Of a stretch of DNA of 64,000 nt, positions 1 through 64,000 are shown in pieces (the first letter of the stretch is position 1; each line of letters opens with the position of its first letter). A program made the position numbers and the translations under genes. The stretch spans positions 109,668,219 through 109,732,218 of the forward strand of contig OX457024.1 in assembly GCA_949752745.1 (NCBI GenBank). Reading direction: 5' to 3'. The notes beneath the pieces were generated by a model that saw only the letters and a program-made list of their open reading frames with translations, ran no database searches and was not told the origin of the DNA. Source of the stretch: Protula sp. h YS-2021. Its lineage: Eukaryota > Annelida > Polychaeta > Sabellida > Serpulidae.

Positions 1-760
1 TGAAAAAGTGGGATAACTTTCGCTGTAATGACGGATTTGCATGAAAATTTCACTGTTTGATTCAGTTTTATGTAAAGTTTTAACATTAAGTGGTTACGGG
101 CTATTAACGTCGGTGGCTGTATGCATAATGTGACATGCCGCCATTTTGACTTTGTAAAAAGTGAAAAAGTGGGATAACTATCGCTATAGTTGACGGATTT
201 GCATGAAAATTTCACTGTTTGATTCAGTTTTATGTAAAGTTTTAACATTAAGTGGTCACGGGCTATTTACACCAGTGGCTGTATGTATAATGTGACATGC
301 CGCCATTTTAACTTTGTAAAAAGTGAAAAGTGGGGGATAGCTTAAGCTATAGTTGATAGATTTGCATGAAAATTTCAACCGTTTGATTTGGTTTTATATC
401 TAGTGTTAACATTATGTAGTCATAGGCTATTTACACCGGTGGCTGTATGCATAATGTGACATACCGCCATTTTGCCTGTGTAAAAAGTGAAAAAAAATGA
501 GATAACTTCCGTCATTATTAACCGATTTTCAAGTAAATTTTACCGTTTGATTCAGTTTACAGTGGCCGTGTGTTATTTTGCGGATGAATACCATCGTCAA
601 GCTTCACCGCCAGATGTCTCTGCTGTATAACAACTGTACAACTGTAAGTGAAATGATTCATATCCAAGCAGTGATAAATTCTGCTGAGTTAGCAATTTTA
701 ACAATATTTGAAACAAGTTACACACCATATTCTGATTACATGTTAGTAGCATAAGAGCAT
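1..760. repeat. Left terminal inverted repeat of Polinton-1 with ~162-bp subrepeats
   Basis: A unit starting with GTGAAAAAGTGGGATAAC recurs near 160, 323 and 485, giving about three tandem units of ~162 bp followed by a partial one. A single unit is found inverted at about 15100-15190, and the segment 550-760 is found inverted at about 14880-15080, which defines the two arms of the terminal repeat. Related units also open Polinton-2 at 15.9 kb. There is no gene here. Confidence 0.8.
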
Positions 761-828
761 GAGTGAAACATGCATTTCAAACAGTGATAAATTCTGCTAA
801 GTCAACAAGTTACGCATCATTGAAGTGG

Positions 829-837
829 TATAAAAGG
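829..837 (+). promoter_or_regulatory. TATA box of the polymerase gene
   Basis: TATAAAAGG lies 73 bp upstream of the first plausible ATG (902). The same TATAAAAGG-type box is placed upstream of several other genes of this element and its relatives. Confidence 0.6.
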
Positions 838-901
838 AAGAGTGAAACGTGTATTTCGCCTCATTTCAGTTCTAGCAACAACAACAACAACAACAACAAA
901 G

Positions 902-3900
902 ATGGCTACAGTCTACTGTCATGATTGCGATATAACATTTCCATCTTTGGAATTGTTCGTAGCACATACATGCAAACCAGCTAGGATGAAACGTGCTCAC
1001 GAAGAGCTTGTTGAGCAGATTGAAGCCAAGAGACGAAAGACGGTACAAGATGGTGTTGACAGACCTGATCCAGTCCTCTGCGGTGAATGTATTAAAATAT
1101 TTCCATCTTTGGATGCGTGTGAGACGCATGCATGTGTTGAGATGGGAAATGTGTCTCATGAAGAACAAAGAAAAGAAAGAGATAGGGCAAGTAGGCAGAG
1201 GCAGAAGAGTGAGTCTTGGTGGAAACGCACAGGAAAGACGGTTTGAGCCTGAAGATGGATCGGATTTGCTACTTGAAATGCGACAACAAGAGAATCGAAT
1301 CAAGAGACATTTGTTAGAGACGTTAAACCATGGCATGAAATGGTACATTGTGGTACATGCACGCTTCAAGAAAATGACACCAAATGCTGAAGGCGTGAAG
1401 GTAGAACAGGTGGATAATGCCTTCATCAGTAGTCCGACATATGCAGCATACAATCCAACGGATATTGAGCAGGACTTGCCAGAAGCCTATTAAGAATTGT
1501 TCACCAGGTTTGATGAACATGAGCGACAAGGCTCTGGCTGGGTGTTGGATAACATATTATTCATTGAAGTGCATACAGCTACGTCAGCGCCTCTGGAAGC
1601 AAGCAGTTTTATCCCACTACCGAAGAAAGTGAAGAATACATTAGGTGTGTTAAACATTCAGAATAAAGACAACAAATGTTTCTTATGGTCTGTAGTGGCT
1701 CATCTTCACCCTTCAACAAATAGAAACCAAGAGCGTGTGCATCAATACAAGGCATTTGAGAACGAATTGAAGGTAGAAGGCATGACATTTCCAACACCGA
1801 TTACGGACATTCCAAAGTTTGAAAAGGAGAATGATGTGTCCATTAACGTGTTTGGATATGAACATGATGTAGTTGTTCCCATACAACTGAGTCGAAACAC
1901 CAGCGCGAGAGAAATCAACTTGCTTTTGATTAGCAATGACAAGACAAGGCATTATTGCCTCTTCAAGAATTTCAGCAGACTGATGGCTTATCGATCAAAG
2001 CATAAGGCTGCAGCATTTTATTGTTTCAACTGTCTTCACGGGTTTATACAACAAGATCTTTTAGACAAGCATCGTGAAGTGTGTGGCAAGCATGGAGCAC
2101 AACGTTTATCATTTCCCAAGGAACCCTTCATCAAGTTCAAGAATGTAGCCAAACAACAGCGAGCGCCGTTTGTCATTTATGCGGACTTTGAATGTTTCAC
2201 GAAAAAGCATGAAGAAGTTAGGTATCAGCATCATCGTCCAAACAGCTTTGCCTATGTGGTTGTGAGCCAGTATGATACACGTGCCCCAGTCGTGTATCGA
2301 GGAGATAATGCCGTGAAAATCTTTTTAGACCATATGGTGAATGAGCGTGATCGTATTGTGCATGGCTTGCTACAGCCAAAGAAAATGGTCATGACTCGTG
2401 AAGATGAAGAGGATTATAAGAACGCTACAGATTGCTACATTTGTCATGAGCCTCTAGGAGCAGATCATGTGAGAGATCATGACCATATCAATGACAAATA
2501 CCGTGGAGCTGCACATAGTGAATGCAATTTGCAATTTCGACTTCGAAAGGATAAGCAGGATGTGAAAGATTCTTTCATCATTCCTGTCCTTTTCCACAAT
2601 TTACGAGGCTATGACAGCCATTTGATCATGGAAGAAATTGGAAAGTTCAAAAACGAAACCATTACAGTCATTCCCAACACCGTTGAGAAATATATTGCAT
2701 TCACCATGAGCAATCTGAAATTTACAGACAGTTATCAGTTCATGAGTACTTCTCTACAGAAGTTGGTATCCAACCTGGCAGCAGAAGGGAAAGATAACTT
2801 TTATAACATGACGTCACACATTCACGATAGTGACCAACAAGATTTACTGTTGAGAAAGGGAGTGTACCCTTATGATTACGTGGATGAACCATCCAAGTTT
2901 GCTGAAACACAACTGCCGTCCAAGGACAAGTTTTACAGCCTGCTCAGTGAAGAAGACATTAGCGATGAGGATTATGCGCATGCGCAGAAGGTGTGGGAGA
3001 CATTCAACTGTACTACATTTGGCGAATACCATGACTTGTACCTGAAATCAGATGTGCTGCTGCTGGCTGACGTGTTTGAAAACTTTCGTCACGTATGTCT
3101 CAACACGTATGAATTAGATCCTGCTCACTACTATACAGCGCCAGGACTGTCCTGGGATGTCATGTTGAAAGCGACAAAGGTGAAATTGGAATTGATCAAC
3201 GACATTGACATGTACCAAATGGTTGAACAAGGTCTACGTGGAGGAATATCTGTCATCACACACAAGTATGCGAAAGCAAATAACCCCTACGTAGCAGATT
3301 ACGATCCCACGAAACCGACCAACTACTTGACGTACCTGGATGCAAACAACTTGTATGGCTGGGCCATGTCGCAAAGCATGCCGGAAAGTGGATTTATGTG
3401 GGTGAGCGAGCCAGAATCCATTAACTTTATGGATGTGGATGAAGATGATGAGATTGGGTACATTTTAGAAGTGAATTTGGAATACCCATATTCAATCCAT
3501 GATCGTCATAATCACTATCCAGTGGCTCCTGAACGGAAATGTGTGAAAGTGGGAGAATTGTCAAAACATAGTCAGAAGCTACGGAAAGATCTGAACATGA
3601 AAGGCAAACCTAGTGAAAAGCTCATTCCCAACCTATGTGACAAGAAGAAATATGTGCTTCATTATAGAAATTTACAGCAATATGTCTCACTGGGATTGAA
3701 AGTCACGAAGGTGCATCGTGCCATCATGTTTGCACAGAGCAAATGGTTAGAGAAATACATCTCCTTAAACACGGAAAAGAGAAAGTTGGCCAAGAACCCG
3801 TTTGAGAAAGACTTCTTCAAATTGATGAACAACTCTGTGTTTGGCAAAACCATGGAAAATGTGAGAAAGCGCATGAATGTGGAACTCGTTCACAAAGAAA

Positions 3901-4580
3901 AGCGGTTCAAGAAACTTGTGGCCAAACCTTCCTTCCACAAATTTAGAATTTTCAACGAAGATTTAACCGCGGTACATTTGCGCAAAGTGGATCTGCTTCT
4001 GGATAAGCCCATTCAAGTCGGCTTCACCATTCTCGACCTCAGCAAAGTGCTCATGTTCCACTTTCATTACAACTACATCATGACCAAGTATCCCGACGCC
4101 AAGCTGTTGTTCAGCGACACAGACAGTCTATGTTATGACATAGAAACGGACGATATCTACAAAGACATGCAGGAAGATGCCGACTTGTTCGACACAAGTG
4201 ACTATCCCTCAGATCATTTCCTGCATTCCAACGTGAACAAGAAAGTGCTTGGGAAAATGAAAGATGAGACGGCAGGCATTCCCATAGAAGAGTTTGTTGG
4301 ACTTCGACCGAAAATGTACAGTATGATATATGGTGGGAAAGAAAAACGTACGGCCAAAGGTATCACTCGCGCGTGTCAAAGACGGATGAAACATCAGCAG
4401 TATAGAGACAGTTTGTTCAATCAAACGCAAACGATGACCACAGGACACATCATTCGCAGTCATGACCATCAGATTTTCTCGGAGAAGTTGAGGAAAGTGG
4501 CTCTCTCTCCCTTTGATGACAAGCGATATGTGATGAGTGATGGCTATTCCACGTTGGCACATGGGCATTACAGTATATAA
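902..4580 (+). pseudogene. Protein-primed DNA polymerase B with N-terminal zinc fingers (two lesions)
   Basis: This is the replicative polymerase of the Polinton. The first frame (ATG 902) encodes two C2H2-like segments (CxxC..H..C spacing). The frame is then lost between about 1145 and 1190, where the reading continues one frame over, and that frame meets an in-frame TAA at 1491-1493. From 1494 the frame is open to 4580. Numbering from codon 1497: a CxxC-containing endonuclease VII-like zinc motif (313-343), exonuclease motif I YADFE (D230, E232), exonuclease II HNLRGYD (D373), motif A DANNLYG (D615), motif B NNSVFGK (N779) and motif C DTDS (D874, D876). The catalytic core is therefore complete. 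Polinton-2 reads Lys where this copy has the 1491 stop and is continuous where this copy shifts frame, so both are lesions of this copy. An alternative is translation only from an internal start, which would lack the N-terminal domain. Confidence 0.9.
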
Positions 4581-4581
4581 G
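4574..4581 (+). promoter_or_regulatory. TATA box embedded in the polymerase stop codon
   Basis: TATATAAG overlaps the polymerase TAA (4578-4580) and lies 55 bp upstream of the PC4-like ATG at 4636, so it probably drives the downstream small-gene cluster. Confidence 0.5.
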
Positions 4582-4635
4582 GGGGAGACACTTCAACTTT
4601 AGAGTTAGTTGAGGTGTGAACACTGAAGCGTCAAC

Positions 4636-4986
4636 ATGAATCGGAAAAGATCTGCAACAACGGATATGGATACTCTTGCTGATACAGTCAAAGACATGAA
4701 TGTGAAACATCCTGATACTACCATCAAGAAATTAAAAGTGGAGATAGCACCAACACCACAGTCGTGGGATGGAATGCTTTCTCTAGGCAATGGAAAGTAT
4801 ATCAAGATTATGAAACAAAGTAATGAAGGTGTGGTAAACATTCGCAAATACCTCAGAGATGAGGGGACTGGAAAAAACCGTCCAACGAAAAAGGGTATCT
4901 TGCTGACAATACCTGAATGGAAAATGCTGAAGAAGCAGGTGAAAGAAGTGGATAAAAGGCTTCGCAGACAAGACGACAAGTCATAA
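4636..4986 (+). CDS. PC4/SUB1-like single-stranded DNA-binding protein (116 aa)
   Basis: The C-terminal half matches the PC4 (SUB1, transcriptional coactivator p15) core: GNGKYIKI, a VNIRKY strand, the PTKKGI turn and a closing helix with W and LKKQ..VD. The N-terminal ~35 residues are basic and polar, as in PC4. PC4 proteins bind ssDNA and melted promoters as dimers. In this element the protein could act as a replication ssDNA-binding protein or late transcription factor; that role is inferred. It lies just downstream of the polymerase with its own TATA box. An intact homologue is at 20997-21356 in Polinton-2, and the same core occurs in the gene at 50164-50703. Confidence 0.8.
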   Translation: MNRKRSATTDMDTLADTVKDMNVKHPDTTIKKLKVEIAPTPQSWDGMLSLGNGKYIKIMKQSNEGVVNIRKYLRDEGTGKNRPTKKGILLTIPEWKMLKKQVKEVDKRLRRQDDKS

Positions 4987-4999
4987 CAAGGTAACAATC

Positions 5000-5374
5000 A
5001 TGAATGCACTCATGTTGGACGATGGTGTTTACCTTAAAGTTAATGAGAGGAATGAAGTTATGATGGGTTCTCGGAGAAGTTCTGCTTATCGGTTTAAACC
5101 TGAAGTGTGGAAAGATTTTAAAAACATACCGCTTGAACCTGGGTTTGAACGCAGACTTGAAAATAAACTGGAAGTGACGGTGGCTGAATATAATTCTAAG
5201 ATACGTGTGATATTCTGTAGAAATCTTTTACAGGATTATCCAAAGGATTATAAGGGAGTTGTGCCAGATACACCATATGCACAGTTGATCCTCTTTGATA
5301 TCAAGAACTGGCACGCAGTCTTACGATTCCTAGAAGCTATACAACATCCACTGTTCAACATCATCCGAGTATAA
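5000..5374 (+). CDS. Small Polinton protein, possibly PC4-fold related (124 aa)
   Basis: The ORF is open from an ATG 13 bp after the PC4-like gene and is also preserved in Polinton-2 (20625-20981), which supports it as a real gene. It begins with a GVYLKVNE strand and ends with a helix containing a conserved W (IKNWHAVLRFLEAI). This resembles the strand/closing-helix layout of its PC4-like neighbours, but the similarity is weak. I do not recognise a specific family. Confidence 0.6.
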   Translation: MNALMLDDGVYLKVNERNEVMMGSRRSSAYRFKPEVWKDFKNIPLEPGFERRLENKLEVTVAEYNSKIRVIFCRNLLQDYPKDYKGVVPDTPYAQLILFDIKNWHAVLRFLEAIQHPLFNIIRV

Positions 5375-5377
5375 AAG

Positions 5378-5719
5378 ATGGAAGACTATTTGTTGGATTA
5401 TGAACCCATTACATATGGATTCTCATACATGAGAAACTTATGTGATGACATTGTGCTACGACATTTTGGACAGTATCTCGTACTATCGCTTGATTACCAA
5501 TCCGTGTTGAAGGATCATCTAGACAAGTTGAGAATACCCGGCTTTCTGCTTCACCTTTCAAATGATATAGAAGTGCGTGTGATTCAGAACTGACCAGATG
5601 TGTTTGTACAATTTCGCCAACATGACGAGCTTACAGAACACTACGACATCATCACCCTCAGCACAGTGGAATGGAACGCGCTGTTGCAAGCATTGGATTG
5701 GGAAGACCCTTGTGCTTGA
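5378..5719 (+). pseudogene. Small Polinton protein with PC4-like C-terminal helix, in-frame stop
   Basis: The frame from ATG 5378 (MEDYLLDYEP) meets TGA at 5591-5593, then stays open to a natural stop at 5717-5719. The part after the stop carries the closing VEWNALLQAL helix typical of this gene family. Polinton-2 (20248-20589) encodes Cys at the position of this stop but has its own different stop further on, so each copy carries an independent lesion. In Polinton-2 a TATAAATAG box lies ~30 bp upstream of the ATG. Here a TATAAAAG abuts the ATG, as if the leader had been deleted. Confidence 0.6.
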
Positions 5720-5996
5720 ATTCAAAGAGCATGGAATACAACTTATGCGGGGTACCAAATTCATTGAGCTGACACAGCCTATGCGGTTGATGCGGCTGAT
5801 GAACTTGGAAGAAGGATATGAACTTAAACTGTCTGAACATGTTACTATGAAAGTGATAAAGTTTTGTGATGTGCGTTATGTCAGCTTTCATAGCATTTAC
5901 AAATACGGGTATAATGTCTATGATACCTATATCAATTTAAATTCTGACGAATGGTATTCATTGATGAATGTATTGAAAAATGGATGTGATTGTTAA
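5712..5996 (+). CDS. Small PC4-like Polinton protein (~94 aa), start codon altered
   Basis: The conserved part begins LEFKEHGIQL and ends with RYVSF...YINLNSDEWYSLMNVL, the same strand/helix pattern as the accessory protein at 13582-14208. In Polinton-2 an ATG overlaps the end of the preceding gene at this point. Here that codon is GTG (5712-5714), so translation might start at the next ATG (5745) or the gene may be impaired. A frame also continues upstream from an ATG at 5598, but that stretch overlaps the neighbouring gene and is probably not used. The AATAAA at 6059 would end the transcript. Confidence 0.5.
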   Translation: MLEFKEHGIQLMRGTKFIELTQPMRLMRLMNLEEGYELKLSEHVTMKVIKFCDVRYVSFHSIYKYGYNVYDTYINLNSDEWYSLMNVLKNGCDC

Positions 5997-6257
5997 TAGG
6001 AGTTTGCAGTTAAGTGTTTGTAAATAGAGTTTGTAAATAGACTTTGTAAATAGAACACAATAAACAAGACTGTTTGAAACTTGGCTTGTTTTATTTAACA
6101 ACAACAACAACTTAACTAATATAACAACAACTTAACTAATATAACAACAACAACTTAACTACTACAATAACAACATTAATAAAACAACAACATTGATAAA
6201 ACAACAACATTGATAAAACAACAACATTAATAAAACAACAACATTAATAAAACACCA
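5997..6257. other. Convergent intergenic region with poly(A) signals and AACAAC repeat
   Basis: This spacer separates the rightward and leftward genes. It holds AATAAA at 6059-6064 for the + strand transcript and TTTATT at 6090-6095 (AATAAA on the - strand) for the capsid cassette. The rest is an imperfect tandem repeat of AACAACAACTTAACTAATAT and AACAACATTAATAAA units. Confidence 0.6.
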
Positions 6258-6695
6258 TTAATAAAACAGTGGTTTATAATGTCTATATACAAAATCCTTT
6301 ACAATAAAATCGCCATCCTTTCTTTTTAATATATTCACAATATCAAACATACTCTGACCTCGAGCTCTATGTAATATATAATATACACAATAAAAACCAC
6401 ATGACGATGATATTGGTGTTTGTAATGATATTGAATTATACGTATAGTCATTTCTTAAAAACATGTCTAAACGATCATCGAGAGGTAACAGTCCATAAGA
6501 GTCAAAATATTCTGCAGGGTCTTTATCATAATACACTGCCACCCAATGTTCTCCTGGTTCATCTTGATCGTCTGTGTTGATCACATAGGCGCCGCGTTGT
6601 AAAGATGGTAACTGGTCCATGGCAAACACGCCTTGAAACAAGTCTTTGGTCATGACATCATGACTCAATATGGCATCAATCTGCTTCGTGTTCAT
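6258..6695 (-). CDS. Adenain-like cysteine protease (145 aa)
   Basis: This matches the Ulp1/adenovirus maturation protease family that Polintons encode for capsid maturation. The catalytic set is visible: H50 in GEHWVAVYY, D65 in AEYFDSYG, Q92 in LQTP and C99 in SSSCGFYC. Length is normal for the compact Polinton enzymes. The ATG overlaps the stop of the major capsid gene by four bases (ATGA), so it is the last gene of the - strand cassette. Polinton-2 has lost it by deletion. Confidence 0.85.
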   Translation of the reverse strand: MNTKQIDAILSHDVMTKDLFQGVFAMDQLPSLQRGAYVINTDDQDEPGEHWVAVYYDKDPAEYFDSYGLLPLDDRLDMFLRNDYTYNSISLQTPISSSCGFYCVYYILHRARGQSMFDIVNILKRKDGDFIVKDFVYRHYKPLFY

Positions 6696-8065
6696 GACTG
6701 GTAGTCGAATTGGATGCTGCGATTTGCACTTATTTCAATAATGTTATCAAATTCAGCATACACAATGACATTGATGGTATGTTGCAAAGCCCTAGCAAAG
6801 TTCATTTCTAGCCGCAAATTCCCATGCTTGATCAGGGGAAAATGATCATCGTCATCATAATCCGGTGTTAAGTCAAACGAAAATAAAGCATAACCTCTAG
6901 GCCAATCTTCCCGTTTTATAATGGAACTTTTCTCACCATTCAATCGATCAAACGATTTGTAAAGCGTTTCAAAAGCGTCCAGGTATTTGTTCTGTGGAAT
7001 GTCAAGCTTGAGAGGTTTGGATAGAACTGGTTCACCATCCGTGTACAGTTGCATATAGTCCAGATCAAAATGTTTGAAATCATATGGATTCCTCAATACT
7101 GATCCACCAAAGGCTTCATTATGAACCAGACCAATGACAATACGATTTGGTAATTGACCCAAAAAGATGTTATCTTTCACAAAAGACTGAAATCCTGCTG
7201 GAATAGCTAAGACTTTACATTCTTTTCTAGTGATGATGATCTTGGCAGGACTTTTCATCAATGCATCTGTATGTCCTAACTGAATACCTGGACTCACCCT
7301 CACTTTGCGAATGGTTAAAAATGCCTCTTTCACTTCTACCTTATAGGTATTATCTGCAGCCATCAATACATAGTCATCTTTTTGTCTATGGAAACGCAAT
7401 TTCAAACTGATGCCATTCGGAAGATAACGATCCTGCTCAAACAAATCTATCCTTAAACCACCTGTGAGCATAAAATCACGGCTAAGACGTGTATGCAAAT
7501 AACGATGATGTAAGCCATTGTTTCCTTGCTCAGCCAAGTCACCGCCGTCGGCATTGACATGAAACCCGGATACATATTGTTCATGATTAGGTCTTTTCAC
7601 CTCATAACTATTCATTGACCCAGCAGTATCCTTGTACATGAGACACATAGAGCGCTCAGAATGCAGACTTTCTTCCGAATCATGGATGAGATGAGAGATA
7701 ATGCTGGTATAACCATGAGTATTGTTGCTATGCGAAACCAAACGATCATTCAGAAACAATTCAATATTAGACCATAACCCATTAAACACATCATTGATGC
7801 AAGAGACATTATCATCTGCGCCACAATCTGTTCCATCAGCCTTTACAATGCGACATACAATATGAAGTTTGCTGTTCTTTAAATCTAGATATTCTTCTGT
7901 ACTCGCAGGAATGTAGAATTCTATTGGAGCGCCTTCTCTAATGCTTGTAAGTGGTTGATAGTCGACATTATAACTTTTCTCCACAGCAGTTTGCGTTGGT
8001 GGTACGTGAAACCATTCCAATGGAGAAAGACTACATTCACACGAATGATTATGAATGAGAGACAT
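6692..8065 (-). CDS. Major capsid protein, double jelly-roll type (457 aa)
   Basis: The protein resembles the invertebrate F54H12.2-like family, regarded as Polinton/adintovirus hexon-like major capsid proteins. Recognisable stretches are IEFYIPASTEEYLDL near residue 50, LFLNDRLVSHSN near 105, FHRQKDDYVLM near 230 and the C-terminal NVIVYAEFDNIIEIS. No lesion is visible. It starts four bases after the stop of the small basic protein gene and overlaps the protease by four bases. The capsid role rests on family knowledge and position, not on a fold seen directly. Polinton-2 lacks it. Confidence 0.75.
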   Translation of the reverse strand: MSLIHNHSCECSLSPLEWFHVPPTQTAVEKSYNVDYQPLTSIREGAPIEFYIPASTEEYLDLKNSKLHIVCRIVKADGTDCGADDNVSCINDVFNGLWSNIELFLNDRLVSHSNNTHGYTSIISHLIHDSEESLHSERSMCLMYKDTAGSMNSYEVKRPNHEQYVSGFHVNADGGDLAEQGNNGLHHRYLHTRLSRDFMLTGGLRIDLFEQDRYLPNGISLKLRFHRQKDDYVLMAADNTYKVEVKEAFLTIRKVRVSPGIQLGHTDALMKSPAKIIITRKECKVLAIPAGFQSFVKDNIFLGQLPNRIVIGLVHNEAFGGSVLRNPYDFKHFDLDYMQLYTDGEPVLSKPLKLDIPQNKYLDAFETLYKSFDRLNGEKSSIIKREDWPRGYALFSFDLTPDYDDDDHFPLIKHGNLRLEMNFARALQHTINVIVYAEFDNIIEISANRSIQFDYQS

Positions 8066-8069
8066 GATT

Positions 8070-8411
8070 TCAAAAAATATCTTTGCGATGTTTTGATGTT
8101 ATCCGTCTGGCTGTTTTTCGTCTTCTGGCACGTTTCATCGGTTGCACGCGCTTTTGTTCACCAAACACACGTTCTGCTACTCGGCCCGTCACATCTTTCG
8201 CGACATTCTTTGCAGCCTTCTTAAGATGTGGCGCAACGATCTTAGCCCCAGCCTTAAGTAGTGGAATAGCTTTGCGAGCCAATGATCCCAGTATGGAACC
8301 AATACCATCGCCATATTGGATTCGCGCTCCTTTGAATCCTGGTAATTCCCCGCCCACTTGACGAAGAAAATGGTTGCGATATGCAGACGGATCGTGTGTA
8401 TAAGCTTTCAT
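8070..8411 (-). CDS. Small basic virion-type protein (113 aa)
   Basis: The N-terminal half has a conserved YGDGIGSILGSLARKAIPLL segment that could form an amphipathic helix. The C-terminal third is strongly basic (KRARRRKTARR), suitable for DNA binding or nuclear targeting. Comparable short proteins sit next to the capsid genes in other invertebrate Polintons, and adenovirus core/pVI-like roles have been suggested; this is inference. The ATG overlaps the penton-like gene stop (ATGA). A truncated copy is at 19775-19999. Confidence 0.65.
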   Translation of the reverse strand: MKAYTHDPSAYRNHFLRQVGGELPGFKGARIQYGDGIGSILGSLARKAIPLLKAGAKIVAPHLKKAAKNVAKDVTGRVAERVFGEQKRVQPMKRARRRKTARRITSKHRKDIF

Positions 8412-9169
8412 ATTGCTTTTGGTCGAAAATGAAGTTTACAGATCACCTTTCCAGTTTGAAATGGAACATTATAGCCTGTGTCGTCCTTAATATTCATTTC
8501 TATCACGTCAAATTTGGACGTGTTTACAGGAACATAATGCGGTTCGCCGTACGTTTTCATAACAATGTCACCATCATGACCTTGTATTCCAACAGAACGT
8601 AGTAAGGGAACATAATAATCAACAACAACTTGTGGTTCACAAATGCTACAATACACATAAAGTGTATAAAATCCCTGTTTCACATCTGCTTTATGGTCAG
8701 CTGTACATGTTTCAGTATACCATTGATCTGGGATAAATCCTAAAATCTCAGCTAATCCAGCGGAAAAGGACACTTCAAAGCCATAATTTAGAAATAGAAA
8801 CACACGTCGTCTAATCTTATCATACTTTATCCGAATAGCTTCTTTAAGTTCATCTTTCATAGAATTAGTCGCTTCTTCATTCACTGCCTGGCATATCTCT
8901 TGTATGGTTCTATAGTAGCCATAGGGAATATTGATAGTGTCAAGTGTCTCTGTCAGTGGTTGTTGTCGAAACTGAATAGAATAGTCCATGCCATGTCTCA
9001 TCGTTGTCCATGTATGTGAATATTGAATTTCAGCTAAAGCCACTTCATATTTTCCGTTCAGATAAATGGTTCGAGGCATACGAATTTGGTAATTCGAAGC
9101 CTTGTTGTTGGGAGAATAGTTCATACCCGCATTGCTAGGCAAAGTAATGTAAAAACTATTCGACTCCAT
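8408..9169 (-). CDS. Penton-like minor capsid protein (253 aa)
   Basis: It begins SFYITLPSNAGMNYSPNN, followed by ASNYQIRMPRTIYL and KYEVALAEIQYSHTW. This is a pattern shared by a conserved protein encoded next to the major capsid gene in many invertebrate Polintons. Size and position fit the single jelly-roll penton-type capsid protein described for Polintons, but I cannot confirm the fold. No lesion is seen. A broken copy with two in-frame stops lies at 19030-19778. Confidence 0.6.
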   Translation of the reverse strand: MESNSFYITLPSNAGMNYSPNNKASNYQIRMPRTIYLNGKYEVALAEIQYSHTWTTMRHGMDYSIQFRQQPLTETLDTINIPYGYYRTIQEICQAVNEEATNSMKDELKEAIRIKYDKIRRRVFLFLNYGFEVSFSAGLAEILGFIPDQWYTETCTADHKADVKQGFYTLYVYCSICEPQVVVDYYVPLLRSVGIQGHDGDIVMKTYGEPHYVPVNTSKFDVIEMNIKDDTGYNVPFQTGKVICKLHFRPKAI

Positions 9170-9177
9170 GATGGGAA

Positions 9178-9393
9178 CTAAATGGTATAGGTGCGTTGAC
9201 GTTGTCTATATACTTCACGATAGCGCGCGCCATTCGACCAAGTATGCAAATGGTCTTTCACATCATGATGATCTATGACTTCTCCTTCACAACAAGCACT
9301 TGTACATCTTATTTTTACAGGAATAGTTGGTTTATCTTCTTGCCGCCAACAACAACAACATAGCTCTTTCAGCCATGTTAAAAATTTTCCCAT
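9178..9393 (-). CDS. Small Cys-rich protein with lipidation-like N-terminus (71 aa)
   Basis: The protein starts MGKFLTWLKELCCCCW. Gly2 with Thr6 fits the N-myristoylation consensus MGxxxS/T, and the following four cysteines could be palmitoylated. The remainder has CxxxCC and His residues. It overlaps the end of the preceding 188-aa gene by 16 bases and lies 8 bases before the penton-like gene. A decayed copy is at 18824-19020. I do not recognise the family; membrane anchoring is inferred from the N-terminus only. Confidence 0.55.
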   Translation of the reverse strand: MGKFLTWLKELCCCCWRQEDKPTIPVKIRCTSACCEGEVIDHHDVKDHLHTWSNGARYREVYRQRQRTYTI

Positions 9394-9944
9394 CCTTCAG
9401 GAAACTGTCTTTGTTGACGTTGTTTCATTTCTGTTGTAATGTCGTCACGAGTGGTCTTTTTACTAAACATTGTTTTTGGAATATTAGCATCTACAATTTC
9501 CTGGATAAACGGATGCCAACCATGTGGTGGTATGGCTCGTTCTTTTCTTCTTGTCGCCACCAATGCTTCTTTCATCAAATCAACCATGTTGGAATTTGTG
9601 ATAATATCGCCCGTTTTCAACACAAGTTCAATCTTCTCTGTCCATTTTACACCATGTTTCTTCAGTTCTGCTAAAAGTTGTGTTACTTTTCCATGATAGA
9701 TAGGTTGAAAATGACTTAACACTAGCTTTTCTGGCTTTTCAGGTGATGATGATGATGAGGGCTTTTGCCTAGACTGACTTGTTCGTAAATGACGGCCAAG
9801 AAGTTGAGACATTTCTATAGCCTTTTCACGTGTTCGTTTCCCACGTAAAAGTGTATTGACTTTTGTTTTAATATCATTTTGCTTTTCTAACAAGAGCTTG
9901 TATTCATATTCAGGAATGAGAACCATTTTCATAGTATGTTTCAT
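9378..9944 (-). CDS. Conserved Polinton protein of unknown function (188 aa)
   Basis: The N-terminal half is charged and probably helical (LLLEKQNDIKTKVNTLL), followed by a short Ser tract. The C-terminal half has the conserved pattern LLAELKKHGVKW...NSNMVDLMKEAL...GWHPFIQEIVDANIPK. Proteins with this C-terminal pattern recur in invertebrate Polintons; their function is not established. The gene overlaps the upstream 108-aa gene by four bases. Polinton-2 retains the C-terminal half (18357-18791), with the Ser tract expanded by a TCA repeat. Confidence 0.65.
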   Translation of the reverse strand: MKHTMKMVLIPEYEYKLLLEKQNDIKTKVNTLLRGKRTREKAIEMSQLLGRHLRTSQSRQKPSSSSSPEKPEKLVLSHFQPIYHGKVTQLLAELKKHGVKWTEKIELVLKTGDIITNSNMVDLMKEALVATRRKERAIPPHGWHPFIQEIVDANIPKTMFSKKTTRDDITTEMKQRQQRQFPEGWENF

Positions 9945-10267
9945 TTTAACAGCAGTTTGGCTAACAAGGGCAATGCCAATCTAGCAATAGCTCCAATGAA
10001 TCCTCCTTTCTGATTAATCAACTTCTTTTTTCGTCGAAGAGATATCTTCTTATCTGCTAGAGTACGTAGCGTATGACGTTCACGTTTAAATTCCTTAAAC
10101 CGTTTTGAGCTTAAGGGTAAATGTCCTTGCAATATATTCAAACAAATTTTAAACAAGCTTGTTAATTCCTCCTTTGTAGCTTGCTGTAGCAAGGATTTAC
10201 GTCGTTTAGGCCCACTGCGTGCAAGCAAGTGAAGAAAAGGCTGGTTCGCTCGAATACGTTTAGACAT
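9941..10267 (-). CDS. Small basic protein with hydrophobic C-terminus (108 aa)
   Basis: It is rich in Arg and Lys (KRERHTLRTLADKKISLRRK) and ends with a Gly/hydrophobic segment (GGFIGAIARLALPLLAKLLL) that may be amphipathic or membrane-active. The gene overlaps the ATPase end by eight bases and the 188-aa gene by four. The same kind of short basic protein is common in invertebrate Polintons, with unknown function. It is missing from Polinton-2. Confidence 0.6.
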   Translation of the reverse strand: MSKRIRANQPFLHLLARSGPKRRKSLLQQATKEELTSLFKICLNILQGHLPLSSKRFKEFKRERHTLRTLADKKISLRRKKKLINQKGGFIGAIARLALPLLAKLLLK

Positions 10268-10919
10268 CTTGGCTGCGAATGGTCAAATGAGTTGGTTCTT
10301 GTTCATACACTGCTTTATCAATATATACATAATGTGTATCTTTTGGTAAAATGCCTGTACGAATACGTAGTTGATCATTTGTCTTTGGTTTTAAATCAAT
10401 GAATAGATAACCATGAGGTTTGCTTGTAGCATCTTGATAGGCTTCTATGAGAAATTGAGATCTTCCAGGATACATTTGCCGCGCCAATGTACTAATTTGT
10501 TGACTATCTCTAGGATTTTTAAACAGAATGATATAATGTGTATTCAAACTAATATTTCGCATCTCTTTCCCATGATGGAATAAATCATGCACAATAAAGA
10601 TAATGCTTAGATTTTGATGACTGCTGCCAACACTAAAGAGACGTGTCATTCGCTCATCACTATGACATTTCGTCATTAAGTCATCAATTATAAGTAAGTT
10701 TGTTTTTTTCGGGTTGAAACGCTCTTCAATGTCATCTGGAATGCCTTGGTAAAATTCCACGCCTTTCATTCCCTTGTACAAAGGCTGATCTGCTGCATAA
10801 AGCCATAAAATGCTTTTTGGAGAGGGTTGAATCAACTTTTGTTCTAGAATTTCCTTCACCAGAGACTTTTTGCCACTGCCTGTAGGTCCAGAGACCAAAC
10901 ATGTAAATGGATGCTTCAT
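10260..10919 (-). CDS. DNA-packaging ATPase, A32/FtsK-HerA type (219 aa)
   Basis: Numbered from the chosen start: Walker A is GPTGSGKKS (residues 11-19) and Walker B is NLLIIDD (D79, D80). The size and motif spacing match the genome-packaging ATPases of Polintons and large DNA viruses, which pump DNA into capsids. I choose the ATG at 10919 because it overlaps the natural end of the integrase frame (TGA 10916-10918) in the ATGA arrangement used throughout this cassette; an upstream ATG at 10946 would lie inside the integrase chromodomain. Polinton-2 has lost this gene. Confidence 0.85.
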   Translation of the reverse strand: MKHPFTCLVSGPTGSGKKSLVKEILEQKLIQPSPKSILWLYAADQPLYKGMKGVEFYQGIPDDIEERFNPKKTNLLIIDDLMTKCHSDERMTRLFSVGSSHQNLSIIFIVHDLFHHGKEMRNISLNTHYIILFKNPRDSQQISTLARQMYPGRSQFLIEAYQDATSKPHGYLFIDLKPKTNDQLRIRTGILPKDTHYVYIDKAVYEQEPTHLTIRSQDV

Positions 10920-12016
10920 TTTGGAATGTCTGTTTCTTTCACCCAACTGTTAAACTTGTTTGGCCAACCTAACCACTTGACAAATATTTCTTTTACCCCT
11001 CCTAGTCTTTTACGTGTTTTCAAGACTTTTTCAATTCCATAAATAGATTAAGTATCTTTGGTCACTTTCTGCAGTTCTTCTTCATAGAAATGTCCATCAA
11101 TATCTTCGTCTAAAAAGTCTTTCACACGATATAAATGTATTCCTTGCTTCTTACAACGATGTGTGACAATGAAGATTTCTTGCGTCCATTTGATGTGATA
11201 ATCGCGTTGAAACACGTATTTGATGTGAGAAATGCGAACATGATCGCCAATGTTAAATTTGTACTTCTTCTTCTTCGGTTTCAATTTCAGTTTGTCGACA
11301 TACATATACTTCCACACTTTTGATTCGTTGTCTTTACGAATCTCGGCTGGAGCATATTTATTAGGAAGAGAACCATGAGGTCTATGGTTGTAATTGTACA
11401 CCAAGTCTGGAAGAATGTCTAAGTAACGGTAAGTTTGATTATGTAGAAAATACCGATACATCATTCCCTTCAGAGTACGAATGACTCTTTCAGCAAAGTT
11501 GGCTTTGGTTTCATTCTTTGTGGTATAAGCATGAATTCCTTCTTTCTTCAAAAATGCTTTTACCCATCTGTTTTTAAATTCTGTTCCTTTATCAGACCTT
11601 AGAGTTCGCGGTCTTCGTCGTGTGTCATGAAAAATCTTTTGGAAAGCTTGTATGACGCTGGCATGTGATTTATTAGGTATTGGCTGTACCCAGACATATT
11701 TGGAAAACACATCAATGACAATAAGTAAAAAGCGTATGTCATCATTATAGGGAGCTATGTTTCCCATGTCAGCCAAATCAATATCCCACATATCATCAAT
11801 ACCACGTGTAATGACACGTTGTCTTTTGAACCTGTATTTGAGAGGTTGTAGTAAACTAAAAGCATCTTGATCCTGTAGCCATTTCTTCACTTGTGAATGT
11901 GTGACTGGTTGATTATGTTTTCGTAAGATGTGATACAGTTTGTAAGGACCAGCAAATTCTCCAGGCTGTCCAGGTTTGAAGTAAATATTGGTCAAGTAGT
12001 CTTTCCACGTCGACAT
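10916..12016 (-). pseudogene. Retroviral-type integrase, in-frame stop before the chromodomain
   Basis: This is the enzyme that inserts Polintons. The core (rve) domain shows the catalytic triad: D in MWDIDLADM, D in RSDKGTEF and E in NETKANFAERVIRTLK. TAA at 11048-11050 ends the frame at EEELQKVTKDT. The same frame then continues for 43 codons encoding a chromodomain-like segment (IEKVLKTRKR...VKWLGWPNKFNSWV) up to TGA 10916-10918. Such C-terminal chromodomains are usual in this family, so the stop is probably a nonsense mutation. The start at 12016 is preferred over 12034 because a TATA box lies at 12056-12062. Polinton-2 lacks the gene. Confidence 0.85.
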
Positions 12017-12055
12017 GATGAATGGAAAAAACACGTCTGAACAGAACAGCTTTTA

Positions 12056-12062
12056 TTTTATA
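12056..12062 (-). promoter_or_regulatory. TATA box of the - strand integrase/capsid cassette, overlapping a poly(A) signal
   Basis: On the - strand the sequence reads TATAAAATAAAAG, 40 bp upstream of the integrase ATG at 12016. It contains AATAAA as well, so it may both end the upstream accessory transcripts and start the cassette transcript. No other TATA box of this strength is apparent between here and the protease. Confidence 0.5.
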
Positions 12063-12115
12063 ACTCAACCAACATCACTTAACTAACATGCATTTATAAC
12101 TTAACTAACAAGTTT

Positions 12116-12449
12116 TTACAAATCAAGTATGGATACAATGGTATGAATAACTGGAGACCATTGGTCTTCAATGAAGACTAACCAATGACTGAGTTCATCC
12201 AATGTAATAGCATCTACACCATATTTCTCACAACGTTGATTTGCATTCTCTAACACTTTATCTAAATGAATGTAGTATTTAGCTTCATTCCAATATGTAT
12301 AAACACATGCAGTATGACAAGTATGTTCTTGACACTCTTCATGTTGACAAGCAGGACAGACTAAATATGCAAACTTTTTTTACAGCTGATAACATTTCTT
12401 CACAATAACCTTTTTGCACAATATATTGTCTCAGTGTCATGTCCGCCAT
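12116..12449 (-). pseudogene. Unlisted ~110-aa Polinton gene with one-base frameshift in an A run
   Basis: ATG at 12449 opens a frame (MADMTLRQYIVQK...). After a run of seven A on the - strand (12375-12381) the coding sense continues one frame over, through a Cys/His cluster (CPACQHEECQEHTCH) and a helical part (DELSHWLVFIEDQW) to TAA at 12116-12118. The total of 334 nt is one base more than a multiple of three, consistent with a single inserted A. The Cys/His pattern suggests zinc binding. The family is unknown. Polinton-2 has deleted this region. Confidence 0.5.
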
Positions 12450-12599
12450 TATGCAGTCTTGTGAGTCTTGCAATGCAGCACAAGTCTGTCAAGTTATACT
12501 GCTCCGGCAATGTAGCATAAGTCTGTCAAATTCAGCAAGTTTTTTCCAGTTGCTGTTCACTTAACACACTTCAAATTTACATGTTCACACGTCTGCACA
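12450..12599. other. Short AT-rich spacer
   Basis: It contains two related stretches (TGCAGCACAAGTCTGTCAA and TGTAGCATAAGTCTGTCAA). No gene is seen. Confidence 0.4.
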
Positions 12600-13037
12600 T
12601 CAAGTCTCACACAACAGTTCTAACAACTTTCCCATAATATTCTGACCAGGATATTTAGATGACACTTGTTTCCCACCAGCTCCCCACCAATGATCATACG
12701 TTGCTTCAAATAAAGTTTTGTCTTTACATTCTTTCAACTTGCTGCGAAACAATACACACTGATTCCATTTGACTTGTAAAACATCTTGCATTTTACTTCT
12801 CTTTACTGTATGCCATAAAGGACATAGTTTTATCCCTTTGGCAATACGTTTCGCTTCATATCCATTTCTGGATGACACAATGGCTGAAGCAATATCTGGA
12901 CGGTGATGAAAAACTGCTTTCTCATATTGATACAACGCTTCACTTGAGTTGAACACATATCCATACTTTTCAAGTCGTGTTGGAAACATGTTTGAAAGAA
13001 CGTCCTTGTGACCACTGAATAGTACAAGATTCTCCAT
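12600..13037 (-). CDS. NADAR (YbiA-like) domain protein (145 aa)
   Basis: The whole protein follows the NADAR pattern: LSNMFP (14-19), SSEALYQYEKA with E33 and Q37, EAKRIAKGI (61-69), W75, a KMQDVLQVKW helix, LFEATYDHWWGAG with E111, D115 and W117-W118, and PGQNIMGKLLE (130-140). NADAR proteins act on ADP-ribose-linked or riboflavin-pathway N-glycosidic bonds. Some bacterial members are reported to remove ADP-ribose from guanine in DNA, and members occur in viruses. A role here against host ADP-ribosylation is inference. A TATAAAAGG box is ~50 bp upstream. The Polinton-2 copy is broken by two in-frame stops. Confidence 0.8.
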   Translation of the reverse strand: MENLVLFSGHKDVLSNMFPTRLEKYGYVFNSSEALYQYEKAVFHHRPDIASAIVSSRNGYEAKRIAKGIKLCPLWHTVKRSKMQDVLQVKWNQCVLFRSKLKECKDKTLFEATYDHWWGAGGKQVSSKYPGQNIMGKLLELLCET

Positions 13038-13082
13038 GTTGACTTTGTTTCTGTTGTTTTATTCTGACATGTCGGTTTCTTC

Positions 13083-13091
13083 CTTTTATAA
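13083..13091 (-). promoter_or_regulatory. TATA box of the NADAR gene
   Basis: - strand TATAAAAGG, ~50 bp upstream of the NADAR ATG at 13037. It overlaps the end of the 34-codon ORF. A very short upstream ORF (ATG, three codons, stop) lies between the box and the ATG. Confidence 0.5.
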
Positions 13092-13190
13092 AATATCTTT
13101 TAATATATTTGCTGCCTCTTCTATCATGTTCTTTCTTTGTTTACGTTGAAACCACTCACATAAAACTAAATTTGCTAGTAAGAAAAACAT
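13086..13190 (-). CDS. Small ORF with hydrophobic N-terminus (34 aa)
   Basis: The ORF begins MFFLLANLVLC, a short hydrophobic stretch, and continues with a basic segment (QRKQRKN) and an amphipathic end. In Polinton-2 the same start (M-x-F-L-L-A-N at 17959) is preserved, but a small deletion fuses it to the NADAR frame. Conservation of the start favours a real small membrane-associated peptide. Alternatively, the segment TTTTTCTTACTAG inside it could be a 3' splice acceptor for the upstream 107-aa gene. Confidence 0.35.
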   Translation of the reverse strand: MFFLLANLVLCEWFQRKQRKNMIEEAANILKDIL

Positions 13191-13200
13191 TGTTATGTTA

Positions 13201-13524
13201 TCAATTCACTATGTTGTTACAAAGATGATAAAAAGGTTCTCTTACCTGATAAAGCTGCTCGGTTTCCTCTTCTTGTAGTTCACAACGATCTCTCAAATGA
13301 TCAACTACGGTGAAATATACTTCAACATCAGTACGAGCAGAATAAAGTGCAGAATCAAAGTCAAAGTCAGGATCTTCTTCTATTCCAATTTTATGACATT
13401 CTCCAAGAAATCTTGAATGCAGTTCAATCACATCAAGACTATGATGTACAACATCCCAAAAAGCGTCCAAATGATAAAGTTGATAGTCTGGAGTGCCACA
13501 GCAAGCAAGTTTAGCAATCATCAA
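13201..13524 (-). CDS. Polinton accessory protein of unknown function (107 aa)
   Basis: The frame is open in both copies (Polinton-2: 17527-17856). It has a conserved FWDVVHHSLDVIELHSRFLGE helix and an acidic DFDFDSALYS stretch. In Polinton-2 an ATG lies 12 codons upstream (MDACFKK); here that codon is ACG, so translation would start at the internal Met. Near the 3' end both copies have CAGGTAAGAG, a perfect 5' splice donor, so the last residues may be spliced out. I do not recognise the family. Confidence 0.55.
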   Translation of the reverse strand: MMIAKLACCGTPDYQLYHLDAFWDVVHHSLDVIELHSRFLGECHKIGIEEDPDFDFDSALYSARTDVEVYFTVVDHLRDRCELQEEETEQLYQVREPFYHLCNNIVN

Positions 13525-13581
13525 GTCAATATGAGCATTTTTAAAACATGCGTCCGTCTTGTTTCAGTGTCTTGTGGGCTT

Positions 13582-14208
13582 TTACTTTGCTTCACTGACT
13601 TTAAGTACTCCACACTTGCCGCAGAAGTTGCTTGGTTCACACAACTTGCAATTATACTTGTGGCAGTGGCAATGATAATCCTCCACATATCCACAAGCAC
13701 CGCAATAGTCACAGGTAAGTCCAAGTTGATTTTGTACGTTCATGTTCTCCAACTGAACTTCAGCCAGCCTTTTCTTGGATAGCTTTGACACCTTCATCCG
13801 ACCATCCTTTTGCACCTTGGTGATCGTTTTCTTGTCATGACATTCCTCACATGGTGATAGGGCTGAGTTGATGTTGTCCATCTCCTGAAGCAGTGTCTCC
13901 CATTCACCATCATTCATGTTAATGTGATGCGTGTATTCTTTCCCTTCAAACCGTGACGTGCGCACAAAACTGACATAACGCATATCCAAGTATGAAATGA
14001 CTTCAAGCCACTTCGTTTGCGTTAAGTATAGTTTGAAGCCAATGTCGCGTAAATTTTTCAAGCTTTGACATATAATCTTCCACAAAGATGGTGAATAAGC
14101 ACACCATCTCTCTCCACGTGTGATGCGTAGAAATGATCGATATTCTCCATGCTCCACAGTAATGGTTAAGTTAGCACTAGTTTTAAAGCTGCTTGTCTTG
14201 TTCTCCAT
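13582..14208 (-). CDS. Accessory protein: PC4-like domain plus C-terminal zinc-binding region (208 aa)
   Basis: The central part (RYVSFVRTSRFEGKEY...HINMNDGEWETLLQEM) resembles the strand/closing-helix pattern of the PC4-like proteins of this element. The last ~45 residues hold CxxC, HCHCHKYNCKLC and FCGKCG clusters, suggesting two or more zinc sites. I take the ATG at 14208 (MENKTSS) because the Polinton-2 homologue starts there and the TATA box at 14245-14253 is well placed; an ATG at 14241 is too close to it. Nucleic-acid binding is likely, the precise role unknown. The Polinton-2 copy has two Trp codons changed to TGA. Confidence 0.6.
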   Translation of the reverse strand: MENKTSSFKTSANLTITVEHGEYRSFLRITRGERWCAYSPSLWKIICQSLKNLRDIGFKLYLTQTKWLEVISYLDMRYVSFVRTSRFEGKEYTHHINMNDGEWETLLQEMDNINSALSPCEECHDKKTITKVQKDGRMKVSKLSKKRLAEVQLENMNVQNQLGLTCDYCGACGYVEDYHCHCHKYNCKLCEPSNFCGKCGVLKVSEAK

Positions 14209-14244
14209 GATTGTACAATGTACTGATGACTTTGAGTTCACTCC

Positions 14245-14253
14245 CTTTTATAC
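14245..14253 (-). promoter_or_regulatory. TATA box of the PC4-like/zinc accessory gene
   Basis: - strand TATAAAAGG, 37 bp upstream of the ATG at 14208. The same GGGTATAAAAGG arrangement precedes the Polinton-2 homologue at about 16831-16841. Confidence 0.6.
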
Positions 14254-14331
14254 CCAACCATCTGCTGAGTCAGTCCACTCCCTCCAACTGTCTGCTGAGA
14301 AATGACTCCACTCTGCTGAGTTCACTCCCTT

Positions 14332-14766
14332 TTATACCCAACTATCTGCTGAGTCAGCTTTCTTTTCAAAGAACTTGCAAACTTTTGAATTCACTTCAAC
14401 TCGTCCATGGTTGAACCGAACAAGGTCTGATACATTATTTGGAACATCATCATCATAATGTAGAATAATTCTAGTAGCTACAACTAACATGAGGTCAGTT
14501 GCCCAAATTGTATTCGCGTTGATAAATGCTAAATCAATGTTGTAAGTTGATAGTAAATGCAGTTCTTCACATTCATGTAGAAACGAGCGGATGAAACGAT
14601 CTCTTGGAATAGCCTTTCCCACAGCTTCCCAATGCAGATGCAAATTCTTCACTTGCAGCATCCAATCCGATTCAAAAGCAGGAAGCTTTGAAAACACATA
14701 GTCAATATAGTTCACTTTGAAGACGTCATCCATAGTCATACATCTGTCAAGAAGTAATGCCGACAT
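14332..14766 (-). CDS. Accessory protein of unknown function (144 aa)
   Basis: It is a mostly helical protein starting MSALLLDRCMTMDDVF, with the conserved stretch HWEAVGKAIPRDRFIRSFLHECEEL and a hydrophobic helix around LMLVVATRIIL. An ATG at 14844 extends the frame, but the Polinton-2 homologue starts at the position equivalent to 14766 and the TATA box at 14858 is too close to 14844. The outermost position next to the terminal repeat suggests an early or host-interaction gene, which is inference only. Confidence 0.55.
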   Translation of the reverse strand: MSALLLDRCMTMDDVFKVNYIDYVFSKLPAFESDWMLQVKNLHLHWEAVGKAIPRDRFIRSFLHECEELHLLSTYNIDLAFINANTIWATDLMLVVATRIILHYDDDVPNNVSDLVRFNHGRVEVNSKVCKFFEKKADSADSWV

Positions 14767-14857
14767 TGTGAAGTATTTTCTCGTCACATAATCTCCACTT
14801 GTTGACTTGTTGATAGAATGTATTACTAGTTGACTAGTTGACATGTTTCACTCATGC

Positions 14858-14864
14858 TTTTATA
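14858..14864 (-). promoter_or_regulatory. TATA box of the outermost accessory gene
   Basis: - strand TATAAAAGC just inside the right terminal repeat. A matching GGTATAAATGC lies at about 16401 in Polinton-2. Confidence 0.5.
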
Positions 14865-14869
14865 CTACT

Positions 14870-15195
14870 TCCATGTAATCAAAATATGGTGTGTACCTGT
14901 TCAAAAATTGTTAAAATTGCTGACTCAGCAAAATGTATCACTGCTTGATATGAATGTCTCACTTACAGTTGTACTGCTGTAAAGCAGAGACATCTGACGG
15001 TGAAGTCAAATTGTATTCATCCGCTAAATGGTATTCATCCGCCAAATGGTATTCATCCGCCAAATGGCATTCATCCGCGAAATAGCACTGGAAATAACTG
15101 AATCAAATGGTGAAATTTTTATGTAAATCGGTCAACTATAACGAAAGTTACCCCTCTTTTTCACTTTTTACACAGTTAAAATGGCGACATGTTAC
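14870..15195. repeat. Right terminal inverted repeat of Polinton-1
   Basis: This is the reverse complement of segments 550-760 and 1-165. It includes a four-fold short repeat of ATGGTATTCATCCGCCAA (15029-15080). Only one ~162-bp unit is present here, against three on the left. Confidence 0.7.
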
Positions 15196-15904
15196 AAATA
15201 TAAGTTCCACACTTCAACGGAAGTCCGTTATTTCAAATGACGAAAACAAAATGACGTTTCGTTTACGCACACTCTGCTCTGACGTTTACCCTTCATCATG
15301 ACGTCATCCCAACACGCGCGCGCGCTCCATCCAAAAACTGAAGCAGATAGAAACAAACAGACACTATGACGTCACTTCCGGTCCAGACATGATGACGTCA
15401 CTTCCAGACATGACGTCACTTCCGGTCCAGACAGTATGACGTCACAAAGTGCAGTGATTCCCCCATTTATACACTACTCCCATCCCAACCCCGCCCTTGC
15501 TTTCCTTACTCAGTTCGTTTGTGATTTGAGAACTGTGACTTTTTAAAACAACCCCATAAAGGCAGAGTGCTCTGTTTGAAATAATACTACCTTTCTAACC
15601 GAACGAAATAAACCATCCTTCCAACCCTGTCACCCAAGTATCCCTCCCCTCTTTTAACGCAACTGGCACTCCGAAGGGATCGCGTCTGGTCTCAACAGTA
15701 GTATGAAAAGGACAGTTCTGCGTCAGGAAGTGACGCCATAACAGGCGTTGCCATGGTGATGACCTCCCCCACCCTAGGACATACTATGTACCTCCCCCAC
15801 CTCCCCCCCCCCTAGGCGGCAGTCGGGACAGACCCCAAGGTGAGAAAGTGAGGACCCCCCCTGGACATACTATGCACCGACCGCCCCCCCTCCACCCCAG
15901 GACA
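15196..15904. other. Spacer between the two Polintons with TGACGTCA cluster
   Basis: No gene. Five TGACGTCA (CRE/ATF-type) palindromes occur between 15299 and 15445, several within a repeated TGACGTCACTTCCGG unit. The segments at ~15490-15540 and ~15565-15590 resemble ~31345-31380 and ~32045-32075, the two sides of the MITE copy at 31.4 kb. GGACATACTATGTACC occurs two to three times in C-rich sequence at 15770-15915. Confidence 0.5.
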
Positions 15905-16400
15905 TACTATGTACCGAAAATTTCGCTGATTCAGTTCTATATCTAGTTTTTACATTAAGTAGTCATGGGCTATTTGCACCAGTGGCTGTATACATCATGG
16001 ATTCACCTTAAAATTTTCAACTTAAAAGTGTGACAACTTCCGTCATAGTCGACCGATTTGGATGAAAAGTTCACCATTTGATTCAATTTTATATCTAGTT
16101 TTGACATTAAGTAGTCATGGGCTAGTTGCAGTGGTGGCTGTATGCATCATGAACCTTAAAATTTTAACTTAAAAAATGAGATAACTTTCGCCATAGTTAA
16201 CCGATTTACATGAAAATTTCACAATTTCATTCAGTTGCATGTAAAGTTTACAGTGGTCATGTGTTATTTCGCGGATGAATACTATGTTGGCGGATGAATA
16301 CACATATCCACAAATTCTGCTGAGTCAGCAATTTTAGCAATTTTGAGTAATTTTGACAAGTTTGGCAAGTTACACACCATTTTTTTGATTGCATCTAAGT
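15905..16400. repeat. Terminal repeat of Polinton-2
   Basis: About two and a half ~165-bp units of the same family as 1-560 (CATTAAGTAGTCATGGGCTA and GGCTGTATGCATCATG recur). They are followed by the inner part with the ATTTCGCGGATGAATAC motif seen at 575-590. Confidence 0.7.
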
Positions 16401-16436
16401 GGTATAAATGCATGAGTGAGGAGAAAACCATTCGCA

Positions 16437-16837
16437 ATGTCAACATTACTTCTTGACAGATGTATGACTATGGATGACGTCTTCAAAGTGAACTATGTTG
16501 ACTATGTGTCTTCAAAGCTTGCTGCTTTTGAATCGGATTGGATTTTGCAAGTGAAGAATTTGCATCAGCATTGGGAGGCTGTTGGAAAGGCAATTCCAAG
16601 AGATCGTTTCATCCACTCGTTTCCACGTGAATGTGAAGAACTGTATTTATCAACGCAATTACAATTTGGGCGGTTGAGCTCATGTTAGTTGTAGCTGCAA
16701 GAATCATTTTAAATTATGATGATGACATTCCATTGACGACGAATGTATCAGAACTTGTTCGATTCAACAATGGACAAGTTGAAGTGAATTCAGAACTTTG
16801 CAAGATGTTTGTTGGCTCAGCAGATAGTTGGGTATAA
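16437..16837 (+). pseudogene. Copy of the 144-aa accessory protein, frameshifted
   Basis: It starts MSTLLLDRCMTMDDVF as in Polinton-1. The frame is lost after about 16640 and ends at 16688, while homology continues to the equivalent stop at 16835-16837. Confidence 0.7.
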
Positions 16838-16875
16838 AAGGAGTGGACTCAAAGCCATCATTACATTGTGCAGCC

Positions 16876-17499
16876 ATGGAGAAGACAAACAGCTGTAAAA
16901 TTAGTGCCAAATTAGCCATTACTGTGCAGAATGGAGAATTTGGACCATTTCTACGAATCACACGTGGAGGGAGATGATGTGCTTTATCACCATCTTTGTG
17001 AAAGATTGCATGTCAGAGCTTGAAAAATTTACGTGACATTGGCTTCAAACTGTACTTAACGCAAACGAAGTGGCTTGAAGTCATTTCATACTTGGATATG
17101 CGTTATGTGAGTTTTGTGTCCACATCACTGTTTGAAGGGAAAGAAAACACGCATCACATTAACATGAATGATGCTGAATGGGAGACACTGCTTCAGGAGA
17201 TGAATAACATCAACACAGCCTTGTTACCATGTACGGAATGTCATGACAAGAAAACTCCTATCAAGCCGCAAAAGGATGATGGGATGAAGGTGTCAAGACT
17301 TTCCAAGAAAAGACTGGCAGAAGTTCATTTGGAGAATAAAAACGTGCAAAATCAACTTGGACTTACCTGTGACTATTGTGGTGCTTACGGATATATGGAG
17401 GATTATCATTGCCACTGCCACAAGTACAATTGCAAGTTGTGTGAACCGAACAACTTCTGCAGCAAGTGTGGAGTACTTAAGGTCTGTGGAGCAAAGTAG
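16876..17499 (+). pseudogene. Copy of the PC4-like/zinc accessory protein, two in-frame TGA
   Basis: The homologous frame starts at ATG 16876. Two TGG Trp codons of Polinton-1 are TGA here (about 16975 and 16999). From 17020 the frame is open and keeps the whole PC4-like and Cys-rich C-terminus. Confidence 0.7.
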
Positions 17500-17526
17500 A
17501 AGCCATAAGACACACACTGAAACAAG

Positions 17527-17856
17527 ATGGACGCATGTTTTAAAAAGGCTTATGTTGACTTGATGATTGCCAAACTTGCCTGCTGTGAAACTCCAGACTA
17601 TCAACTTTATCATTTAGACGTTTTTTGGGATGTTGTACATCATAGTCTTGATGTGATTGAACTGCATTCAAGATTTCTTGGAGAATATCATAAAATTGGA
17701 ATAGGAGATCTTGACTTTGACTTTGATTCTGCATTCTATTCTGTTCGCAATGATGTGGAACTATATTTCACCGTAGTTGATTATTTGAGAGGTTGCTGTG
17801 GACTAGAAGAAGAAGAGGAAACTGAACAGCTTTGTCAGGTAAGAGAACCTTTTTAA
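17527..17856 (+). CDS. Copy of the 107-aa accessory protein, open (109 aa)
   Basis: It starts MDACFKKAYVDLMIAK with a proper ATG, unlike the Polinton-1 copy. The splice-donor-like CAGGTAAGAG is conserved at about 17836-17845. It is one of the few uninterrupted genes in this copy. Function unknown. Confidence 0.5.
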   Translation: MDACFKKAYVDLMIAKLACCETPDYQLYHLDVFWDVVHHSLDVIELHSRFLGEYHKIGIGDLDFDFDSAFYSVRNDVELYFTVVDYLRGCCGLEEEEETEQLCQVREPF

Positions 17857-17958
17857 ACAACTTTAAAGATATAGCAACAACCTTTTAACATCTTTGTGAT
17901 AACATAGCGAATTTAATCTTATGCGAGTTGTTTCAAAGAGTCATTTAAAGACATAACA

Positions 17959-18354
17959 ATGCTGTTCTTACTAGCAAATTTTTATGGACATACAGTCAAC
18001 TCGAGTGAAGCTTTGTATCAATATGAGAAAGCAGTTTTTTATCACCGCCAAGATATTGCTTCAGCTATTGTTTCAAGTAGAAATGGATATAAAGCAAAAC
18101 GTATCGCTAAAGTGATAAAGCCATGTCCTTTATAGCAAACAATGAAGAGAAGTAAAATGCAAGATTTTTTACATGTCAAACTGAATCAGTGTGTATTGTT
18201 TCGCAAAAAGTTAAAAGAATGTAAAGATAAGACTTTTGTTGAAGCAACGTATGATCATTGGTGGGAAGCTGGTGTGAAACAATTGTCATCTCCATAATAT
18301 TCCGGTCAGAATATTATGGGAAAGTTGTTAGAAATGTTGTGTGAGGGGGTATAA
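17959..18354 (+). pseudogene. Copy of the NADAR protein, fused to the small ORF start and broken
   Basis: The start of the 34-aa ORF is joined in frame to the middle of the NADAR domain at SSEALYQYEKA, so the first ~30 NADAR residues are deleted. A Trp codon is TAG near 18135, a frameshift is possible near 18110 and a Lys codon is TAA near 18296. Confidence 0.7.
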
Positions 18355-18356
18355 AA

Positions 18357-18412
18357 GTGGTGAGACTTTTCATTTACTCACCGTGGTGTGCAGGCGTGTT
18401 TTTAACAAATAT

Positions 18413-18454
<42 letters not shown>

Positions 18455-18791
18455 TGAAAAACCAGAAAAGTTATTTTTAAGTCATTTTCAACCTATCTAT
18501 CATGGAAAAGTAATACAACTTTTAGCAGAACTGAAGAAACATGGTGTAAAATGGACAGACAAGAATGAACTTGTGTTGAAAACGGGCAAAGTCATTACAA
18601 ATTCTAACATTGTTGATTTGATAAAAGAAGCATTGTTTGCGACAAGAAGAAAAGAAAGAGCAATACCATCACATGGTTGGCATCCGTTTATCCAGGAAAT
18701 TGTAGATGCTAATATTCCAAAAACAATGTTTAGTAAAAAGACCACTGGTGCCGATATTACAACAGATATAAAACAACGTCAACAAAGATAG
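18357..18791 (+). pseudogene. C-terminal part of the 188-aa protein with expanded Ser tract
   Basis: Homology to the C-terminal half of 9378-9944 starts after a TCA/CAT repeat (18414-18453) that encodes a long Ser run. The N-terminal half is missing because of the deletion that removed integrase, ATPase and the 108-aa gene. A stop at 18789 precedes the last residues. Confidence 0.7.
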
Positions 18792-18823
18792 TTTCCTGAA
18801 GGATAGGAAAATTTTTAGCATGG

Positions 18824-19020
18824 TTTAAACAGCTATGTTGTTGTCAGGAAACAACCAATTACATAAAAATAAGATGCGCAAGTGCTTGTTGTGAAGGAGA
18901 AGTAATAGATCATGTAGATCATGAGGATGTGAAAGATTATGAGAAACATCATTTACATACTTGTGCGAATGGCGCTATAGTGATGTATATAGACAACGTC
19001 AACGCACATATACCACTTAG
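18824..19020 (+). pseudogene. Decayed copy of the 71-aa Cys-rich protein
   Basis: The TTKQLCC-type start and the CASACCEGEVIDH region are recognisable, but the start codon, part of the Cys run and the frame are lost. Confidence 0.5.
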
Positions 19021-19029
19021 TCATCATTT

Positions 19030-19778
19030 TTTACATTACTTTGCCTAGCAATGCTAGTATGAACTATTATCCCAACAACAAGGCTTCGAATCATCAAATT
19101 CGTATGCCTCGAACCATCTATCTGAACGGAAAATATGAAGTGGCTTTAGCTGAAATTTAATATCCACATACATGGACAACCATGAGACATGGAATGGACT
19201 GTTCTATTCAGTATCGACAACAACCACTGACAGATTCTGTCCTTGACACAATCACTATTCCTTATGGTTATTACAGAACCATACAAGAGATATGTAATGC
19301 AGTGAATGAAGAAGCGCCTAATTCTATGAAAGATGAACTGAAACAAGCTATTCGGTTAAAGTATGATAAAATTAGACGACAAGTTTTTCTTTTCCTAAAT
19401 TGCAACTTTGAAGTGTCATTCTCCGCTGGATTAGCTGAAATTTTAGGATTTATCCCAGATCAATGGTATACTGAAACGTGTACAGCTGAACATAAAGCCG
19501 ATGTGAAACTTTGATCTTATACACTTTATGTGCATTGCAGCATTTGTGAACCACAAGTTGTTGGCGATTATTATGTTCCTTTGCTACGTTCTGTTCCCAT
19601 TCAAGGCCATGATGGTGATATTATCATGAAAACTTACGGCGAACCACATTATGTTCCTGTAAACACGTTCAAATTTGACGTGATAGAAATGAATATTAAG
19701 GACGACACAGGCCATAATGTTCCATTTCAAACTGGAAAGGTGATCTGTGAACTTCATTTTCGACCAAAAGCATTATGA
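19030..19778 (+). pseudogene. Decayed penton-like capsid gene
   Basis: It is homologous to 8408-9169. The start is lost. In-frame stops occur at about 19158 (TAA for Gln) and 19512 (TGA). The intervening segments 19182-19514 and 19530-19778 stay open. The overlap with the next gene (ATGA) is retained. Confidence 0.75.
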
Positions 19779-19999
19779 AATCCTACACACACAGTCCGTC
19801 TGCATATCTCAGCCATTTTCGTCGTCAGGTTGGCGAGGAATTACCAGGATTCAAAGGAGCGCGAATCCAGTATGGCGATGGTATTGGTTCAATACTGGAA
19901 TCATTGGCTCGTACAGCTATTCCACTACTTAAGGCTGGGGCTAAGATCGTTGCGCCACATCTTAAAAAGGCTGCAAAGAATGCATTTTTCAATTCATAA
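19775..19999 (+). pseudogene. Truncated copy of the small basic virion-type protein
   Basis: The N-terminal ~70 residues including YGDGIGSILESLART are present. The basic C-terminus is replaced at about 19984 by sequence from the end of the convergent small gene, marking the deletion that removed the major capsid and protease genes. Confidence 0.7.
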
Positions 20000-20255
20000 A
20001 TCAATGAATGCCATTCATTACAATCTAAATTAATATATGTATCATAGAAACATTACACCCGCATTTGTAAATGCTATGAAAGCTCACATAACTCGCATCA
20101 CTAAACTTTATCACTTTAACAGTTTCATGTTCAGACAGTTTCAGTTCATATCCATCTTCATTAATGTCTATGTCCATCACACGCATAGGCTGTGTCAGCT
20201 CAATGGACTTGGTACCCCGCATAAGTTGTATTCCTTCCTCTTTGAATTCAAGCAT
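19985..20255 (-). pseudogene. Copy of the third small PC4-like gene, 3' end lost
   Basis: ATG at 20255 (MLEFKEEGIQL) overlaps the end of the previous gene. A frameshift occurs near YGYNV of the parent and the 3' end runs into the deletion junction near 19984. Confidence 0.6.
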
Positions 20256-20589
20256 AAGGTTCTTCCCAATCCAATGCTTGTAACACCATGTTCCATTCCA
20301 CTGTGCTGAGGGTGATGATGTCGTAGTGTTCTGTAACCTCGTCATGTTATCGAAATTGTACAAACACGTCTAGACAGTTCTGAGTCACACGCACTTCTAA
20401 TTCATTTGAGACTGCTAGGAAAGAGCGGGGTATCCTCAGCTTGTCTAGATGATCCTTCAACACGGTTTGTTCGTCAGGCGATAGTATGATATACTTTCCA
20501 AAATGTCTTAGCACAATGTCATCACATAAGTTTCTCATATATGAGAATCCATATGTGATGGGTTCATAATCCAGCAAATAGTCCTCCAT
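20248..20589 (-). pseudogene. Copy of the second small PC4-like gene, in-frame stop
   Basis: Start MEDYLLDYEP at 20589. It encodes Cys where the Polinton-1 copy has its stop, but has its own TAA at 20347-20349 (CAA in Polinton-1). A TATAAATAG box lies ~30 bp upstream (about 20619-20627). Confidence 0.65.
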
Positions 20590-20624
20590 CTCGTTCAACT
20601 ATGAGCTGTTTCGTCTATTTATAC

Positions 20625-20981
20625 CTAGATGATGGCAAAGAATGGATGCTGCATGATCTCTAGGAATTGTATGACTGCGTACCATTTTTTTATATTAAAG
20701 TCAATCAAATCTGTATATGGAGTATCTGGTACATCTCCATCATAGTCCTTTAGATAATCCTGCAAAATATTTTTCCAGAATCTAACACGTATGTCAGAAT
20801 CATGTCCAATCACCATCACTTCAACATTATCTTCAAGTTTACGTTTAAACCCAGGTTCAAGCGGTATGTTTTGAAAGCCTTTCCACACTTCAGGTTTAAA
20901 CCGATAAACACAATTTATCATCACTTCATTCATATCATTCACGGTGAAATAAACACCATCGTTAAACATGAGTACGCTCAT
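20625..20981 (-). CDS. Copy of the 124-aa small protein, open (118 aa)
   Basis: Open frame with GVYFTVNDMNE at the start and IKKWYAVIQFLEIM at the end, matching 5000-5374. Preservation in a decayed element suggests either recent decay or chance. Function unknown. Confidence 0.55.
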   Translation of the reverse strand: MSVLMFNDGVYFTVNDMNEVMINCVYRFKPEVWKGFQNIPLEPGFKRKLEDNVEVMVIGHDSDIRVRFWKNILQDYLKDYDGDVPDTPYTDLIDFNIKKWYAVIQFLEIMQHPFFAII

Positions 20982-20996
20982 GATGACAGTGCCTTG

Positions 20997-21356
20997 TTAT
21001 GCGCTGTCTTCTTCTCTTCGAAGCCTTTTATCCACTTCTTTCACTTGCTTCTTCAGCATTTTCCATTCAGGTATTGTCAGCGAAATTCCCTTTTTCGTAG
21101 GACGGTTTCTTCCAGTCCCCTCATCTCTGAGGTATTTGCGAATGTTCACGACTCCTTCATTGCTTTGTTTCATAATCTTGATATACTTTCCATTGCCTAG
21201 AGAAAGCATTCCCTCCCACGACTGTGGTGTAGGTGTCGTCTCCACTTTCAATTTCTTGATGGTGGTGGTATTGTCAGGATTTTTCACTTTCAAGTCTTTA
21301 GCTGTATCTTGAAGAGTATCCATATCCTTTGCAGATCTTTTCCGATTCATGTTCAC
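20997..21356 (-). CDS. Copy of the PC4-like protein, open (119 aa)
   Basis: The full PC4 core is present (GNGKYIKI, VNIRKY, PTKKGISL, LKKQVKEVD), nearly identical to 4636-4986. It starts with two closely spaced Met (MNMNRKRS); the second matches the Polinton-1 start. It is the best preserved gene of this copy. Confidence 0.7.
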   Translation of the reverse strand: MNMNRKRSAKDMDTLQDTAKDLKVKNPDNTTTIKKLKVETTPTPQSWEGMLSLGNGKYIKIMKQSNEGVVNIRKYLRDEGTGRNRPTKKGISLTIPEWKMLKKQVKEVDKRLRREEDSA

Positions 21357-21412
21357 GCTTCAGTGTTCACACCTCAACTAACTCTCAAGTTGAAGAGTCT
21401 CCCGATTATATA

Positions 21413-24400
21413 CTGTAATGTCCATGCGCCAAAGTGGAATAGCCATAATTCAGCACATATCGCTTGTCGTCATGGGGAGAGAGAGCCACTTTCCTCATCT
21501 TCTCCGAGAAAATCTGGTGGTCATGACTTGACGAATAATGTGCCCTGTAGCCATCGTTTGAGCTTGGTTGAACAAACTGTCTATATACTGCTTATGTTTC
21601 ATATGTCTTTGACACGCGCGAGTGATAACCTTTAGCCGTACGTTTTTGTTTCCCACCATACATGATACTATCCATTTTAGGCCGAACTCCAACAAACTCT
21701 TCAATGGGGATGCCCGCCGTCTCATCCTTCATTTTTCCAAGCACTTTTTTGTTCACGTTGGAATGCAGGAAATGATCTGGTGGGTAGTCACTTGTGTCAA
21801 ACAGGTCAGCATCTTCCTGCATGTCCTTGTAGATATCGTCCGTTTCTATGTCGTAACATAGACTGTCGGTGTCGCTGAACAACAGCTTGGCGTCGGGATA
21901 CTTGGTCAGGATGTAGATGTGATGAAAGTGAAACATGAGCACTTTGCTGAGGTCGAGAATGGTGAAGCTGACTTGAATGGGTTTATCCAGAAGCAAATCC
22001 ACTTTGCGTAAGTGTACAGCGGTCAAATCTTCGTTAAAATTCTATATTTGTGGAATGAAGGTTTAGCTACAAGTGTTCACACCGCTTGAACCGCTTTTCC
22101 TGGTGAACGAGTTCAACATTCATGCGCTTTCTCACATTTTCCATGGTTTTGCCAAACACAGAGTTGTTCATCAGTTTGAAGAAGTCTTTCTCAAACGGGT
22201 TCTTGGCCAACTTTCTTTTTTCCGTGTTCAAGGAGATGTATTTCTCAAACCATTTGCTCTGAGCAAACATGATGGCACGGTGCACTTTGGTGACTTTCAA
22301 TCCCAGTGAGACATACTGCTGTAAATTTCTATAATGAAGCACATATTTCTTCTTGTCACACAAGTTGGGAATGAGCTTTTCACTGGGTTTGTCTGTCATG
22401 TTCAGATCTTTCCGTAGCAACTGGCTATGTGCTGACAATTCTCCCACTTTGATACTTTTCCGTTCTGGAGCCACTGGGTAGTGATTATGACGATCATGAA
22501 TGGTCTGCGGGTATTCTAAATCCACTTCTAAAATGTATCTTATGTCGTCATCTTCATCCATATCCATGAAGTCGACGAATTTTGGCTCGCTCACCCACAT
22601 AAATCCACTTTCTGGCATGCTATGCGACATGGCCGAACCATAGAGGTTGTTTGCATCCAGCTACACCTGGTAATTGGTTGGACTTGTGGGATCGTAATCT
22701 GCTACGTAAGGGTTATTTGCTATCGCATACTGGTGCGTGATGACAGATATTCCTCCACGTAGACCTTGTTCAACCATTTGGTATATATCAATGTCATTGA
22801 TCAAATCCAACTTCACCTTTGTTGCTTTTAACATCGCATCCCACGACAGTCCTGGTGCTGTATAGTAGTGAGCAGGATCCAATTCATACGTGTTAAGACA
22901 TTCTTGACGAAAGTTTTCAAACACGTCAGCCAGCAGTAACACATCTGATTTCACGTTTAGATCATGGTATTCGCCAAATGTAGTACAGATGAATGTATCC
23001 CATACCTTCTGCGCATGCGCATAATCCTCATCGCTGATGTCTTCTTCACTGAGTTGGCTGTAAAACTTGTCCTTGGACGGTAGTTGTGCTTCAGCAAACT
23101 TGGATGACTCATCCACGTAATCGTAGGGGTACACTCCCTTTCTCAACAGTACATCTTGTCGGTCACTGTCGTGAATGTTTGACGTCATGTTGTAGAAGTT
23201 ATCTTTCCCTTCTGCCGCAAGGCTGGATATCAACTTCTGCAGAGAAGTACTCATAAACTGATACCTGTCCGTAAATTTCAGATTGCTCATGGTGAAAGCA
23301 ATATATTTCTCAACAGTGTTGGGAATGACTGTAATCGTTTCATTTTTGAACTTTCCAATTTCTTCCATGATCAAATGGCTGTCATAGCCTCGCAAATTGT
23401 GGAAAAACACAGGAATGATAAAGGAATCTTTATCGTCCTGCTTGTCCTTTCTAAGTCGAAATTGAAAGTTGCACTCACTATTCTTGAAATTTTCTTCATC
23501 TTCACGAGTCATCACCATTGTCTTTGGCTGTTGTAAACCATGCACAATATGATCACGCTCATTCACTATATGGTCTAAAAGACTTTCACGGCATTGTCTC
23601 CTCGATTCACGACTGGAGCACGTATGTCATACTGGCTAACAACCACACAAGCGAAGCTGTTTGGACGATGATGCTGATACTTGTCTCCTTCTTCATGCTT
23701 TTTCGTGAAACATTCAAAGTCTGCATAAATCACAAAAGGCGCTCTTCACGATGCTTGTCTACAAGTTCTTGACGCCTAAACCCGTGAAGACAGTTGAAAC
23801 AATAAAAAGCAGCTCCATCATGTTTTGATCGATAGGCCATAAGTCTGCTGAAATTCTTGATGAGGCAGCAATGCCTTTTCTTGTCATTGCTAATCAAAAG
23901 TAAGTTGATTTCTCTGGCACTGGTGTTTCGACTCAGTTGTATTGGAACAACTACATCATGTTCATATCCAAACACATAGACATATCGTTCTCCTTTTCAA
24001 ACTTTGAAATGTCTGCAACGGGTGTTGGAAATGTCATGCCTTCCACCTTTAATCCCTTCTCAAATGGTTTGTATTGATTCACACGGCATTGTTTTCTGTT
24101 TGTTGAAGGGTGAAGGTGAGCCAATACAGACCATAAGAAGCACTTGTTGTCGTCATTCTTAATGTTTAATACACCCTTCGTATTCTTCACTTTCTTCTGT
24201 AGTATGATAAAACTGCTTGCTGTGGCGCTGACGTGGCTGTATGTACTTCAATATACAGTATGTTATCCAACACTCAGCCAGAACCTTGTCGCTCATGTTC
24301 ATCAAACTTGGTAAACAATTCTTTATAGGCTTCTGGAAAGTCCTTCTCAATATCCGCTGGATTGTATGCTGAATATGTTGGACTGCTGATGAAGGCATTA

Positions 24401-24665
24401 TCAACTTGTTCTACCATAACACCTTCAGCATTCGTCGTCAGTTTCTTGAAGCGTGCATGTACGACAATATACTATTTCATTCCACGGTTTAACGTCTCCA
24501 ACACATGTGCCTTGATCCGATTCTCTTGCTTCAAGTAGCAAATCTGATCCATCTTCAGACTCAAACCGTCTTTCCTGTGCGTTTTCACCAAGACTAACTC
24601 TTCGGCCCTTGCCTACTTGTACTGTCTTTTGTTCTCCAATCGGTACACATGCATGTGCCTCAAAC
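21413..24665 (-). pseudogene. Decayed copy of the protein-primed DNA polymerase
   Basis: The same motifs as Polinton-1 are spread over at least six frames: LLFSDTDS (motif C) in 21592-22026, NNSVFGKTMENV (motif B) in 22067-22630, and HNLRGYDSH in 22661-23566. Multiple frameshifts separate them. A 93-bp in-frame deletion removes the endonuclease VII-like zinc motif near 23480. The N-terminal zinc-finger part is missing because the BEL/Pao LTR begins at 24666. Confidence 0.85.
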
Positions 24666-24851
24666 GAAAATTATCTTCAAGTTTGACACGAGAAAGATAT
24701 CAAATAACGCCATTAACCATCTGGAACTTATCATCCGGGAAGGGTATCCTAACGAGAATGTAGTGGCCGGCACCAACAGGGAATCACTAACTCGTCAAAA
24801 TCTACAGAAACACAATTAAAACAAATACAGCTACTGGTGACTCCACACTTC
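24666..24851 (-). repeat. 3' LTR of the BEL/Pao element
   Basis: It aligns with 30799-30972 (shared GAAAATTATCTTCAAG, ATAACGCCATTAACCATC, TACAGCTACTGGTGAC). In element orientation both begin TGT(A/G)(A/G)AGTCACCAG. The two LTRs differ by scattered substitutions and a small indel. Confidence 0.75.
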
Positions 24852-24957
24852 CCCCGATGACCAGATATGGTCATCCAAAACCGAAAAGTCAACAGTCCTA
24901 ACACAATGTAACATGCACGTACAGAAATCTTCACACTAACAATTGACTATATATCGC

Positions 24958-26055
24958 ATGTATACGGGCACAATCAATCCGACCCTTCCAAGAGACATAA
25001 CTTGTGTATTGGCCGGACGTATTCGGATGCGCCGCATCGGACGTTGCAGCTTCTGACAAGGTTATCGCGACCCCTGAACACTTCGGTGACCAGGGCAAGC
25101 GGCCATCGACCCCTAGCGAGATTCTCGACGAGCATGAGCACAATATCGCTGGGCTGTACGTTACGATGGCTGCGTTGCCACTTGCAACGCATCTGGAGAG
25201 AGGGCAGGTATTTTTTGGTCCAACGTTACCAGAAAACATTGGAGAGATATTGGGTCTGCTTCCATCACCTCCTAGCATAATTATCGTCCTTGGTAAAGAT
25301 ACCGTAAGGAAGGCTTGTTGTCTCTCGCATCAACAACAACTGGGCTGGTGACAATGCCTGCACGTCGCGTGAGTCCGCAGTGACCTGTGTCATCGGACGA
25401 CTGTTTACGATGCGCTCAGCCATGAAAGTGAGCAACGTCTCTCAATGGTTGCCTACCGATAACCTTGGTAACGACGTCACGAACCGAACGAATGAGTCAT
25501 TAAAACACTCCGCCCATGTGGCTGGTCTTGGGCGGACTGAACTTCCATTCTATTTCACGTTGAACTAAATTGGCGTGTATCTGACGCTGATTGCACTCTT
25601 CCAGCGATTCGCGCAGCTCCCGTTCGCCGGACCTCAGGTTGATCCCATTGTCTGAGAAAATCGTCAGTGGTCTACCCCAACGACTGATAAATCTGGTGAT
25701 TGCAGCAAGGAAGGAGTCAGTATCTAAACTGTGGGCCACTTCGATGTGGATTGCTCGAGAAGCCATGAAAATAAACAAGCACCCATACCTCTTGCACTGG
25801 CTTCGTTTCACTGTCACCATGACTGGCCCGGAAAAATCAACACCGACGTAGCTGAATGGTGGCTTGTCGGGAGTGACTCGCTCCCTTGGCAACTCGCCCA
25901 TTTGCTGCTGCATAGAGTGTTGTCGTTGACGCCGACAGATGATACATTTGGATGTCACACTCTTGCATGCTTGCAAGCCATTATCGATCCAGTACATCTG
26001 CCCCAGCCGCGTAAGAACATGCGCCGGGCCCGCATGACCGTGCATGCGGTGGTAA
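24958..26055 (-). pseudogene. BEL/Pao integrase and DUF5641 region, broken
   Basis: The zinc-binding H-H-C-C part (HGHAG...CIICRRQ) and the integrase core (VGVDFSGP with D, FSDNGINLRS with D) are visible. After SHMGGVF two adjacent stops (TAA, TGA, near 25497-25502) stand where the family has the catalytic Glu and an Arg. A second segment (24974-25192) matches the DUF5641 C-terminus (DIVLMLVENLARGRWPLALV, YVRPIHKLCLLE). Confidence 0.8.
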
Positions 26056-26172
26056 TTCTATATAAACATAACTGTCACTGGATGCCTTTGTGGAAGAATG
26101 ATCTGGTGAACTGCAAACTCAGGAAGGCTTGAATTTTTAATGCGCCCGCATTTACCAAACACTCATCCACAT

Positions 26173-27996
26173 TTATTTCGGGATCTTTGGGTTCAATACT
26201 GGCATAGCTCCAGGCGGCCATTCACCTTCGTCCTCTTCCAACCATACCTTAATTTGGGAGAAGTCGGAAGCAGGGATTCCACGGGATGCAAATTCCGCCG
26301 GATTCAGCTTTTTTGGAACATAGTGCCACTGCTCTATGCTGGAACTATCCAGTATTCGTGATATCCTGTTTGCAACAAAGGTCTTGAAGCGTTTCGACTG
26401 ATTCCGGAGATAAGCTAAAGCAATCATTGAATCAGTCCAGAAAATAGTCTTTTCAGTTTTAAGGTCAAGCTCAAGCCGTAACAAGTCACTGAACTGACAG
26501 GCTAAGACAGCGGCTGAAAGCTCGAGTCTGGGGATAGTGACCGCCTTTATTGGGGTCAGGCGTGATTTGCCCATAGCAAGTGCGGTGTGCACATGGTCCG
26601 CGCCATCCACATATCTGAGATATGCACAACATCCATACCCAGATTCGGAGGCATCTGAAAAGATGTGCAATTGAATTGACTTCAGAGTCCTGAACACCTC
26701 TGGTTTATAGCAGCGGGGAATTTGGACCGTTCGTAAATTGTGCAGCTGACGACACCACAGTCGCCAAACATTCGCGTCATCTTCACTAATGCCGTCATTA
26801 CACTTTATTTTTAATTTGCACAGTTTCTGTAGAAGCTGCTTTGCTCTCAGCGTCACAAGAGCAACCAATCCCAAAGGGTCATAAAGGGAAGCGACGACGG
26901 ACAAAATTCCTCGTCGAGTGAAGGGCTTTTCCTGTTCGTTTGTGACGAAGGTTATGGCATCTCGTTGTATGTTCCAATAAACACCGACTGCCCGATCCAT
27001 GGCATCTTCCGAACTGTCAAGAGATAAGTTGTTTGACAGCGGCGCTCTTTCGACCTCTGGTATCAAGGTAAGCACCGCATTACTGTTCGATCTCCATTTC
27101 GTCAAATGAAAACCTCCCTTTGAAAGCATTTCTCTGAGTTCTTGTGACAGGGCAACAGTCTGTTCTTCGGATGGAACTGACTTAAGCAGGTCATCCACAT
27201 AAAAGTCGCGCAAGATTGTGGCTGAGGTCTCAGCTGAAAATGCGTGTTCGTCGTCCGAGGCGGTTTTCCGCAAGCAAGAGGCGGTGCAACTTGGGGACGA
27301 TGTAGCCCCAAAGATGTGCACATTCATCCTGTAGATTTCAATTTCCTTGTCGGGGTCCCCATCCTTCCACCACAGGAAGCGAAGGGCGTCGCGGTCACCC
27401 AGGCGTACCCTGACCTGTTGAAACATGGGCTCAATGTCAGCAGAGACTGCTACCTTTTCTTGACGAAATCGTAAAAGTACGCCGATCAAGCTATTAAAAA
27501 GATCGGGGCCCTGCACCAGCTGGTCGTTCAGTGATGTGCCACGGTATTTCGCGGCACAATCAAAGACGATCCTAACCTTTCCAGGTTTGTTAGCACTGAC
27601 TACTACATGATGCGGAAGGTACCATGTTTTCGAATTCACAGTTTGGACTTGCTCGTCCACCTTGCTCGCGTAACCTTCCTTCTTGTATGTTTCTATCTGA
27701 GTCACGTACCTATGCTGCAGGTCTGGATCCATAGCGAGCTTGCTTCCTAGGTACTTAAGCCTTTTCTCTGCTAATGCTCGGTTGTTTGGCAACCACACAT
27801 TATCGTCTTTCCAAGGAAGCGCCAGCTGGTAGTGACCATCAACATATTTGGTCGTGTTTTCCATTTCTCTGCAAGGCCGTTCTGTCGTTTTGCGACATCG
27901 ACTTACCTTGCTCACCTGTATCTCCAAACTCTGTGGTCCACATCCTTTGTAGCTGTAACTCCAAAGCTTGGTCCTTTGCATCCACAAAATTAACAC
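26173..27996 (-). pseudogene. BEL/Pao reverse transcriptase and RNase H
   Basis: A 607-codon open stretch. The RT has the first catalytic Asp in VSADIEPMFQQV and the YVDD box in FYVDDLLKSV. The RNase H-like part has HIFSDASESGYG, IPRLELSAAVLA and FWTDS. It overlaps the protease frame at its N-terminus, so a frameshift separates protease and RT in what is normally one polyprotein; I therefore treat the whole as a decayed pol. Confidence 0.85.
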
Positions 27997-28450
27997 TTGT
28001 GTCGGTCATGTGACCTTTGTGGACAGGCCTTAAAACTGTCCACCCGAGGATCGAGCGAATAGCATAAGGCTCGTCGCGCAAGCCTCGCCTTTCCTCAATG
28101 GACCAGAAGGCTTCCGGAGTATCGCTTCTAATGAGGAGCATTACTTCATTGGAATCAATCTCCGGAATGTCTATGTCGGTTAGATGTGTCCACTGTGTGG
28201 CCTCTGTTTTGCGGGGTAAACATTCGATCGAGATCGGAAGACTCGAGACCGACCTGGCACCTTTCACGCTCACACACCCAGTGCCATTCACAGACCTGAC
28301 TTCAAGATTAACTTCGCTGGACTGCACCTTAGTCACGCTATTGATAATTTTGATAGCAAACTCCTTTTCGACACCTTTGATTCCTAACATGTTTACCAAC
28401 CTCCTGTCACACAAAGATGTCGTACTACCATCATCGAGCATCGCGTACAC
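27839..28450 (-). pseudogene. BEL/Pao aspartic protease region (DUF1758-like)
   Basis: AMLDDGSTTSLCDRRLV contains the catalytic Asp in a DDGS motif, followed by typical DUF1758 text (IDIPEIDSNEVMLLIRSDTP, RRGLRDEPYAIRSILGW). The frame ends in the RT overlap. Confidence 0.75.
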
Positions 28451-28467
28451 ATTAACTGACTTTTTTT

Positions 28468-28965
28468 CTATTGGAAACTATGACCGGAAGTACTCTCAGC
28501 ACACTCTACGACGCTCACCGGATGCGGTGGCGGTGCATGTAGCGGTAGAAGACTGTACATTTTCTTCCGGTGTAGCCTTGACCCAAGAGTGTAAGAGCGT
28601 GTTATGTTTCTTATCACACCCCGACACTGTGCACTTGCTGTCCTTACGACAGTCCTTGGCAGGGTGTTTATAACCAAAACAGTTGTCAAACAACTTGTTT
28701 TTTCGAACGTAAGATGTGCAATCGGCGAGGGATGATGCCTTAAATTTCCTACATTCTTGCAGCCACTTACATGCCCTGCCACAACACCTGCATTTTTCAC
28801 ATTGATCTCACCTGTTTCACCGGAAATAACCATCGAGTACCCTTCATTACCTCTACTTGGACCATGTGTCCGTTGTGTACCCTGTCCTTGGGACTTACTC
28901 ATTATTTGACCCTTGCTGACCTTTGCCTTACTTGCAAAATCGAGGCCAAAGGCCGAATTAGCCAC
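28468..28965 (-). pseudogene. BEL/Pao gag zinc-knuckle region
   Basis: Two overlapping frames contain the knuckle pattern (NCFGYKHPAKDCRKDSKC, GCDKKHNTLLH) in 28496-28693 and the preceding Lys/Gly-rich linker in 28468-28965; the frame change between them is a lesion. Confidence 0.65.
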
Positions 28966-29061
28966 GTTAGCTTGGTGTTCTACGAATTTACAAAGGTCAG
29001 CAAATGATACCGATGGTCCGCTTTCAGTGACAGAGTACGCCTTATCAACCCATTTCGATTC

Positions 29062-29589
29062 CTAATACCCAGTTAGGCGGCTAACCATGCGCCGCACATT
29101 TTTGGAGTTGTTTATTTCGGATTTAAACCCCAGCTGACTCAAACTAATTTGAGCTCTTGACATTTCAAGTGACAATCTTTGCAACCCTTTACTGTCATTT
29201 GGTTTAATACGCGCACGCGCAATAATGTGCGCTTTACCGTACCGTGAATTCAACAATTCTCGCACCTTGGCATACCCGGAATCTTCCAACAAAATACACG
29301 ATTCTATCAACTCCTTTGGTTCGCCACGACAAAACTGTAGCAAATAACTCAACCTCAATTTGTCATCATGCACCCTAGCCTCGATGTTACTCTCGAAATT
29401 GTATATGAAACTGGAGTATTCAATAACCGTACCCGAAAAATACATCAATTCTGGCTTGGGGAGATTAACATTTGACTGTAGCACTTCAGACAATTTCATA
29501 ATTACCGAATTAGTATCATTTATGAGTGCACTGTTGTCTCTCAGTGGTACGTTATAACTGGTGACGTCATGGCGCACAGGCGCTGGCAA
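29062..29589 (-). pseudogene. BEL/Pao gag DUF1759 region
   Basis: LPKPELMYFSGTVIEYSSF and KLRLSYLLQFCRGEPKELI match the gag-derived DUF1759 domain of BEL/Pao elements. A stop near 29062 separates it from the zinc-knuckle part. Confidence 0.75.
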
Positions 29590-30169
29590 ATCCTGGCTGG
29601 CACGATGGACCTTGAGATATTGCCCTCAGATAAGAGGTTGACAATCGACGGGACTCCCTGGACTGCTTTGCCGATGTCGACGTCGTCTCGGTGACATGCA
29701 GCCGCCGGGCCAACCAGGCCCACTGCACTGGGTTCAATGTCTCGATGGCGTACAGGTGCCATGACACCCTGGCCCGCTGTACTTGTTTCCGGTCGCTCAG
29801 CAACGTCACGTCGAGGCGCTGTTCAATCTCGGCCCGTATTTCGTGTTCTAAACGTGCCTGCTCTACGTCGCGTTGAGCGTTTAGCAGGTCCTTCTGTTGG
29901 GCTAGCTCTTCACATTGTCGTTTCAGTTCATTTTCACGACGCGAAAGCTCAAATTGTTCCGTTAATTGTTTTAATTGTTCCTTGGCCATTGCTTCCTTTC
30001 TCTTTATTGAAGAGCTCACAGAAAAGTTCGAAACTACTGGCCTTTTCTCCATCGGCTGCTCAGTGGCATTCCGTATCCACTGGTCAGCATGTTTGATGAA
30101 CTCCTCATGGTTCGTTTGTTGGCTTATGTAACTTTCAGCCAGCTTAGCTAACTCCTCCTCATTGCGCAC
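29567..30169 (-). pseudogene. BEL/Pao gag N-terminal coiled coil
   Basis: A Glu/Gln/Lys-rich heptad-like segment (KRKEAMAKEQLKQLTEQFEL...QCEELAQQKDLLNAQRD) predicts a coiled coil typical of BEL gag N-termini. It runs out of frame near 29730. A further related upstream stretch (30170-30290) is closed by stops. Confidence 0.6.
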
Positions 30170-30291
30170 AACACCAGTGTACTACACGTGTACTTCTCGG
30201 AACTTAAGGAACTGTTCCTCAATTGATCGCACACATTTTTCGAGTTCGCTTTTATTAGCGCGATCGCTCATGAGTTCTTCGGCTAGCTTAT

Positions 30292-30798
30292 AAAGCACCG
30301 CTATGCGTCCGATATGGCCAGAGAGTGAGCGTTTCACGATATTTCACGCCCACATATTTCTCCCTCCGTCTGACGGGTCGCCCGTGTGGCTGTTGTGCCC
30401 GCGTCAGATGCCATTTCAGGTTCACAATTTTGCACACAATTCTCAAACTGTTGCAAACGCGGGATATAAACACTCTCCTTTACGCGCTTTTATTCCGTCG
30501 AGAAACTATATACACGTGAATAGGCGGATAGCTGTTAGCGAATAGCGAATAGCGAATAGCGGTTTGAGAATTTTGTGTAATCCCGGTTCATAAGAATAAA
30601 CTTAAACCATTTCTTACTTAGATTGCTCACAAAAAAAAACATTGAAACTAAAGCGAAACACGTGCGCACTAAATGCTGATTAAAACGTGAATGGGATCCG
30701 GGAAAGGCACATTTGTAAACCCACGCCAGAACCAACGCTTCGGCGGGAAATTTCTGAAAACGCAAGGTAGGAAGGGGGAATGTGGTCAGAATATGAAA
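30292..30798. other. BEL/Pao 5' leader
   Basis: Between gag and the 5' LTR. It contains a short TAGCGAATAGCGAA repeat (30536-30558). No gene. Confidence 0.4.
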
Positions 30799-30972
30799 GA
30801 AAATTATCTTCAAGTTTGACACGAGGAACATATCAAATAACGCCATTAACCATCTGGAACTTATCAACCGGGACGGGCATCCTAACGAGAATGCACTGGC
30901 CGGCACCAAACTAACTCCTAAAAATCTACAGAAACGCAATTAAAACAAATACAGCTACTGGTGACTTTACAG
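30799..30972 (-). repeat. 5' LTR of the BEL/Pao element
   Basis: Direct-repeat partner of 24666-24851. It is followed on the + strand by a TTTG/TTG run and then pyrimidine-rich DNA. Confidence 0.75.
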
Positions 30973-30984
30973 TTAGGTTTGCTT

Positions 30985-31340
30985 GTTTGTTTGTTTGTTT
31001 GTTTGTTTGTTTTTGTGTGTGGTTTTTTTTTGCAAATGACTCGCAGGCACTCTCCCCTCCCCTCTCTCCTCCCCTCTCCCCTACCCTCTCCCCTCCCCTC
31101 CCCTCTCTCCACCTCTCTCTCCTACCCTCTCCCCTCCCCTCTCCCCTCCCCTCTTACCTCCCCTCTCCCCTACCCTCTCCCCATTCTCCCCCCTCTCTTC
31201 CCTCCCCTCTCCCCTCCCCTCTCTCCTCCCCTGTCCCCTACCCTCTCCCCTCCCCTCTCTCCCCCCTTTTCCCCTACCCTCTCTCCTCCCCTCTCCCCTA
31301 CCCTCTCCCCTCCCCTCTCCCCTCCCCTCTCCCCTCCGCT
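30985..31340. repeat. Low-complexity: (GTTT)n and CCCCTCTCCCCT tract
   Basis: GTTT repeats at 30985-31012, then about 290 bp of imperfect CTCTCCCCTCCC units. Long open frames of Ser/Pro/Leu or Gly/Glu/Arg on both strands are repeat artefacts. Confidence 0.85.
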
Positions 31341-31400
31341 TTTGGCTTTCTGGCTCAATTCGTTTGCGATTTGAGCACTCTGGGGATTCCCTGTCACTTA

Positions 31401-31955
31401 AAGGGAAATGCGGGTATCTCACCTACAATTGACATTTCCTTCATACTTTCACAGTTTAATGTTTTGAGGGTATAAATCCAAAAATTGAAAAGAAAAGGGG
31501 GGGGTCACCGATGTTATAAGAGAAATAAAGACACTGAAAGGTCGTGTACTTTTACTATGGAAACCATCTGGAAAACCAAGAAATTTCAATCCAACTGCAA
31601 AATTCTCACATAATTACAACTGACAATTGCCTCATTTTTCCCTGTTTGAAGAACACGTCCTACGAAATGTTTTAAGCAAATAAAAAATACATGTCCTCGA
31701 ATCAATAAGAGAATTATACAATCTTTTTGACAAAATCCCATTGACTCAATGGATAAAGGGTGAAAACAGTGTAATATGAATTTAATGGACAATATATCAA
31801 CACAGGCTCTTCTGGGAACAAAACATCAATACAGTTCATTTCTGGACACGACCCTAATTGTCTTTGAAAAGAATTTTTCGATCTAGTCGGATTTAGTAGT
31901 TATTTATACTGTGTAAACATGGATTCAAACGTAGCGATATTCAATGTAATTTTTC
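31401..31955. mobile_element. MITE copy 1, right end missing, carrying the empty site
   Basis: It begins AAGGGAAATGCGGGTATCTC, the inverted form of which ends copy 2 at 53618-53637. The body (TTGACATTTCCTTCATACTT, CACCGATGTTATAAGAGAAA, TGTCTTTGAAAAGAATTTTT) matches 53095-53600. The right terminal repeat is missing; homology stops near TTCAATGTAAT. The GGTATC at 31413-31418 is single, whereas copy 2 carries the 6.75-kb element flanked by two GGTATC. No coding capacity, so a non-autonomous DNA transposon is likely. Confidence 0.7.
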
Positions 31956-32775
31956 AATAGCACTGATGGGGGGGGGGGGGCGTGAGGGTGGTCACTCACG
32001 TAAGCTGGTTACGCTACGCGTCCATGACTGTTAAAACGTCCGCTAAAGCCGGAGCGCTATGTTTGAAATAATAATTATTAACCCCCCGATCATCCCCCCC
32101 CCCCCTTTACGGCCCCTGCATTTTCGAACACGCATAGTAACACATATGAATCCAAGTACTCTCCCAACCCCCCCCCCCCCCCCCCCCCGGGGAGCATAGC
32201 AGAATGTGAACCTATAGCTCTGATGACTTTGCTTCGCTTGTAATAAAAGCTATGGCTTAACTTACACACCTTTTAAACAGACTACATAGAAAAAAAGCAC
32301 GGGTTGTTGACAAATTATTTCGCATTGACTGAGAGAAGGAAAAATGTCTCGCTTTATATTTTGCTAGAATTTGCATAAGATCAATACAGAGGTGACACTG
32401 CGAGGGTTTTCGCTTGTGCCTTCACAGCATAGTGATGTTTTTATTACAAGCATTGAATGAGCAAAATTGAATAAACGAAGTGCAGGTGAACTTGAAAAAA
32501 CTGTCACATACAGAAATATGTTCCGTTTTCAAAGGTTCGTCTCGTTATGAATTCTTCAGTAACAAAATAGACTGTTCGCAAAAATTCACGGTCACTGAAA
32601 TTATGTTAGCATTTATTTAAAACATAAAATGAAACACAGAGTTTGTATTTTTTATTGACTTAAAATGTGGAATATATTATTTTTTATGACTGAAGGATAA
32701 ATGGTTTCGCGAACAAGGGCGAAATAGATGGCGTGGCTAGTGCCAAATGGTTCAGTTAAACCCCGAAATGGTGAC
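31956..32775. other. Gene-free stretch with G and C homopolymers
   Basis: G run at 31969-31980, C runs at about 32095-32106 and 32170-32188. The rest is AT-rich with no convincing ORF. Confidence 0.5.
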
Positions 32776-33290
32776 GTCAGCTGATGCGGGTGGAAAGTTT
32801 ACGCGACGACGCAGGCAATGCCATAATGCACACGGTGTGCGGGGGACGGGGGCGGGGGAAGGGGGCGTTGTGGCAGCCAAATGGTGCAGCTGTGTGGGTG
32901 CGCCGTGACAGAGGATTTATGTGCGGGGCGTGGGGGCGGGATAGGCGCTGTGACAGACAAACGGTGTGGTTCTGTGGGTGCACCGCGACAGGGCCTTCAT
33001 TTACGGGATGCAGGGGCGATGTGGCAGGGGCTTGATGTGCGGAGTGTTGGGGAGGGGGGGGGGGTGCCGCTGTGACAGGGGTTTAATTTATGCAGTGTGT
33101 GGCAAGGGCATTGTGATAGATAAATGGTGTGGTCCTTTGGGTACGCTCTGACAGGGGCTTGATGTGCGCGGTGTGACGCAGGGGTGCGGGGGGGGGGGCG
33201 CTCTGACAGGGGCTGGATATAACATCGCCGGGCTCGCGTCTCTTCATGGCATGAGTCTGAATGCCTTGTTTGGCCATGCAACAGTTGCTG
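32776..33290. repeat. GC-rich degenerate minisatellite
   Basis: Loosely repeated units of the type TGACAGGGGCTTGATGTGCG with G runs, spaced roughly 60-80 bp. Overlapping ORFs on both strands are repeat-derived. Confidence 0.6.
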
Positions 33291-33569
33291 GTCCATTATA
33301 ATTACACACGACTGGCGAAACTTGACGACGATCGCATTTATTTCATAATCCCGTAATTATCACGACTTCACTCATCCGTTTAGTCCTACTGCATTTATAC
33401 TTTTTTCCTTGATTTCACGTTGTGTTTATCTTTTATTGTCCTGCTGGCTGGTTGTTGCTTCAACTTCAAACAAAATTGCTTCATGGTTAACAGGTTCAAA
33501 TTCTTCAAGTGTTTAGTTTTGAAGAAAAGTTGCTGATATGACTAGGGTCCAGGAGAATTAATGCGCGCT

Positions 33570-34050
33570 AAGGCCGTCAACCATCGTCAGTCGTCGGTAA
33601 CCGTCGTCAGCCATCGTCAGTCGTTGTCAGCTATCGCTAGTCGTCGTCAGTCATCTTCAACCGTCGTTAGTCGTCGTTATAACCGTCGTCAACCATCGGC
33701 AGTCGTCGTCAACCGTCGCCAACCATCGTCAGTCGTCGTCAACTGCTGTCAACCATCGTCAGCAGTCGTCAACCATCGTCAGCAGTCGTCAACCATCGTC
33801 AGCCATCATCAGTCGTCGTCAATCGTCGTCAGTCGTCAATCATCGCCAGTCGTCGCTAACCATCGTCAATCGTCGTTAACCATCGTCACCCGTCGTCAAC
33901 CATCGCCAGTCGTCATCAATCATCGTCAGCCATCGTCGACCATCGCCAGTCGTCGTCAACCATCGTCGGCCGTCGTCAACCATCGCCAGTCGTTGCCAAC
34001 CATCGTCACCCGTCGTCAACCATCGCCAGTCGTTGCCAACCACACACTCT
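33570..34050. repeat. CGTCAACCATCGTCAGTCGT-type tandem repeat
   Basis: About 480 bp built from CGTCA, CATCGTCAG and CGTCGTCAAC words, with higher-order repetition of CGTCGTCAACCATCGCCAGT. It keeps a 170-codon frame open by period alone (low-complexity Ser/Val/Arg/Gln), so no gene is called. Confidence 0.75.
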
Positions 34051-34073
34051 CCGACTGTCATGCAGTGAGGTAG

Positions 34074-34773
34074 GGTCTGTTATAGGGAGGCATGGCCACT
34101 TTTCTAAACCTAGATAAAATTACTCGGAAATTCACGAGCTTGTTTACCAACTTGTGGCAACCTTTTTTTCTGCATGAGAGGCTTATGAGAATTTCGTCTG
34201 GTTTTTCTGATAATTTTTAATCAGGATTCTGCCAGTTAAGTTGTCTTATTTCTCCACAAGCATCGTGAGACTTGGCACTGTTAATGTACGTTGAATAAAC
34301 GTGGCGCCTTCAGACATATGTAGGACAGACTTCGAAACGTGAAATGGAAGAAAGGTGACTAGGTGATGTGACCTTAGAACAATACAACGTCGCTAGCAGG
34401 TTGCTTTCATGGCGTCATAACGACGTCACACTTTGCAATGCCCGAATGGCGACGCACGGCTTTATTCTTTCCAGCATGAACGCTGCATTTGCACCATGAG
34501 CTATTTACCTGGCGGGGAGGGGGGGGGGGGCGAGGGGGGGGGGGGCAGGTGGGGATGGGGAAAGCGGAGGGGGAATTTAACGGAGTCTATTTTCGCTGGA
34601 TCTACAGAAACAAAATATTCCAGAAATAAACAATACTTTTCTTGAAATTAAAGGTGCGTGGGGTATAGGTATACATGCAACTGCCTTGTCAAAACCTTCA
34701 ATATTCAATCATTTAACTTTAAAAAGGGACTTTTTAAGTTGCGCGAGTTTAATAAGCAAATCTCACCAAATCT
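34074..34773. other. Gene-free stretch with poly-G
   Basis: G-rich tract at 34514-34575. No other structure is seen. Confidence 0.4.
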
Positions 34774-36372
34774 CTAGCCAGCCTCTATCATACCCCCCAC
34801 CCCCACCCCCGGCGCCCGAACCCCCTCCCACCCCGTTCCGCTCCCTTTCTTCTGCCGTTTTTCGAGCGCCAACTGCTGTATGAGCGAATGTGCTTTCATG
34901 ACCTGTTTCAATAAAGGTGATTTAAATCTCAAAATATTGTCATCTACAGTAAGATGATTGGCTAAATCCGAACACGTGCTGTTTTTAAAACGGCGATTTG
35001 AAATATCCTCATGGCAGTTCCGACGATAATGATTGATGTGACCGAAAGCCCCGCCCACTTCGTAGAGATCCAAAGGCCAGCAGCGATGCTGAAACATGGC
35101 TTCACATAACCGCGGGTTGTTGATGGTCTTTTGGCGCATGGGCGTGGGGTTGCGGCTGTAGCTCCGGTGCCGCATCGCTGGTAGCACTTCCGGTTGGTTT
35201 ATATCCTCGGGATAATCTAAGAAATAATTTAAACTTTCTCTGATTTTATAGGACCTGTTCCTCTGACCAGTTCTCTGCTCAATAACTGTTATCATTTCGC
35301 GGTATGTGTTTACTTCCACTGGTATAATGACCTCGTCTAAATCCACCACTATCACGCGCTCGTATAAGTACATATTTCTGTACAGGCAGTCTGACAAACT
35401 AGCAAAGCAAAGAATTTTCGCCACCTCGGCGCCCCGAGTAACTTTATCATTGCCGAACGGCGGCGGTTGCTGGTGCAATTTCAGAAAATTAATTTTACTG
35501 TAATAATCCAAAACGTCTTGTGTTTTCGGTTGCGCAGTGAGTGTCGCGTTGTACATGTTTATTTCAGTGACTCCTAAAAGTCTATGAAATTCGAACCATT
35601 CGATGAAGGAGTTCAAATCTCCGTCGTCCTTTGTTCCGAATGCGCTCACAACACACACACCAAATTCGTGTCTGTATTTATCTGGAGTCCTCTCTGGGTA
35701 TGTTATGGGTACGACATTAGTGACGTATCCCTCGCATTCTTTTTTAGACAACGAAACACTTTCAAATTGACCTGATTGAGAAGAAAGGGGACATTTTATC
35801 CAAATAGGCACAAATTTGGTCTTGTTGACGAATAAAACCTTTGCTGGGAGCCGAAGTAACGAGGCATCTTCCACATGTGCATTCCTATCTTGGCTCCCCC
35901 GTGCCCAAAATAAACACACAAGTCCTAGTTCATGCACTGCGGATTGCGGGGACACCGCAAATAAATGCACGCTGTTTTGTCCACTCGCATTACGGTAATC
36001 AAAATAAGCACTCCATAGATAAATCACCTTCCGTCGATATTTCAACATCTGCCAGCCGGAAGGCGTTGTTTCCACCTGAGATCGATCAGGTTTCTTTCGT
36101 GTTCGACATCGATCTATCGGTAGGCGTGATTTGTTCATTTCCGCACCTACCACATTGGGATTGTTCACTGTGATCGATGTGACAACTTCCTGTGACTCCA
36201 CCCTGCGTTTGAGATTCCCTGGTCGATCTGTTTCCAAGATGGCGCTGCGTTCGGGTTGTATGACGAATTGTAGCTGATCCGCTATATATATCACTCGCAT
36301 GGATACTACTATCGCCATGGCGACAGCTGTTACCAGCACCACATGAACGTATTTTGATATTAATTTATTCAT
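34774..36372 (-). CDS. Glycosyltransferase family 92 (DUF23-like) type II membrane protein (532 aa)
   Basis: Residues ~8-30 (VHVVLVTAVAMAIVVSMRVIY) form a signal anchor after a short basic cytoplasmic tail, as in Golgi glycosyltransferases. The catalytic region matches GT92: FGVCVVSAFGTKDDGDLNSF, IEWFEFHRLLGVTEINMYN, then YERVIVVDLDEVIIPV with a DxD-type DLD motif, and near the C-terminus MFQHRCWPLDLYEVGGAFGH. GT92 enzymes transfer galactose in the characterised members. The gene is uninterrupted by introns. The last ~22 residues (GSGTGWEGVRAPG...) come from a G/C-rich low-complexity tract at 34790-34850, so the natural C-terminus may differ. The exact substrate cannot be told. Confidence 0.85.
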   Translation of the reverse strand: MNKLISKYVHVVLVTAVAMAIVVSMRVIYIADQLQFVIQPERSAILETDRPGNLKRRVESQEVVTSITVNNPNVVGAEMNKSRLPIDRCRTRKKPDRSQVETTPSGWQMLKYRRKVIYLWSAYFDYRNASGQNSVHLFAVSPQSAVHELGLVCLFWARGSQDRNAHVEDASLLRLPAKVLFVNKTKFVPIWIKCPLSSQSGQFESVSLSKKECEGYVTNVVPITYPERTPDKYRHEFGVCVVSAFGTKDDGDLNSFIEWFEFHRLLGVTEINMYNATLTAQPKTQDVLDYYSKINFLKLHQQPPPFGNDKVTRGAEVAKILCFASLSDCLYRNMYLYERVIVVDLDEVIIPVEVNTYREMITVIEQRTGQRNRSYKIRESLNYFLDYPEDINQPEVLPAMRHRSYSRNPTPMRQKTINNPRLCEAMFQHRCWPLDLYEVGGAFGHINHYRRNCHEDISNRRFKNSTCSDLANHLTVDDNILRFKSPLLKQVMKAHSLIQQLALEKRQKKGSGTGWEGVRAPGVGVGGMIEAG

Positions 36373-37096
36373 TGTGAATTGTCACTTGTTTCAGTAATCG
36401 CTCACATAAAATTTTATCCGAAGTGGTCACATCTATTTCACCAATGCTATTTTTAATTTTTAAACCATTGTCAAACAGTTCCGATTTATCCGATAAAAAA
36501 AAAAACAGAAAAAAAGCAACAAAAAAAAATGATCGAACTTTATGCCATTTTGTCAAACAAAAAGAAAATAAACCTTTTTTAGGATTTTTTATGCTAAAAA
36601 AAGTCTCCAGCAACCAAATATATATATATCGATGCGTGTTAGTGGTATATCGCATAGATGTGTTTATGTCGAGTCACAAGCGAACCTCTGTCAGAATTAC
36701 GTAGCCACATAAAAGCGCTATTTACGGATGGATAAAATTGTATGAATACAAAACTGATCCCCTAGCCACAACCTCCCCCCCCCTCCCCGCTCGTAAGCTA
36801 ATTCTTTTCTTTCTTTCTCTTCCCTTTTTGTACAAAATCGCCATTGTCTCAGGAACAATGAGTTGAGGGCTGAATAATCGTGTAAAATCACTAATGACTT
36901 TACTCTTTCAAGAACTATACCTTATCTACGTTATTTACTCCTCATAATTATCAAGCGCTTGTTATTTTATTGCTTTATTTTTTTTATCTTTTTTTTTATC
37001 TGTTTTTATCTCTCTATGTCCAATGTTTACACAACTTTTAAGTGTTTTACAGGCGAACCTTGGAGAAAGAACCCCCATGAAACTACGTCACACCGG

Positions 37097-37132
<36 letters not shown>

Positions 37133-37540
37133 CAAGCTTGGTCCCATTTGTGAGCGCTATTTTAAAAACAGGGCATAATTTTTGGATCAACACTTGAGTC
37201 CCACCCGGCCTCGGACCAACGACGTTTTTTTTTTTTTCTCTCTTTCTTTTTTGTTGCTTATGGAACTCGAAACAACGTCTGCCTTCCAACGTTGGATAGA
37301 CGTCGATTATCCGCCGCCTAATCAACATTGCGTAAATGGAAGTTGAAAGAGTGTCTATATCTTGATGTTGTATAGGCGTCGGGAGACCTTTAGGCAACCT
37401 TTACTCAGCGTCCATTAGACATCGATAATCGATGTCTATCCAACCTAGGAAGGTGGACGCTGATTTGACTGTCATACCCAACCAAAAGTCCGACGTTATC
37501 CGACGTCGATTTCGACATTTATCCAACGTCGTTCCAATGT
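36373..37540. other. Gene-free AT-rich stretch upstream of the GT92 gene
   Basis: Contains poly-A (36497-36535) and long poly-T (37099-37130) tracts. The part 37260-37540 has repeated ACGTCG words and ATCGATAATCGAT. No convincing exon or promoter was recognised. Confidence 0.4.
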
Positions 37541-37544
37541 CGCA

Positions 37545-38110
37545 ATGTTTACTGGATACGGCGGGGACACTTTTTATCGTATTTGTATGGACACTTGGTA
37601 TCATATATGTGTGGGCACTTGGTATTATATACAGCTGTATGTATGGACACTTGTTATCGTATATGTATGGACACTTGGTATCATATATGTATGGACACTT
37701 GGTGTCGTATTTGTATGGACACTTGGTATCGTATATGTGTGGGCACTTGGTATCATATACAGCTGTATGTATGGACACTTGTTATCGTATATGTATGGAC
37801 ACTTGGTATCATATATGTATGGACACTTGGTATCGTATTTGTATGGACACTTGGTATCGTATATGTGTGGGCACTTGGTATCATATACAGCTGTATGTAT
37901 GGACACTTGTTATCGTATATGTATGGACACTTGGTATCATATATGTATGGACACTTGGTATCGTATTTGTATGGACACTTGGTATCGTATATGTGTGGGC
38001 ACTTGGTATCATATACAGCTGTATGTATGGACACTTGTTATCGTATATGTATGGACACTTGGTATCATATATGTTTGGGCACTTGGTATCATATCTGCAT
38101 GGACACTTGA
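37545..38110. repeat. Satellite with 21-bp subunits in a 128-bp higher-order unit
   Basis: The basic unit is TATGGACACTTGGTATCATA. Six variant subunits form a 128-bp block beginning ACAGCTGTATGTATGGACAC that recurs at about 37630, 37758, 37886 and 38014. Because 128 is not a multiple of three, the same repeat peptide appears in shifted frames; the long ORFs here are artefacts. Confidence 0.85.
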
Positions 38111-40185
38111 TATCATTCCGTGCGTGCCCACACAAAACGCAGAGAAATGGGGTACTTTTAGGCCAGTTCACGAAAAGGGGGTTCTTTCGGAACTCGGCCT
38201 TTTGGTTTCACAAGGCATATTACCTCATACTTATTACTCCGTGCTTAGGGTCACTTGAGAAAGGCTTGGACATGAAAAGGCATGAAAACCAGCTGATATG
38301 CGAATAGCCCTCCCCCTCAGTTCTTGATATCAATAAATATTTAGAGAGACGAAAAATATTCATTTACATTAGCATTAAATCTTAAAATGACACTCCATGG
38401 CTCAGGGCAATTATGAGCCTCTAACTTTAATCATTTTTTCACGCTTGACTACCCAGGAACATTGCGATATCTATCCAGTATGTTTTATAGGCTTTTTTTT
38501 TCAATATTAATAAGATTTAGGTTTGTTCATTTTCAAGATCACTGGAAAATACACCAGTCATCTGTGCCATTTCACGCCAGTTTTTACACCCATTTTTTCA
38601 CCCCACTTTTTACATAAACTTTTTTCTTTTTTTCTCCCCGCGTCTTTACACCCCTTTTTCTCCCTACTTTTCTCAAAACGCTTTTTCCTTCCCACATTTT
38701 CAAACCCTCTTCATTCTTCCCACGTTTTTACACAGCGTTTTTCCTCCCACGTTTTCACAACCACTTCCCTCCCCCTCTCCCCTCCCCCAGTTTTACACCC
38801 AGTTTTTTCTTCGTAAGTATAAATTGGAAGCTTCTTCAACACTTGGTATCATTTTCTAAATGGAAGATAAAGTTGAACATACAAAAAGCGCTTCTTGGAT
38901 AATGTGGATAGTATTTATGATTATGTAAGCGATCAAAAGTATTCACCTGGGCCCTCTGAAAATGCTAAAAAGGATATTAAAAGAAAAACAAAGAACTTTT
39001 TGATGCTTTTTTATATTTTTATTTGAATTATGTTGAATTTATTCAACAAAGTAGTTTTAGATATTCTGATACAGTTTAATTGGGTCCAGTTATGCACATG
39101 ACCAGATATTATCAAACTATATTTACACGCAAAAAAGTTCGAGGGGGGGGGGGCAAATATACTGGAGGGGGTCTTGTACGGCTTCCCGGGGGGGGGGAGC
39201 TGTAAAGGGGGGGGGGTAAGATTGGCTGTCACACCGGGGAGAGGGAGGGGCTACTTTGAAACTTTGAAACCTGATGGGGGAGAAGGTGTGCAACAATAAT
39301 TAAAAGCGAACAGATCGCACATTTCGCCATGCGAAAAGCGAATTTACCAGCCTCAAAACGAAAGGAATGCAGATTTTCAAATGCATAAAATCGGCGATAT
39401 CACTAACTGGCCAACGTACGAAGTGGAGAAGCGGTTTGCTCGCCATCTCAAAGCGAAACATTGGCAAATCCAGAACTTAATCTTTCAAAAAAAAAATTAG
39501 TACAATCTTAATTGGCCCAGTTTTTTTTAGGATCAAACTTGTCATGTTTTTTTCACTGGTAGAACGTGTATAGTTATGTACTTTACAGAGACGAGCTGTT
39601 CCTCAGTAATTTACTTCATCGTCATCTATTTATTATGCTGAACGTTTTAAATACACGATAAATAACATCAAGACCGCACTGGTGACTGCTTTATTTAACC
39701 AATTATTACAGTACTATCTACGTCAGATAGCTTACCTGTTAAGGTTTATGGGCAAACCACTCTGCTAATTTTCAAACTCAAGGCTAAGTTTTCTTTAAAT
39801 GTTTAAAAAAAATGCAAGTTTTATATATTTAAAAAAAGGAGAGAGAGAGAGAGAGAGACAAAAGGGTACAGAGGTGAGGGAGGGAGCGTGGGTAAAAGAG
39901 GAATAAGGAGAGACTGTGAGGGGAATAGAAGGTGGAGAAAATATTCACCCCTGCCCCTCCACTCCTATAAAACAAGCATTTTTTGTTTCGTTTTGAAGCT
40001 CGCGATTAGAGAAACAAACAGTGCAACCAGGAAATATGACCCCCATTGCCCGATCCTATTTCCGGAGTGGTCCAATCTGTGGAATTTTTTATAATGGAAG
40101 ATATCGACATAGGACTTCTGAATCACCGTCCTATTTTCAAGTTGTATGGTCCTATCCCGGAGTTTCCAGGATTCCCCTGTAAGCA
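38111..40185. other. Gene-free stretch
   Basis: Contains a degenerate TTTTTACACCC-type repeat (38560-38815), G runs (39140-39215) and a GA run (39838-39858). No gene is supported. Confidence 0.45.
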
Positions 40186-40495
40186 CGTAAACGACACTTC
40201 TAAGGGCATGAACGACACTTGTAAGGGCATGAACGACACTTGTAAGGACATGAACGACACTTGTAAGGACGTGAACGACACTTGTAAGGACATGAACGAC
40301 ACTTGTAAGGACATGAACGACACTTGTAAGGACATGAACGACACTGGTGTAGTTGTTTCAGGCGAATGTGTGCGCGTGTGGAGGTGGCGTTATGACATGA
40401 AAGACACTTGTAAGGGCTTGAACGACACTTGTAAGGACGTGAACGACACTTGTAAGGGCATGAACGACACTTGTAAGGACATGAACGACACTGGT
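40186..40495. repeat. 21-bp minisatellite (ACGACACTTGTAAGGACATGA) with duplicated exon fragment
   Basis: Two arrays (40186-40345 and 40393-40495) are separated by, and followed by, copies of GTAGTTGTTTCAGGCGAATG plus the next ~30 bp. The second of these copies is the start of the host exon at 40513. The unit length is divisible by three, so a KDMNDTC-type repeat frame stays open, but it is probably 5' non-coding. Confidence 0.8.
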
Positions 40496-40512
40496 GTAGT
40501 TGTTTCAGGCGA

Positions 40513-40621
40513 ATGTGTGCGCGTGTGGAGGTGGCGTTATGGCTCCTCGTGGTGACCGCGATGGGGCTTGTCAATGCCGGCAATATCCAGCATCTCTACC
40601 CGACTGCCTACGACTCGCCAG
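40513..40621 (+). CDS. Exon 1 of a secreted-protein gene (signal peptide)
   Basis: ATG 40513 encodes MCARVEVALWLLVVTAMGLV, a typical signal peptide with a likely cut after VNA (residue 22), followed by GNIQHLYPTAYDSP. The exon ends CCAG|GTATGT at 40621/40622, a good 5' splice site in phase 1. Joined to exon 2 (42474-43087) the reading frame stays open and totals 241 codons including the stop. The upstream duplicate of the exon start at 40366 runs into a stop after nine codons and would act as a short upstream ORF. Confidence 0.6.
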
Positions 40622-40929
40622 GTATGTCCAAAAAAAAAACAAACAAACAAACAAAAGCAAAAACAAACAAATCAACGGGGGCCGGGCTTAGGTGGCTGAG
40701 GGATGGGAGGAAACGCATCTGCAGTTTAGCAGATTAATCTAATTAAGCTGTCCGGGCGAAGGGCTATCGTGAGAGAGAGGGGGAGAGAGAGAAAGGGGGA
40801 GAGAGGGGAGGGAGGGAGCGAGAGAGAGAGAGAGAGAGAGAGAGGGGGGAGGGGGAAGGGAGGGAGGGAGAGAGCGTGAGAGAGAGGGGAGAGGGAGAAA
40901 GAGGGAGAGAGAGGGAGGGAGAGAGAGAA

Positions 40930-40996
<67 letters not shown>

Positions 40997-41385
40997 GGAG
41001 GGAGGGAGGGAGGGAGGGAGGGAGGGAGGGAGGGAGGGAGGGAGGGAGGGACGGAGGGACGGAGGGACGGAGGGAGGGACGGACGGAGGGAGGGAGGGAG
41101 GGACGGAGGGACGGACGGACGGACGGAGGGACAGAGGGAGGGAGGGGAGGGACGGACGGACGGAGGGAGGGAGGGAGGGACGGACGGACGGACGGAGGGA
41201 GGGACGGAGGGACGGAGGGACGGAGGGACGGAGGGAGGGAGGGACGGAGGGAGGGACGGACGGAGGGAGGGACGGAGGGAGGGACGGAGGGTGGGACGGA
41301 GGGAGGGAGGGACGGAGGCAGGCAGGCAGGCAGGCAGGGAGGCAGGGAGGGAGGCAGGGGGGAGGCAGGGAGGGAGGGAGGGAGG

Positions 41386-41475
<90 letters not shown>

Positions 41476-42473
41476 GGAAGCTGAACGGTGAACTCCACAG
41501 GCGTTGAAGCAGCATTATCGATTGCACCCTTGCATCCTTACACGGGGCTAAAAAAAATCCAATAAAAAGTTTTCCTTCCCGCCCCAGATTCCATCTCGTG
41601 CCTTCTACATAAGCACTTTTTCTGCATGTTTTTTCTGCATATTTTTTCTGCACATTTCTCTGATTGTCCTATACACTGTTATAATTTTCGGATAGTGCCT
41701 TTTAGGTCCCGATCTGTCGAGGCCAGGTAGGAGGGGTAAAATAAAGGGTTTTAGCAAGAAGTAAAACTTCTCATTTTACTTCCCAGTTTACATCTTGCGC
41801 GCTACCGTGTGCGAAATGAAACGTTTCTTAGAAAGGTTTAATCTGGCAGACACGAGTCATAAGTAAATATTACTTCGGGAATAATATGTTTTTACGATTT
41901 TAATCACATATGAACTGGAAAATGTAGCTGTGAAATACGATATAAAATCTCTCATGAATTTGCATACATATACTTCCCTTCTACTGATTAAACACAGCTT
42001 CCGATTCATGGGTAGGGTTTGGGTAACTGATTCAAATTAACTCACGTTTGAAATAAGAATGCAATATAATTTTATTCAGATTTCTTTTTTAAAAGATGAT
42101 AAGTATTTACTCGCTTGTATTGACAATTAATTTTATTTCTTGCACAACACTTTGTGTCAAAAAATTTAGTTCTCATTTCCGAAGTGTTCTCAGATGTAAA
42201 ATTTGGAAAGTTAACTTGTCACAAAATGTCTCTACTGTTTCTTTTTGACGCCATGCTTTTCTTATGAGCAAAACACCACCAAACCCGGTGAGCAGATTTT
42301 GAAGAAAAAAAATCTTGAGGTGTTTATTCAAATAGTTGACCTCTGGTGAGTTGGTCAGACTTTGGTGACCATGAGGAATTGTTCAAAGACGCTGAGTTTT
42401 GACTTTTGACACTGAAGTAAAGATGGGCTTTGTTCGTCTCAGGAATGCGATTATACATTGTTTATGATTTCAG
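40622..42473 (+). other. Intron of the secreted-protein gene with microsatellites
   Basis: It is bounded by GTATGT and ATGATTTCAG. Inside are (GAGA)n and (GGGA)n tracts at 40770-41470 including GAAA, GGGA, GGAC and GCAG sub-arrays, plus an AAAC repeat at 40632-40675. The long Ser/Leu/Pro and Arg/Glu/Gly frames in these tracts are artefacts. Confidence 0.55.
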
Positions 42474-43087
42474 ACAGTTTGAATGATGATACCCAGATTG
42501 TGTGTTCCCATGACAACAACACGACTAACGGGCCGTCCAATGGGATCTACGTCTTCTGGTCTAAGTCGGGCGCTATTGATCGCGTTATGGCCGAAGAAAC
42601 CTTCAGGCCCTCAGCCATTCTTCTTCCGTTCTCTTCTAGTCAATACCACCGGTCGACCCGAACGTTTTCCAAGGACATGGGCCACTTATTCAGGCATAAA
42701 AACGTCACTTTAGTAGATCTCAGTTCACAGTGCAATACCAAAATTATAACTCAGGTTTTACTCACTGCTGGTCTTCAAACAGTGCATATATTTGCGGACA
42801 GGACCAGTTTTCATGACTATGCTTCCTCCAGGGAAACAAGCAGTGTTTTGATTTGTCACGTGCTTCTCCTGGAAACCATTGCCAGGCTGCAATTAGATGT
42901 GCGAATTCTATATAATTTACCGAGTATTGCAAGTACCAAGGTAGATGAAGGGTACTGTGATACCCATTATGACTATGCATCATATAGTGACGTTTTTCTC
43001 AAATCCATGTACATGTATGCCAGACTGTATGAAAATTTGCATAATTTAAAAATAGTGTATGTGAAGGATGTATCTGCTCCTTCATGA
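42474..43087 (+). CDS. Exon 2 of the secreted-protein gene (unrecognised, ~205 aa)
   Basis: The exon starts after the acceptor ATGATTTCAG and completes an Asp codon begun in exon 1. It encodes DSLNDDTQIVCSHDNN... up to VYVKDVSAPS and TGA at 43085. Features are an N-glycosylation site (NNTT), few Cys and a mixed alpha/beta look (GIYVFWSKSGAIDRVM, VTLVDLSSQCNTKIITQVLL). The full precursor would be 240 aa, secreted, about 218 aa after signal removal. I do not recognise the family. The nearest AATAAA (43312) lies inside the downstream hAT element. Confidence 0.55.
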
Positions 43088-43216
43088 GATGTGGACGCGA
43101 AAAGTCTCCCTGGAAGGGGGAGGGGGGAGGGGGTGGAAGCAAAGAAAGCAAGGCGGGGCGCGTGGCGCGTGGTCGGGGGGGGGGGTGTGAAGAGGGGGAG
43201 TGGTTTCGGTGGGAGG

Positions 43217-45110
43217 TAGGGATGGGTCGGGTTCCCCGGGGCCCCGGGGCCCCGTCAAAAATTTTAAACCCCGGGGTTGATATTCGACCCCGGGGCCCCG
43301 TCACATCTTTAAATAAATAATTTTGATATTTAAATAAAAATAACATAATGAATAAAAATAATACAAAACAAAACAAAAAATCACAAGTTTTGACAAGTCG
43401 CCATTTTGGCAGTTTTTAGCCGATTTGAAAAATAACACGACATTGCACAACTTCAATATATATATTTTCACTGTGCAAAGCTGCACATGCCTAGGGTAAA
43501 TAGTTTCGGAGAACTGGCGTGGAAACCACCTAAGTCTTATATTACAGTTGTCTAAAAAAATGGCAATTTTTGAAAAGTCGCCATTTTGGAAGATACCGCA
43601 ACTCGAACAGGAGAAAAGTGGGGTATGAATGGTTAACAAAGACTTCAGATCATAAACTAGTCTATTTTATTACAACAATTTGAAGCGTTCATTAAAGAGT
43701 GACGAGACTTAGCACTAACATATTATCACAGACAATTGGAGATGATTTTATTTCTGTTTTTTAAATTTTGCGTTACAAAATGTAGAATTACACGCGTTTC
43801 TTTCAATAATTCTTAATTAAGTTTGTTGGAGTTAAAATAATCTAGTAACCTAAAGTAGATTTTTGAAAATTAATAATACTAAGATTTGTTTGATATTTAA
43901 GATCTGAGAATAATTGGTCAAGATTTTCAATTATCACTGTTCCTATGGAAATAAAGGCTTGGCATCAGTTGTCAAAAAAAAATCATATGCAGGTACCACA
44001 TCCTTGTATATATATATATGTTACAGTCAATCTTGGAAACCCTCCATTTCATGAAATGGCAAACCGTGCTTGGTAAATTCGCCTAAAATCTTTTGCCGTT
44101 TCACTAAATAACCTAAAAGTTAGGTTATTTCACGAAATTACCTAAAAATCTTACATTTTATTTCACAATTTTACATAAGATCAGGCAAAATTGAGAAATA
44201 AACTTTTTTTGCTAGAAATTTCTTACAAATACAAATTTCTTACGTGACAAATATTGTGTCTTTTATCTTTTATAATTGCTATAAGATTACTTCAGTTTTC
44301 AAATACAACTAATACATAATAGTTGGTTTGTTCCTTTAATTAATACATCACAGTTGATTGCAACTAATCACAAGCTTTTAACGCGATCATATTAATTGTA
44401 ATTCATGTTAATGCACACAAGAAGTGTTCGTGTTCCTTTTTGATTAATTTAATTTGCTATTAGGATAAATTTCAGAACAGCACACTGAACTGGGTTAAGA
44501 TGATGTACTCAGGAACTACGATTTGCTGTTAACCTATTCTGAAAAGAACATCCTATAACGTCTGCTTTTACTTACTCTGTAATTAAGCCGTTTTCATGGA
44601 TTGGTCATAACAAGGAAACTTTCTCCATATTGGCCCTCCGGAGAAGATATATTTTGATATAAATTTACCTGAAATCGGAGGGGACGTTTTTATCGAATTC
44701 CTAAAAATGGAGTATCAAATGAAGATAAATATAAACAGGAGCTGTAAAAATTATCTGAACAGTTCAAATCGGTCTTTATGCCAAAAGACCAATATTACTC
44801 GACTGTATTTTTTTGAACGGGGGTGCCCCTATTCTAAGACCGACCGTGCGAATACTGTTTCAGTCAAAAAATTGATTTTTGGTCTAAAATGAAAGGAAAT
44901 GGTCACTCTTTATTATTTTTAACATTTTAAGTTCCACAACATGCTCATCATTGCAACGGATCACAGCCCCCCCCCCCCCCCCCCGCTTGAGACAAAACTT
45001 TTGTCCTTATATATATATATATATATATATACCTCGGGGCCCCGGGGACGGGGCGGGTTTTGGGTCACGGGTCTCCCCGGGACCAAAAATTTGGCACCGA
45101 CCCATCCCTA
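43217..45110. mobile_element. hAT-like non-autonomous transposon (1.9 kb)
   Basis: Perfect 14-bp terminal inverted repeats TAGGGATGGGTCGG / CCGACCCATCCCTA enclose GC-rich subterminal inverted sequence (CCCCGGGGCCCCG) and an AT-rich body without a transposase ORF. The flanks GTGGGAGG (43209-43216) and GTGGAAGG (45111-45118) form an 8-bp target duplication with one mismatch. End sequence and 8-bp duplication fit the hAT superfamily. It sits 130 bp downstream of the secreted-protein gene stop. Confidence 0.8.
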
Positions 45111-45118
45111 GTGGAAGG

Positions 45119-46316
45119 TGGGTCATTTTTGGGATTGATTCGAAGTTCCAAAACTATAGAAATGGTAGAACAATAGTGCATTTTTTTCAGCTGTAGAGTA
45201 AATAAGTGCCAATTAAAATTCCTACCAGCCAAATTCCTTTTTCCTAACAGCTATAAATCAGTGTGCAATAACAAAAAAATCAGCCTCTTTCAACCTTCGG
45301 TTGCAAACAAAGATCGGAGAGACAATATACTTAATGGTCCTGCAACTCTTTTCAGGTGTCGAAGAGTTCACATCGTTGATCCTTCCCCTAAGAAAAAAAA
45401 ACAATTTTTTGTGTATAAGCTAGTCATTATACTGACACTTGAGAAAAGGGATGGAGGGCAGACCTATATATATATATATGTATATTTTGTTATTTTATGT
45501 TATATATTTAATAATAATATAACTGTTATTTAATGACGGACCAACCAATGAAAGGTCGTTGGAAAGAAGTGCATAAGCGGTGTGTCCTTTGGTTTTGTGC
45601 TGGTGTAGTTCTTTTCCTTGAAAAGTCGCAAAAAAAAAGGAAAAGAAAATGCAGACCAGCACAAGTCTTTCTGTGGTGTTATAATGGACTCTTTTATTAC
45701 ACCAAGAGATCTTTGTATTGGAAATATTAAAAGAGACCTTTATGAATTCATTGCTGGGTTCAGCTCAAAATTTCTTTAAAAAAATATCGCTTGTGGTACT
45801 TCTTACCTATGACTCTTCAAATAAAATCCCCGTCAATATTTGATTTTTCGCTCGAAAACTTTTCACATTTTGAATATAAAAATCAATCTGTATCGGGCAC
45901 AAAAAGCCACACCTTCGAATTTATATGTTGAATTTATATAATTCAAAGATAAGTAAACAAAACTTTCACAAGTGAGCTATGCCTATTATCATTTTAACAC
46001 ATTATAGCCAATTAAGTAATACGTTGTCAATTAAATTCACAGCGAGACAGTGAATACACGTGCGGCATACATTCTTGTGATTTGTATTTATGGGCCACCC
46101 GCCTCCCTCCCCAAATAACAGTCAGCTGTATGTGGAATTCGCTGACTTTTCAAACCAGACTTGAGTAGCATTGCTTCATGACTTGTGAAAATACTGTAAT
46201 CTGATTGGTCGATTCCTAAGTCAACGATTTTTTTCAAGGTTGATTGGAGCCCAAAAGATATTGCAGTTATTTGTAATCAAAGGCATTGCATATATTTATA
46301 ATCAAAACGTCAATTT
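45119..46316. other. Gene-free AT-rich stretch
   Basis: Contains a short TA run at 45463-45480. No gene is seen. Confidence 0.4.
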
Positions 46317-46334
46317 AAGGGAAATGCGGGTATC
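46317..46334. repeat. Left fragment of MITE copy 2 ending in target duplication GGTATC
   Basis: AAGGGAAATGCGGGTATC, the first 18 bp of the MITE, is cut by the 6.75-kb element. The remainder continues at 53089 with a repeated GGTATC. Confidence 0.85.
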
Positions 46335-46391
46335 AGTAGTTGAAAAACGAGAGTTCTGGACAAAAATTGGCGCCAAAATGACGTCACAGGG

Positions 46392-46423
46392 TGGTCCAGA
46401 ACTCTCATGAGAGTTCTGGACCA
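46392..46423. repeat. 32-bp perfect palindrome in the left arm
   Basis: The two 16-bp halves (TGGTCCAGAACTCTCA and its reverse complement) are exact. The half-site AGAGTTCTGGAC also occurs close to the element end (46350-46361). The palindrome is preserved in the right arm at about 53001-53032. It could be an integrase or replication-protein site. Confidence 0.7.
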
Positions 46424-46593
46424 GATGGTAATTGAAAGAGCGCGCGCCTGTATGAATGACGTCATAATGAGGTCATCATGACGTCATTCGTCACGTGACC
46501 TGTCAATCATGTGTCACATGACCTGTCAATCATGTGTCACATGACCTGTCAATCATGTATATGAGGAAAATTTTCCCGATCATAAACCTTCTG

Positions 46594-46678
46594 GCCTGAA
46601 TGGCTCAGTTGGTAGAGCGCAGGGCCCGTAAGCGGACCCATGATCTGAAGGTCAATGGATCGAACCCGCCCTCGGGCA
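46594..46678 (+). ncRNA. tRNA-like Pol III module (left arm)
   Basis: TGGCTCAGTTGG matches an A box and GGATCGAACCC matches a B box. The D-arm GCTC/GAGC pairs, and the ends GCCTGAA / CTCGGGC pair in six of seven positions including one G-T. The A-B spacing is longer than in a normal tRNA and the T stem and anticodon arm do not fold well. A tRNA-derived SINE-like promoter unit is therefore more likely than a functional tRNA. Confidence 0.45.
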
Positions 46679-46689
46679 TCACTTTCACA

Positions 46690-46828
46690 TCATGGGACCC
46701 CCCCCCCCCCCCTGGTGAAGAATCATATACCATGGGGACCCCCCCTGGTGAAGAATCATATACCATGGGGACCCCCCCCCCCCCCGGTGAAGAAGTATAT
46801 CATATCATGGGACCCCCCCCCCCCCTAG
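46690..46828. repeat. C-run / GGTGAAGAATCATATACCATGGGGACC repeats
   Basis: Four degenerate units with poly-C runs follow the tRNA-like module. A shorter set is in the right arm (52640-52735). Confidence 0.7.
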
Positions 46829-47110
46829 GATGTGATTCAACACTCCTATAAGAGCACATTGTCTGTGCACATATGCATCATTCATGCTCTGACTGCCGTT
46901 GGATACACATGGAAAAAAAGTGAAAACAGTTGCTCTTACCTATTGTGTTGTGCTGTGCTGTTGAAGAACAAGTGAAGGATTGACTGGAATACACATAGGA
47001 GACGAAGTGAAACATTAGTTATTCTTTGGAAAAGGAAAGTGAACGATTGGTTATTCTTTGGAAAGGAAGTGAAAGATTGGAGACGAATTGGCAAAACAGT
47101 CGTGGTAAGT

Positions 47111-47141
<31 letters not shown>

Positions 47142-47224
47142 ATTATTATTATTATGATAATATTTAATTAGTCATATTTCAATGGTTTCCCCATTACAGT
47201 AACCACACACATAGCATAAGTATA

Positions 47225-48150
47225 TGTGTACAGAGTGTGGGGGGAAACCGATTGATAAAATTTAGAGTGCACTCGTACAGAGTGTGGTGGAAAACCGATC
47301 AATAATTTCAGAGTGCGCTCGTACAGAGTGTGAGGGAAAACCGATCGATAATTTCAGAGTGCGCTCGTACAGAGTGTGGGGGAAAACCGATCGATAATTT
47401 CAGAGTGCACTCGTACAGAGTGTGAGGGAAAACCGACCGATAATTTCAGAGTGCGCTCGAGTGTGGGAACAATCAATAAATTTGAGAAGGAATGGGATTT
47501 TCCCTACGTTAAGTCCAATGTTTTGTTTTAAGTTATAGTAGTTGGAAAATGACACTTCTAAAACACATTTAACAAATGTAGTTTTTTGATAACATATAAT
47601 ATATAAAATAAGTTTGAACATTTTAGCATTCTACTTATTTGAATGTTCTAAAGTCATAGTAGTAGAAAAATGGTGGTTCTAGACCAACTTTAGCAAATTT
47701 AGTTTTTAACACCATATGATATATAAAATAAGTTTGAGCATTTTAGCACGCTACTTATTTGAATATTCTAATGTCATAGTAGTGGAAAAATGGTGGTTCT
47801 AGACCAATTTTAACAAATTTTGTTTTTTGACAAAATATGATATATAAAATAAGTTTGAACATTTTAGCACGCTACTTATTTGAACATTCTAAAGTCATAG
47901 TAGTGGAAAAATGGTGGTTCTAGACCAATTTTAACAAATTTTGTTTTTTGACAAAATATGATGTATAAAATAAGTTTGAACATTTTACCATGGTGTAGTA
48001 GGGTAAAAATAAGGGTTCTGGACCAACTTTAACAAATTTTGTTTTTTGACAAAATATGATGTATAAAATAAGTTTGAACATTTTAGCATGGTGTAGTAAG
48101 GTAAAAATCAGGGTTCTAAACCAACTTTAACAAATTTAGTTTTTTTACAC
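47225..48150. repeat. Two tandem arrays in the left arm (~47 bp and ~120 bp units)
   Basis: Five units of GTACAGAGTGTGAGGGAAAA CCGATCGATAATTTCAGAGT type (47225-47465). Then five units containing ATAAAATAAGTTTGAACATT and GTGGAAAAATGGTGGTTCTA (47540-48150). Both are mirrored in the right arm. Confidence 0.75.
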
Positions 48151-48348
48151 GTTTCAGACGATTCTACCACTTGGTTGATTGGTTGATTGTTGGAAAATGA
48201 AAAGTGAAAATGTGGATAGTTATGTAGGAAAACTGCGCCCATTCAAAAGACGTGTTCGAATGGCAAGCCCATTTTAAAGACGTGTTCGAATGGCAAGCCC
48301 ATTTAAAACACGTGTTCGAATAATTTTTGAAAGATATTACGTCGTGGT

Positions 48349-48632
48349 ATTGTTCAACAAATTGTTCAACATGTTCAACAAGTTCAACATGTTCAACATG
48401 TTCAACATGTTCAACAAGTTCAACATGTTCAACATGTTCAACATGTTCAACATGTTCAACTTGTTCAACATGTTCAACATGTTCAACATGTTCAACATGT
48501 TCAACTTGTTCAACATGTTCAACATGTTCAACATGTTCAACATGTTCAACTTGTTCAACATGTTCAACAAGTTGTTCAACATGTTCAACATGTTGTTGTT
48601 CAACATGTTGTTCAACATGTTCAACATATTGT
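48349..48632. repeat. 9-bp GTTCAACAT tandem array (left arm)
   Basis: About 30 units of GTTCAACAT with GTTCAACAA/GTTCAACTT variants. The period keeps three frames open on each strand (NMF, STC and LNM repeats), which explains the ORFs here. The palindromic core AACATGTT recurs in each unit. The mirror copy is at 50950-51237. Confidence 0.85.
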
Positions 48633-48640
48633 ATATAAAG
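48632..48640 (+). promoter_or_regulatory. TATA box in the left arm for the zinc-finger gene
   Basis: TATATAAAG, 52 bp upstream of the ATG at 48693. Its inverted copy (50942-50950) points leftward toward the PC4-like gene. Confidence 0.55.
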
Positions 48641-48692
48641 CTATGTTTAAAGACTTTCTCATCATTTGAATAGTGTAGGTTGAACCGAAAGG

Positions 48693-49427
48693 ATGTATAC
48701 ATGCAACATTTGTTCGAAATCTTACAATTGGCCGCAAAGTCTTAAAATACACTTAAAGGTTGCTCACGCTTCAGAAGTGGATGAAGAATCGGATATGGAA
48801 AACCCTGTAAAACTACCTTTCACGGAAACTTTAGATGAGTCTTCTATGGAAAGTCAAAGCGTCAACATAGCTGAAAAGAATGCACATGCTTGTACAGAAT
48901 GTGGTGCATTATACAACAGCGAAGAAGCTTTGCTCAAACATATGGAGCAGTGTGGTGAGGATGCTGATGACAGGAGTTCTGAAAGTGAGTCAGAAACAGA
49001 CTCTGAAAGTGAGTCAGAAATAGACTCTGTTTGGCATGATATGGTTCAAGAATTCTACGATGACTATGATAACATATTTCAAGAAAAGGTTTCAGAATAT
49101 GAAGAACAAGGACTTGAAGATGCGCGTGAAATAGCAAGTTATGACCTTCGACCCATTTATAAGCATGGACTAAAACAACTGTTTATGAGACTGTTCACCT
49201 ATACCCAGCGTCTAGAACAAAGCAAACATTATCAAAAGATTTTAGAGGACTTTAATTACTTTGTTGATGAAAAACATTATAAGTATTCAAAGGCATTAAA
49301 GGCGGCTATAAGGAAGAAAAATGCATTCTTTGAAGAGCTACTAGATATGGAGGAGGAGGAGGATGGTAGCAGTGACGAAGAAAGTGGCATGGACAGTGAA
49401 CAGAGTGAAACAGATGCAGAAAAATAG
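48693..49427 (+). CDS. C2H2 zinc-finger protein with acidic Ser/Glu region (244 aa)
   Basis: Finger 1 is CNICSKSYNWPQSLKIHLKVAH (C4, C7, H20, H25 spacing). Finger 2 is CTECGALYNSEEALLKHMEQC, a CCHC variant. An acidic Ser/Glu stretch (SESESETDSESESEIDS) follows, then a helical domain with HDMVQEFYDDYDNIF, YDLRPIYKHGLKQLFMRLF and DFNYFVDEKHYKYSKALKAA, and an acidic C-terminus. DNA binding is likely. The helical part resembles uncharacterised C2H2-containing proteins in invertebrate genomes, from memory. The first 16 codons lie inside the terminal repeat. The AATAAA at 49449 ends the transcript. Confidence 0.75.
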   Translation: MYTCNICSKSYNWPQSLKIHLKVAHASEVDEESDMENPVKLPFTETLDESSMESQSVNIAEKNAHACTECGALYNSEEALLKHMEQCGEDADDRSSESESETDSESESEIDSVWHDMVQEFYDDYDNIFQEKVSEYEEQGLEDAREIASYDLRPIYKHGLKQLFMRLFTYTQRLEQSKHYQKILEDFNYFVDEKHYKYSKALKAAIRKKNAFFEELLDMEEEEDGSSDEESGMDSEQSETDAEK

Positions 49428-49448
49428 ACTTATTTGACTAAACTTTAT

Positions 49449-49454
49449 AATAAA
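49449..49454 (+). terminator. Poly(A) signal of the zinc-finger gene
   Basis: AATAAA 22 bp after the stop codon; a second AATAAA is at 49811-49816. Confidence 0.6.
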
Positions 49455-49602
49455 GACTTTATAAATGTTGTAATATTTTATTAAGTTAAGCGTTGTGTAT
49501 TAATATATGTCTTGCTTTGCAACATATAAAGTCGTAAGGTTCCTGGCACGGTTTTAATTGACCCGTAAACCATATATCATATATTAGGTATTATAGTTAA
49601 TT

Positions 49603-49805
49603 TTGTATTATTATGTATTATATTCAAGAATTGTATTATTATGTATTATATTCAAGTATTGTTTTATTATGCATTATATCCAAGTATTGTTTTATTATGT
49701 ATTATATCCAAGTATTGTTTTATTATGTATTATATCCAAGTATTGTTTTATTATGTATTATATCCAAGTATTGTTTTATTATGTATTATATTCAAGTATT
49801 GTATG
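49603..49805. repeat. 28-bp AT-rich tandem repeat between the convergent genes
   Basis: About seven units of TATTGTTTTATTATGTATTA TATCCAAG type. All three frames remain open and give ILYSSIV-type repeat peptides. Confidence 0.8.
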
Positions 49806-49840
49806 AGAAAAATAAAAAGTTGAAAAGCATCATATGTGTT

Positions 49841-49846
49841 TTTATT
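49841..49846 (-). terminator. Poly(A) signal of the PC4-like gene
   Basis: TTTATT on the + strand, AATAAA on the - strand, ~320 bp beyond the stop of the PC4-like gene. Confidence 0.45.
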
Positions 49847-50163
49847 GAACATTACAACTATGTACAATTATGATAAAAACAAAACTATTTCAAATACATA
49901 TTATGTTAATACATGTGCAGAAGAACTTAACTTAAAATTTTATAACAACTGACTTCACATGAACATAGATAAAGTTAATTTCATAGTCTACATATGAAGA
50001 CAATTTAATTTGAACTACATATCAAATGTACATGTCCATATGAGTCAAAGCTAAGTTCTTGTCAAGCTTCAAAACCTTCGGTCCAATCTTCTGCACTGTG
50101 ATGAAATCAAAGCATCCACTAAGCTCGTCATGCTGTTAAAACTGTATACAGTCATCTCGCTTT

Positions 50164-50703
50164 CTACTCAACGATCTTCTGACAGTCACTGCATTTATAC
50201 AGATCCATTTTCTGAAGCATGAGATCCACTGACGCCATTTGCTTCTTCAACATGTGCCAGTCTTTCAATGACAACAAAATGCCCTTCTTGGTAGGATATA
50301 ACCTCCCAGATGCATGATTCGTAATATATTTACGAATGTTAACCATCACTTTCTGTTGATAATTCACCAATTTAATATATGTTTCTCCATTAATGGGTAT
50401 CATAACCGGTGAATCGTTTACACGCATCTTCATGGTGGTATCAGCTTTACGCTCCGGTTCTCGCTTCATATTAGGCTCTGTCGTATTTTTTCGCATTTTA
50501 CACGGCGGCGTCATAGCTGGTAACTCATCTATTTTTATTTTTCTAAGATGTGGTCGCTTTTGACGCTGCTGACGTGACTTCGCCTTAGACTTTACCATGG
50601 GCATTGCCTTAGACTTTGCTGTAGGTATTGTCTCAGGCTTTGCTATAAAATTTTCTGCAGGCATTGCCATAGATGGTAGTTGTTGTTCACTCACTGCAGA
50701 CAT
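50164..50703 (-). CDS. PC4-like protein with long basic N-terminus (179 aa)
   Basis: Residues ~105-168 follow the PC4 core: INGETYIKL, MVNIRKYI, YPTKKGILLSLKDW and MLKKQMASVD. The core closely parallels that of the Polinton-1 gene at 4636-4986. The N-terminal ~100 residues are Lys/Arg/Pro/Met-rich with AKSKAMPMVKSKAKSRQQRQ, and the C-terminus ends CSDCQKIVE. ssDNA or promoter-DNA binding is likely. A TATA-like CATAAAAGG lies at about 50757-50765 on the - strand, and the right-arm TATA box lies further upstream. Confidence 0.75.
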   Translation of the reverse strand: MSAVSEQQLPSMAMPAENFIAKPETIPTAKSKAMPMVKSKAKSRQQRQKRPHLRKIKIDELPAMTPPCKMRKNTTEPNMKREPERKADTTMKMRVNDSPVMIPINGETYIKLVNYQQKVMVNIRKYITNHASGRLYPTKKGILLSLKDWHMLKKQMASVDLMLQKMDLYKCSDCQKIVE

Positions 50704-50941
50704 GTTCTCTCTTCAGTATCTTGATACACAATGTGCGTTATGTCTGAGTGTAGGTACCTTTTATGCTCTATAGGGAGCTGTCACACTCGAGGTTGGACAC
50801 ATGATGTCCTAAAATGTTTAGAAATAACTTTACCATATGCGACTTTGCAGCCAATTGTAAGATTTCGAACAAATGTTGCATTTATACATCCTTTCGGTTC
50901 AACCTACACTATTCAAATGATGAGAAAGTCTTTAAACATAG

Positions 50942-50950
50942 CTTTATATA
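50942..50950 (-). promoter_or_regulatory. TATA box in the right arm
   Basis: Inverted copy of 48632-48640. It would direct transcription through the truncated zinc-finger start and on into the PC4-like gene. Confidence 0.45.
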
Positions 50951-51237
50951 CAACTTGTTGAACATGTTGAACAACATGTTGAACAACAACATGTTGAACA
51001 TGTTGAACAACTTGTTGAACATGTTGAACAAGTTGAACATGTTGAACATGTTGAACATGTTGAACAAGTTGAACATGTTGAACATGTTGAACATGTTGAA
51101 CATGTTGAACATGTTGAACAAGTTGAACATGTTGAATATGTTGAACATGTTGAACATGTTGAACTTGTTGAACATGTTGAACATGTTGAACATGTTGAAC
51201 TTGTTGAACATGTTGAACAATTTGTTGAACAATACCA
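50950..51237. repeat. 9-bp ATGTTGAAC tandem array (right arm)
   Basis: Mirror copy of the GTTCAACAT array at 48349-48632. Confidence 0.85.
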
Positions 51238-52743
51238 CGACGTAATATCTTTCAAAAATTATTCGAACACGTGTTTTGAATGGGCTTGCCATTCGAACAC
51301 GTCTTTAAAATGGGCTTGCCATTCGAACACGTCTTTTGAATGGGCGCAGTTTTCCTACATAACTATCCACATTTTCACTTTTCATTTTCCAACAATCAAC
51401 CAATCAACCAAGTGGTAGAATCGTCTGAAACGTGTAAAAAAACTAAATTTGTTAAAGTTGGTTTAGAACCCTGAATTTTACCTTACTACACCATGCTAAA
51501 ATGTTCAAACTTATTTTTTCATCATATTTTGTCAAAAAAACAAAATTTGTTAAAGTTGGTCTAGAACCCTTATTTTTACCCTACTACACCATGGTAAAAT
51601 GTTCAAACTTATTTTATACATCATATTTTGTCAAAAAACAAAATTTGTTAAAATTGGTCTAGAACCACCATTTTTCCACTACTATGACTTTAGAATATTC
51701 AAATAAGTAGCGTGCTAAAATGTTCAAACTTATTTTATATATCATATGGTGTTAAAAACTAAATTTGCTAAAGTTGGTCTAGAACCACCATTTTTCTACT
51801 ACTATGACTTTAGAACATTCAAATAAGTAGAATGCTAAAATGTTCAAACTTATTTTATATATTATATGTTATCAAAAAACTACATTTGTTAAATGTGTTT
51901 TAGAAGTGTCATTTTCCAACTACTATAACTTAAAACATAACATTGGACTTAACGTAGGGAAAATCCCATTCCTTCTCAAATTTATTGATTGTTCCCACAC
52001 TCGAGCGCACTCTGAAATTATCGGTCGGTTTTCCCTCACACTCTGTACGAGTGCACTCTGAAATTATCGATCGGTTTTCCCCCACACTCTGTACGAGCGC
52101 ACTCTGAAATTATCGATCGGTTTTCCCTCACACTCTGTACGAGCGCACTCTGAAATTATTGATCGGTTTTCCACCACACTCTGTACGAGTGCACTCTAAA
52201 TTTTATCAATCGGTTTCCCCCCACACTCTGTACACATATACTTATGCTATGTGTGTGGTTACTGTAATGGGGAAACCATTGAAATATGACTAATTAAATA
52301 TTATCATAATAATAATAATAAAAAAAAAAATAAAAAAAAAGTCACTTACCACGACTGTTTTGCCAATTCGTCTCCAATCTTTCACTTCCTTTCCAAAGAA
52401 TAACCAATCGTTCACTTTCCTTTTCCAAAGAATAACTAATGTTTCACTTCGTCTCCTATGTGTATTCCAGTCAATCCTTCACTTGTTCTTCAACAGCACA
52501 GCACAACACAATAGGTAAGAGCAACTGTTTTCACTTTTTTTCCATGTGTATCCTCATGTGTCCAACGGCAGTCAGAGCATGAATGATGCATATGTGCACA
52601 GACAATGTGCTCTTATAGGAGTGTTGAATCACATCCTAGGGGGGGGGGGTCCCATGATATGATATACTTCTTCACCGGGGAGGGGGTCACCATGGTATAT
52701 GATTCTTCACCAGGGGGGGGGGGATCCCATGATATGAAAGTGA

Positions 52744-52828
52744 TGCCCGAGGGCGGGTTCGATCCATTGACCTTCAGATCATGGGTCCGCTTACGGGCCC
52801 TGCGCTCTACCAACTGAGCCATTCAGGC
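52744..52828 (-). ncRNA. tRNA-like Pol III module (right arm)
   Basis: Exact-length (85 nt) inverted copy of 46594-46678 with the same A and B boxes, pointing inward like the left copy. Confidence 0.45.
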
Positions 52829-53088
52829 CAGAAGGTTTATGATCGGGAAAATTTTCCTCATATACATGATTGACAGGTTATGTGACACATGATTGACAGG
52901 TCATGTGACACATGATTGACATGTCACGTGACTAATGATGTCATGATGACCTCATTATGACGTCATTCATACAGGCGCGCGCTCTTTCAATTACCATCTG
53001 GTCCAGAACTCTCATGAGAGTTCTGGACCACCCTGTGACGTCATTTTGGCGCCAATTTTTGGTCCAGAACTCTCGTTTTTCAACTACT

Positions 53089-53637
53089 GGTATCTCACCT
53101 ACAATTGACATTTCCTTCATACTTTCACAGTTTAATCCTTTTGAGGGTGTACATTTAAAAATTGAAAAGAAAAAGGGGGTCACCGATGTTATAAGAGAAA
53201 TAAAGATACTGAAAGGTCGCGTACTTTTACTGTGGAAACCAATCAAAATGCAAAATTCACACATAATCACAATTGACAATTGCCTCCATTTTCCCTGTTT
53301 GAAGAACACGTCATATGAAATGTTTTAAGCAAATAAAAAATATATGTCACCGTATCAATAAAATCTTTTGACTAAATCCCATTGACGCAATGGTTAAATG
53401 GTGAAAACAGTGTAATTTGCTTTTAATGGGCAAGATATCAACACAGGCCCTTCTAGGAAGAAAATATCAACAGAGACCATTTCTGGACACGAGCCTATTT
53501 GTCTTTGAAAAGAATTTTTGGATCTGGACGGATTTAATAGTTATTTATACTGTGAAAACATGGATTCAAACTCTGCGATATTCAATGTAATGCGCATTTT
53601 GGTCGCTAGATGGCGCAGAGATACCCGCATTTCCCTT
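53089..53637. mobile_element. Remainder of MITE copy 2
   Basis: It resumes with the duplicated GGTATC and continues TCACCTACAATTGACATTTC as in copy 1, ending with GAGATACCCGCATTTCCCTT, the inverse of its start. Together with 46317-46334 the MITE is about 560 bp long. It has no coding capacity. Confidence 0.8.
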
Positions 53638-54107
53638 GAAGGTATTTTTGACCAGATGCGCAAATGTTGAAGTGAAGGTCAACATGTTCATGCTGGACAA
53701 AAGCCCTTCATGCTGATTCAAAGTAAGTCAATATCTGCTAATTGCAACTCTGCGTCTCTCTCACTCTCTCACTCCGTCCCTCCCTCCATCCTTCCCCACC
53801 TGTCTCCGTCCCTCCCTCCCTCCCTCCCTCCCTCCCTCTATCTCAACCCCTCTCTCCTTCCCGTCTCCCTCTCTCCCTCCCTCCCCCTCCCTTACTTCAT
53901 ACATCCCTCCTGCTTTCAAGTTGCGATGTTGATCAGGCATCTAAAGTAGCAGTTACCATTCTCTTATCATCAAACCTGTGAATTTAATAATTACAGCATA
54001 TGTCACTCCAGCTCCCTCAGGGAAACGGGTAACAGGAGGGGGTAGACGGGAAGAGGCCGAACCCCCCCCCCCTGCCCTACCCCCCCCCACCCCCACCCCC
54101 GCAAGAT
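53638..54107. other. Gene-free stretch with CCCT repeat and C-runs
   Basis: A CTCC/CCCT tract at 53750-53890 and C-runs near 54063-54100. No gene. Confidence 0.5.
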
Positions 54108-55580
54108 ATGCGTGACGCTAATATCCACACATTGTATAAAAATAAAGGAGACAAAGGCGACTGCAACAACTATAGAGGCATTTCGTTACTCAGCATTACA
54201 AGCAAACTGTACGAAAGAGTGCTCTTGTGGATGCTACATAAGCTGGCCGACAGAGTATGTCCCGAAGCGCAATGTGGTTTTCGATGGGAAAGGTTAACGA
54301 TCGATATGATATTCTCATTCAGACAGCTACAGGAGAAATGCCAAGAGCAACAGAAACCGCTTTACACAGCATTCGTCGACCTGACAAAAGCGTTTGACAC
54401 CGTAGGTATACGCCATCCTTGAGAAAATTGGCTGTCCTCCACGCCTACTCAATCTATTCAAATCCTTCCATGAAGACATGAGAAGTATTGTCAACTTTGA
54501 CGGCTCAACGTCTCTCAGCTTCGAGATAAAAAATAGGTGTAAGCAATGGTGTGTTTTAGCAGCCACACTATTCTGCATCTTTTTCTCTTTGTTACTTAGC
54601 TATGCTTTCCAAGGAGTTGAGGATGACATTCATTTATACTCTCGGTCCGACGGGAAGTTGTTCAACCTGCGTCGTCTACAAGCCAAAACAAAACGCTGTT
54701 TGCTGATGATGCTGCCTTTGTAGCCTATAGTGAGGCAAAGCTGCAGGCCCTAATAGACAAGCTACAAAATGCTTGAGAGAAATTTTCCCTCACAATCATT
54801 GTGAAGAAAACTGTTGTCATGGCACATGGGGTCGAGAATCCACCAGTGGTAACCCTAAACAACATTCCTCTGGAGATTGTGAGCAGATTCTATCTGGGCT
54901 CAACCACAACTGCGAGTGTAGTCCCAGACGAAGAAATCAACGTCAGAATCGGCAAAGCAGCCACAATCTTCGGCAGACTCACTATCGTGCATGGAAGAAC
55001 CCGAAACTCACAACCAAGACAAGACCATCTCCCAGGCATGCATTCTCAGTACGCTTCTATACGGCAGCGAAACATGGACCAGTTACACCTACCAGGAACA
55101 GAAACTAAATAGTTTCCATCGCTGCTGCCTGTGCTGCCTGTTTTGCATCAGTTGGAAAGACAACATTTAGAACCAAGAAGTTCTTAAACGAGTTAACCTT
55201 CCAGCTGAATCTGGGCTTATAAAGCAGCGCCGCCTACGCTAGTTTGGCCATGTTTGCCGCATGCAAGACGGCAGAATTCCAAAAGACCTTCTGTACGGGG
55301 AGATTGCCGATGCGAAACGTCCCATTGGCCGCCCCAAGCTCCGCTTCAAGGACATATGCAAGCGTGACCTCCAAGCCATGGGCTTGCCAACTGACAGGTG
55401 AGAGACCATCGCCGAGGATCGAGCTACCGTTCGCGAGGGTGTCAAACTCCACAACAGAAGATGGTTCGATCAACTGGCCAGGAAACGAGAGAAGAGGAGA
55501 TGCAAAAGTCTCCCAAAGAATTCTGCAGATGTCCATCGTCTCACGTAGACGGACGCATGCCGACGACGATAGGTAGTCCT
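54108..55580 (+). pseudogene. Non-LTR retrotransposon (LINE) reverse transcriptase fragment, broken
   Basis: Successive frames show LINE RT text: DCNNYRGISLLSITSKLYER, PEAQCGFRW, LYTAFVDLTKAFDTV (catalytic Asp), then QWCVLAATLFCIFFSLLLSY and FNLRRLQAKTKR. A C-terminal part reads RIPKDLLYGEIADAKRPIGR and LHNRRWFDQLARKREKR. At least five frameshifts and several stops are present. A 5' truncated, long-dead copy. Confidence 0.8.
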
Positions 55581-55689
55581 TCATTTAAAACCTCTGTCTC
55601 CATTCAAAACGCATGTGTACTTCTGTCCCTATTGTCTTTCCAGTCATTTCAGGTGGCCAATAAATAAATGTCTCTGAAAGGCATATTCA

Positions 55690-55940
55690 AGAATAACTGG
55701 GCTTCGCCTCAAGAACTCTTTGCAAAGGGACTCTTCGAACCACAGACTCTTTGCCTCACAGACTCTTCACCTCACGGACTCTTCGTCCCACTGAATTCTT
55801 CGCCCACGGACTCTTCGTCCCATGGACTCACCCCAACAAGGGGGATTATTCTCCCACGAACTCTTCGCCCCACAAAGGGGATTATTCTCCCACGGACTGT
55901 TCGCCCCACGGACTGTTCGCCCTAAATAGGTTGCTCTCTT
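55690..55940. repeat. CGGACTCTTCGCCCCA-type minisatellite
   Basis: About 14 degenerate units of ACTCTTCGCCCCACGG, partly with inserted GGGGATTATTCTCCCA. Confidence 0.7.
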
Positions 55941-56755
55941 CGCCACAAAGTTGTGGACTGTTCTCCCAACGGCTCCAAACTGTAGGAAGATATTGTTCCA
56001 TGTCTCCATTTGGATTGTTACTTTCTTTCACTGAAACGCAGCTAGCAGATAGCTAGCATAAATATATGCAACAAGTGAGGGCCCACTACGATATGCAGCC
56101 TTTAGTTCAGATGCGCGGTTAATAAAACATCCAAGGATCGAACAGAAGGGTATGGGTCGTGATGAAAATTGAAAACTCAAAGCTGTAACAATTTCGTGCT
56201 CATTTACATTTCAAAACGGGTAGCAATTGGCTCAGGTGGGATTTGGCACGGGTGGGAATCGGCGGGTTGAAATTGGTCGAGTGACAGCTGGCGGGTGGGA
56301 GTTGTGCGGTTCCCATGGACCGTATGACAGTAACACCGTTACCAACTTACACACCCTGTGCTTACTTGTATGTGAGCCCGCAGGGATCAATACACTTTCC
56401 TCTGGTGAAATTCCATTTGAATCTTTGATACCTTTTTATTTCTCAGTCTGGCATTTTAAGTTTTCTGTTGTAAGATTAATTACAGCATCACTGAACTTGA
56501 AAAAAATGAACACATTTTTGTAGACAAAAGGGATATTTATAAAAAAAATCAGCAAACATGTAATTGCTTTGTTTGCGCTGAAACGTAAAAAGGATTTTTA
56601 AGAAGAATAAATAATGGCCACTTTATATAATTAAAATATAAATAAAGCCACACGAGTTCCCCCTTCACCTCAAAATAAGACGATACACATGACAACTTTT
56701 GCGAAGAAATACTTTGAAGCCGAACTCCACTACCAACCTTCCCAACCATTCTTCA
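55941..56755. other. Gene-free stretch
   Basis: Short TGGGAATTGG-like repeats at 56225-56305. No gene. Confidence 0.4.
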
Positions 56756-56774
56756 AAGCAAGATTCAATACGAC

Positions 56775-57110
56775 AAGGCAGTTGGGGCGAATTGCCCACA
56801 CAGCTGGAGCATAGAGCCCCCACGGCTGGCTAAGAGTTCGCACAGATAGAGCGAACAACCCTCACAACTGGGCGGAGAGTCAACACAGCTGGGGCGAATA
56901 GTCAACACAGACGGTACGAACAGTCAACATACTGGGGTGAAGAGCCCACACAGGTGGTAGGAAGTGCCCACACAGCTTGGGCGAGGATCCCAAACAGCTG
57001 GGGCGAAGAGCCCACAGAGCTGAGGCTAAGAGCCCACACGGATGGGGCGGGCAGTTCAAACAGGTGGAGCAAAGAGTCCACAACAGATGGGACGAAAAGT
57101 CCAAATAAGT
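56775..57110. repeat. GCCCACACAGCTGGGGCGAAGA minisatellite
   Basis: About 14 degenerate ~23-bp units. It resembles the complement of the minisatellite at 55690 in its ACTSTTCGCCC words. Confidence 0.7.
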
Positions 57111-57232
57111 TTTTTTTTACTTTAATTCACTTAATGCTCAATACTTAAAGCATAATATCTAAATTTATGCATCAAAGATGCATCAAAGGCACGCAAAAAA
57201 AATTTAGAGGTCCTGCCCCCTACCCCTCCCCA

Positions 57233-57305
57233 GGCCGTTGTGTCCAGGCCCTGTGTCCAGGCCTTTTGTGTCCAGGCCTTTGTGTCCAGGCCCTGTGTCC
57301 AGGAA
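57233..57305. repeat. TGTGTCCAGGCCCT tandem repeat
   Basis: About five units of 15-17 bp. Confidence 0.7.
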
Positions 57306-57379
57306 AAGAGGAACTCTTTTTAGACCGGCCGATTATCGTCTGGCCCGCCATCTATACCAATCAGTTTTTGTCCAGTGTC

Positions 57380-57860
57380 GGATCCAGGGGAGACGAATGC
57401 AGGGGAGGTGGGACCAGGGGAGGTGAGTCCAGGGGAGGCGAATCCAGAGGAGGTGACTCCAGACGAGGCGAATCCAGGAGAAGCGGGTCCAGGGGAGGCT
57501 AATCCAGGGAAGGTCAGTCCAGGGGAGGCGAATCTAGGGGAGGTGAGACCAGGGGAGGTGAGTCCAGGTAAGGCGAATCTAGGGAAGGTGAGTCCAGGGG
57601 AGGCGAATCCAGAGGAGGTGGGTCCAGAGGAGGCGAATCCAGGAGAAACGGGTCCAGGGGAGGTGGATCCAGGGGAGGTGAGTCCAGGGGAGGCGAATCC
57701 AGAGGAGGTGGGTCCAGGGGAGGCGAATCAAGGAGAAGCGGGTCCAGGGGAGGTGAATCCAGGGGAGGCGAATCTAGGGGAGGTGAGTCCAGGGGAGGCG
57801 AATCCAATGGAGGTGAGTCCACGGGAGGCGAATCCAGGGGAGGTGGGTCCAGGAATTTCA
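57380..57860. repeat. 15-bp minisatellite (TCCAGGGGAGGCGAA)
   Basis: About 31 units. The unit is a multiple of three, so a PGEAN/PGEVS repeat frame (+) and an LDSPP frame (-) both stay open; neither is called a gene. Confidence 0.85.
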
Positions 57861-57899
57861 ATCGCTGCAAATCTTTGGGAAGGCTTTTAATAAATATTT

Positions 57900-59685
57900 T
57901 GGCACATATTGCAGGGACGGACACAGGTTTTTAAGCCAAGGGTGCCAGTATGGTGGGGTGGGGGGGGGGGGGGGCGGGTTCAACTGCAATTTTAGTAACC
58001 CGACCAGGATGAGAAACCAGGTTAATTTGGTCCTCGTCTTGTACTGGAAATCTTTTTCCGGATGGGAGGGGGGGTTGGAGTGGATGAGAACGGGGCTACT
58101 GGGTCGCTACGCAGCAGTATGTGATTAAAATAATTCGTATCTACCATTTAATTTCTTTTATTTTAATCAACTTCTTGGATACAATAAAAAATAACAAGCG
58201 CAAAACACCCTTCCCGTGCAGTTGCGAGCAATACTGGTGACGTCACACAAAATGCAGCTATAGATATTCAAACAACACTGTCTAGGGACATTGCGGTCAG
58301 CCGAGATCTGGTAAGGCAAGTATTAAAAGACTTGCAGAATCGCCAAAAAGTTCTCTGACGGTTCCTCAAAAAAAATAATTTCAAAGAAAACTAAATACAG
58401 GAGAAGAATCAGTTTGAAAAACCGGATCCCTAAAACCAATCCGAAAAAAATCAACATTATGCCAGTTTTTTTTTTGGAGGATCGCCAACAAGATAATAAT
58501 TTGTTTTTAAAAGATTACCGTAAGAACTTTCTTGTAATCTTTACAAGACATTCAATAAGAATTGCATGAGGCAACGTATTTTAAAAAAAAAAGCTCAGAG
58601 ACAGTTTTAAAATGCTGGCATTTCGTTAATTTCAAGCGGATCACTAAAAACGTAAAGCTTGAGGGCAGAACGACCTAGTAAAAGCCATTTGATTAAACTT
58701 GTGAGAGAAGAAGCATTTTAAAAATTGGCTACAATTAAAAAAAACCGCCATTTGGCCAATTTTTGGCATATCACCAGAAAGAGTGATTAATTATGAGAAA
58801 ATATTCAAGCAAAATTTTAAAAGAATCCGATCGAAATTGCAGAAGAAGTATTTGAACAAAACAAAATAATTTTTCAAAACCTGATTGCCCAGGGAACATT
58901 CATACAGGCTCTGAAAGCAGTCCGATTAAAACTACAAGAGAAAAAGCATTTTAAGTCAAAATTTACACACGTACTTATGTACATACAGACGCCGTAAGAC
59001 GTTTTGCAACAATCGCCGTCGGTCCCACGTCCCCCCCTTCTTCCCCCCCCCCTCCGCCCCCCCCCCACCCTCTCACCCTCTCCAAGTATGGAACTATTTT
59101 GTCATGTTTTTTTCCCCTCTCTCAATTGTTACTCATTTTCTGTGCCGGAATATTTCCATCACAAGCACCTTCAATTGTTACGCGAAGTTTTCTTAAAACG
59201 ACCGATCTCGGATAGGGTTGCAAGATTTTTTAGGGATGGGGAGGGGGTTGGTGGGGAAGGTGGGCGTTCGCACATTGACATGTCATTTATAGCCCAGTAT
59301 GCACGGAGAATGGGAGGGGAGGGCGGTCCCAGATCTACTTGTCATATTAGAACCAGCCTGGACGGGGGGAGGGGGGAGGGGGGGAGGGGAGGGGATGTAT
59401 GAGGGGGTTCCAATCCACGACCTTTAAAACCCTCACCCAGCTCTCACCCCTTTTTCGACAGCTACCAACAAATGCAATAGGTTGGTGAGATCATCTATGT
59501 ACAATTCACATCCCCCCTCGGCACCCCCCCCCCCCCCCCCCCACTTCGTGAGAAACATATGAATTAATTTCTAAAAGATTAAAGACACACGAAGAAAAAA
59601 AAATATCACACTTGAAAGTTTTTATCACATAGCTCAAAATGCTTGCTTAAATATTATGCTCTGAAAATGTCTACATTTCGTTTTA
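57900..59685. other. Gene-free stretch, AT-rich with G and C runs
   Basis: G run at 57960-57975, C runs at 59028-59085 and 59525-59542, and a GGGGAGGGG tract at 59230-59400. Between 58280 and 58950 a loose ~100-bp repeat with GATCGCCA/GATCACTAAAA words can be seen. Confidence 0.4.
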
Positions 59686-59689
59686 CTCG

Positions 59690-59935
59690 GGGCATGTCTA
59701 CTCCTCCACGGGGAATGCCTACGCCCCCCCCCCAGGGGAATCCCTACTCCCCCGGGGAATGCCTACTCCAACCCCGTGGAATGCCTACTCCCCCCGGGGA
59801 ATGCCTACCCCGCCCCCGGGGAATGCCTACCCCCCCCGGGAATGTCTACTGCCAATCCCCCAACCCCATGCCTACTCCCCCCGGGAATGCCTACTGCCCC
59901 TCCCCGACCCCCGGGAATGCCTACTTCTCGGGAAT
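59690..59935. repeat. GGGGAATGCCTACTCCCCC minisatellite
   Basis: About 12 degenerate units. It abuts and slightly overlaps the 3' end of the GPCR gene. Confidence 0.8.
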
Positions 59936-61513
59936 ACTCCCCTCTTCGATGACGCTCATCCAGGGATCATCGTCACCGAGATCGCTCGTCTCCCGATCGA
60001 CATCGTCTCGTTCCCGAAACTGACTCATTTCTAATTCCTCAATGGGTGTAGACGGAAGATCGCCTTTTCGAACCTTCTGTTTTTGTTTGGACTTTTTTGT
60101 GTGTTTTGACGGGTGTCTGCGAGTGCTCGCAATCCCATTGGCTTGAGTACTTGAGTCCGACTTCAGTACTTGGGGTATTGGTAATGTCAGTTTTTCTTTT
60201 ATAGCAGACATTTTCTCTTTTCTTTTATCGTTGTAATGATGGTATTTTGTTATCACTTTCTCTGGAAACAACGCTCGGACGTCACCGCGGATGACCTTGT
60301 TGTGGATGACATACGTCAGCGGGCGGATGACGTAAGCGACTGTCGCAAAAATCATGGCCAGCGTGTAGAATCCCCGCCACTGGGCAATGCTCGAATCGTG
60401 ATACGTATATAAATAAGCCACAGTGACGTACGGAAGCCAGAAGAGAAAAATGAGGACAGTTGAGAGCATGACGGTGGACGCCAAGCGGTGGTCGTCTGCC
60501 TTCCGGTTTATGTCCCACATAGACGTTCCTTTCTTGACGAGATTACGTTTGCGTTTCCCAGGGCCACCACTTGTCGGTCGGTGTGCTGCATTCGTTTCGC
60601 TTTTGTCGTTACGTTCGCTCTCTAAAGCGCCACTGTTGCCTGGGACAGCATTTTGCGCGCTCGTGCTGGCGTATGACGTCATAGCTTCGGCGCGCTCGCG
60701 CTCAAAACACTGATCTTCTTGAAGCGTTGAAAATATCAACTCCCTTTGCGAAGTGGTTCGCGCATATTTGCTAGATCTTGCATTCGAAGCGTCAACCAGA
60801 TTTTCGACGTCTTCTTCCGGAAGCCAAGCTTGCTTCACACGCTGGAATAATAACATAGAAAACAACACGAGACAAGTGACCAGAGGTATGCCATACGTGA
60901 AAACGAAATGTACATTCATGAGCCACGCGCTGTCACTGTGCGTTCTGTCGCACTGAAATCCGTTCTCTTGGTATTCGATTTTCGACACGCCGGAAATGGG
61001 TAACACAGCGTATATCACAGATAATATCCACTGTATTACAATGATTATCAAATGTATCCTTCCGCTGTTGTCTTCAAATGTTTTTGTCCACCATTTTGAT
61101 TTGGTGAGCTTGAGGCATCTTTCAATTGCCATCCAAACGCAAATACTCAACGTCATAATATATAAAGTAGTCACAAATACTCCTTGTAATACACATAGTC
61201 CTTGTCTAAACGGCCAGTATCCGACGCAAGCTGTGACGAAATTCGGTGACGCTACGAGAAACAGTGCTAAAATATCCTGAATCGATGCATGCAGGATTAA
61301 TTTATAGGTCGGGTTGTTGAGTTTTCCCGCCTTTTTCAGGGCGGTAATTAACAACGTCTGCGTCACGGCACCTGTCAGTATGACGATAATGAGGATGAGC
61401 GCTGCGATAACAGGTAAGATTTCCGTAACGACATACGTCGACACGGCTTCGTTAAGGTTTCTCGACCAGCTACTCCCAGAACCATCACTGTTATTATTAT
61501 TATTATTCTCCAT
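59921..61513 (-). CDS. Rhodopsin-class G-protein-coupled receptor, intronless (530 aa)
   Basis: Seven hydrophobic segments fit class A: TM1 ~34-58, TM2 ~70-93 with D80 at the 2.50 position, TM3 ~105-130, TM4 ~152-172 with W162, TM5 ~200-224 with P210, TM6 ~345-368 with FWLP, TM7 ~382-403. C107 and C188 would form the usual disulfide. The DRY motif is E131-R132-C133 and NPxxY is RPLTY (397-401), both variant. Intracellular loop 3 is long (~115 residues) and the tail is basic then acidic. The N-terminus has an Asn run encoded by an ATT/AAT microsatellite. No introns are seen. The ligand cannot be inferred; an orphan invertebrate receptor. Confidence 0.8.
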   Translation of the reverse strand: MENNNNNNSDGSGSSWSRNLNEAVSTYVVTEILPVIAALILIIVILTGAVTQTLLITALKKAGKLNNPTYKLILHASIQDILALFLVASPNFVTACVGYWPFRQGLCVLQGVFVTTLYIMTLSICVWMAIERCLKLTKSKWWTKTFEDNSGRIHLIIIVIQWILSVIYAVLPISGVSKIEYQENGFQCDRTHSDSAWLMNVHFVFTYGIPLVTCLVLFSMLLFQRVKQAWLPEEDVENLVDASNARSSKYARTTSQRELIFSTLQEDQCFERERAEAMTSYASTSAQNAVPGNSGALESERNDKSETNAAHRPTSGGPGKRKRNLVKKGTSMWDINRKADDHRLASTVMLSTVLIFLFWLPYVTVAYLYTYHDSSIAQWRGFYTLAMIFATVAYVIRPLTYVIHNKVIRGDVRALFPEKVITKYHHYNDKRKEKMSAIKEKLTLPIPQVLKSDSSTQANGIASTRRHPSKHTKKSKQKQKVRKGDLPSTPIEELEMSQFRERDDVDRETSDLGDDDPWMSVIEEGSIPEK

Positions 61514-62170
61514 TTTTTTATTCTTTTACTTTTTCTTCTTCTTCAAATCAATGCTCTAACATCCCGCCCTTGCGATAAGTAGCAAGTCACTGTTCTACAC
61601 ATACTCAGAAAACTGTGGAGAAAACAAATGCGCCGAAGTCCACGTATTTCTGCGTGTTGCCCTTGTAAAAAAATAGGGCCACCAGTGACATATAGGTCAA
61701 GCAATGTTTGTGCAGGATCCGATTCCTGTGCATGGTATGGTAGTCTTCCTCTGATCTCATTGATTATGGTCTGTATTTATGAAAAAGCATACAATAGGAA
61801 TATATATATAAAACAGAACAAATCCATAACGAATTCAGTTGAAAGCGGCGCATTATCCATGTGTGGGTTTTTTTCTGAGGCCCTTTGCTGTAGAATCATT
61901 TATATTATTGAACGGTGCAGGTATAACAGAGAGCGGTTGAGCGTGCTTTATGGCACGATAGAATGTATTGACAGCTGCTGGCAGCTGAATTTCTCTAACG
62001 CAAATAGCCCGAGTAAATATGTCTCCTGATAATGTGACCCTGCTCTAAATCGGGTCCGTCAATGTGTCACGACTTTTGACCGGCTGATTGAGGGGGAGGG
62101 GCAGGGGAGGGGAGGGGAGGGGGAGGGGGAGAAGGCAGGGGGTGATGGAGGGATAATGAGTAACGCAGAG
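61514..62170. other. Region upstream of the GPCR gene
   Basis: No clear exon; some poly-pyrimidine near 61520-61545. No TATA box was recognised. Confidence 0.35.
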
Positions 62171-62179
62171 AGAGTAGGG

Positions 62180-62181
62180 GG

Positions 62182-62253
<72 letters not shown>
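62180..62253. repeat. (GA)n microsatellite
   Basis: About 74 bp of GA dinucleotides; the Ser/Leu ORFs across it are artefacts. Confidence 0.9.
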
Positions 62254-62258
<5 letters not shown>

Positions 62259-62446
62259 AGTTGCTTGTTGCTGTGAAATGTATGGTGAAGAACTTACGCA
62301 CGCAGCGCAGCATTGCCGTGAGAATACACGGTCCAGTGAAGCATTCACTGCATTCTCATGCGAACAAGAATTGCGCACAACAAATCTGCATGATGCTGGT
62401 ATGACATGGCACTCAGGCATTCGAAGGTGTATGAAATTAATATGAA

Positions 62447-62477
62447 CTAGACCGAATTTCGCTTCATGTAGCGAAAT
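62447..62477 (-). repeat. Helitron-like 3' end 1
   Basis: On the - strand an 8-bp-stem hairpin (ATTTCGCT / AGCGAAAT) is followed by TCGGT and CTAG, then T. This is the arrangement of Helitron 3' termini (hairpin, short spacer, CTRR, insertion before T). The body would extend to the right; its 5' end was not located. Confidence 0.45.
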
Positions 62478-62621
62478 GACACACACTTGCAATGGTACAA
62501 TCTATCTGGTCAAAGACACATTTTTCAGTCTTTCCACATAATTGTCAGCTTCCGAATTATTCTCATGAACAAGGACATCGAAGTAAATATAATGTAATCT
62601 CAAATAATCAAATTCAGTTTT

Positions 62622-63000
62622 CTAACCGTTTTTGAGATAATGGACAACTTCCGGTTTTTCACCTTGACCATGACGGGAGGAGGTCAAGGTCACCGAAGTA
62701 CCTCTTATATAACGTCTTTTAGGCCTAAAGGGTCGAAAATAAGCTCAAAATCGCTCCATCTCTAACCGCTTTCGAGATAATGGTCAACTTCCGGTTTTTG
62801 ACCTTGCCCATGACGGAGGAGGTCAAGATCACCGAGGTACCTCTTATAGAACGTCTTTTAGGCCTAAAGGGTCGAAAATAAGCTCAAAATTGCTCTACCT
62901 CTAACCGTTTTCGAGATAATGGTCAACTTCCGGTTTTTGACCTTGACCATTACGGAGGAGGTCAAGGTCACCGTTCTATCTCTAACCGTTTTCGAGATAA
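62622..63000. repeat. 139-bp tandem repeat
   Basis: Units starting CTAACCGTTTTCGAGATAAT at 62622, 62761, 62900 and (partial) 62981, containing GACCTTGACCATGACGG and TTTTAGGCCTAAAGGGTCG. Confidence 0.85.
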
Positions 63001-63440
63001 TGGACAATTTTTCTCTAACGAAATTCAATATACAAAAGTCACATGAGCTTGACCTTGACACTAAATGTCGAGATTCCATCCATGATGTTACTGCCTACTG
63101 ACACCGTACACGTGTTGAAACAAGGATCTGAGCGCTATTTTCAGCAATTTTTCGTGATGGAATAGGTTTTTGAAAAAATATTTTGACCTCAATTTGACCT
63201 TGACCTTGAAGCTCAAGGTAAAAAATTTTGCGGATTTCACGACATCTCATCATCCTCTATCTCTGTGCCAAATTTCATTGTCCTACGTCAAATATCGTAG
63301 GAGGAGTTTTCTGGAAACCTCCGTGACGAAAAAAAAAAAGAAAAAAAAGGGAAGGAATAAACGGCCGGAAATTTTTGCAAAGCATACCCATTTGCAAACT
63401 ATGTTTGCAAGTGGGAATTAAAATGAAACCAGCAGTGAAA

Positions 63441-63572
<132 letters not shown>

Positions 63573-63867
63573 TGCCAGAGGAACAATGACCAGCGTTACA
63601 TGGTCCGATTATCAGAAAGCTTTTGAGCGTGTGTGATAGACGACTTAAACATGGCCTACTCGTGCTGTGGATATGGTGTATGTTGTTTTGAAATTTAAAA
63701 AAAGAAAAGAAGATGATGATATGAGAATTGCAAATTAACTTTTTAAAACTTGTCCTTGCATTTCACTGGTGGCCTTTCATTGATGAAACCCAGTTGTTAT
63801 CCTACCTTTGTTTAGTTTTCCAGCCCAATTTGTTCACAAGGGTCTCAACAACAGACTGAAGAAATAA

Positions 63868-63896
63868 CTAGACCGAATTCCGCTAGATAGCGGAAT
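63868..63896 (-). repeat. Helitron-like 3' end 2
   Basis: - strand hairpin ATTCCGCT / AGCGGAAT, spacer TCGGT, CTAG, then T. Compared with the copy at 62447 the stem differs by one compensated base pair. The rest of the element would lie beyond the window. Confidence 0.45.
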
Positions 63897-64000
63897 AACC
63901 CATTTGCAGAAACCACTAAAGATAATATTTGCATTAAACTATCACATTGCAATCCTTCTTTGCCGTCCTTTTGGCCCAACAGGTTAAAAATGAACCCAAA

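What the first reader, a model, noticed from the sequence alone, without database searches (positions are those of the whole stretch)
46317..53094. A 6.75-kb two-gene Polinton-class element with its empty site in the same window
Seen: ends AGTAGTTG...CAACTACT, ~2.3-kb inverted arms, GGTATC duplicated at 46329 and 53089. A paralogous MITE at 31401 carries the uninterrupted site with one GGTATC (31413-31418). Known: Polintons have AG...CT ends, long terminal inverted repeats and 6-bp duplications. Inferred: a compact non-autonomous Polinton (or a new related family) that keeps only a C2H2/acidic protein and a PC4-like protein and is moved in trans. I know of no named family with this content.
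Basis: partly seen in the sequence, partly recalled or inferred. Interest (0 to 1): 0.88.

Follow-up and report, generated by a model that had tools for sequence, protein, structure and literature searches.

The report
Two-gene satellite of animal Polintons
A short mobile element with two genes of its own shares its ends with a large virus-like transposon (a Polinton) in the same animal genome, and it has spread to well over a hundred places, most likely as a parasite of that transposon.

Summary
Observation confirmed. The element is 46335-53088 (6,754 bp): AGTAGT...ACTACT ends, arms of 2,407/2,248 bp about 99% alike, an exact 6-bp duplication (GGTATC), and a paralogous empty site at 31413-31418. 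The 40 scored full-size end matches (of 1,809 candidates) form 18 inverted pairs plus 4 singles: 9 short copies (6.4-8.6 kb) and 9 long ones (17.8-18.3 kb). All begin AGTAG; 16 of 17 evaluable pairs have an exact 6-bp duplication. Pieces of three long copies carry Polinton integrase, polymerase, ATPase, protease and capsid-type genes. Three short copies are 100% identical to long copies over the terminal 300 bp (gaps left out). So this is a non-autonomous Polinton-class element with an obvious helper. It does not look like a deletion of that helper: the C2H2/acidic gene was not found in the long-copy pieces, and their PC4 is only 38% identical. Both genes, convergent, recur in nearly all sampled copies. 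I call it a Polinton satellite. Movement in trans is inferred; packaging in helper capsids is open. My searches of an open-access library listed no description of one.

The parts
46335..53088 (.). whole satellite element, 6,754 bp
   Evidence: ends, duplication and empty site; 17 further inverted pairs with the same kind of ends in the genome, 8 of them short
46329..46334 (+). target-site duplication GGTATC, left
53089..53094 (+). target-site duplication GGTATC, right
31413..31418 (+). single GGTATC in an uninterrupted paralogous repeat (31393-31950): the empty site
   Evidence: joined flanks align across it
46335..48741 (+). left inverted arm
50841..53088 (-). right inverted arm
46335..48146 (+). 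part of the left arm that matches, in blocks, the arm of a long Polinton copy (up to position 2483 of about 2550 there)
51436..53088 (-). part of the right arm that matches the long-copy arm, ending at the same position
48147..51435 (.). satellite core without a DNA match in the long-copy pieces; its own inner inverted repeats are 48147-48741 and 50841-51435
48363..48627 (+). array of about 29 copies of a 9-bp unit (TGTTCAACA) beside the C2H2 promoter; mirrored at 50952-51219
   Evidence: Tandem Repeats Finder
48632..48638 (+). TATA box of the C2H2 gene (TATATAA)
48693..49427 (+). C2H2/acidic protein gene, 244 aa, two C2H2 fingers (2-25 and 64-86); AATAAA at 49449
   Evidence: Pfam zf-C2H2 6.6e-7; AATAAA; 150 of 150 scored genome hits at 95-100% identity
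50164..50703 (-). PC4 protein gene, 179 aa, PC4 domain at 107-154; TATA-like CATAAA from 50765 (-), AATAAA at 49846 (-)
   Evidence: Pfam PC4 3.7e-10
49582..49802 (.). 28-bp tandem array between the convergent genes
1..15478 (.). related Polinton (kin of the long family) in the same window, left end outside; PolB 1494-4580, PC4 4636-4986, protease 6258-6734, capsid-type ORFs 6692-8098 and 8408-9205 (named by position only), ATPase 10260-10949, integrase 11048-12052; right end ACTACT 15473-15478
   Evidence: PolB named through the second copy's DNA_pol_B_2 match and identity between the copies
15697..24660 (.). second, inverted and partly deleted Polinton copy, 80-88% identical to the first over the main aligned blocks; left end AGTAGTATGAAAAGGACAGTTCTG

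Best explanation
The element is a satellite of Polintons (Mavericks). Shown: it has Polinton-type ends, the 6-bp duplication, and long arms related, and in three other short copies identical over the terminal 300 bp, to those of about 18-kb Polintons in the same genome. It shows no integrase or polymerase, but it has two genes of its own, convergent, each with a TATA-like box and a poly(A) signal. Inferred: the helper's protein-primed polymerase copies it from the shared ends, and the helper's integrase inserts it with a 6-bp stagger. Inferred and weaker: the C2H2/acidic protein is a DNA-binding transcription activator (possibly of the 9-bp arrays next to its own promoter), and the PC4 protein binds single-stranded DNA or promoters during replication. 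Satellite and helper arms probably keep recombining, which keeps the satellite's ends recognisable to the helper.
For: Ends and 6-bp duplications in 16 of 17 evaluable pairs, short and long. Pieces of three long copies carry integrase (90% identical to the one in the window), ATPase (94%), a capsid-type ORF (86-88%), protease (81%) and a PolB open frame of 1,243 aa (89%). Terminal 300 bp, gap columns left out: 3 of 9 short copies are 100% identical to 2 or 4 of the 9 long copies; the other 6 are 95-98%. One long copy's arms are 2,551/2,515 bp and 98.2% alike, and the window's arms match them up to position 2483 on both sides. tblastn of 13 ORFs of the window Polinton against the element gave nothing convincing (best integrase E 0.006, in AT-rich arm DNA). 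Gene content of 38 further copies: 8 short copies found by their ends, C2H2 8 of 8 and PC4 7 of 8; 20 of the 150 PC4 hits, C2H2 frame 20 of 20 (16 full or nearly full, 4 shortened); 10 of the 150 C2H2 hits, PC4 full in 9 and truncated in 1; the two genes face each other wherever both were found. The window Polinton's PC4 against the satellite's: 35/87 identical, E 6e-19.
Against: No movement, transcript, protein or particle was observed. Another integrase could be the helper. Only 9 short copies were checked for ends; the other C2H2 and PC4 hits were not. Selection on the genes is only partly supported: PC4 about 0.3 within its main group, but 0.90 between the two PC4 groups, and within the second group only non-synonymous changes (0 synonymous, 3.2 non-synonymous per pair); C2H2 1.06 within the main group, 0.20 within the second, 0.58 between them. 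Frames without a stop in 143 of 150 (PC4) and 148 of 150 (C2H2) hits are biased, because only the best candidates were scored. Counting gaps, the window's own first 354 bases are 91% identical to the long copy's. The structure model of the C2H2 protein was poor (mean pLDDT 52.6), so its role is a guess from its fingers and acidity.
Confidence: 0.86

Rival explanations
1. It is an ordinary internal-deletion derivative of a Polinton: a full-length parent lost its middle and kept its first and last genes, and the leftover genes have no role.
For: Shares arms and ends with the long copies. The window Polinton has a TATA box near its left arm, and its first ORF has weak C2H2-like matches (Pfam E 0.007-0.06, below the curated cut-offs) and a 69% identical counterpart in the long pieces. 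The selection tests do not show clear constraint on C2H2.
Against: Pieces of three long copies, which together cover nearly the whole layout, give no match to the C2H2/acidic protein at E 1e-5; their PC4 is 38% identical, lies directly behind PolB and on PolB's strand, whereas here PC4 faces the C2H2 gene. The arms switch to unmatched core at one and the same position on both sides. A parent from another, unseen Polinton lineage is not excluded.
Confidence: 0.1
2. It belongs to another transposon group with 6-bp duplications or long internally repetitive arms (Foldback-like, IS3EU/GingerRoot, Dada), and the likeness to Polintons is convergence.
For: Long arms made of tandem repeats look Foldback-like (recalled; Dada too is recalled); IS3EU and GingerRoot also make 6-bp duplications (PMC10045372, passages).
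Against: IS3EU ends are TA..TA and GingerRoot ends mostly TA..TA in the same passages; the ends here are the (AGT)2//(ACT)2 motif reported for vertebrate Mavericks (PMC8097293, passages), and ends and arms match those of long copies with Polinton genes.
Confidence: 0.02
3. The structure is an assembly error or a local inverted duplication rather than a mobile element.
For: Long, nearly identical inverted arms are hard to assemble.
Against: 6-bp duplications that differ in sequence from copy to copy, a paralogous empty site, and 18 pairs spread over 8 contigs.
Confidence: 0.01

Closest known systems
Polinton/Maverick (autonomous)
   Same: (AGT)2//(ACT)2 ends, 6-bp duplication, terminal inverted arms; arm DNA related to that of the long copies in this genome
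   Different: 6.4-8.6 kb instead of 12.7-24.6 kb (intact vertebrate Mavericks, PMC8097293 passages); no PolB, integrase, ATPase, protease or capsid gene detected; arms of 2.2-2.4 kb against 46-1,447 bp there (the long copy here also has about 2.5 kb)
Non-autonomous DNA transposons and MITEs (general knowledge)
   Same: ends shared with an autonomous partner; no transposase of its own
   Different: carries two recurrent, promoter-equipped genes not found as such in the partner pieces examined, and is large
Virophages and satellite viruses (general knowledge)
   Same: small element with its own genes that would depend on a larger virus-like partner
   Different: no capsid gene detected, no evidence of particles; here the partner is an animal Polinton
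Cellular PC4 (transcription coactivator p15)
   Same: PC4 domain, Pfam 3.7e-10; 18/57 identical to human PC4
   Different: closer to the window Polinton's PC4 (35/87, 64.7 bits) than to human PC4 (41.2 bits); long basic N-terminal region. The host's own PC4 was not compared.

Membership tests
Polinton/Maverick (autonomous) | protein-primed PolB | tested here: not met
   tblastn of the window Polinton's PolB against the element: nothing significant; a PolB frame is present in a long-copy piece
Polinton/Maverick (autonomous) | retroviral-type integrase | tested here: not met
   best hit E 0.006 in AT-rich arm DNA; integrase present in a long-copy piece
Polinton-class element (non-autonomous member) | 6-bp target-site duplication | tested here: met
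   16 of 17 evaluable pairs exact, one with a single mismatch, one pair not evaluable because its flank reads N
Polinton-class element (non-autonomous member) | end motif (AGT)2//(ACT)2 | tested here: met
   AGTAGT in 17 of 18 pairs; C2:9.68 Mb reads AGTAGG; motif from PMC8097293 passages
Polinton-class element (non-autonomous member) | arms related to those of an autonomous-type Polinton in the same genome | tested here: met
Polinton-class element (non-autonomous member) | moved by the partner's integrase and polymerase | not testable with these tools
   inferred from shared ends; needs an experiment or observed new insertions
Satellite virus / virophage-like agent | packaged and transmitted in the partner's particles | not testable with these tools
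   no particle or extracellular DNA data
Satellite (own genes, not a deletion derivative) | genes absent from the partner | tested here: met
   no C2H2/acidic match at E 1e-5 and only a 38% PC4 in pieces of three long copies that together cover nearly the whole layout; other long copies were not read inside
Satellite (own genes, not a deletion derivative) | genes under purifying selection | tested here: inconclusive
   PC4 0.28 within the main group, only non-synonymous changes within the second, 0.90 between; C2H2 1.06, 0.20 and 0.58, with few changes

The most novel reading that the evidence does not exclude
This is a true satellite virus of an animal Polinton: a two-gene linear genome that is replicated by the helper's polymerase, packaged in the helper's capsids, and carries its own transcription activator (C2H2/acidic) and its own single-strand-binding PC4 to compete with the helper, so that a virophage-like third party exists in animals with its helper endogenous in the same genome.
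Probability: 0.25. Interest if true: 0.93.

Novelty: new variant of a known kind. Interest (0 to 1): 0.77.

Why it matters
Polintons are usually treated as self-sufficient giant transposons or viruses. A high-copy two-gene satellite with a matched helper in one genome would show that they have parasites with genes of their own, and would give a natural system for asking which end sequences the helper recognises, whether Polintons form particles, and what a PC4 protein does for them. My paper search for Polinton together with PC4 returned none.

Tried and rejected
Protein searches of 5.8 billion sequences with both satellite proteins and the window Polinton's PC4 found nothing at E 1e-3. Five scans of viral contigs (PC4, integrase, PolB, a PC4 alignment, an end pattern) found no relative. 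A phage-record search with PolB gave only weak matches, mostly annotated as endonuclease VII. The structure model of the C2H2 protein was too poor for a fold search, so none was run. tRNA and Rfam scans of the window were empty. Three further ORFs of the window Polinton looked PC4-like by eye; Pfam gave nothing for the three and PDB searches nothing useful for the two tried; not used. The left end of the window Polinton was not found in the 819 bases left of the window, so its duplication is untested. Against a clean link, the window Polinton's own end without its first six bases is no better than 1,029 of 30,000 random positions. Literature: 0 papers for six phrases such as 'non-autonomous Polinton', 0 for Polinton with PC4, none of 18 listed in a wider search counts both, 0 for Polinton with NADAR. 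Searches (25 of 32 listed; 15 of 25; 13; 8 of 10) were judged from titles and starts of abstracts.
Full report
The element runs from 46335 to 53088. It starts AGTAGTTG, ends CAACTACT, and is flanked by GGTATC on both sides. The arms are 46335-48741 and 50841-53088, with 22 substitutions and a few indels, one of them a 121-bp repeat unit. The flanks joined with one GGTATC align without a break to a related repeat at 31393-31950. That repeat is a paralogue, not the same locus, and only 26 bp match on the left; together with the duplication it still shows an insertion.

The core holds two convergent genes. The C2H2/acidic gene (48693-49427, +) has two C2H2 fingers, a TATA box at 48632 and AATAAA at 49449. 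The PC4 gene (50164-50703, -) matches Pfam PC4 at 3.7e-10, with a TATA-like CATAAA 62 bases before its ATG and AATAAA at 49846. Both frames are longer than the longest ORF in any of 500 shuffles of 48641-50900 (maximum 156 aa). None of 13 ORFs of the Polinton in the same window has a convincing match in the element by tblastn; the best is integrase at E 0.006, in AT-rich arm DNA. That Polinton's own PC4 was not among those 13; it was found with the element's PC4 as query, and is 35/87 identical, E 6e-19. The gene (4636-4986) lies directly behind PolB.

The window itself holds this related Polinton, from beyond its left edge to 15478, and an inverted, partly deleted second copy, 80-88% identical over the main blocks. 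The second copy's end matches the element's first 50 bases better than any of 30,000 random window positions (score 15, maximum 6). The first copy's end matches less well (27 of 30,000 reach it; without its first six bases, 1,029 do), but its arm shares a 34-base block with the element's (28 of 34; no shuffle of 1,000 reached the score).

The host genome settles the class. It has 863 Mb; a search with the left 301 bp scored 40 of 1,809 candidates, and these 40 full-size hits form 18 inverted pairs and 4 singles (pairing is mine). Nine pairs, the window's included, are 6.4-8.6 kb long, and nine are 17.8-18.3 kb. The ends read AGTAGT in all but one pair (C2:9.68 Mb reads AGTAGG). Of 18 pairs, one cannot be judged (N in the flank), 16 have an exact 6-bp duplication, and one has 5 of 6 (flags 14 of 17, and for C2:9.68 Mb I moved the right boundary by one base). 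The duplicated sequences differ between copies. The (AGT)2//(ACT)2 motif and the 6-bp duplication are those reported for vertebrate Mavericks (PMC8097293, passages).

The long copies are Polintons as far as read. I read pieces of three of the nine, apart. They encode integrase (90% identical to the one in the window), ATPase (94%), a capsid-type ORF (86-88%), protease (81%), a 1,243-aa PolB open frame (89%), the Polinton-type PC4 (91%), and a counterpart of the window Polinton's finger-bearing first ORF (69%). 'Capsid-type' rests on position and on likeness to Polinton gene order from general knowledge; Pfam did not name those ORFs. Integrase genes are abundant: 120 of 120 scored hits (8,824 candidates) are at least 95% identical, 113 without a stop.

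Short and long copies share ends and arms. Over the terminal 300 bp, with gap columns left out, two short copies are identical to two long copies, and a third short copy to four other long copies; the remaining six short copies, the window's included, are 95-98% identical to the long ones. With gaps counted, the window's first 354 bases are 91% identical to one long copy's. That long copy has arms of 2,551/2,515 bp, 98.2% alike. The window element's arms match them in blocks, with repeat-number differences, up to position 2483, and stop there on both sides, at 48146 and 51436. Inside lies a 3.3-kb core with its own inner inverted repeats. They consist of the 9-bp arrays, the promoter and the first 16 codons of the C2H2 gene; the right-hand copy of those codons runs into a stop soon after (read).

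The two genes travel together. In the 8 other short copies found by their ends, the C2H2 frame is present in 8 and PC4 in 7. In 20 copies that I picked by hand down the list of 150 PC4 hits, a C2H2 frame is present in all 20, 4 of them shortened; one of the 20 has a PC4 cut by a stop. In 10 copies picked from the C2H2 hits because I saw no PC4 partner for them in the capped list, PC4 is full in 9 and truncated in 1. Those 9 form a second group whose PC4 is 188 aa and about 80% identical to the window's in the aligned region, while the C2H2 protein is 96% identical. In one such copy the C2H2 gene is 98.2%, the space between the genes 97.7% and PC4 93.1% identical to the window at the DNA level. 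Genome-wide, 150 of 150 scored hits for each gene are 95-100% identical (6,649 and 6,366 candidates). These are lower bounds for copy number, and ends were checked only for the 9 short copies. The low number of hits with a stop (7 and 2 of 150) is biased towards intact copies, because only the best candidates were scored.

Selection is only partly visible. Within the main group pN/pS is about 0.3 for PC4 and about 1.0 for C2H2. Between the two PC4 groups the ratio is 0.90, and within the second group all PC4 changes are non-synonymous; for C2H2 it is 0.20 within the second group and 0.58 between groups, with few changes per pair. The window Polinton's PC4 against the second copy's gives dS 0.235 and dN 0.070. 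So a function for the satellite PC4 is likely but not proven, and for C2H2 it rests on recurrent open frames and promoters.

Mechanism. Shown: shared ends, related arms, 6-bp duplications, and a long family with integrase and polymerase frames. Inferred: replication by the helper's PolB from the ends, and integration by the helper's integrase. Inferred and weaker: the C2H2/acidic protein as activator and PC4 as single-strand or promoter-binding protein. Identical ends shared with two different groups of long copies suggest repeated exchange between satellite and helper arms; recent common descent of the arms is the alternative.

Relation to what is known. The element is not an autonomous Polinton: integrase and polymerase were looked for and not found. 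It is a Polinton-class non-autonomous element by its ends, duplication and arms. Against a simple deletion derivative stand its own genes. My literature searches listed no description of such a satellite (listings; passages searched in PMC6431247, PMC8504770 and PMC12220804; a term search of PMC11071308 found none of six terms). Subscription papers and Repbase were not searchable, so an entry may exist.

Noticed in passing
12600-13058: The Polinton in the window carries a NADAR-domain gene (Pfam 4.4e-17); no match to it in the long-copy pieces at E 1e-5; no paper in the library holds both Polinton and NADAR.
   Followed up: partly
4636-4986 and about 21350-21000: Polintons in this genome encode a PC4 protein directly behind PolB; the paper search Polinton + PC4 gave none.
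   Followed up: yes
L096-L104: A second satellite group: nearly the same C2H2 gene (98.2% DNA identity in one copy) but a different 188-aa PC4 (93.1% DNA, about 80% protein), as if the two genes had been reshuffled or evolve at different rates.
   Followed up: partly
about 46591-46682 and 52740-52832: A tRNA-like stretch (GGCTCAGTTGGTAGAGCGC...GGATCGAACCC) in both arms; its first part is also printed for other short copies. ARAGORN and Rfam call nothing there. Box motifs recognised from memory.
   Followed up: no
24663-30974: Direct repeats 24663-24850 and 30796-30974 (88% identical) bound ORFs that look like a BEL/Pao-type retroelement beside the second Polinton; recognised by eye, not tested.
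   Followed up: no
904-4580: The window Polinton's PolB reading frame is interrupted (a stop before 1494 and a change of frame further upstream), while a long-copy piece has an open frame.
   Followed up: no
PMC9223095: Bay scallop has five PC4 genes, two of them single-exon (abstract and section 3.1 read); some might come from Polintons. A lead only.
   Followed up: no
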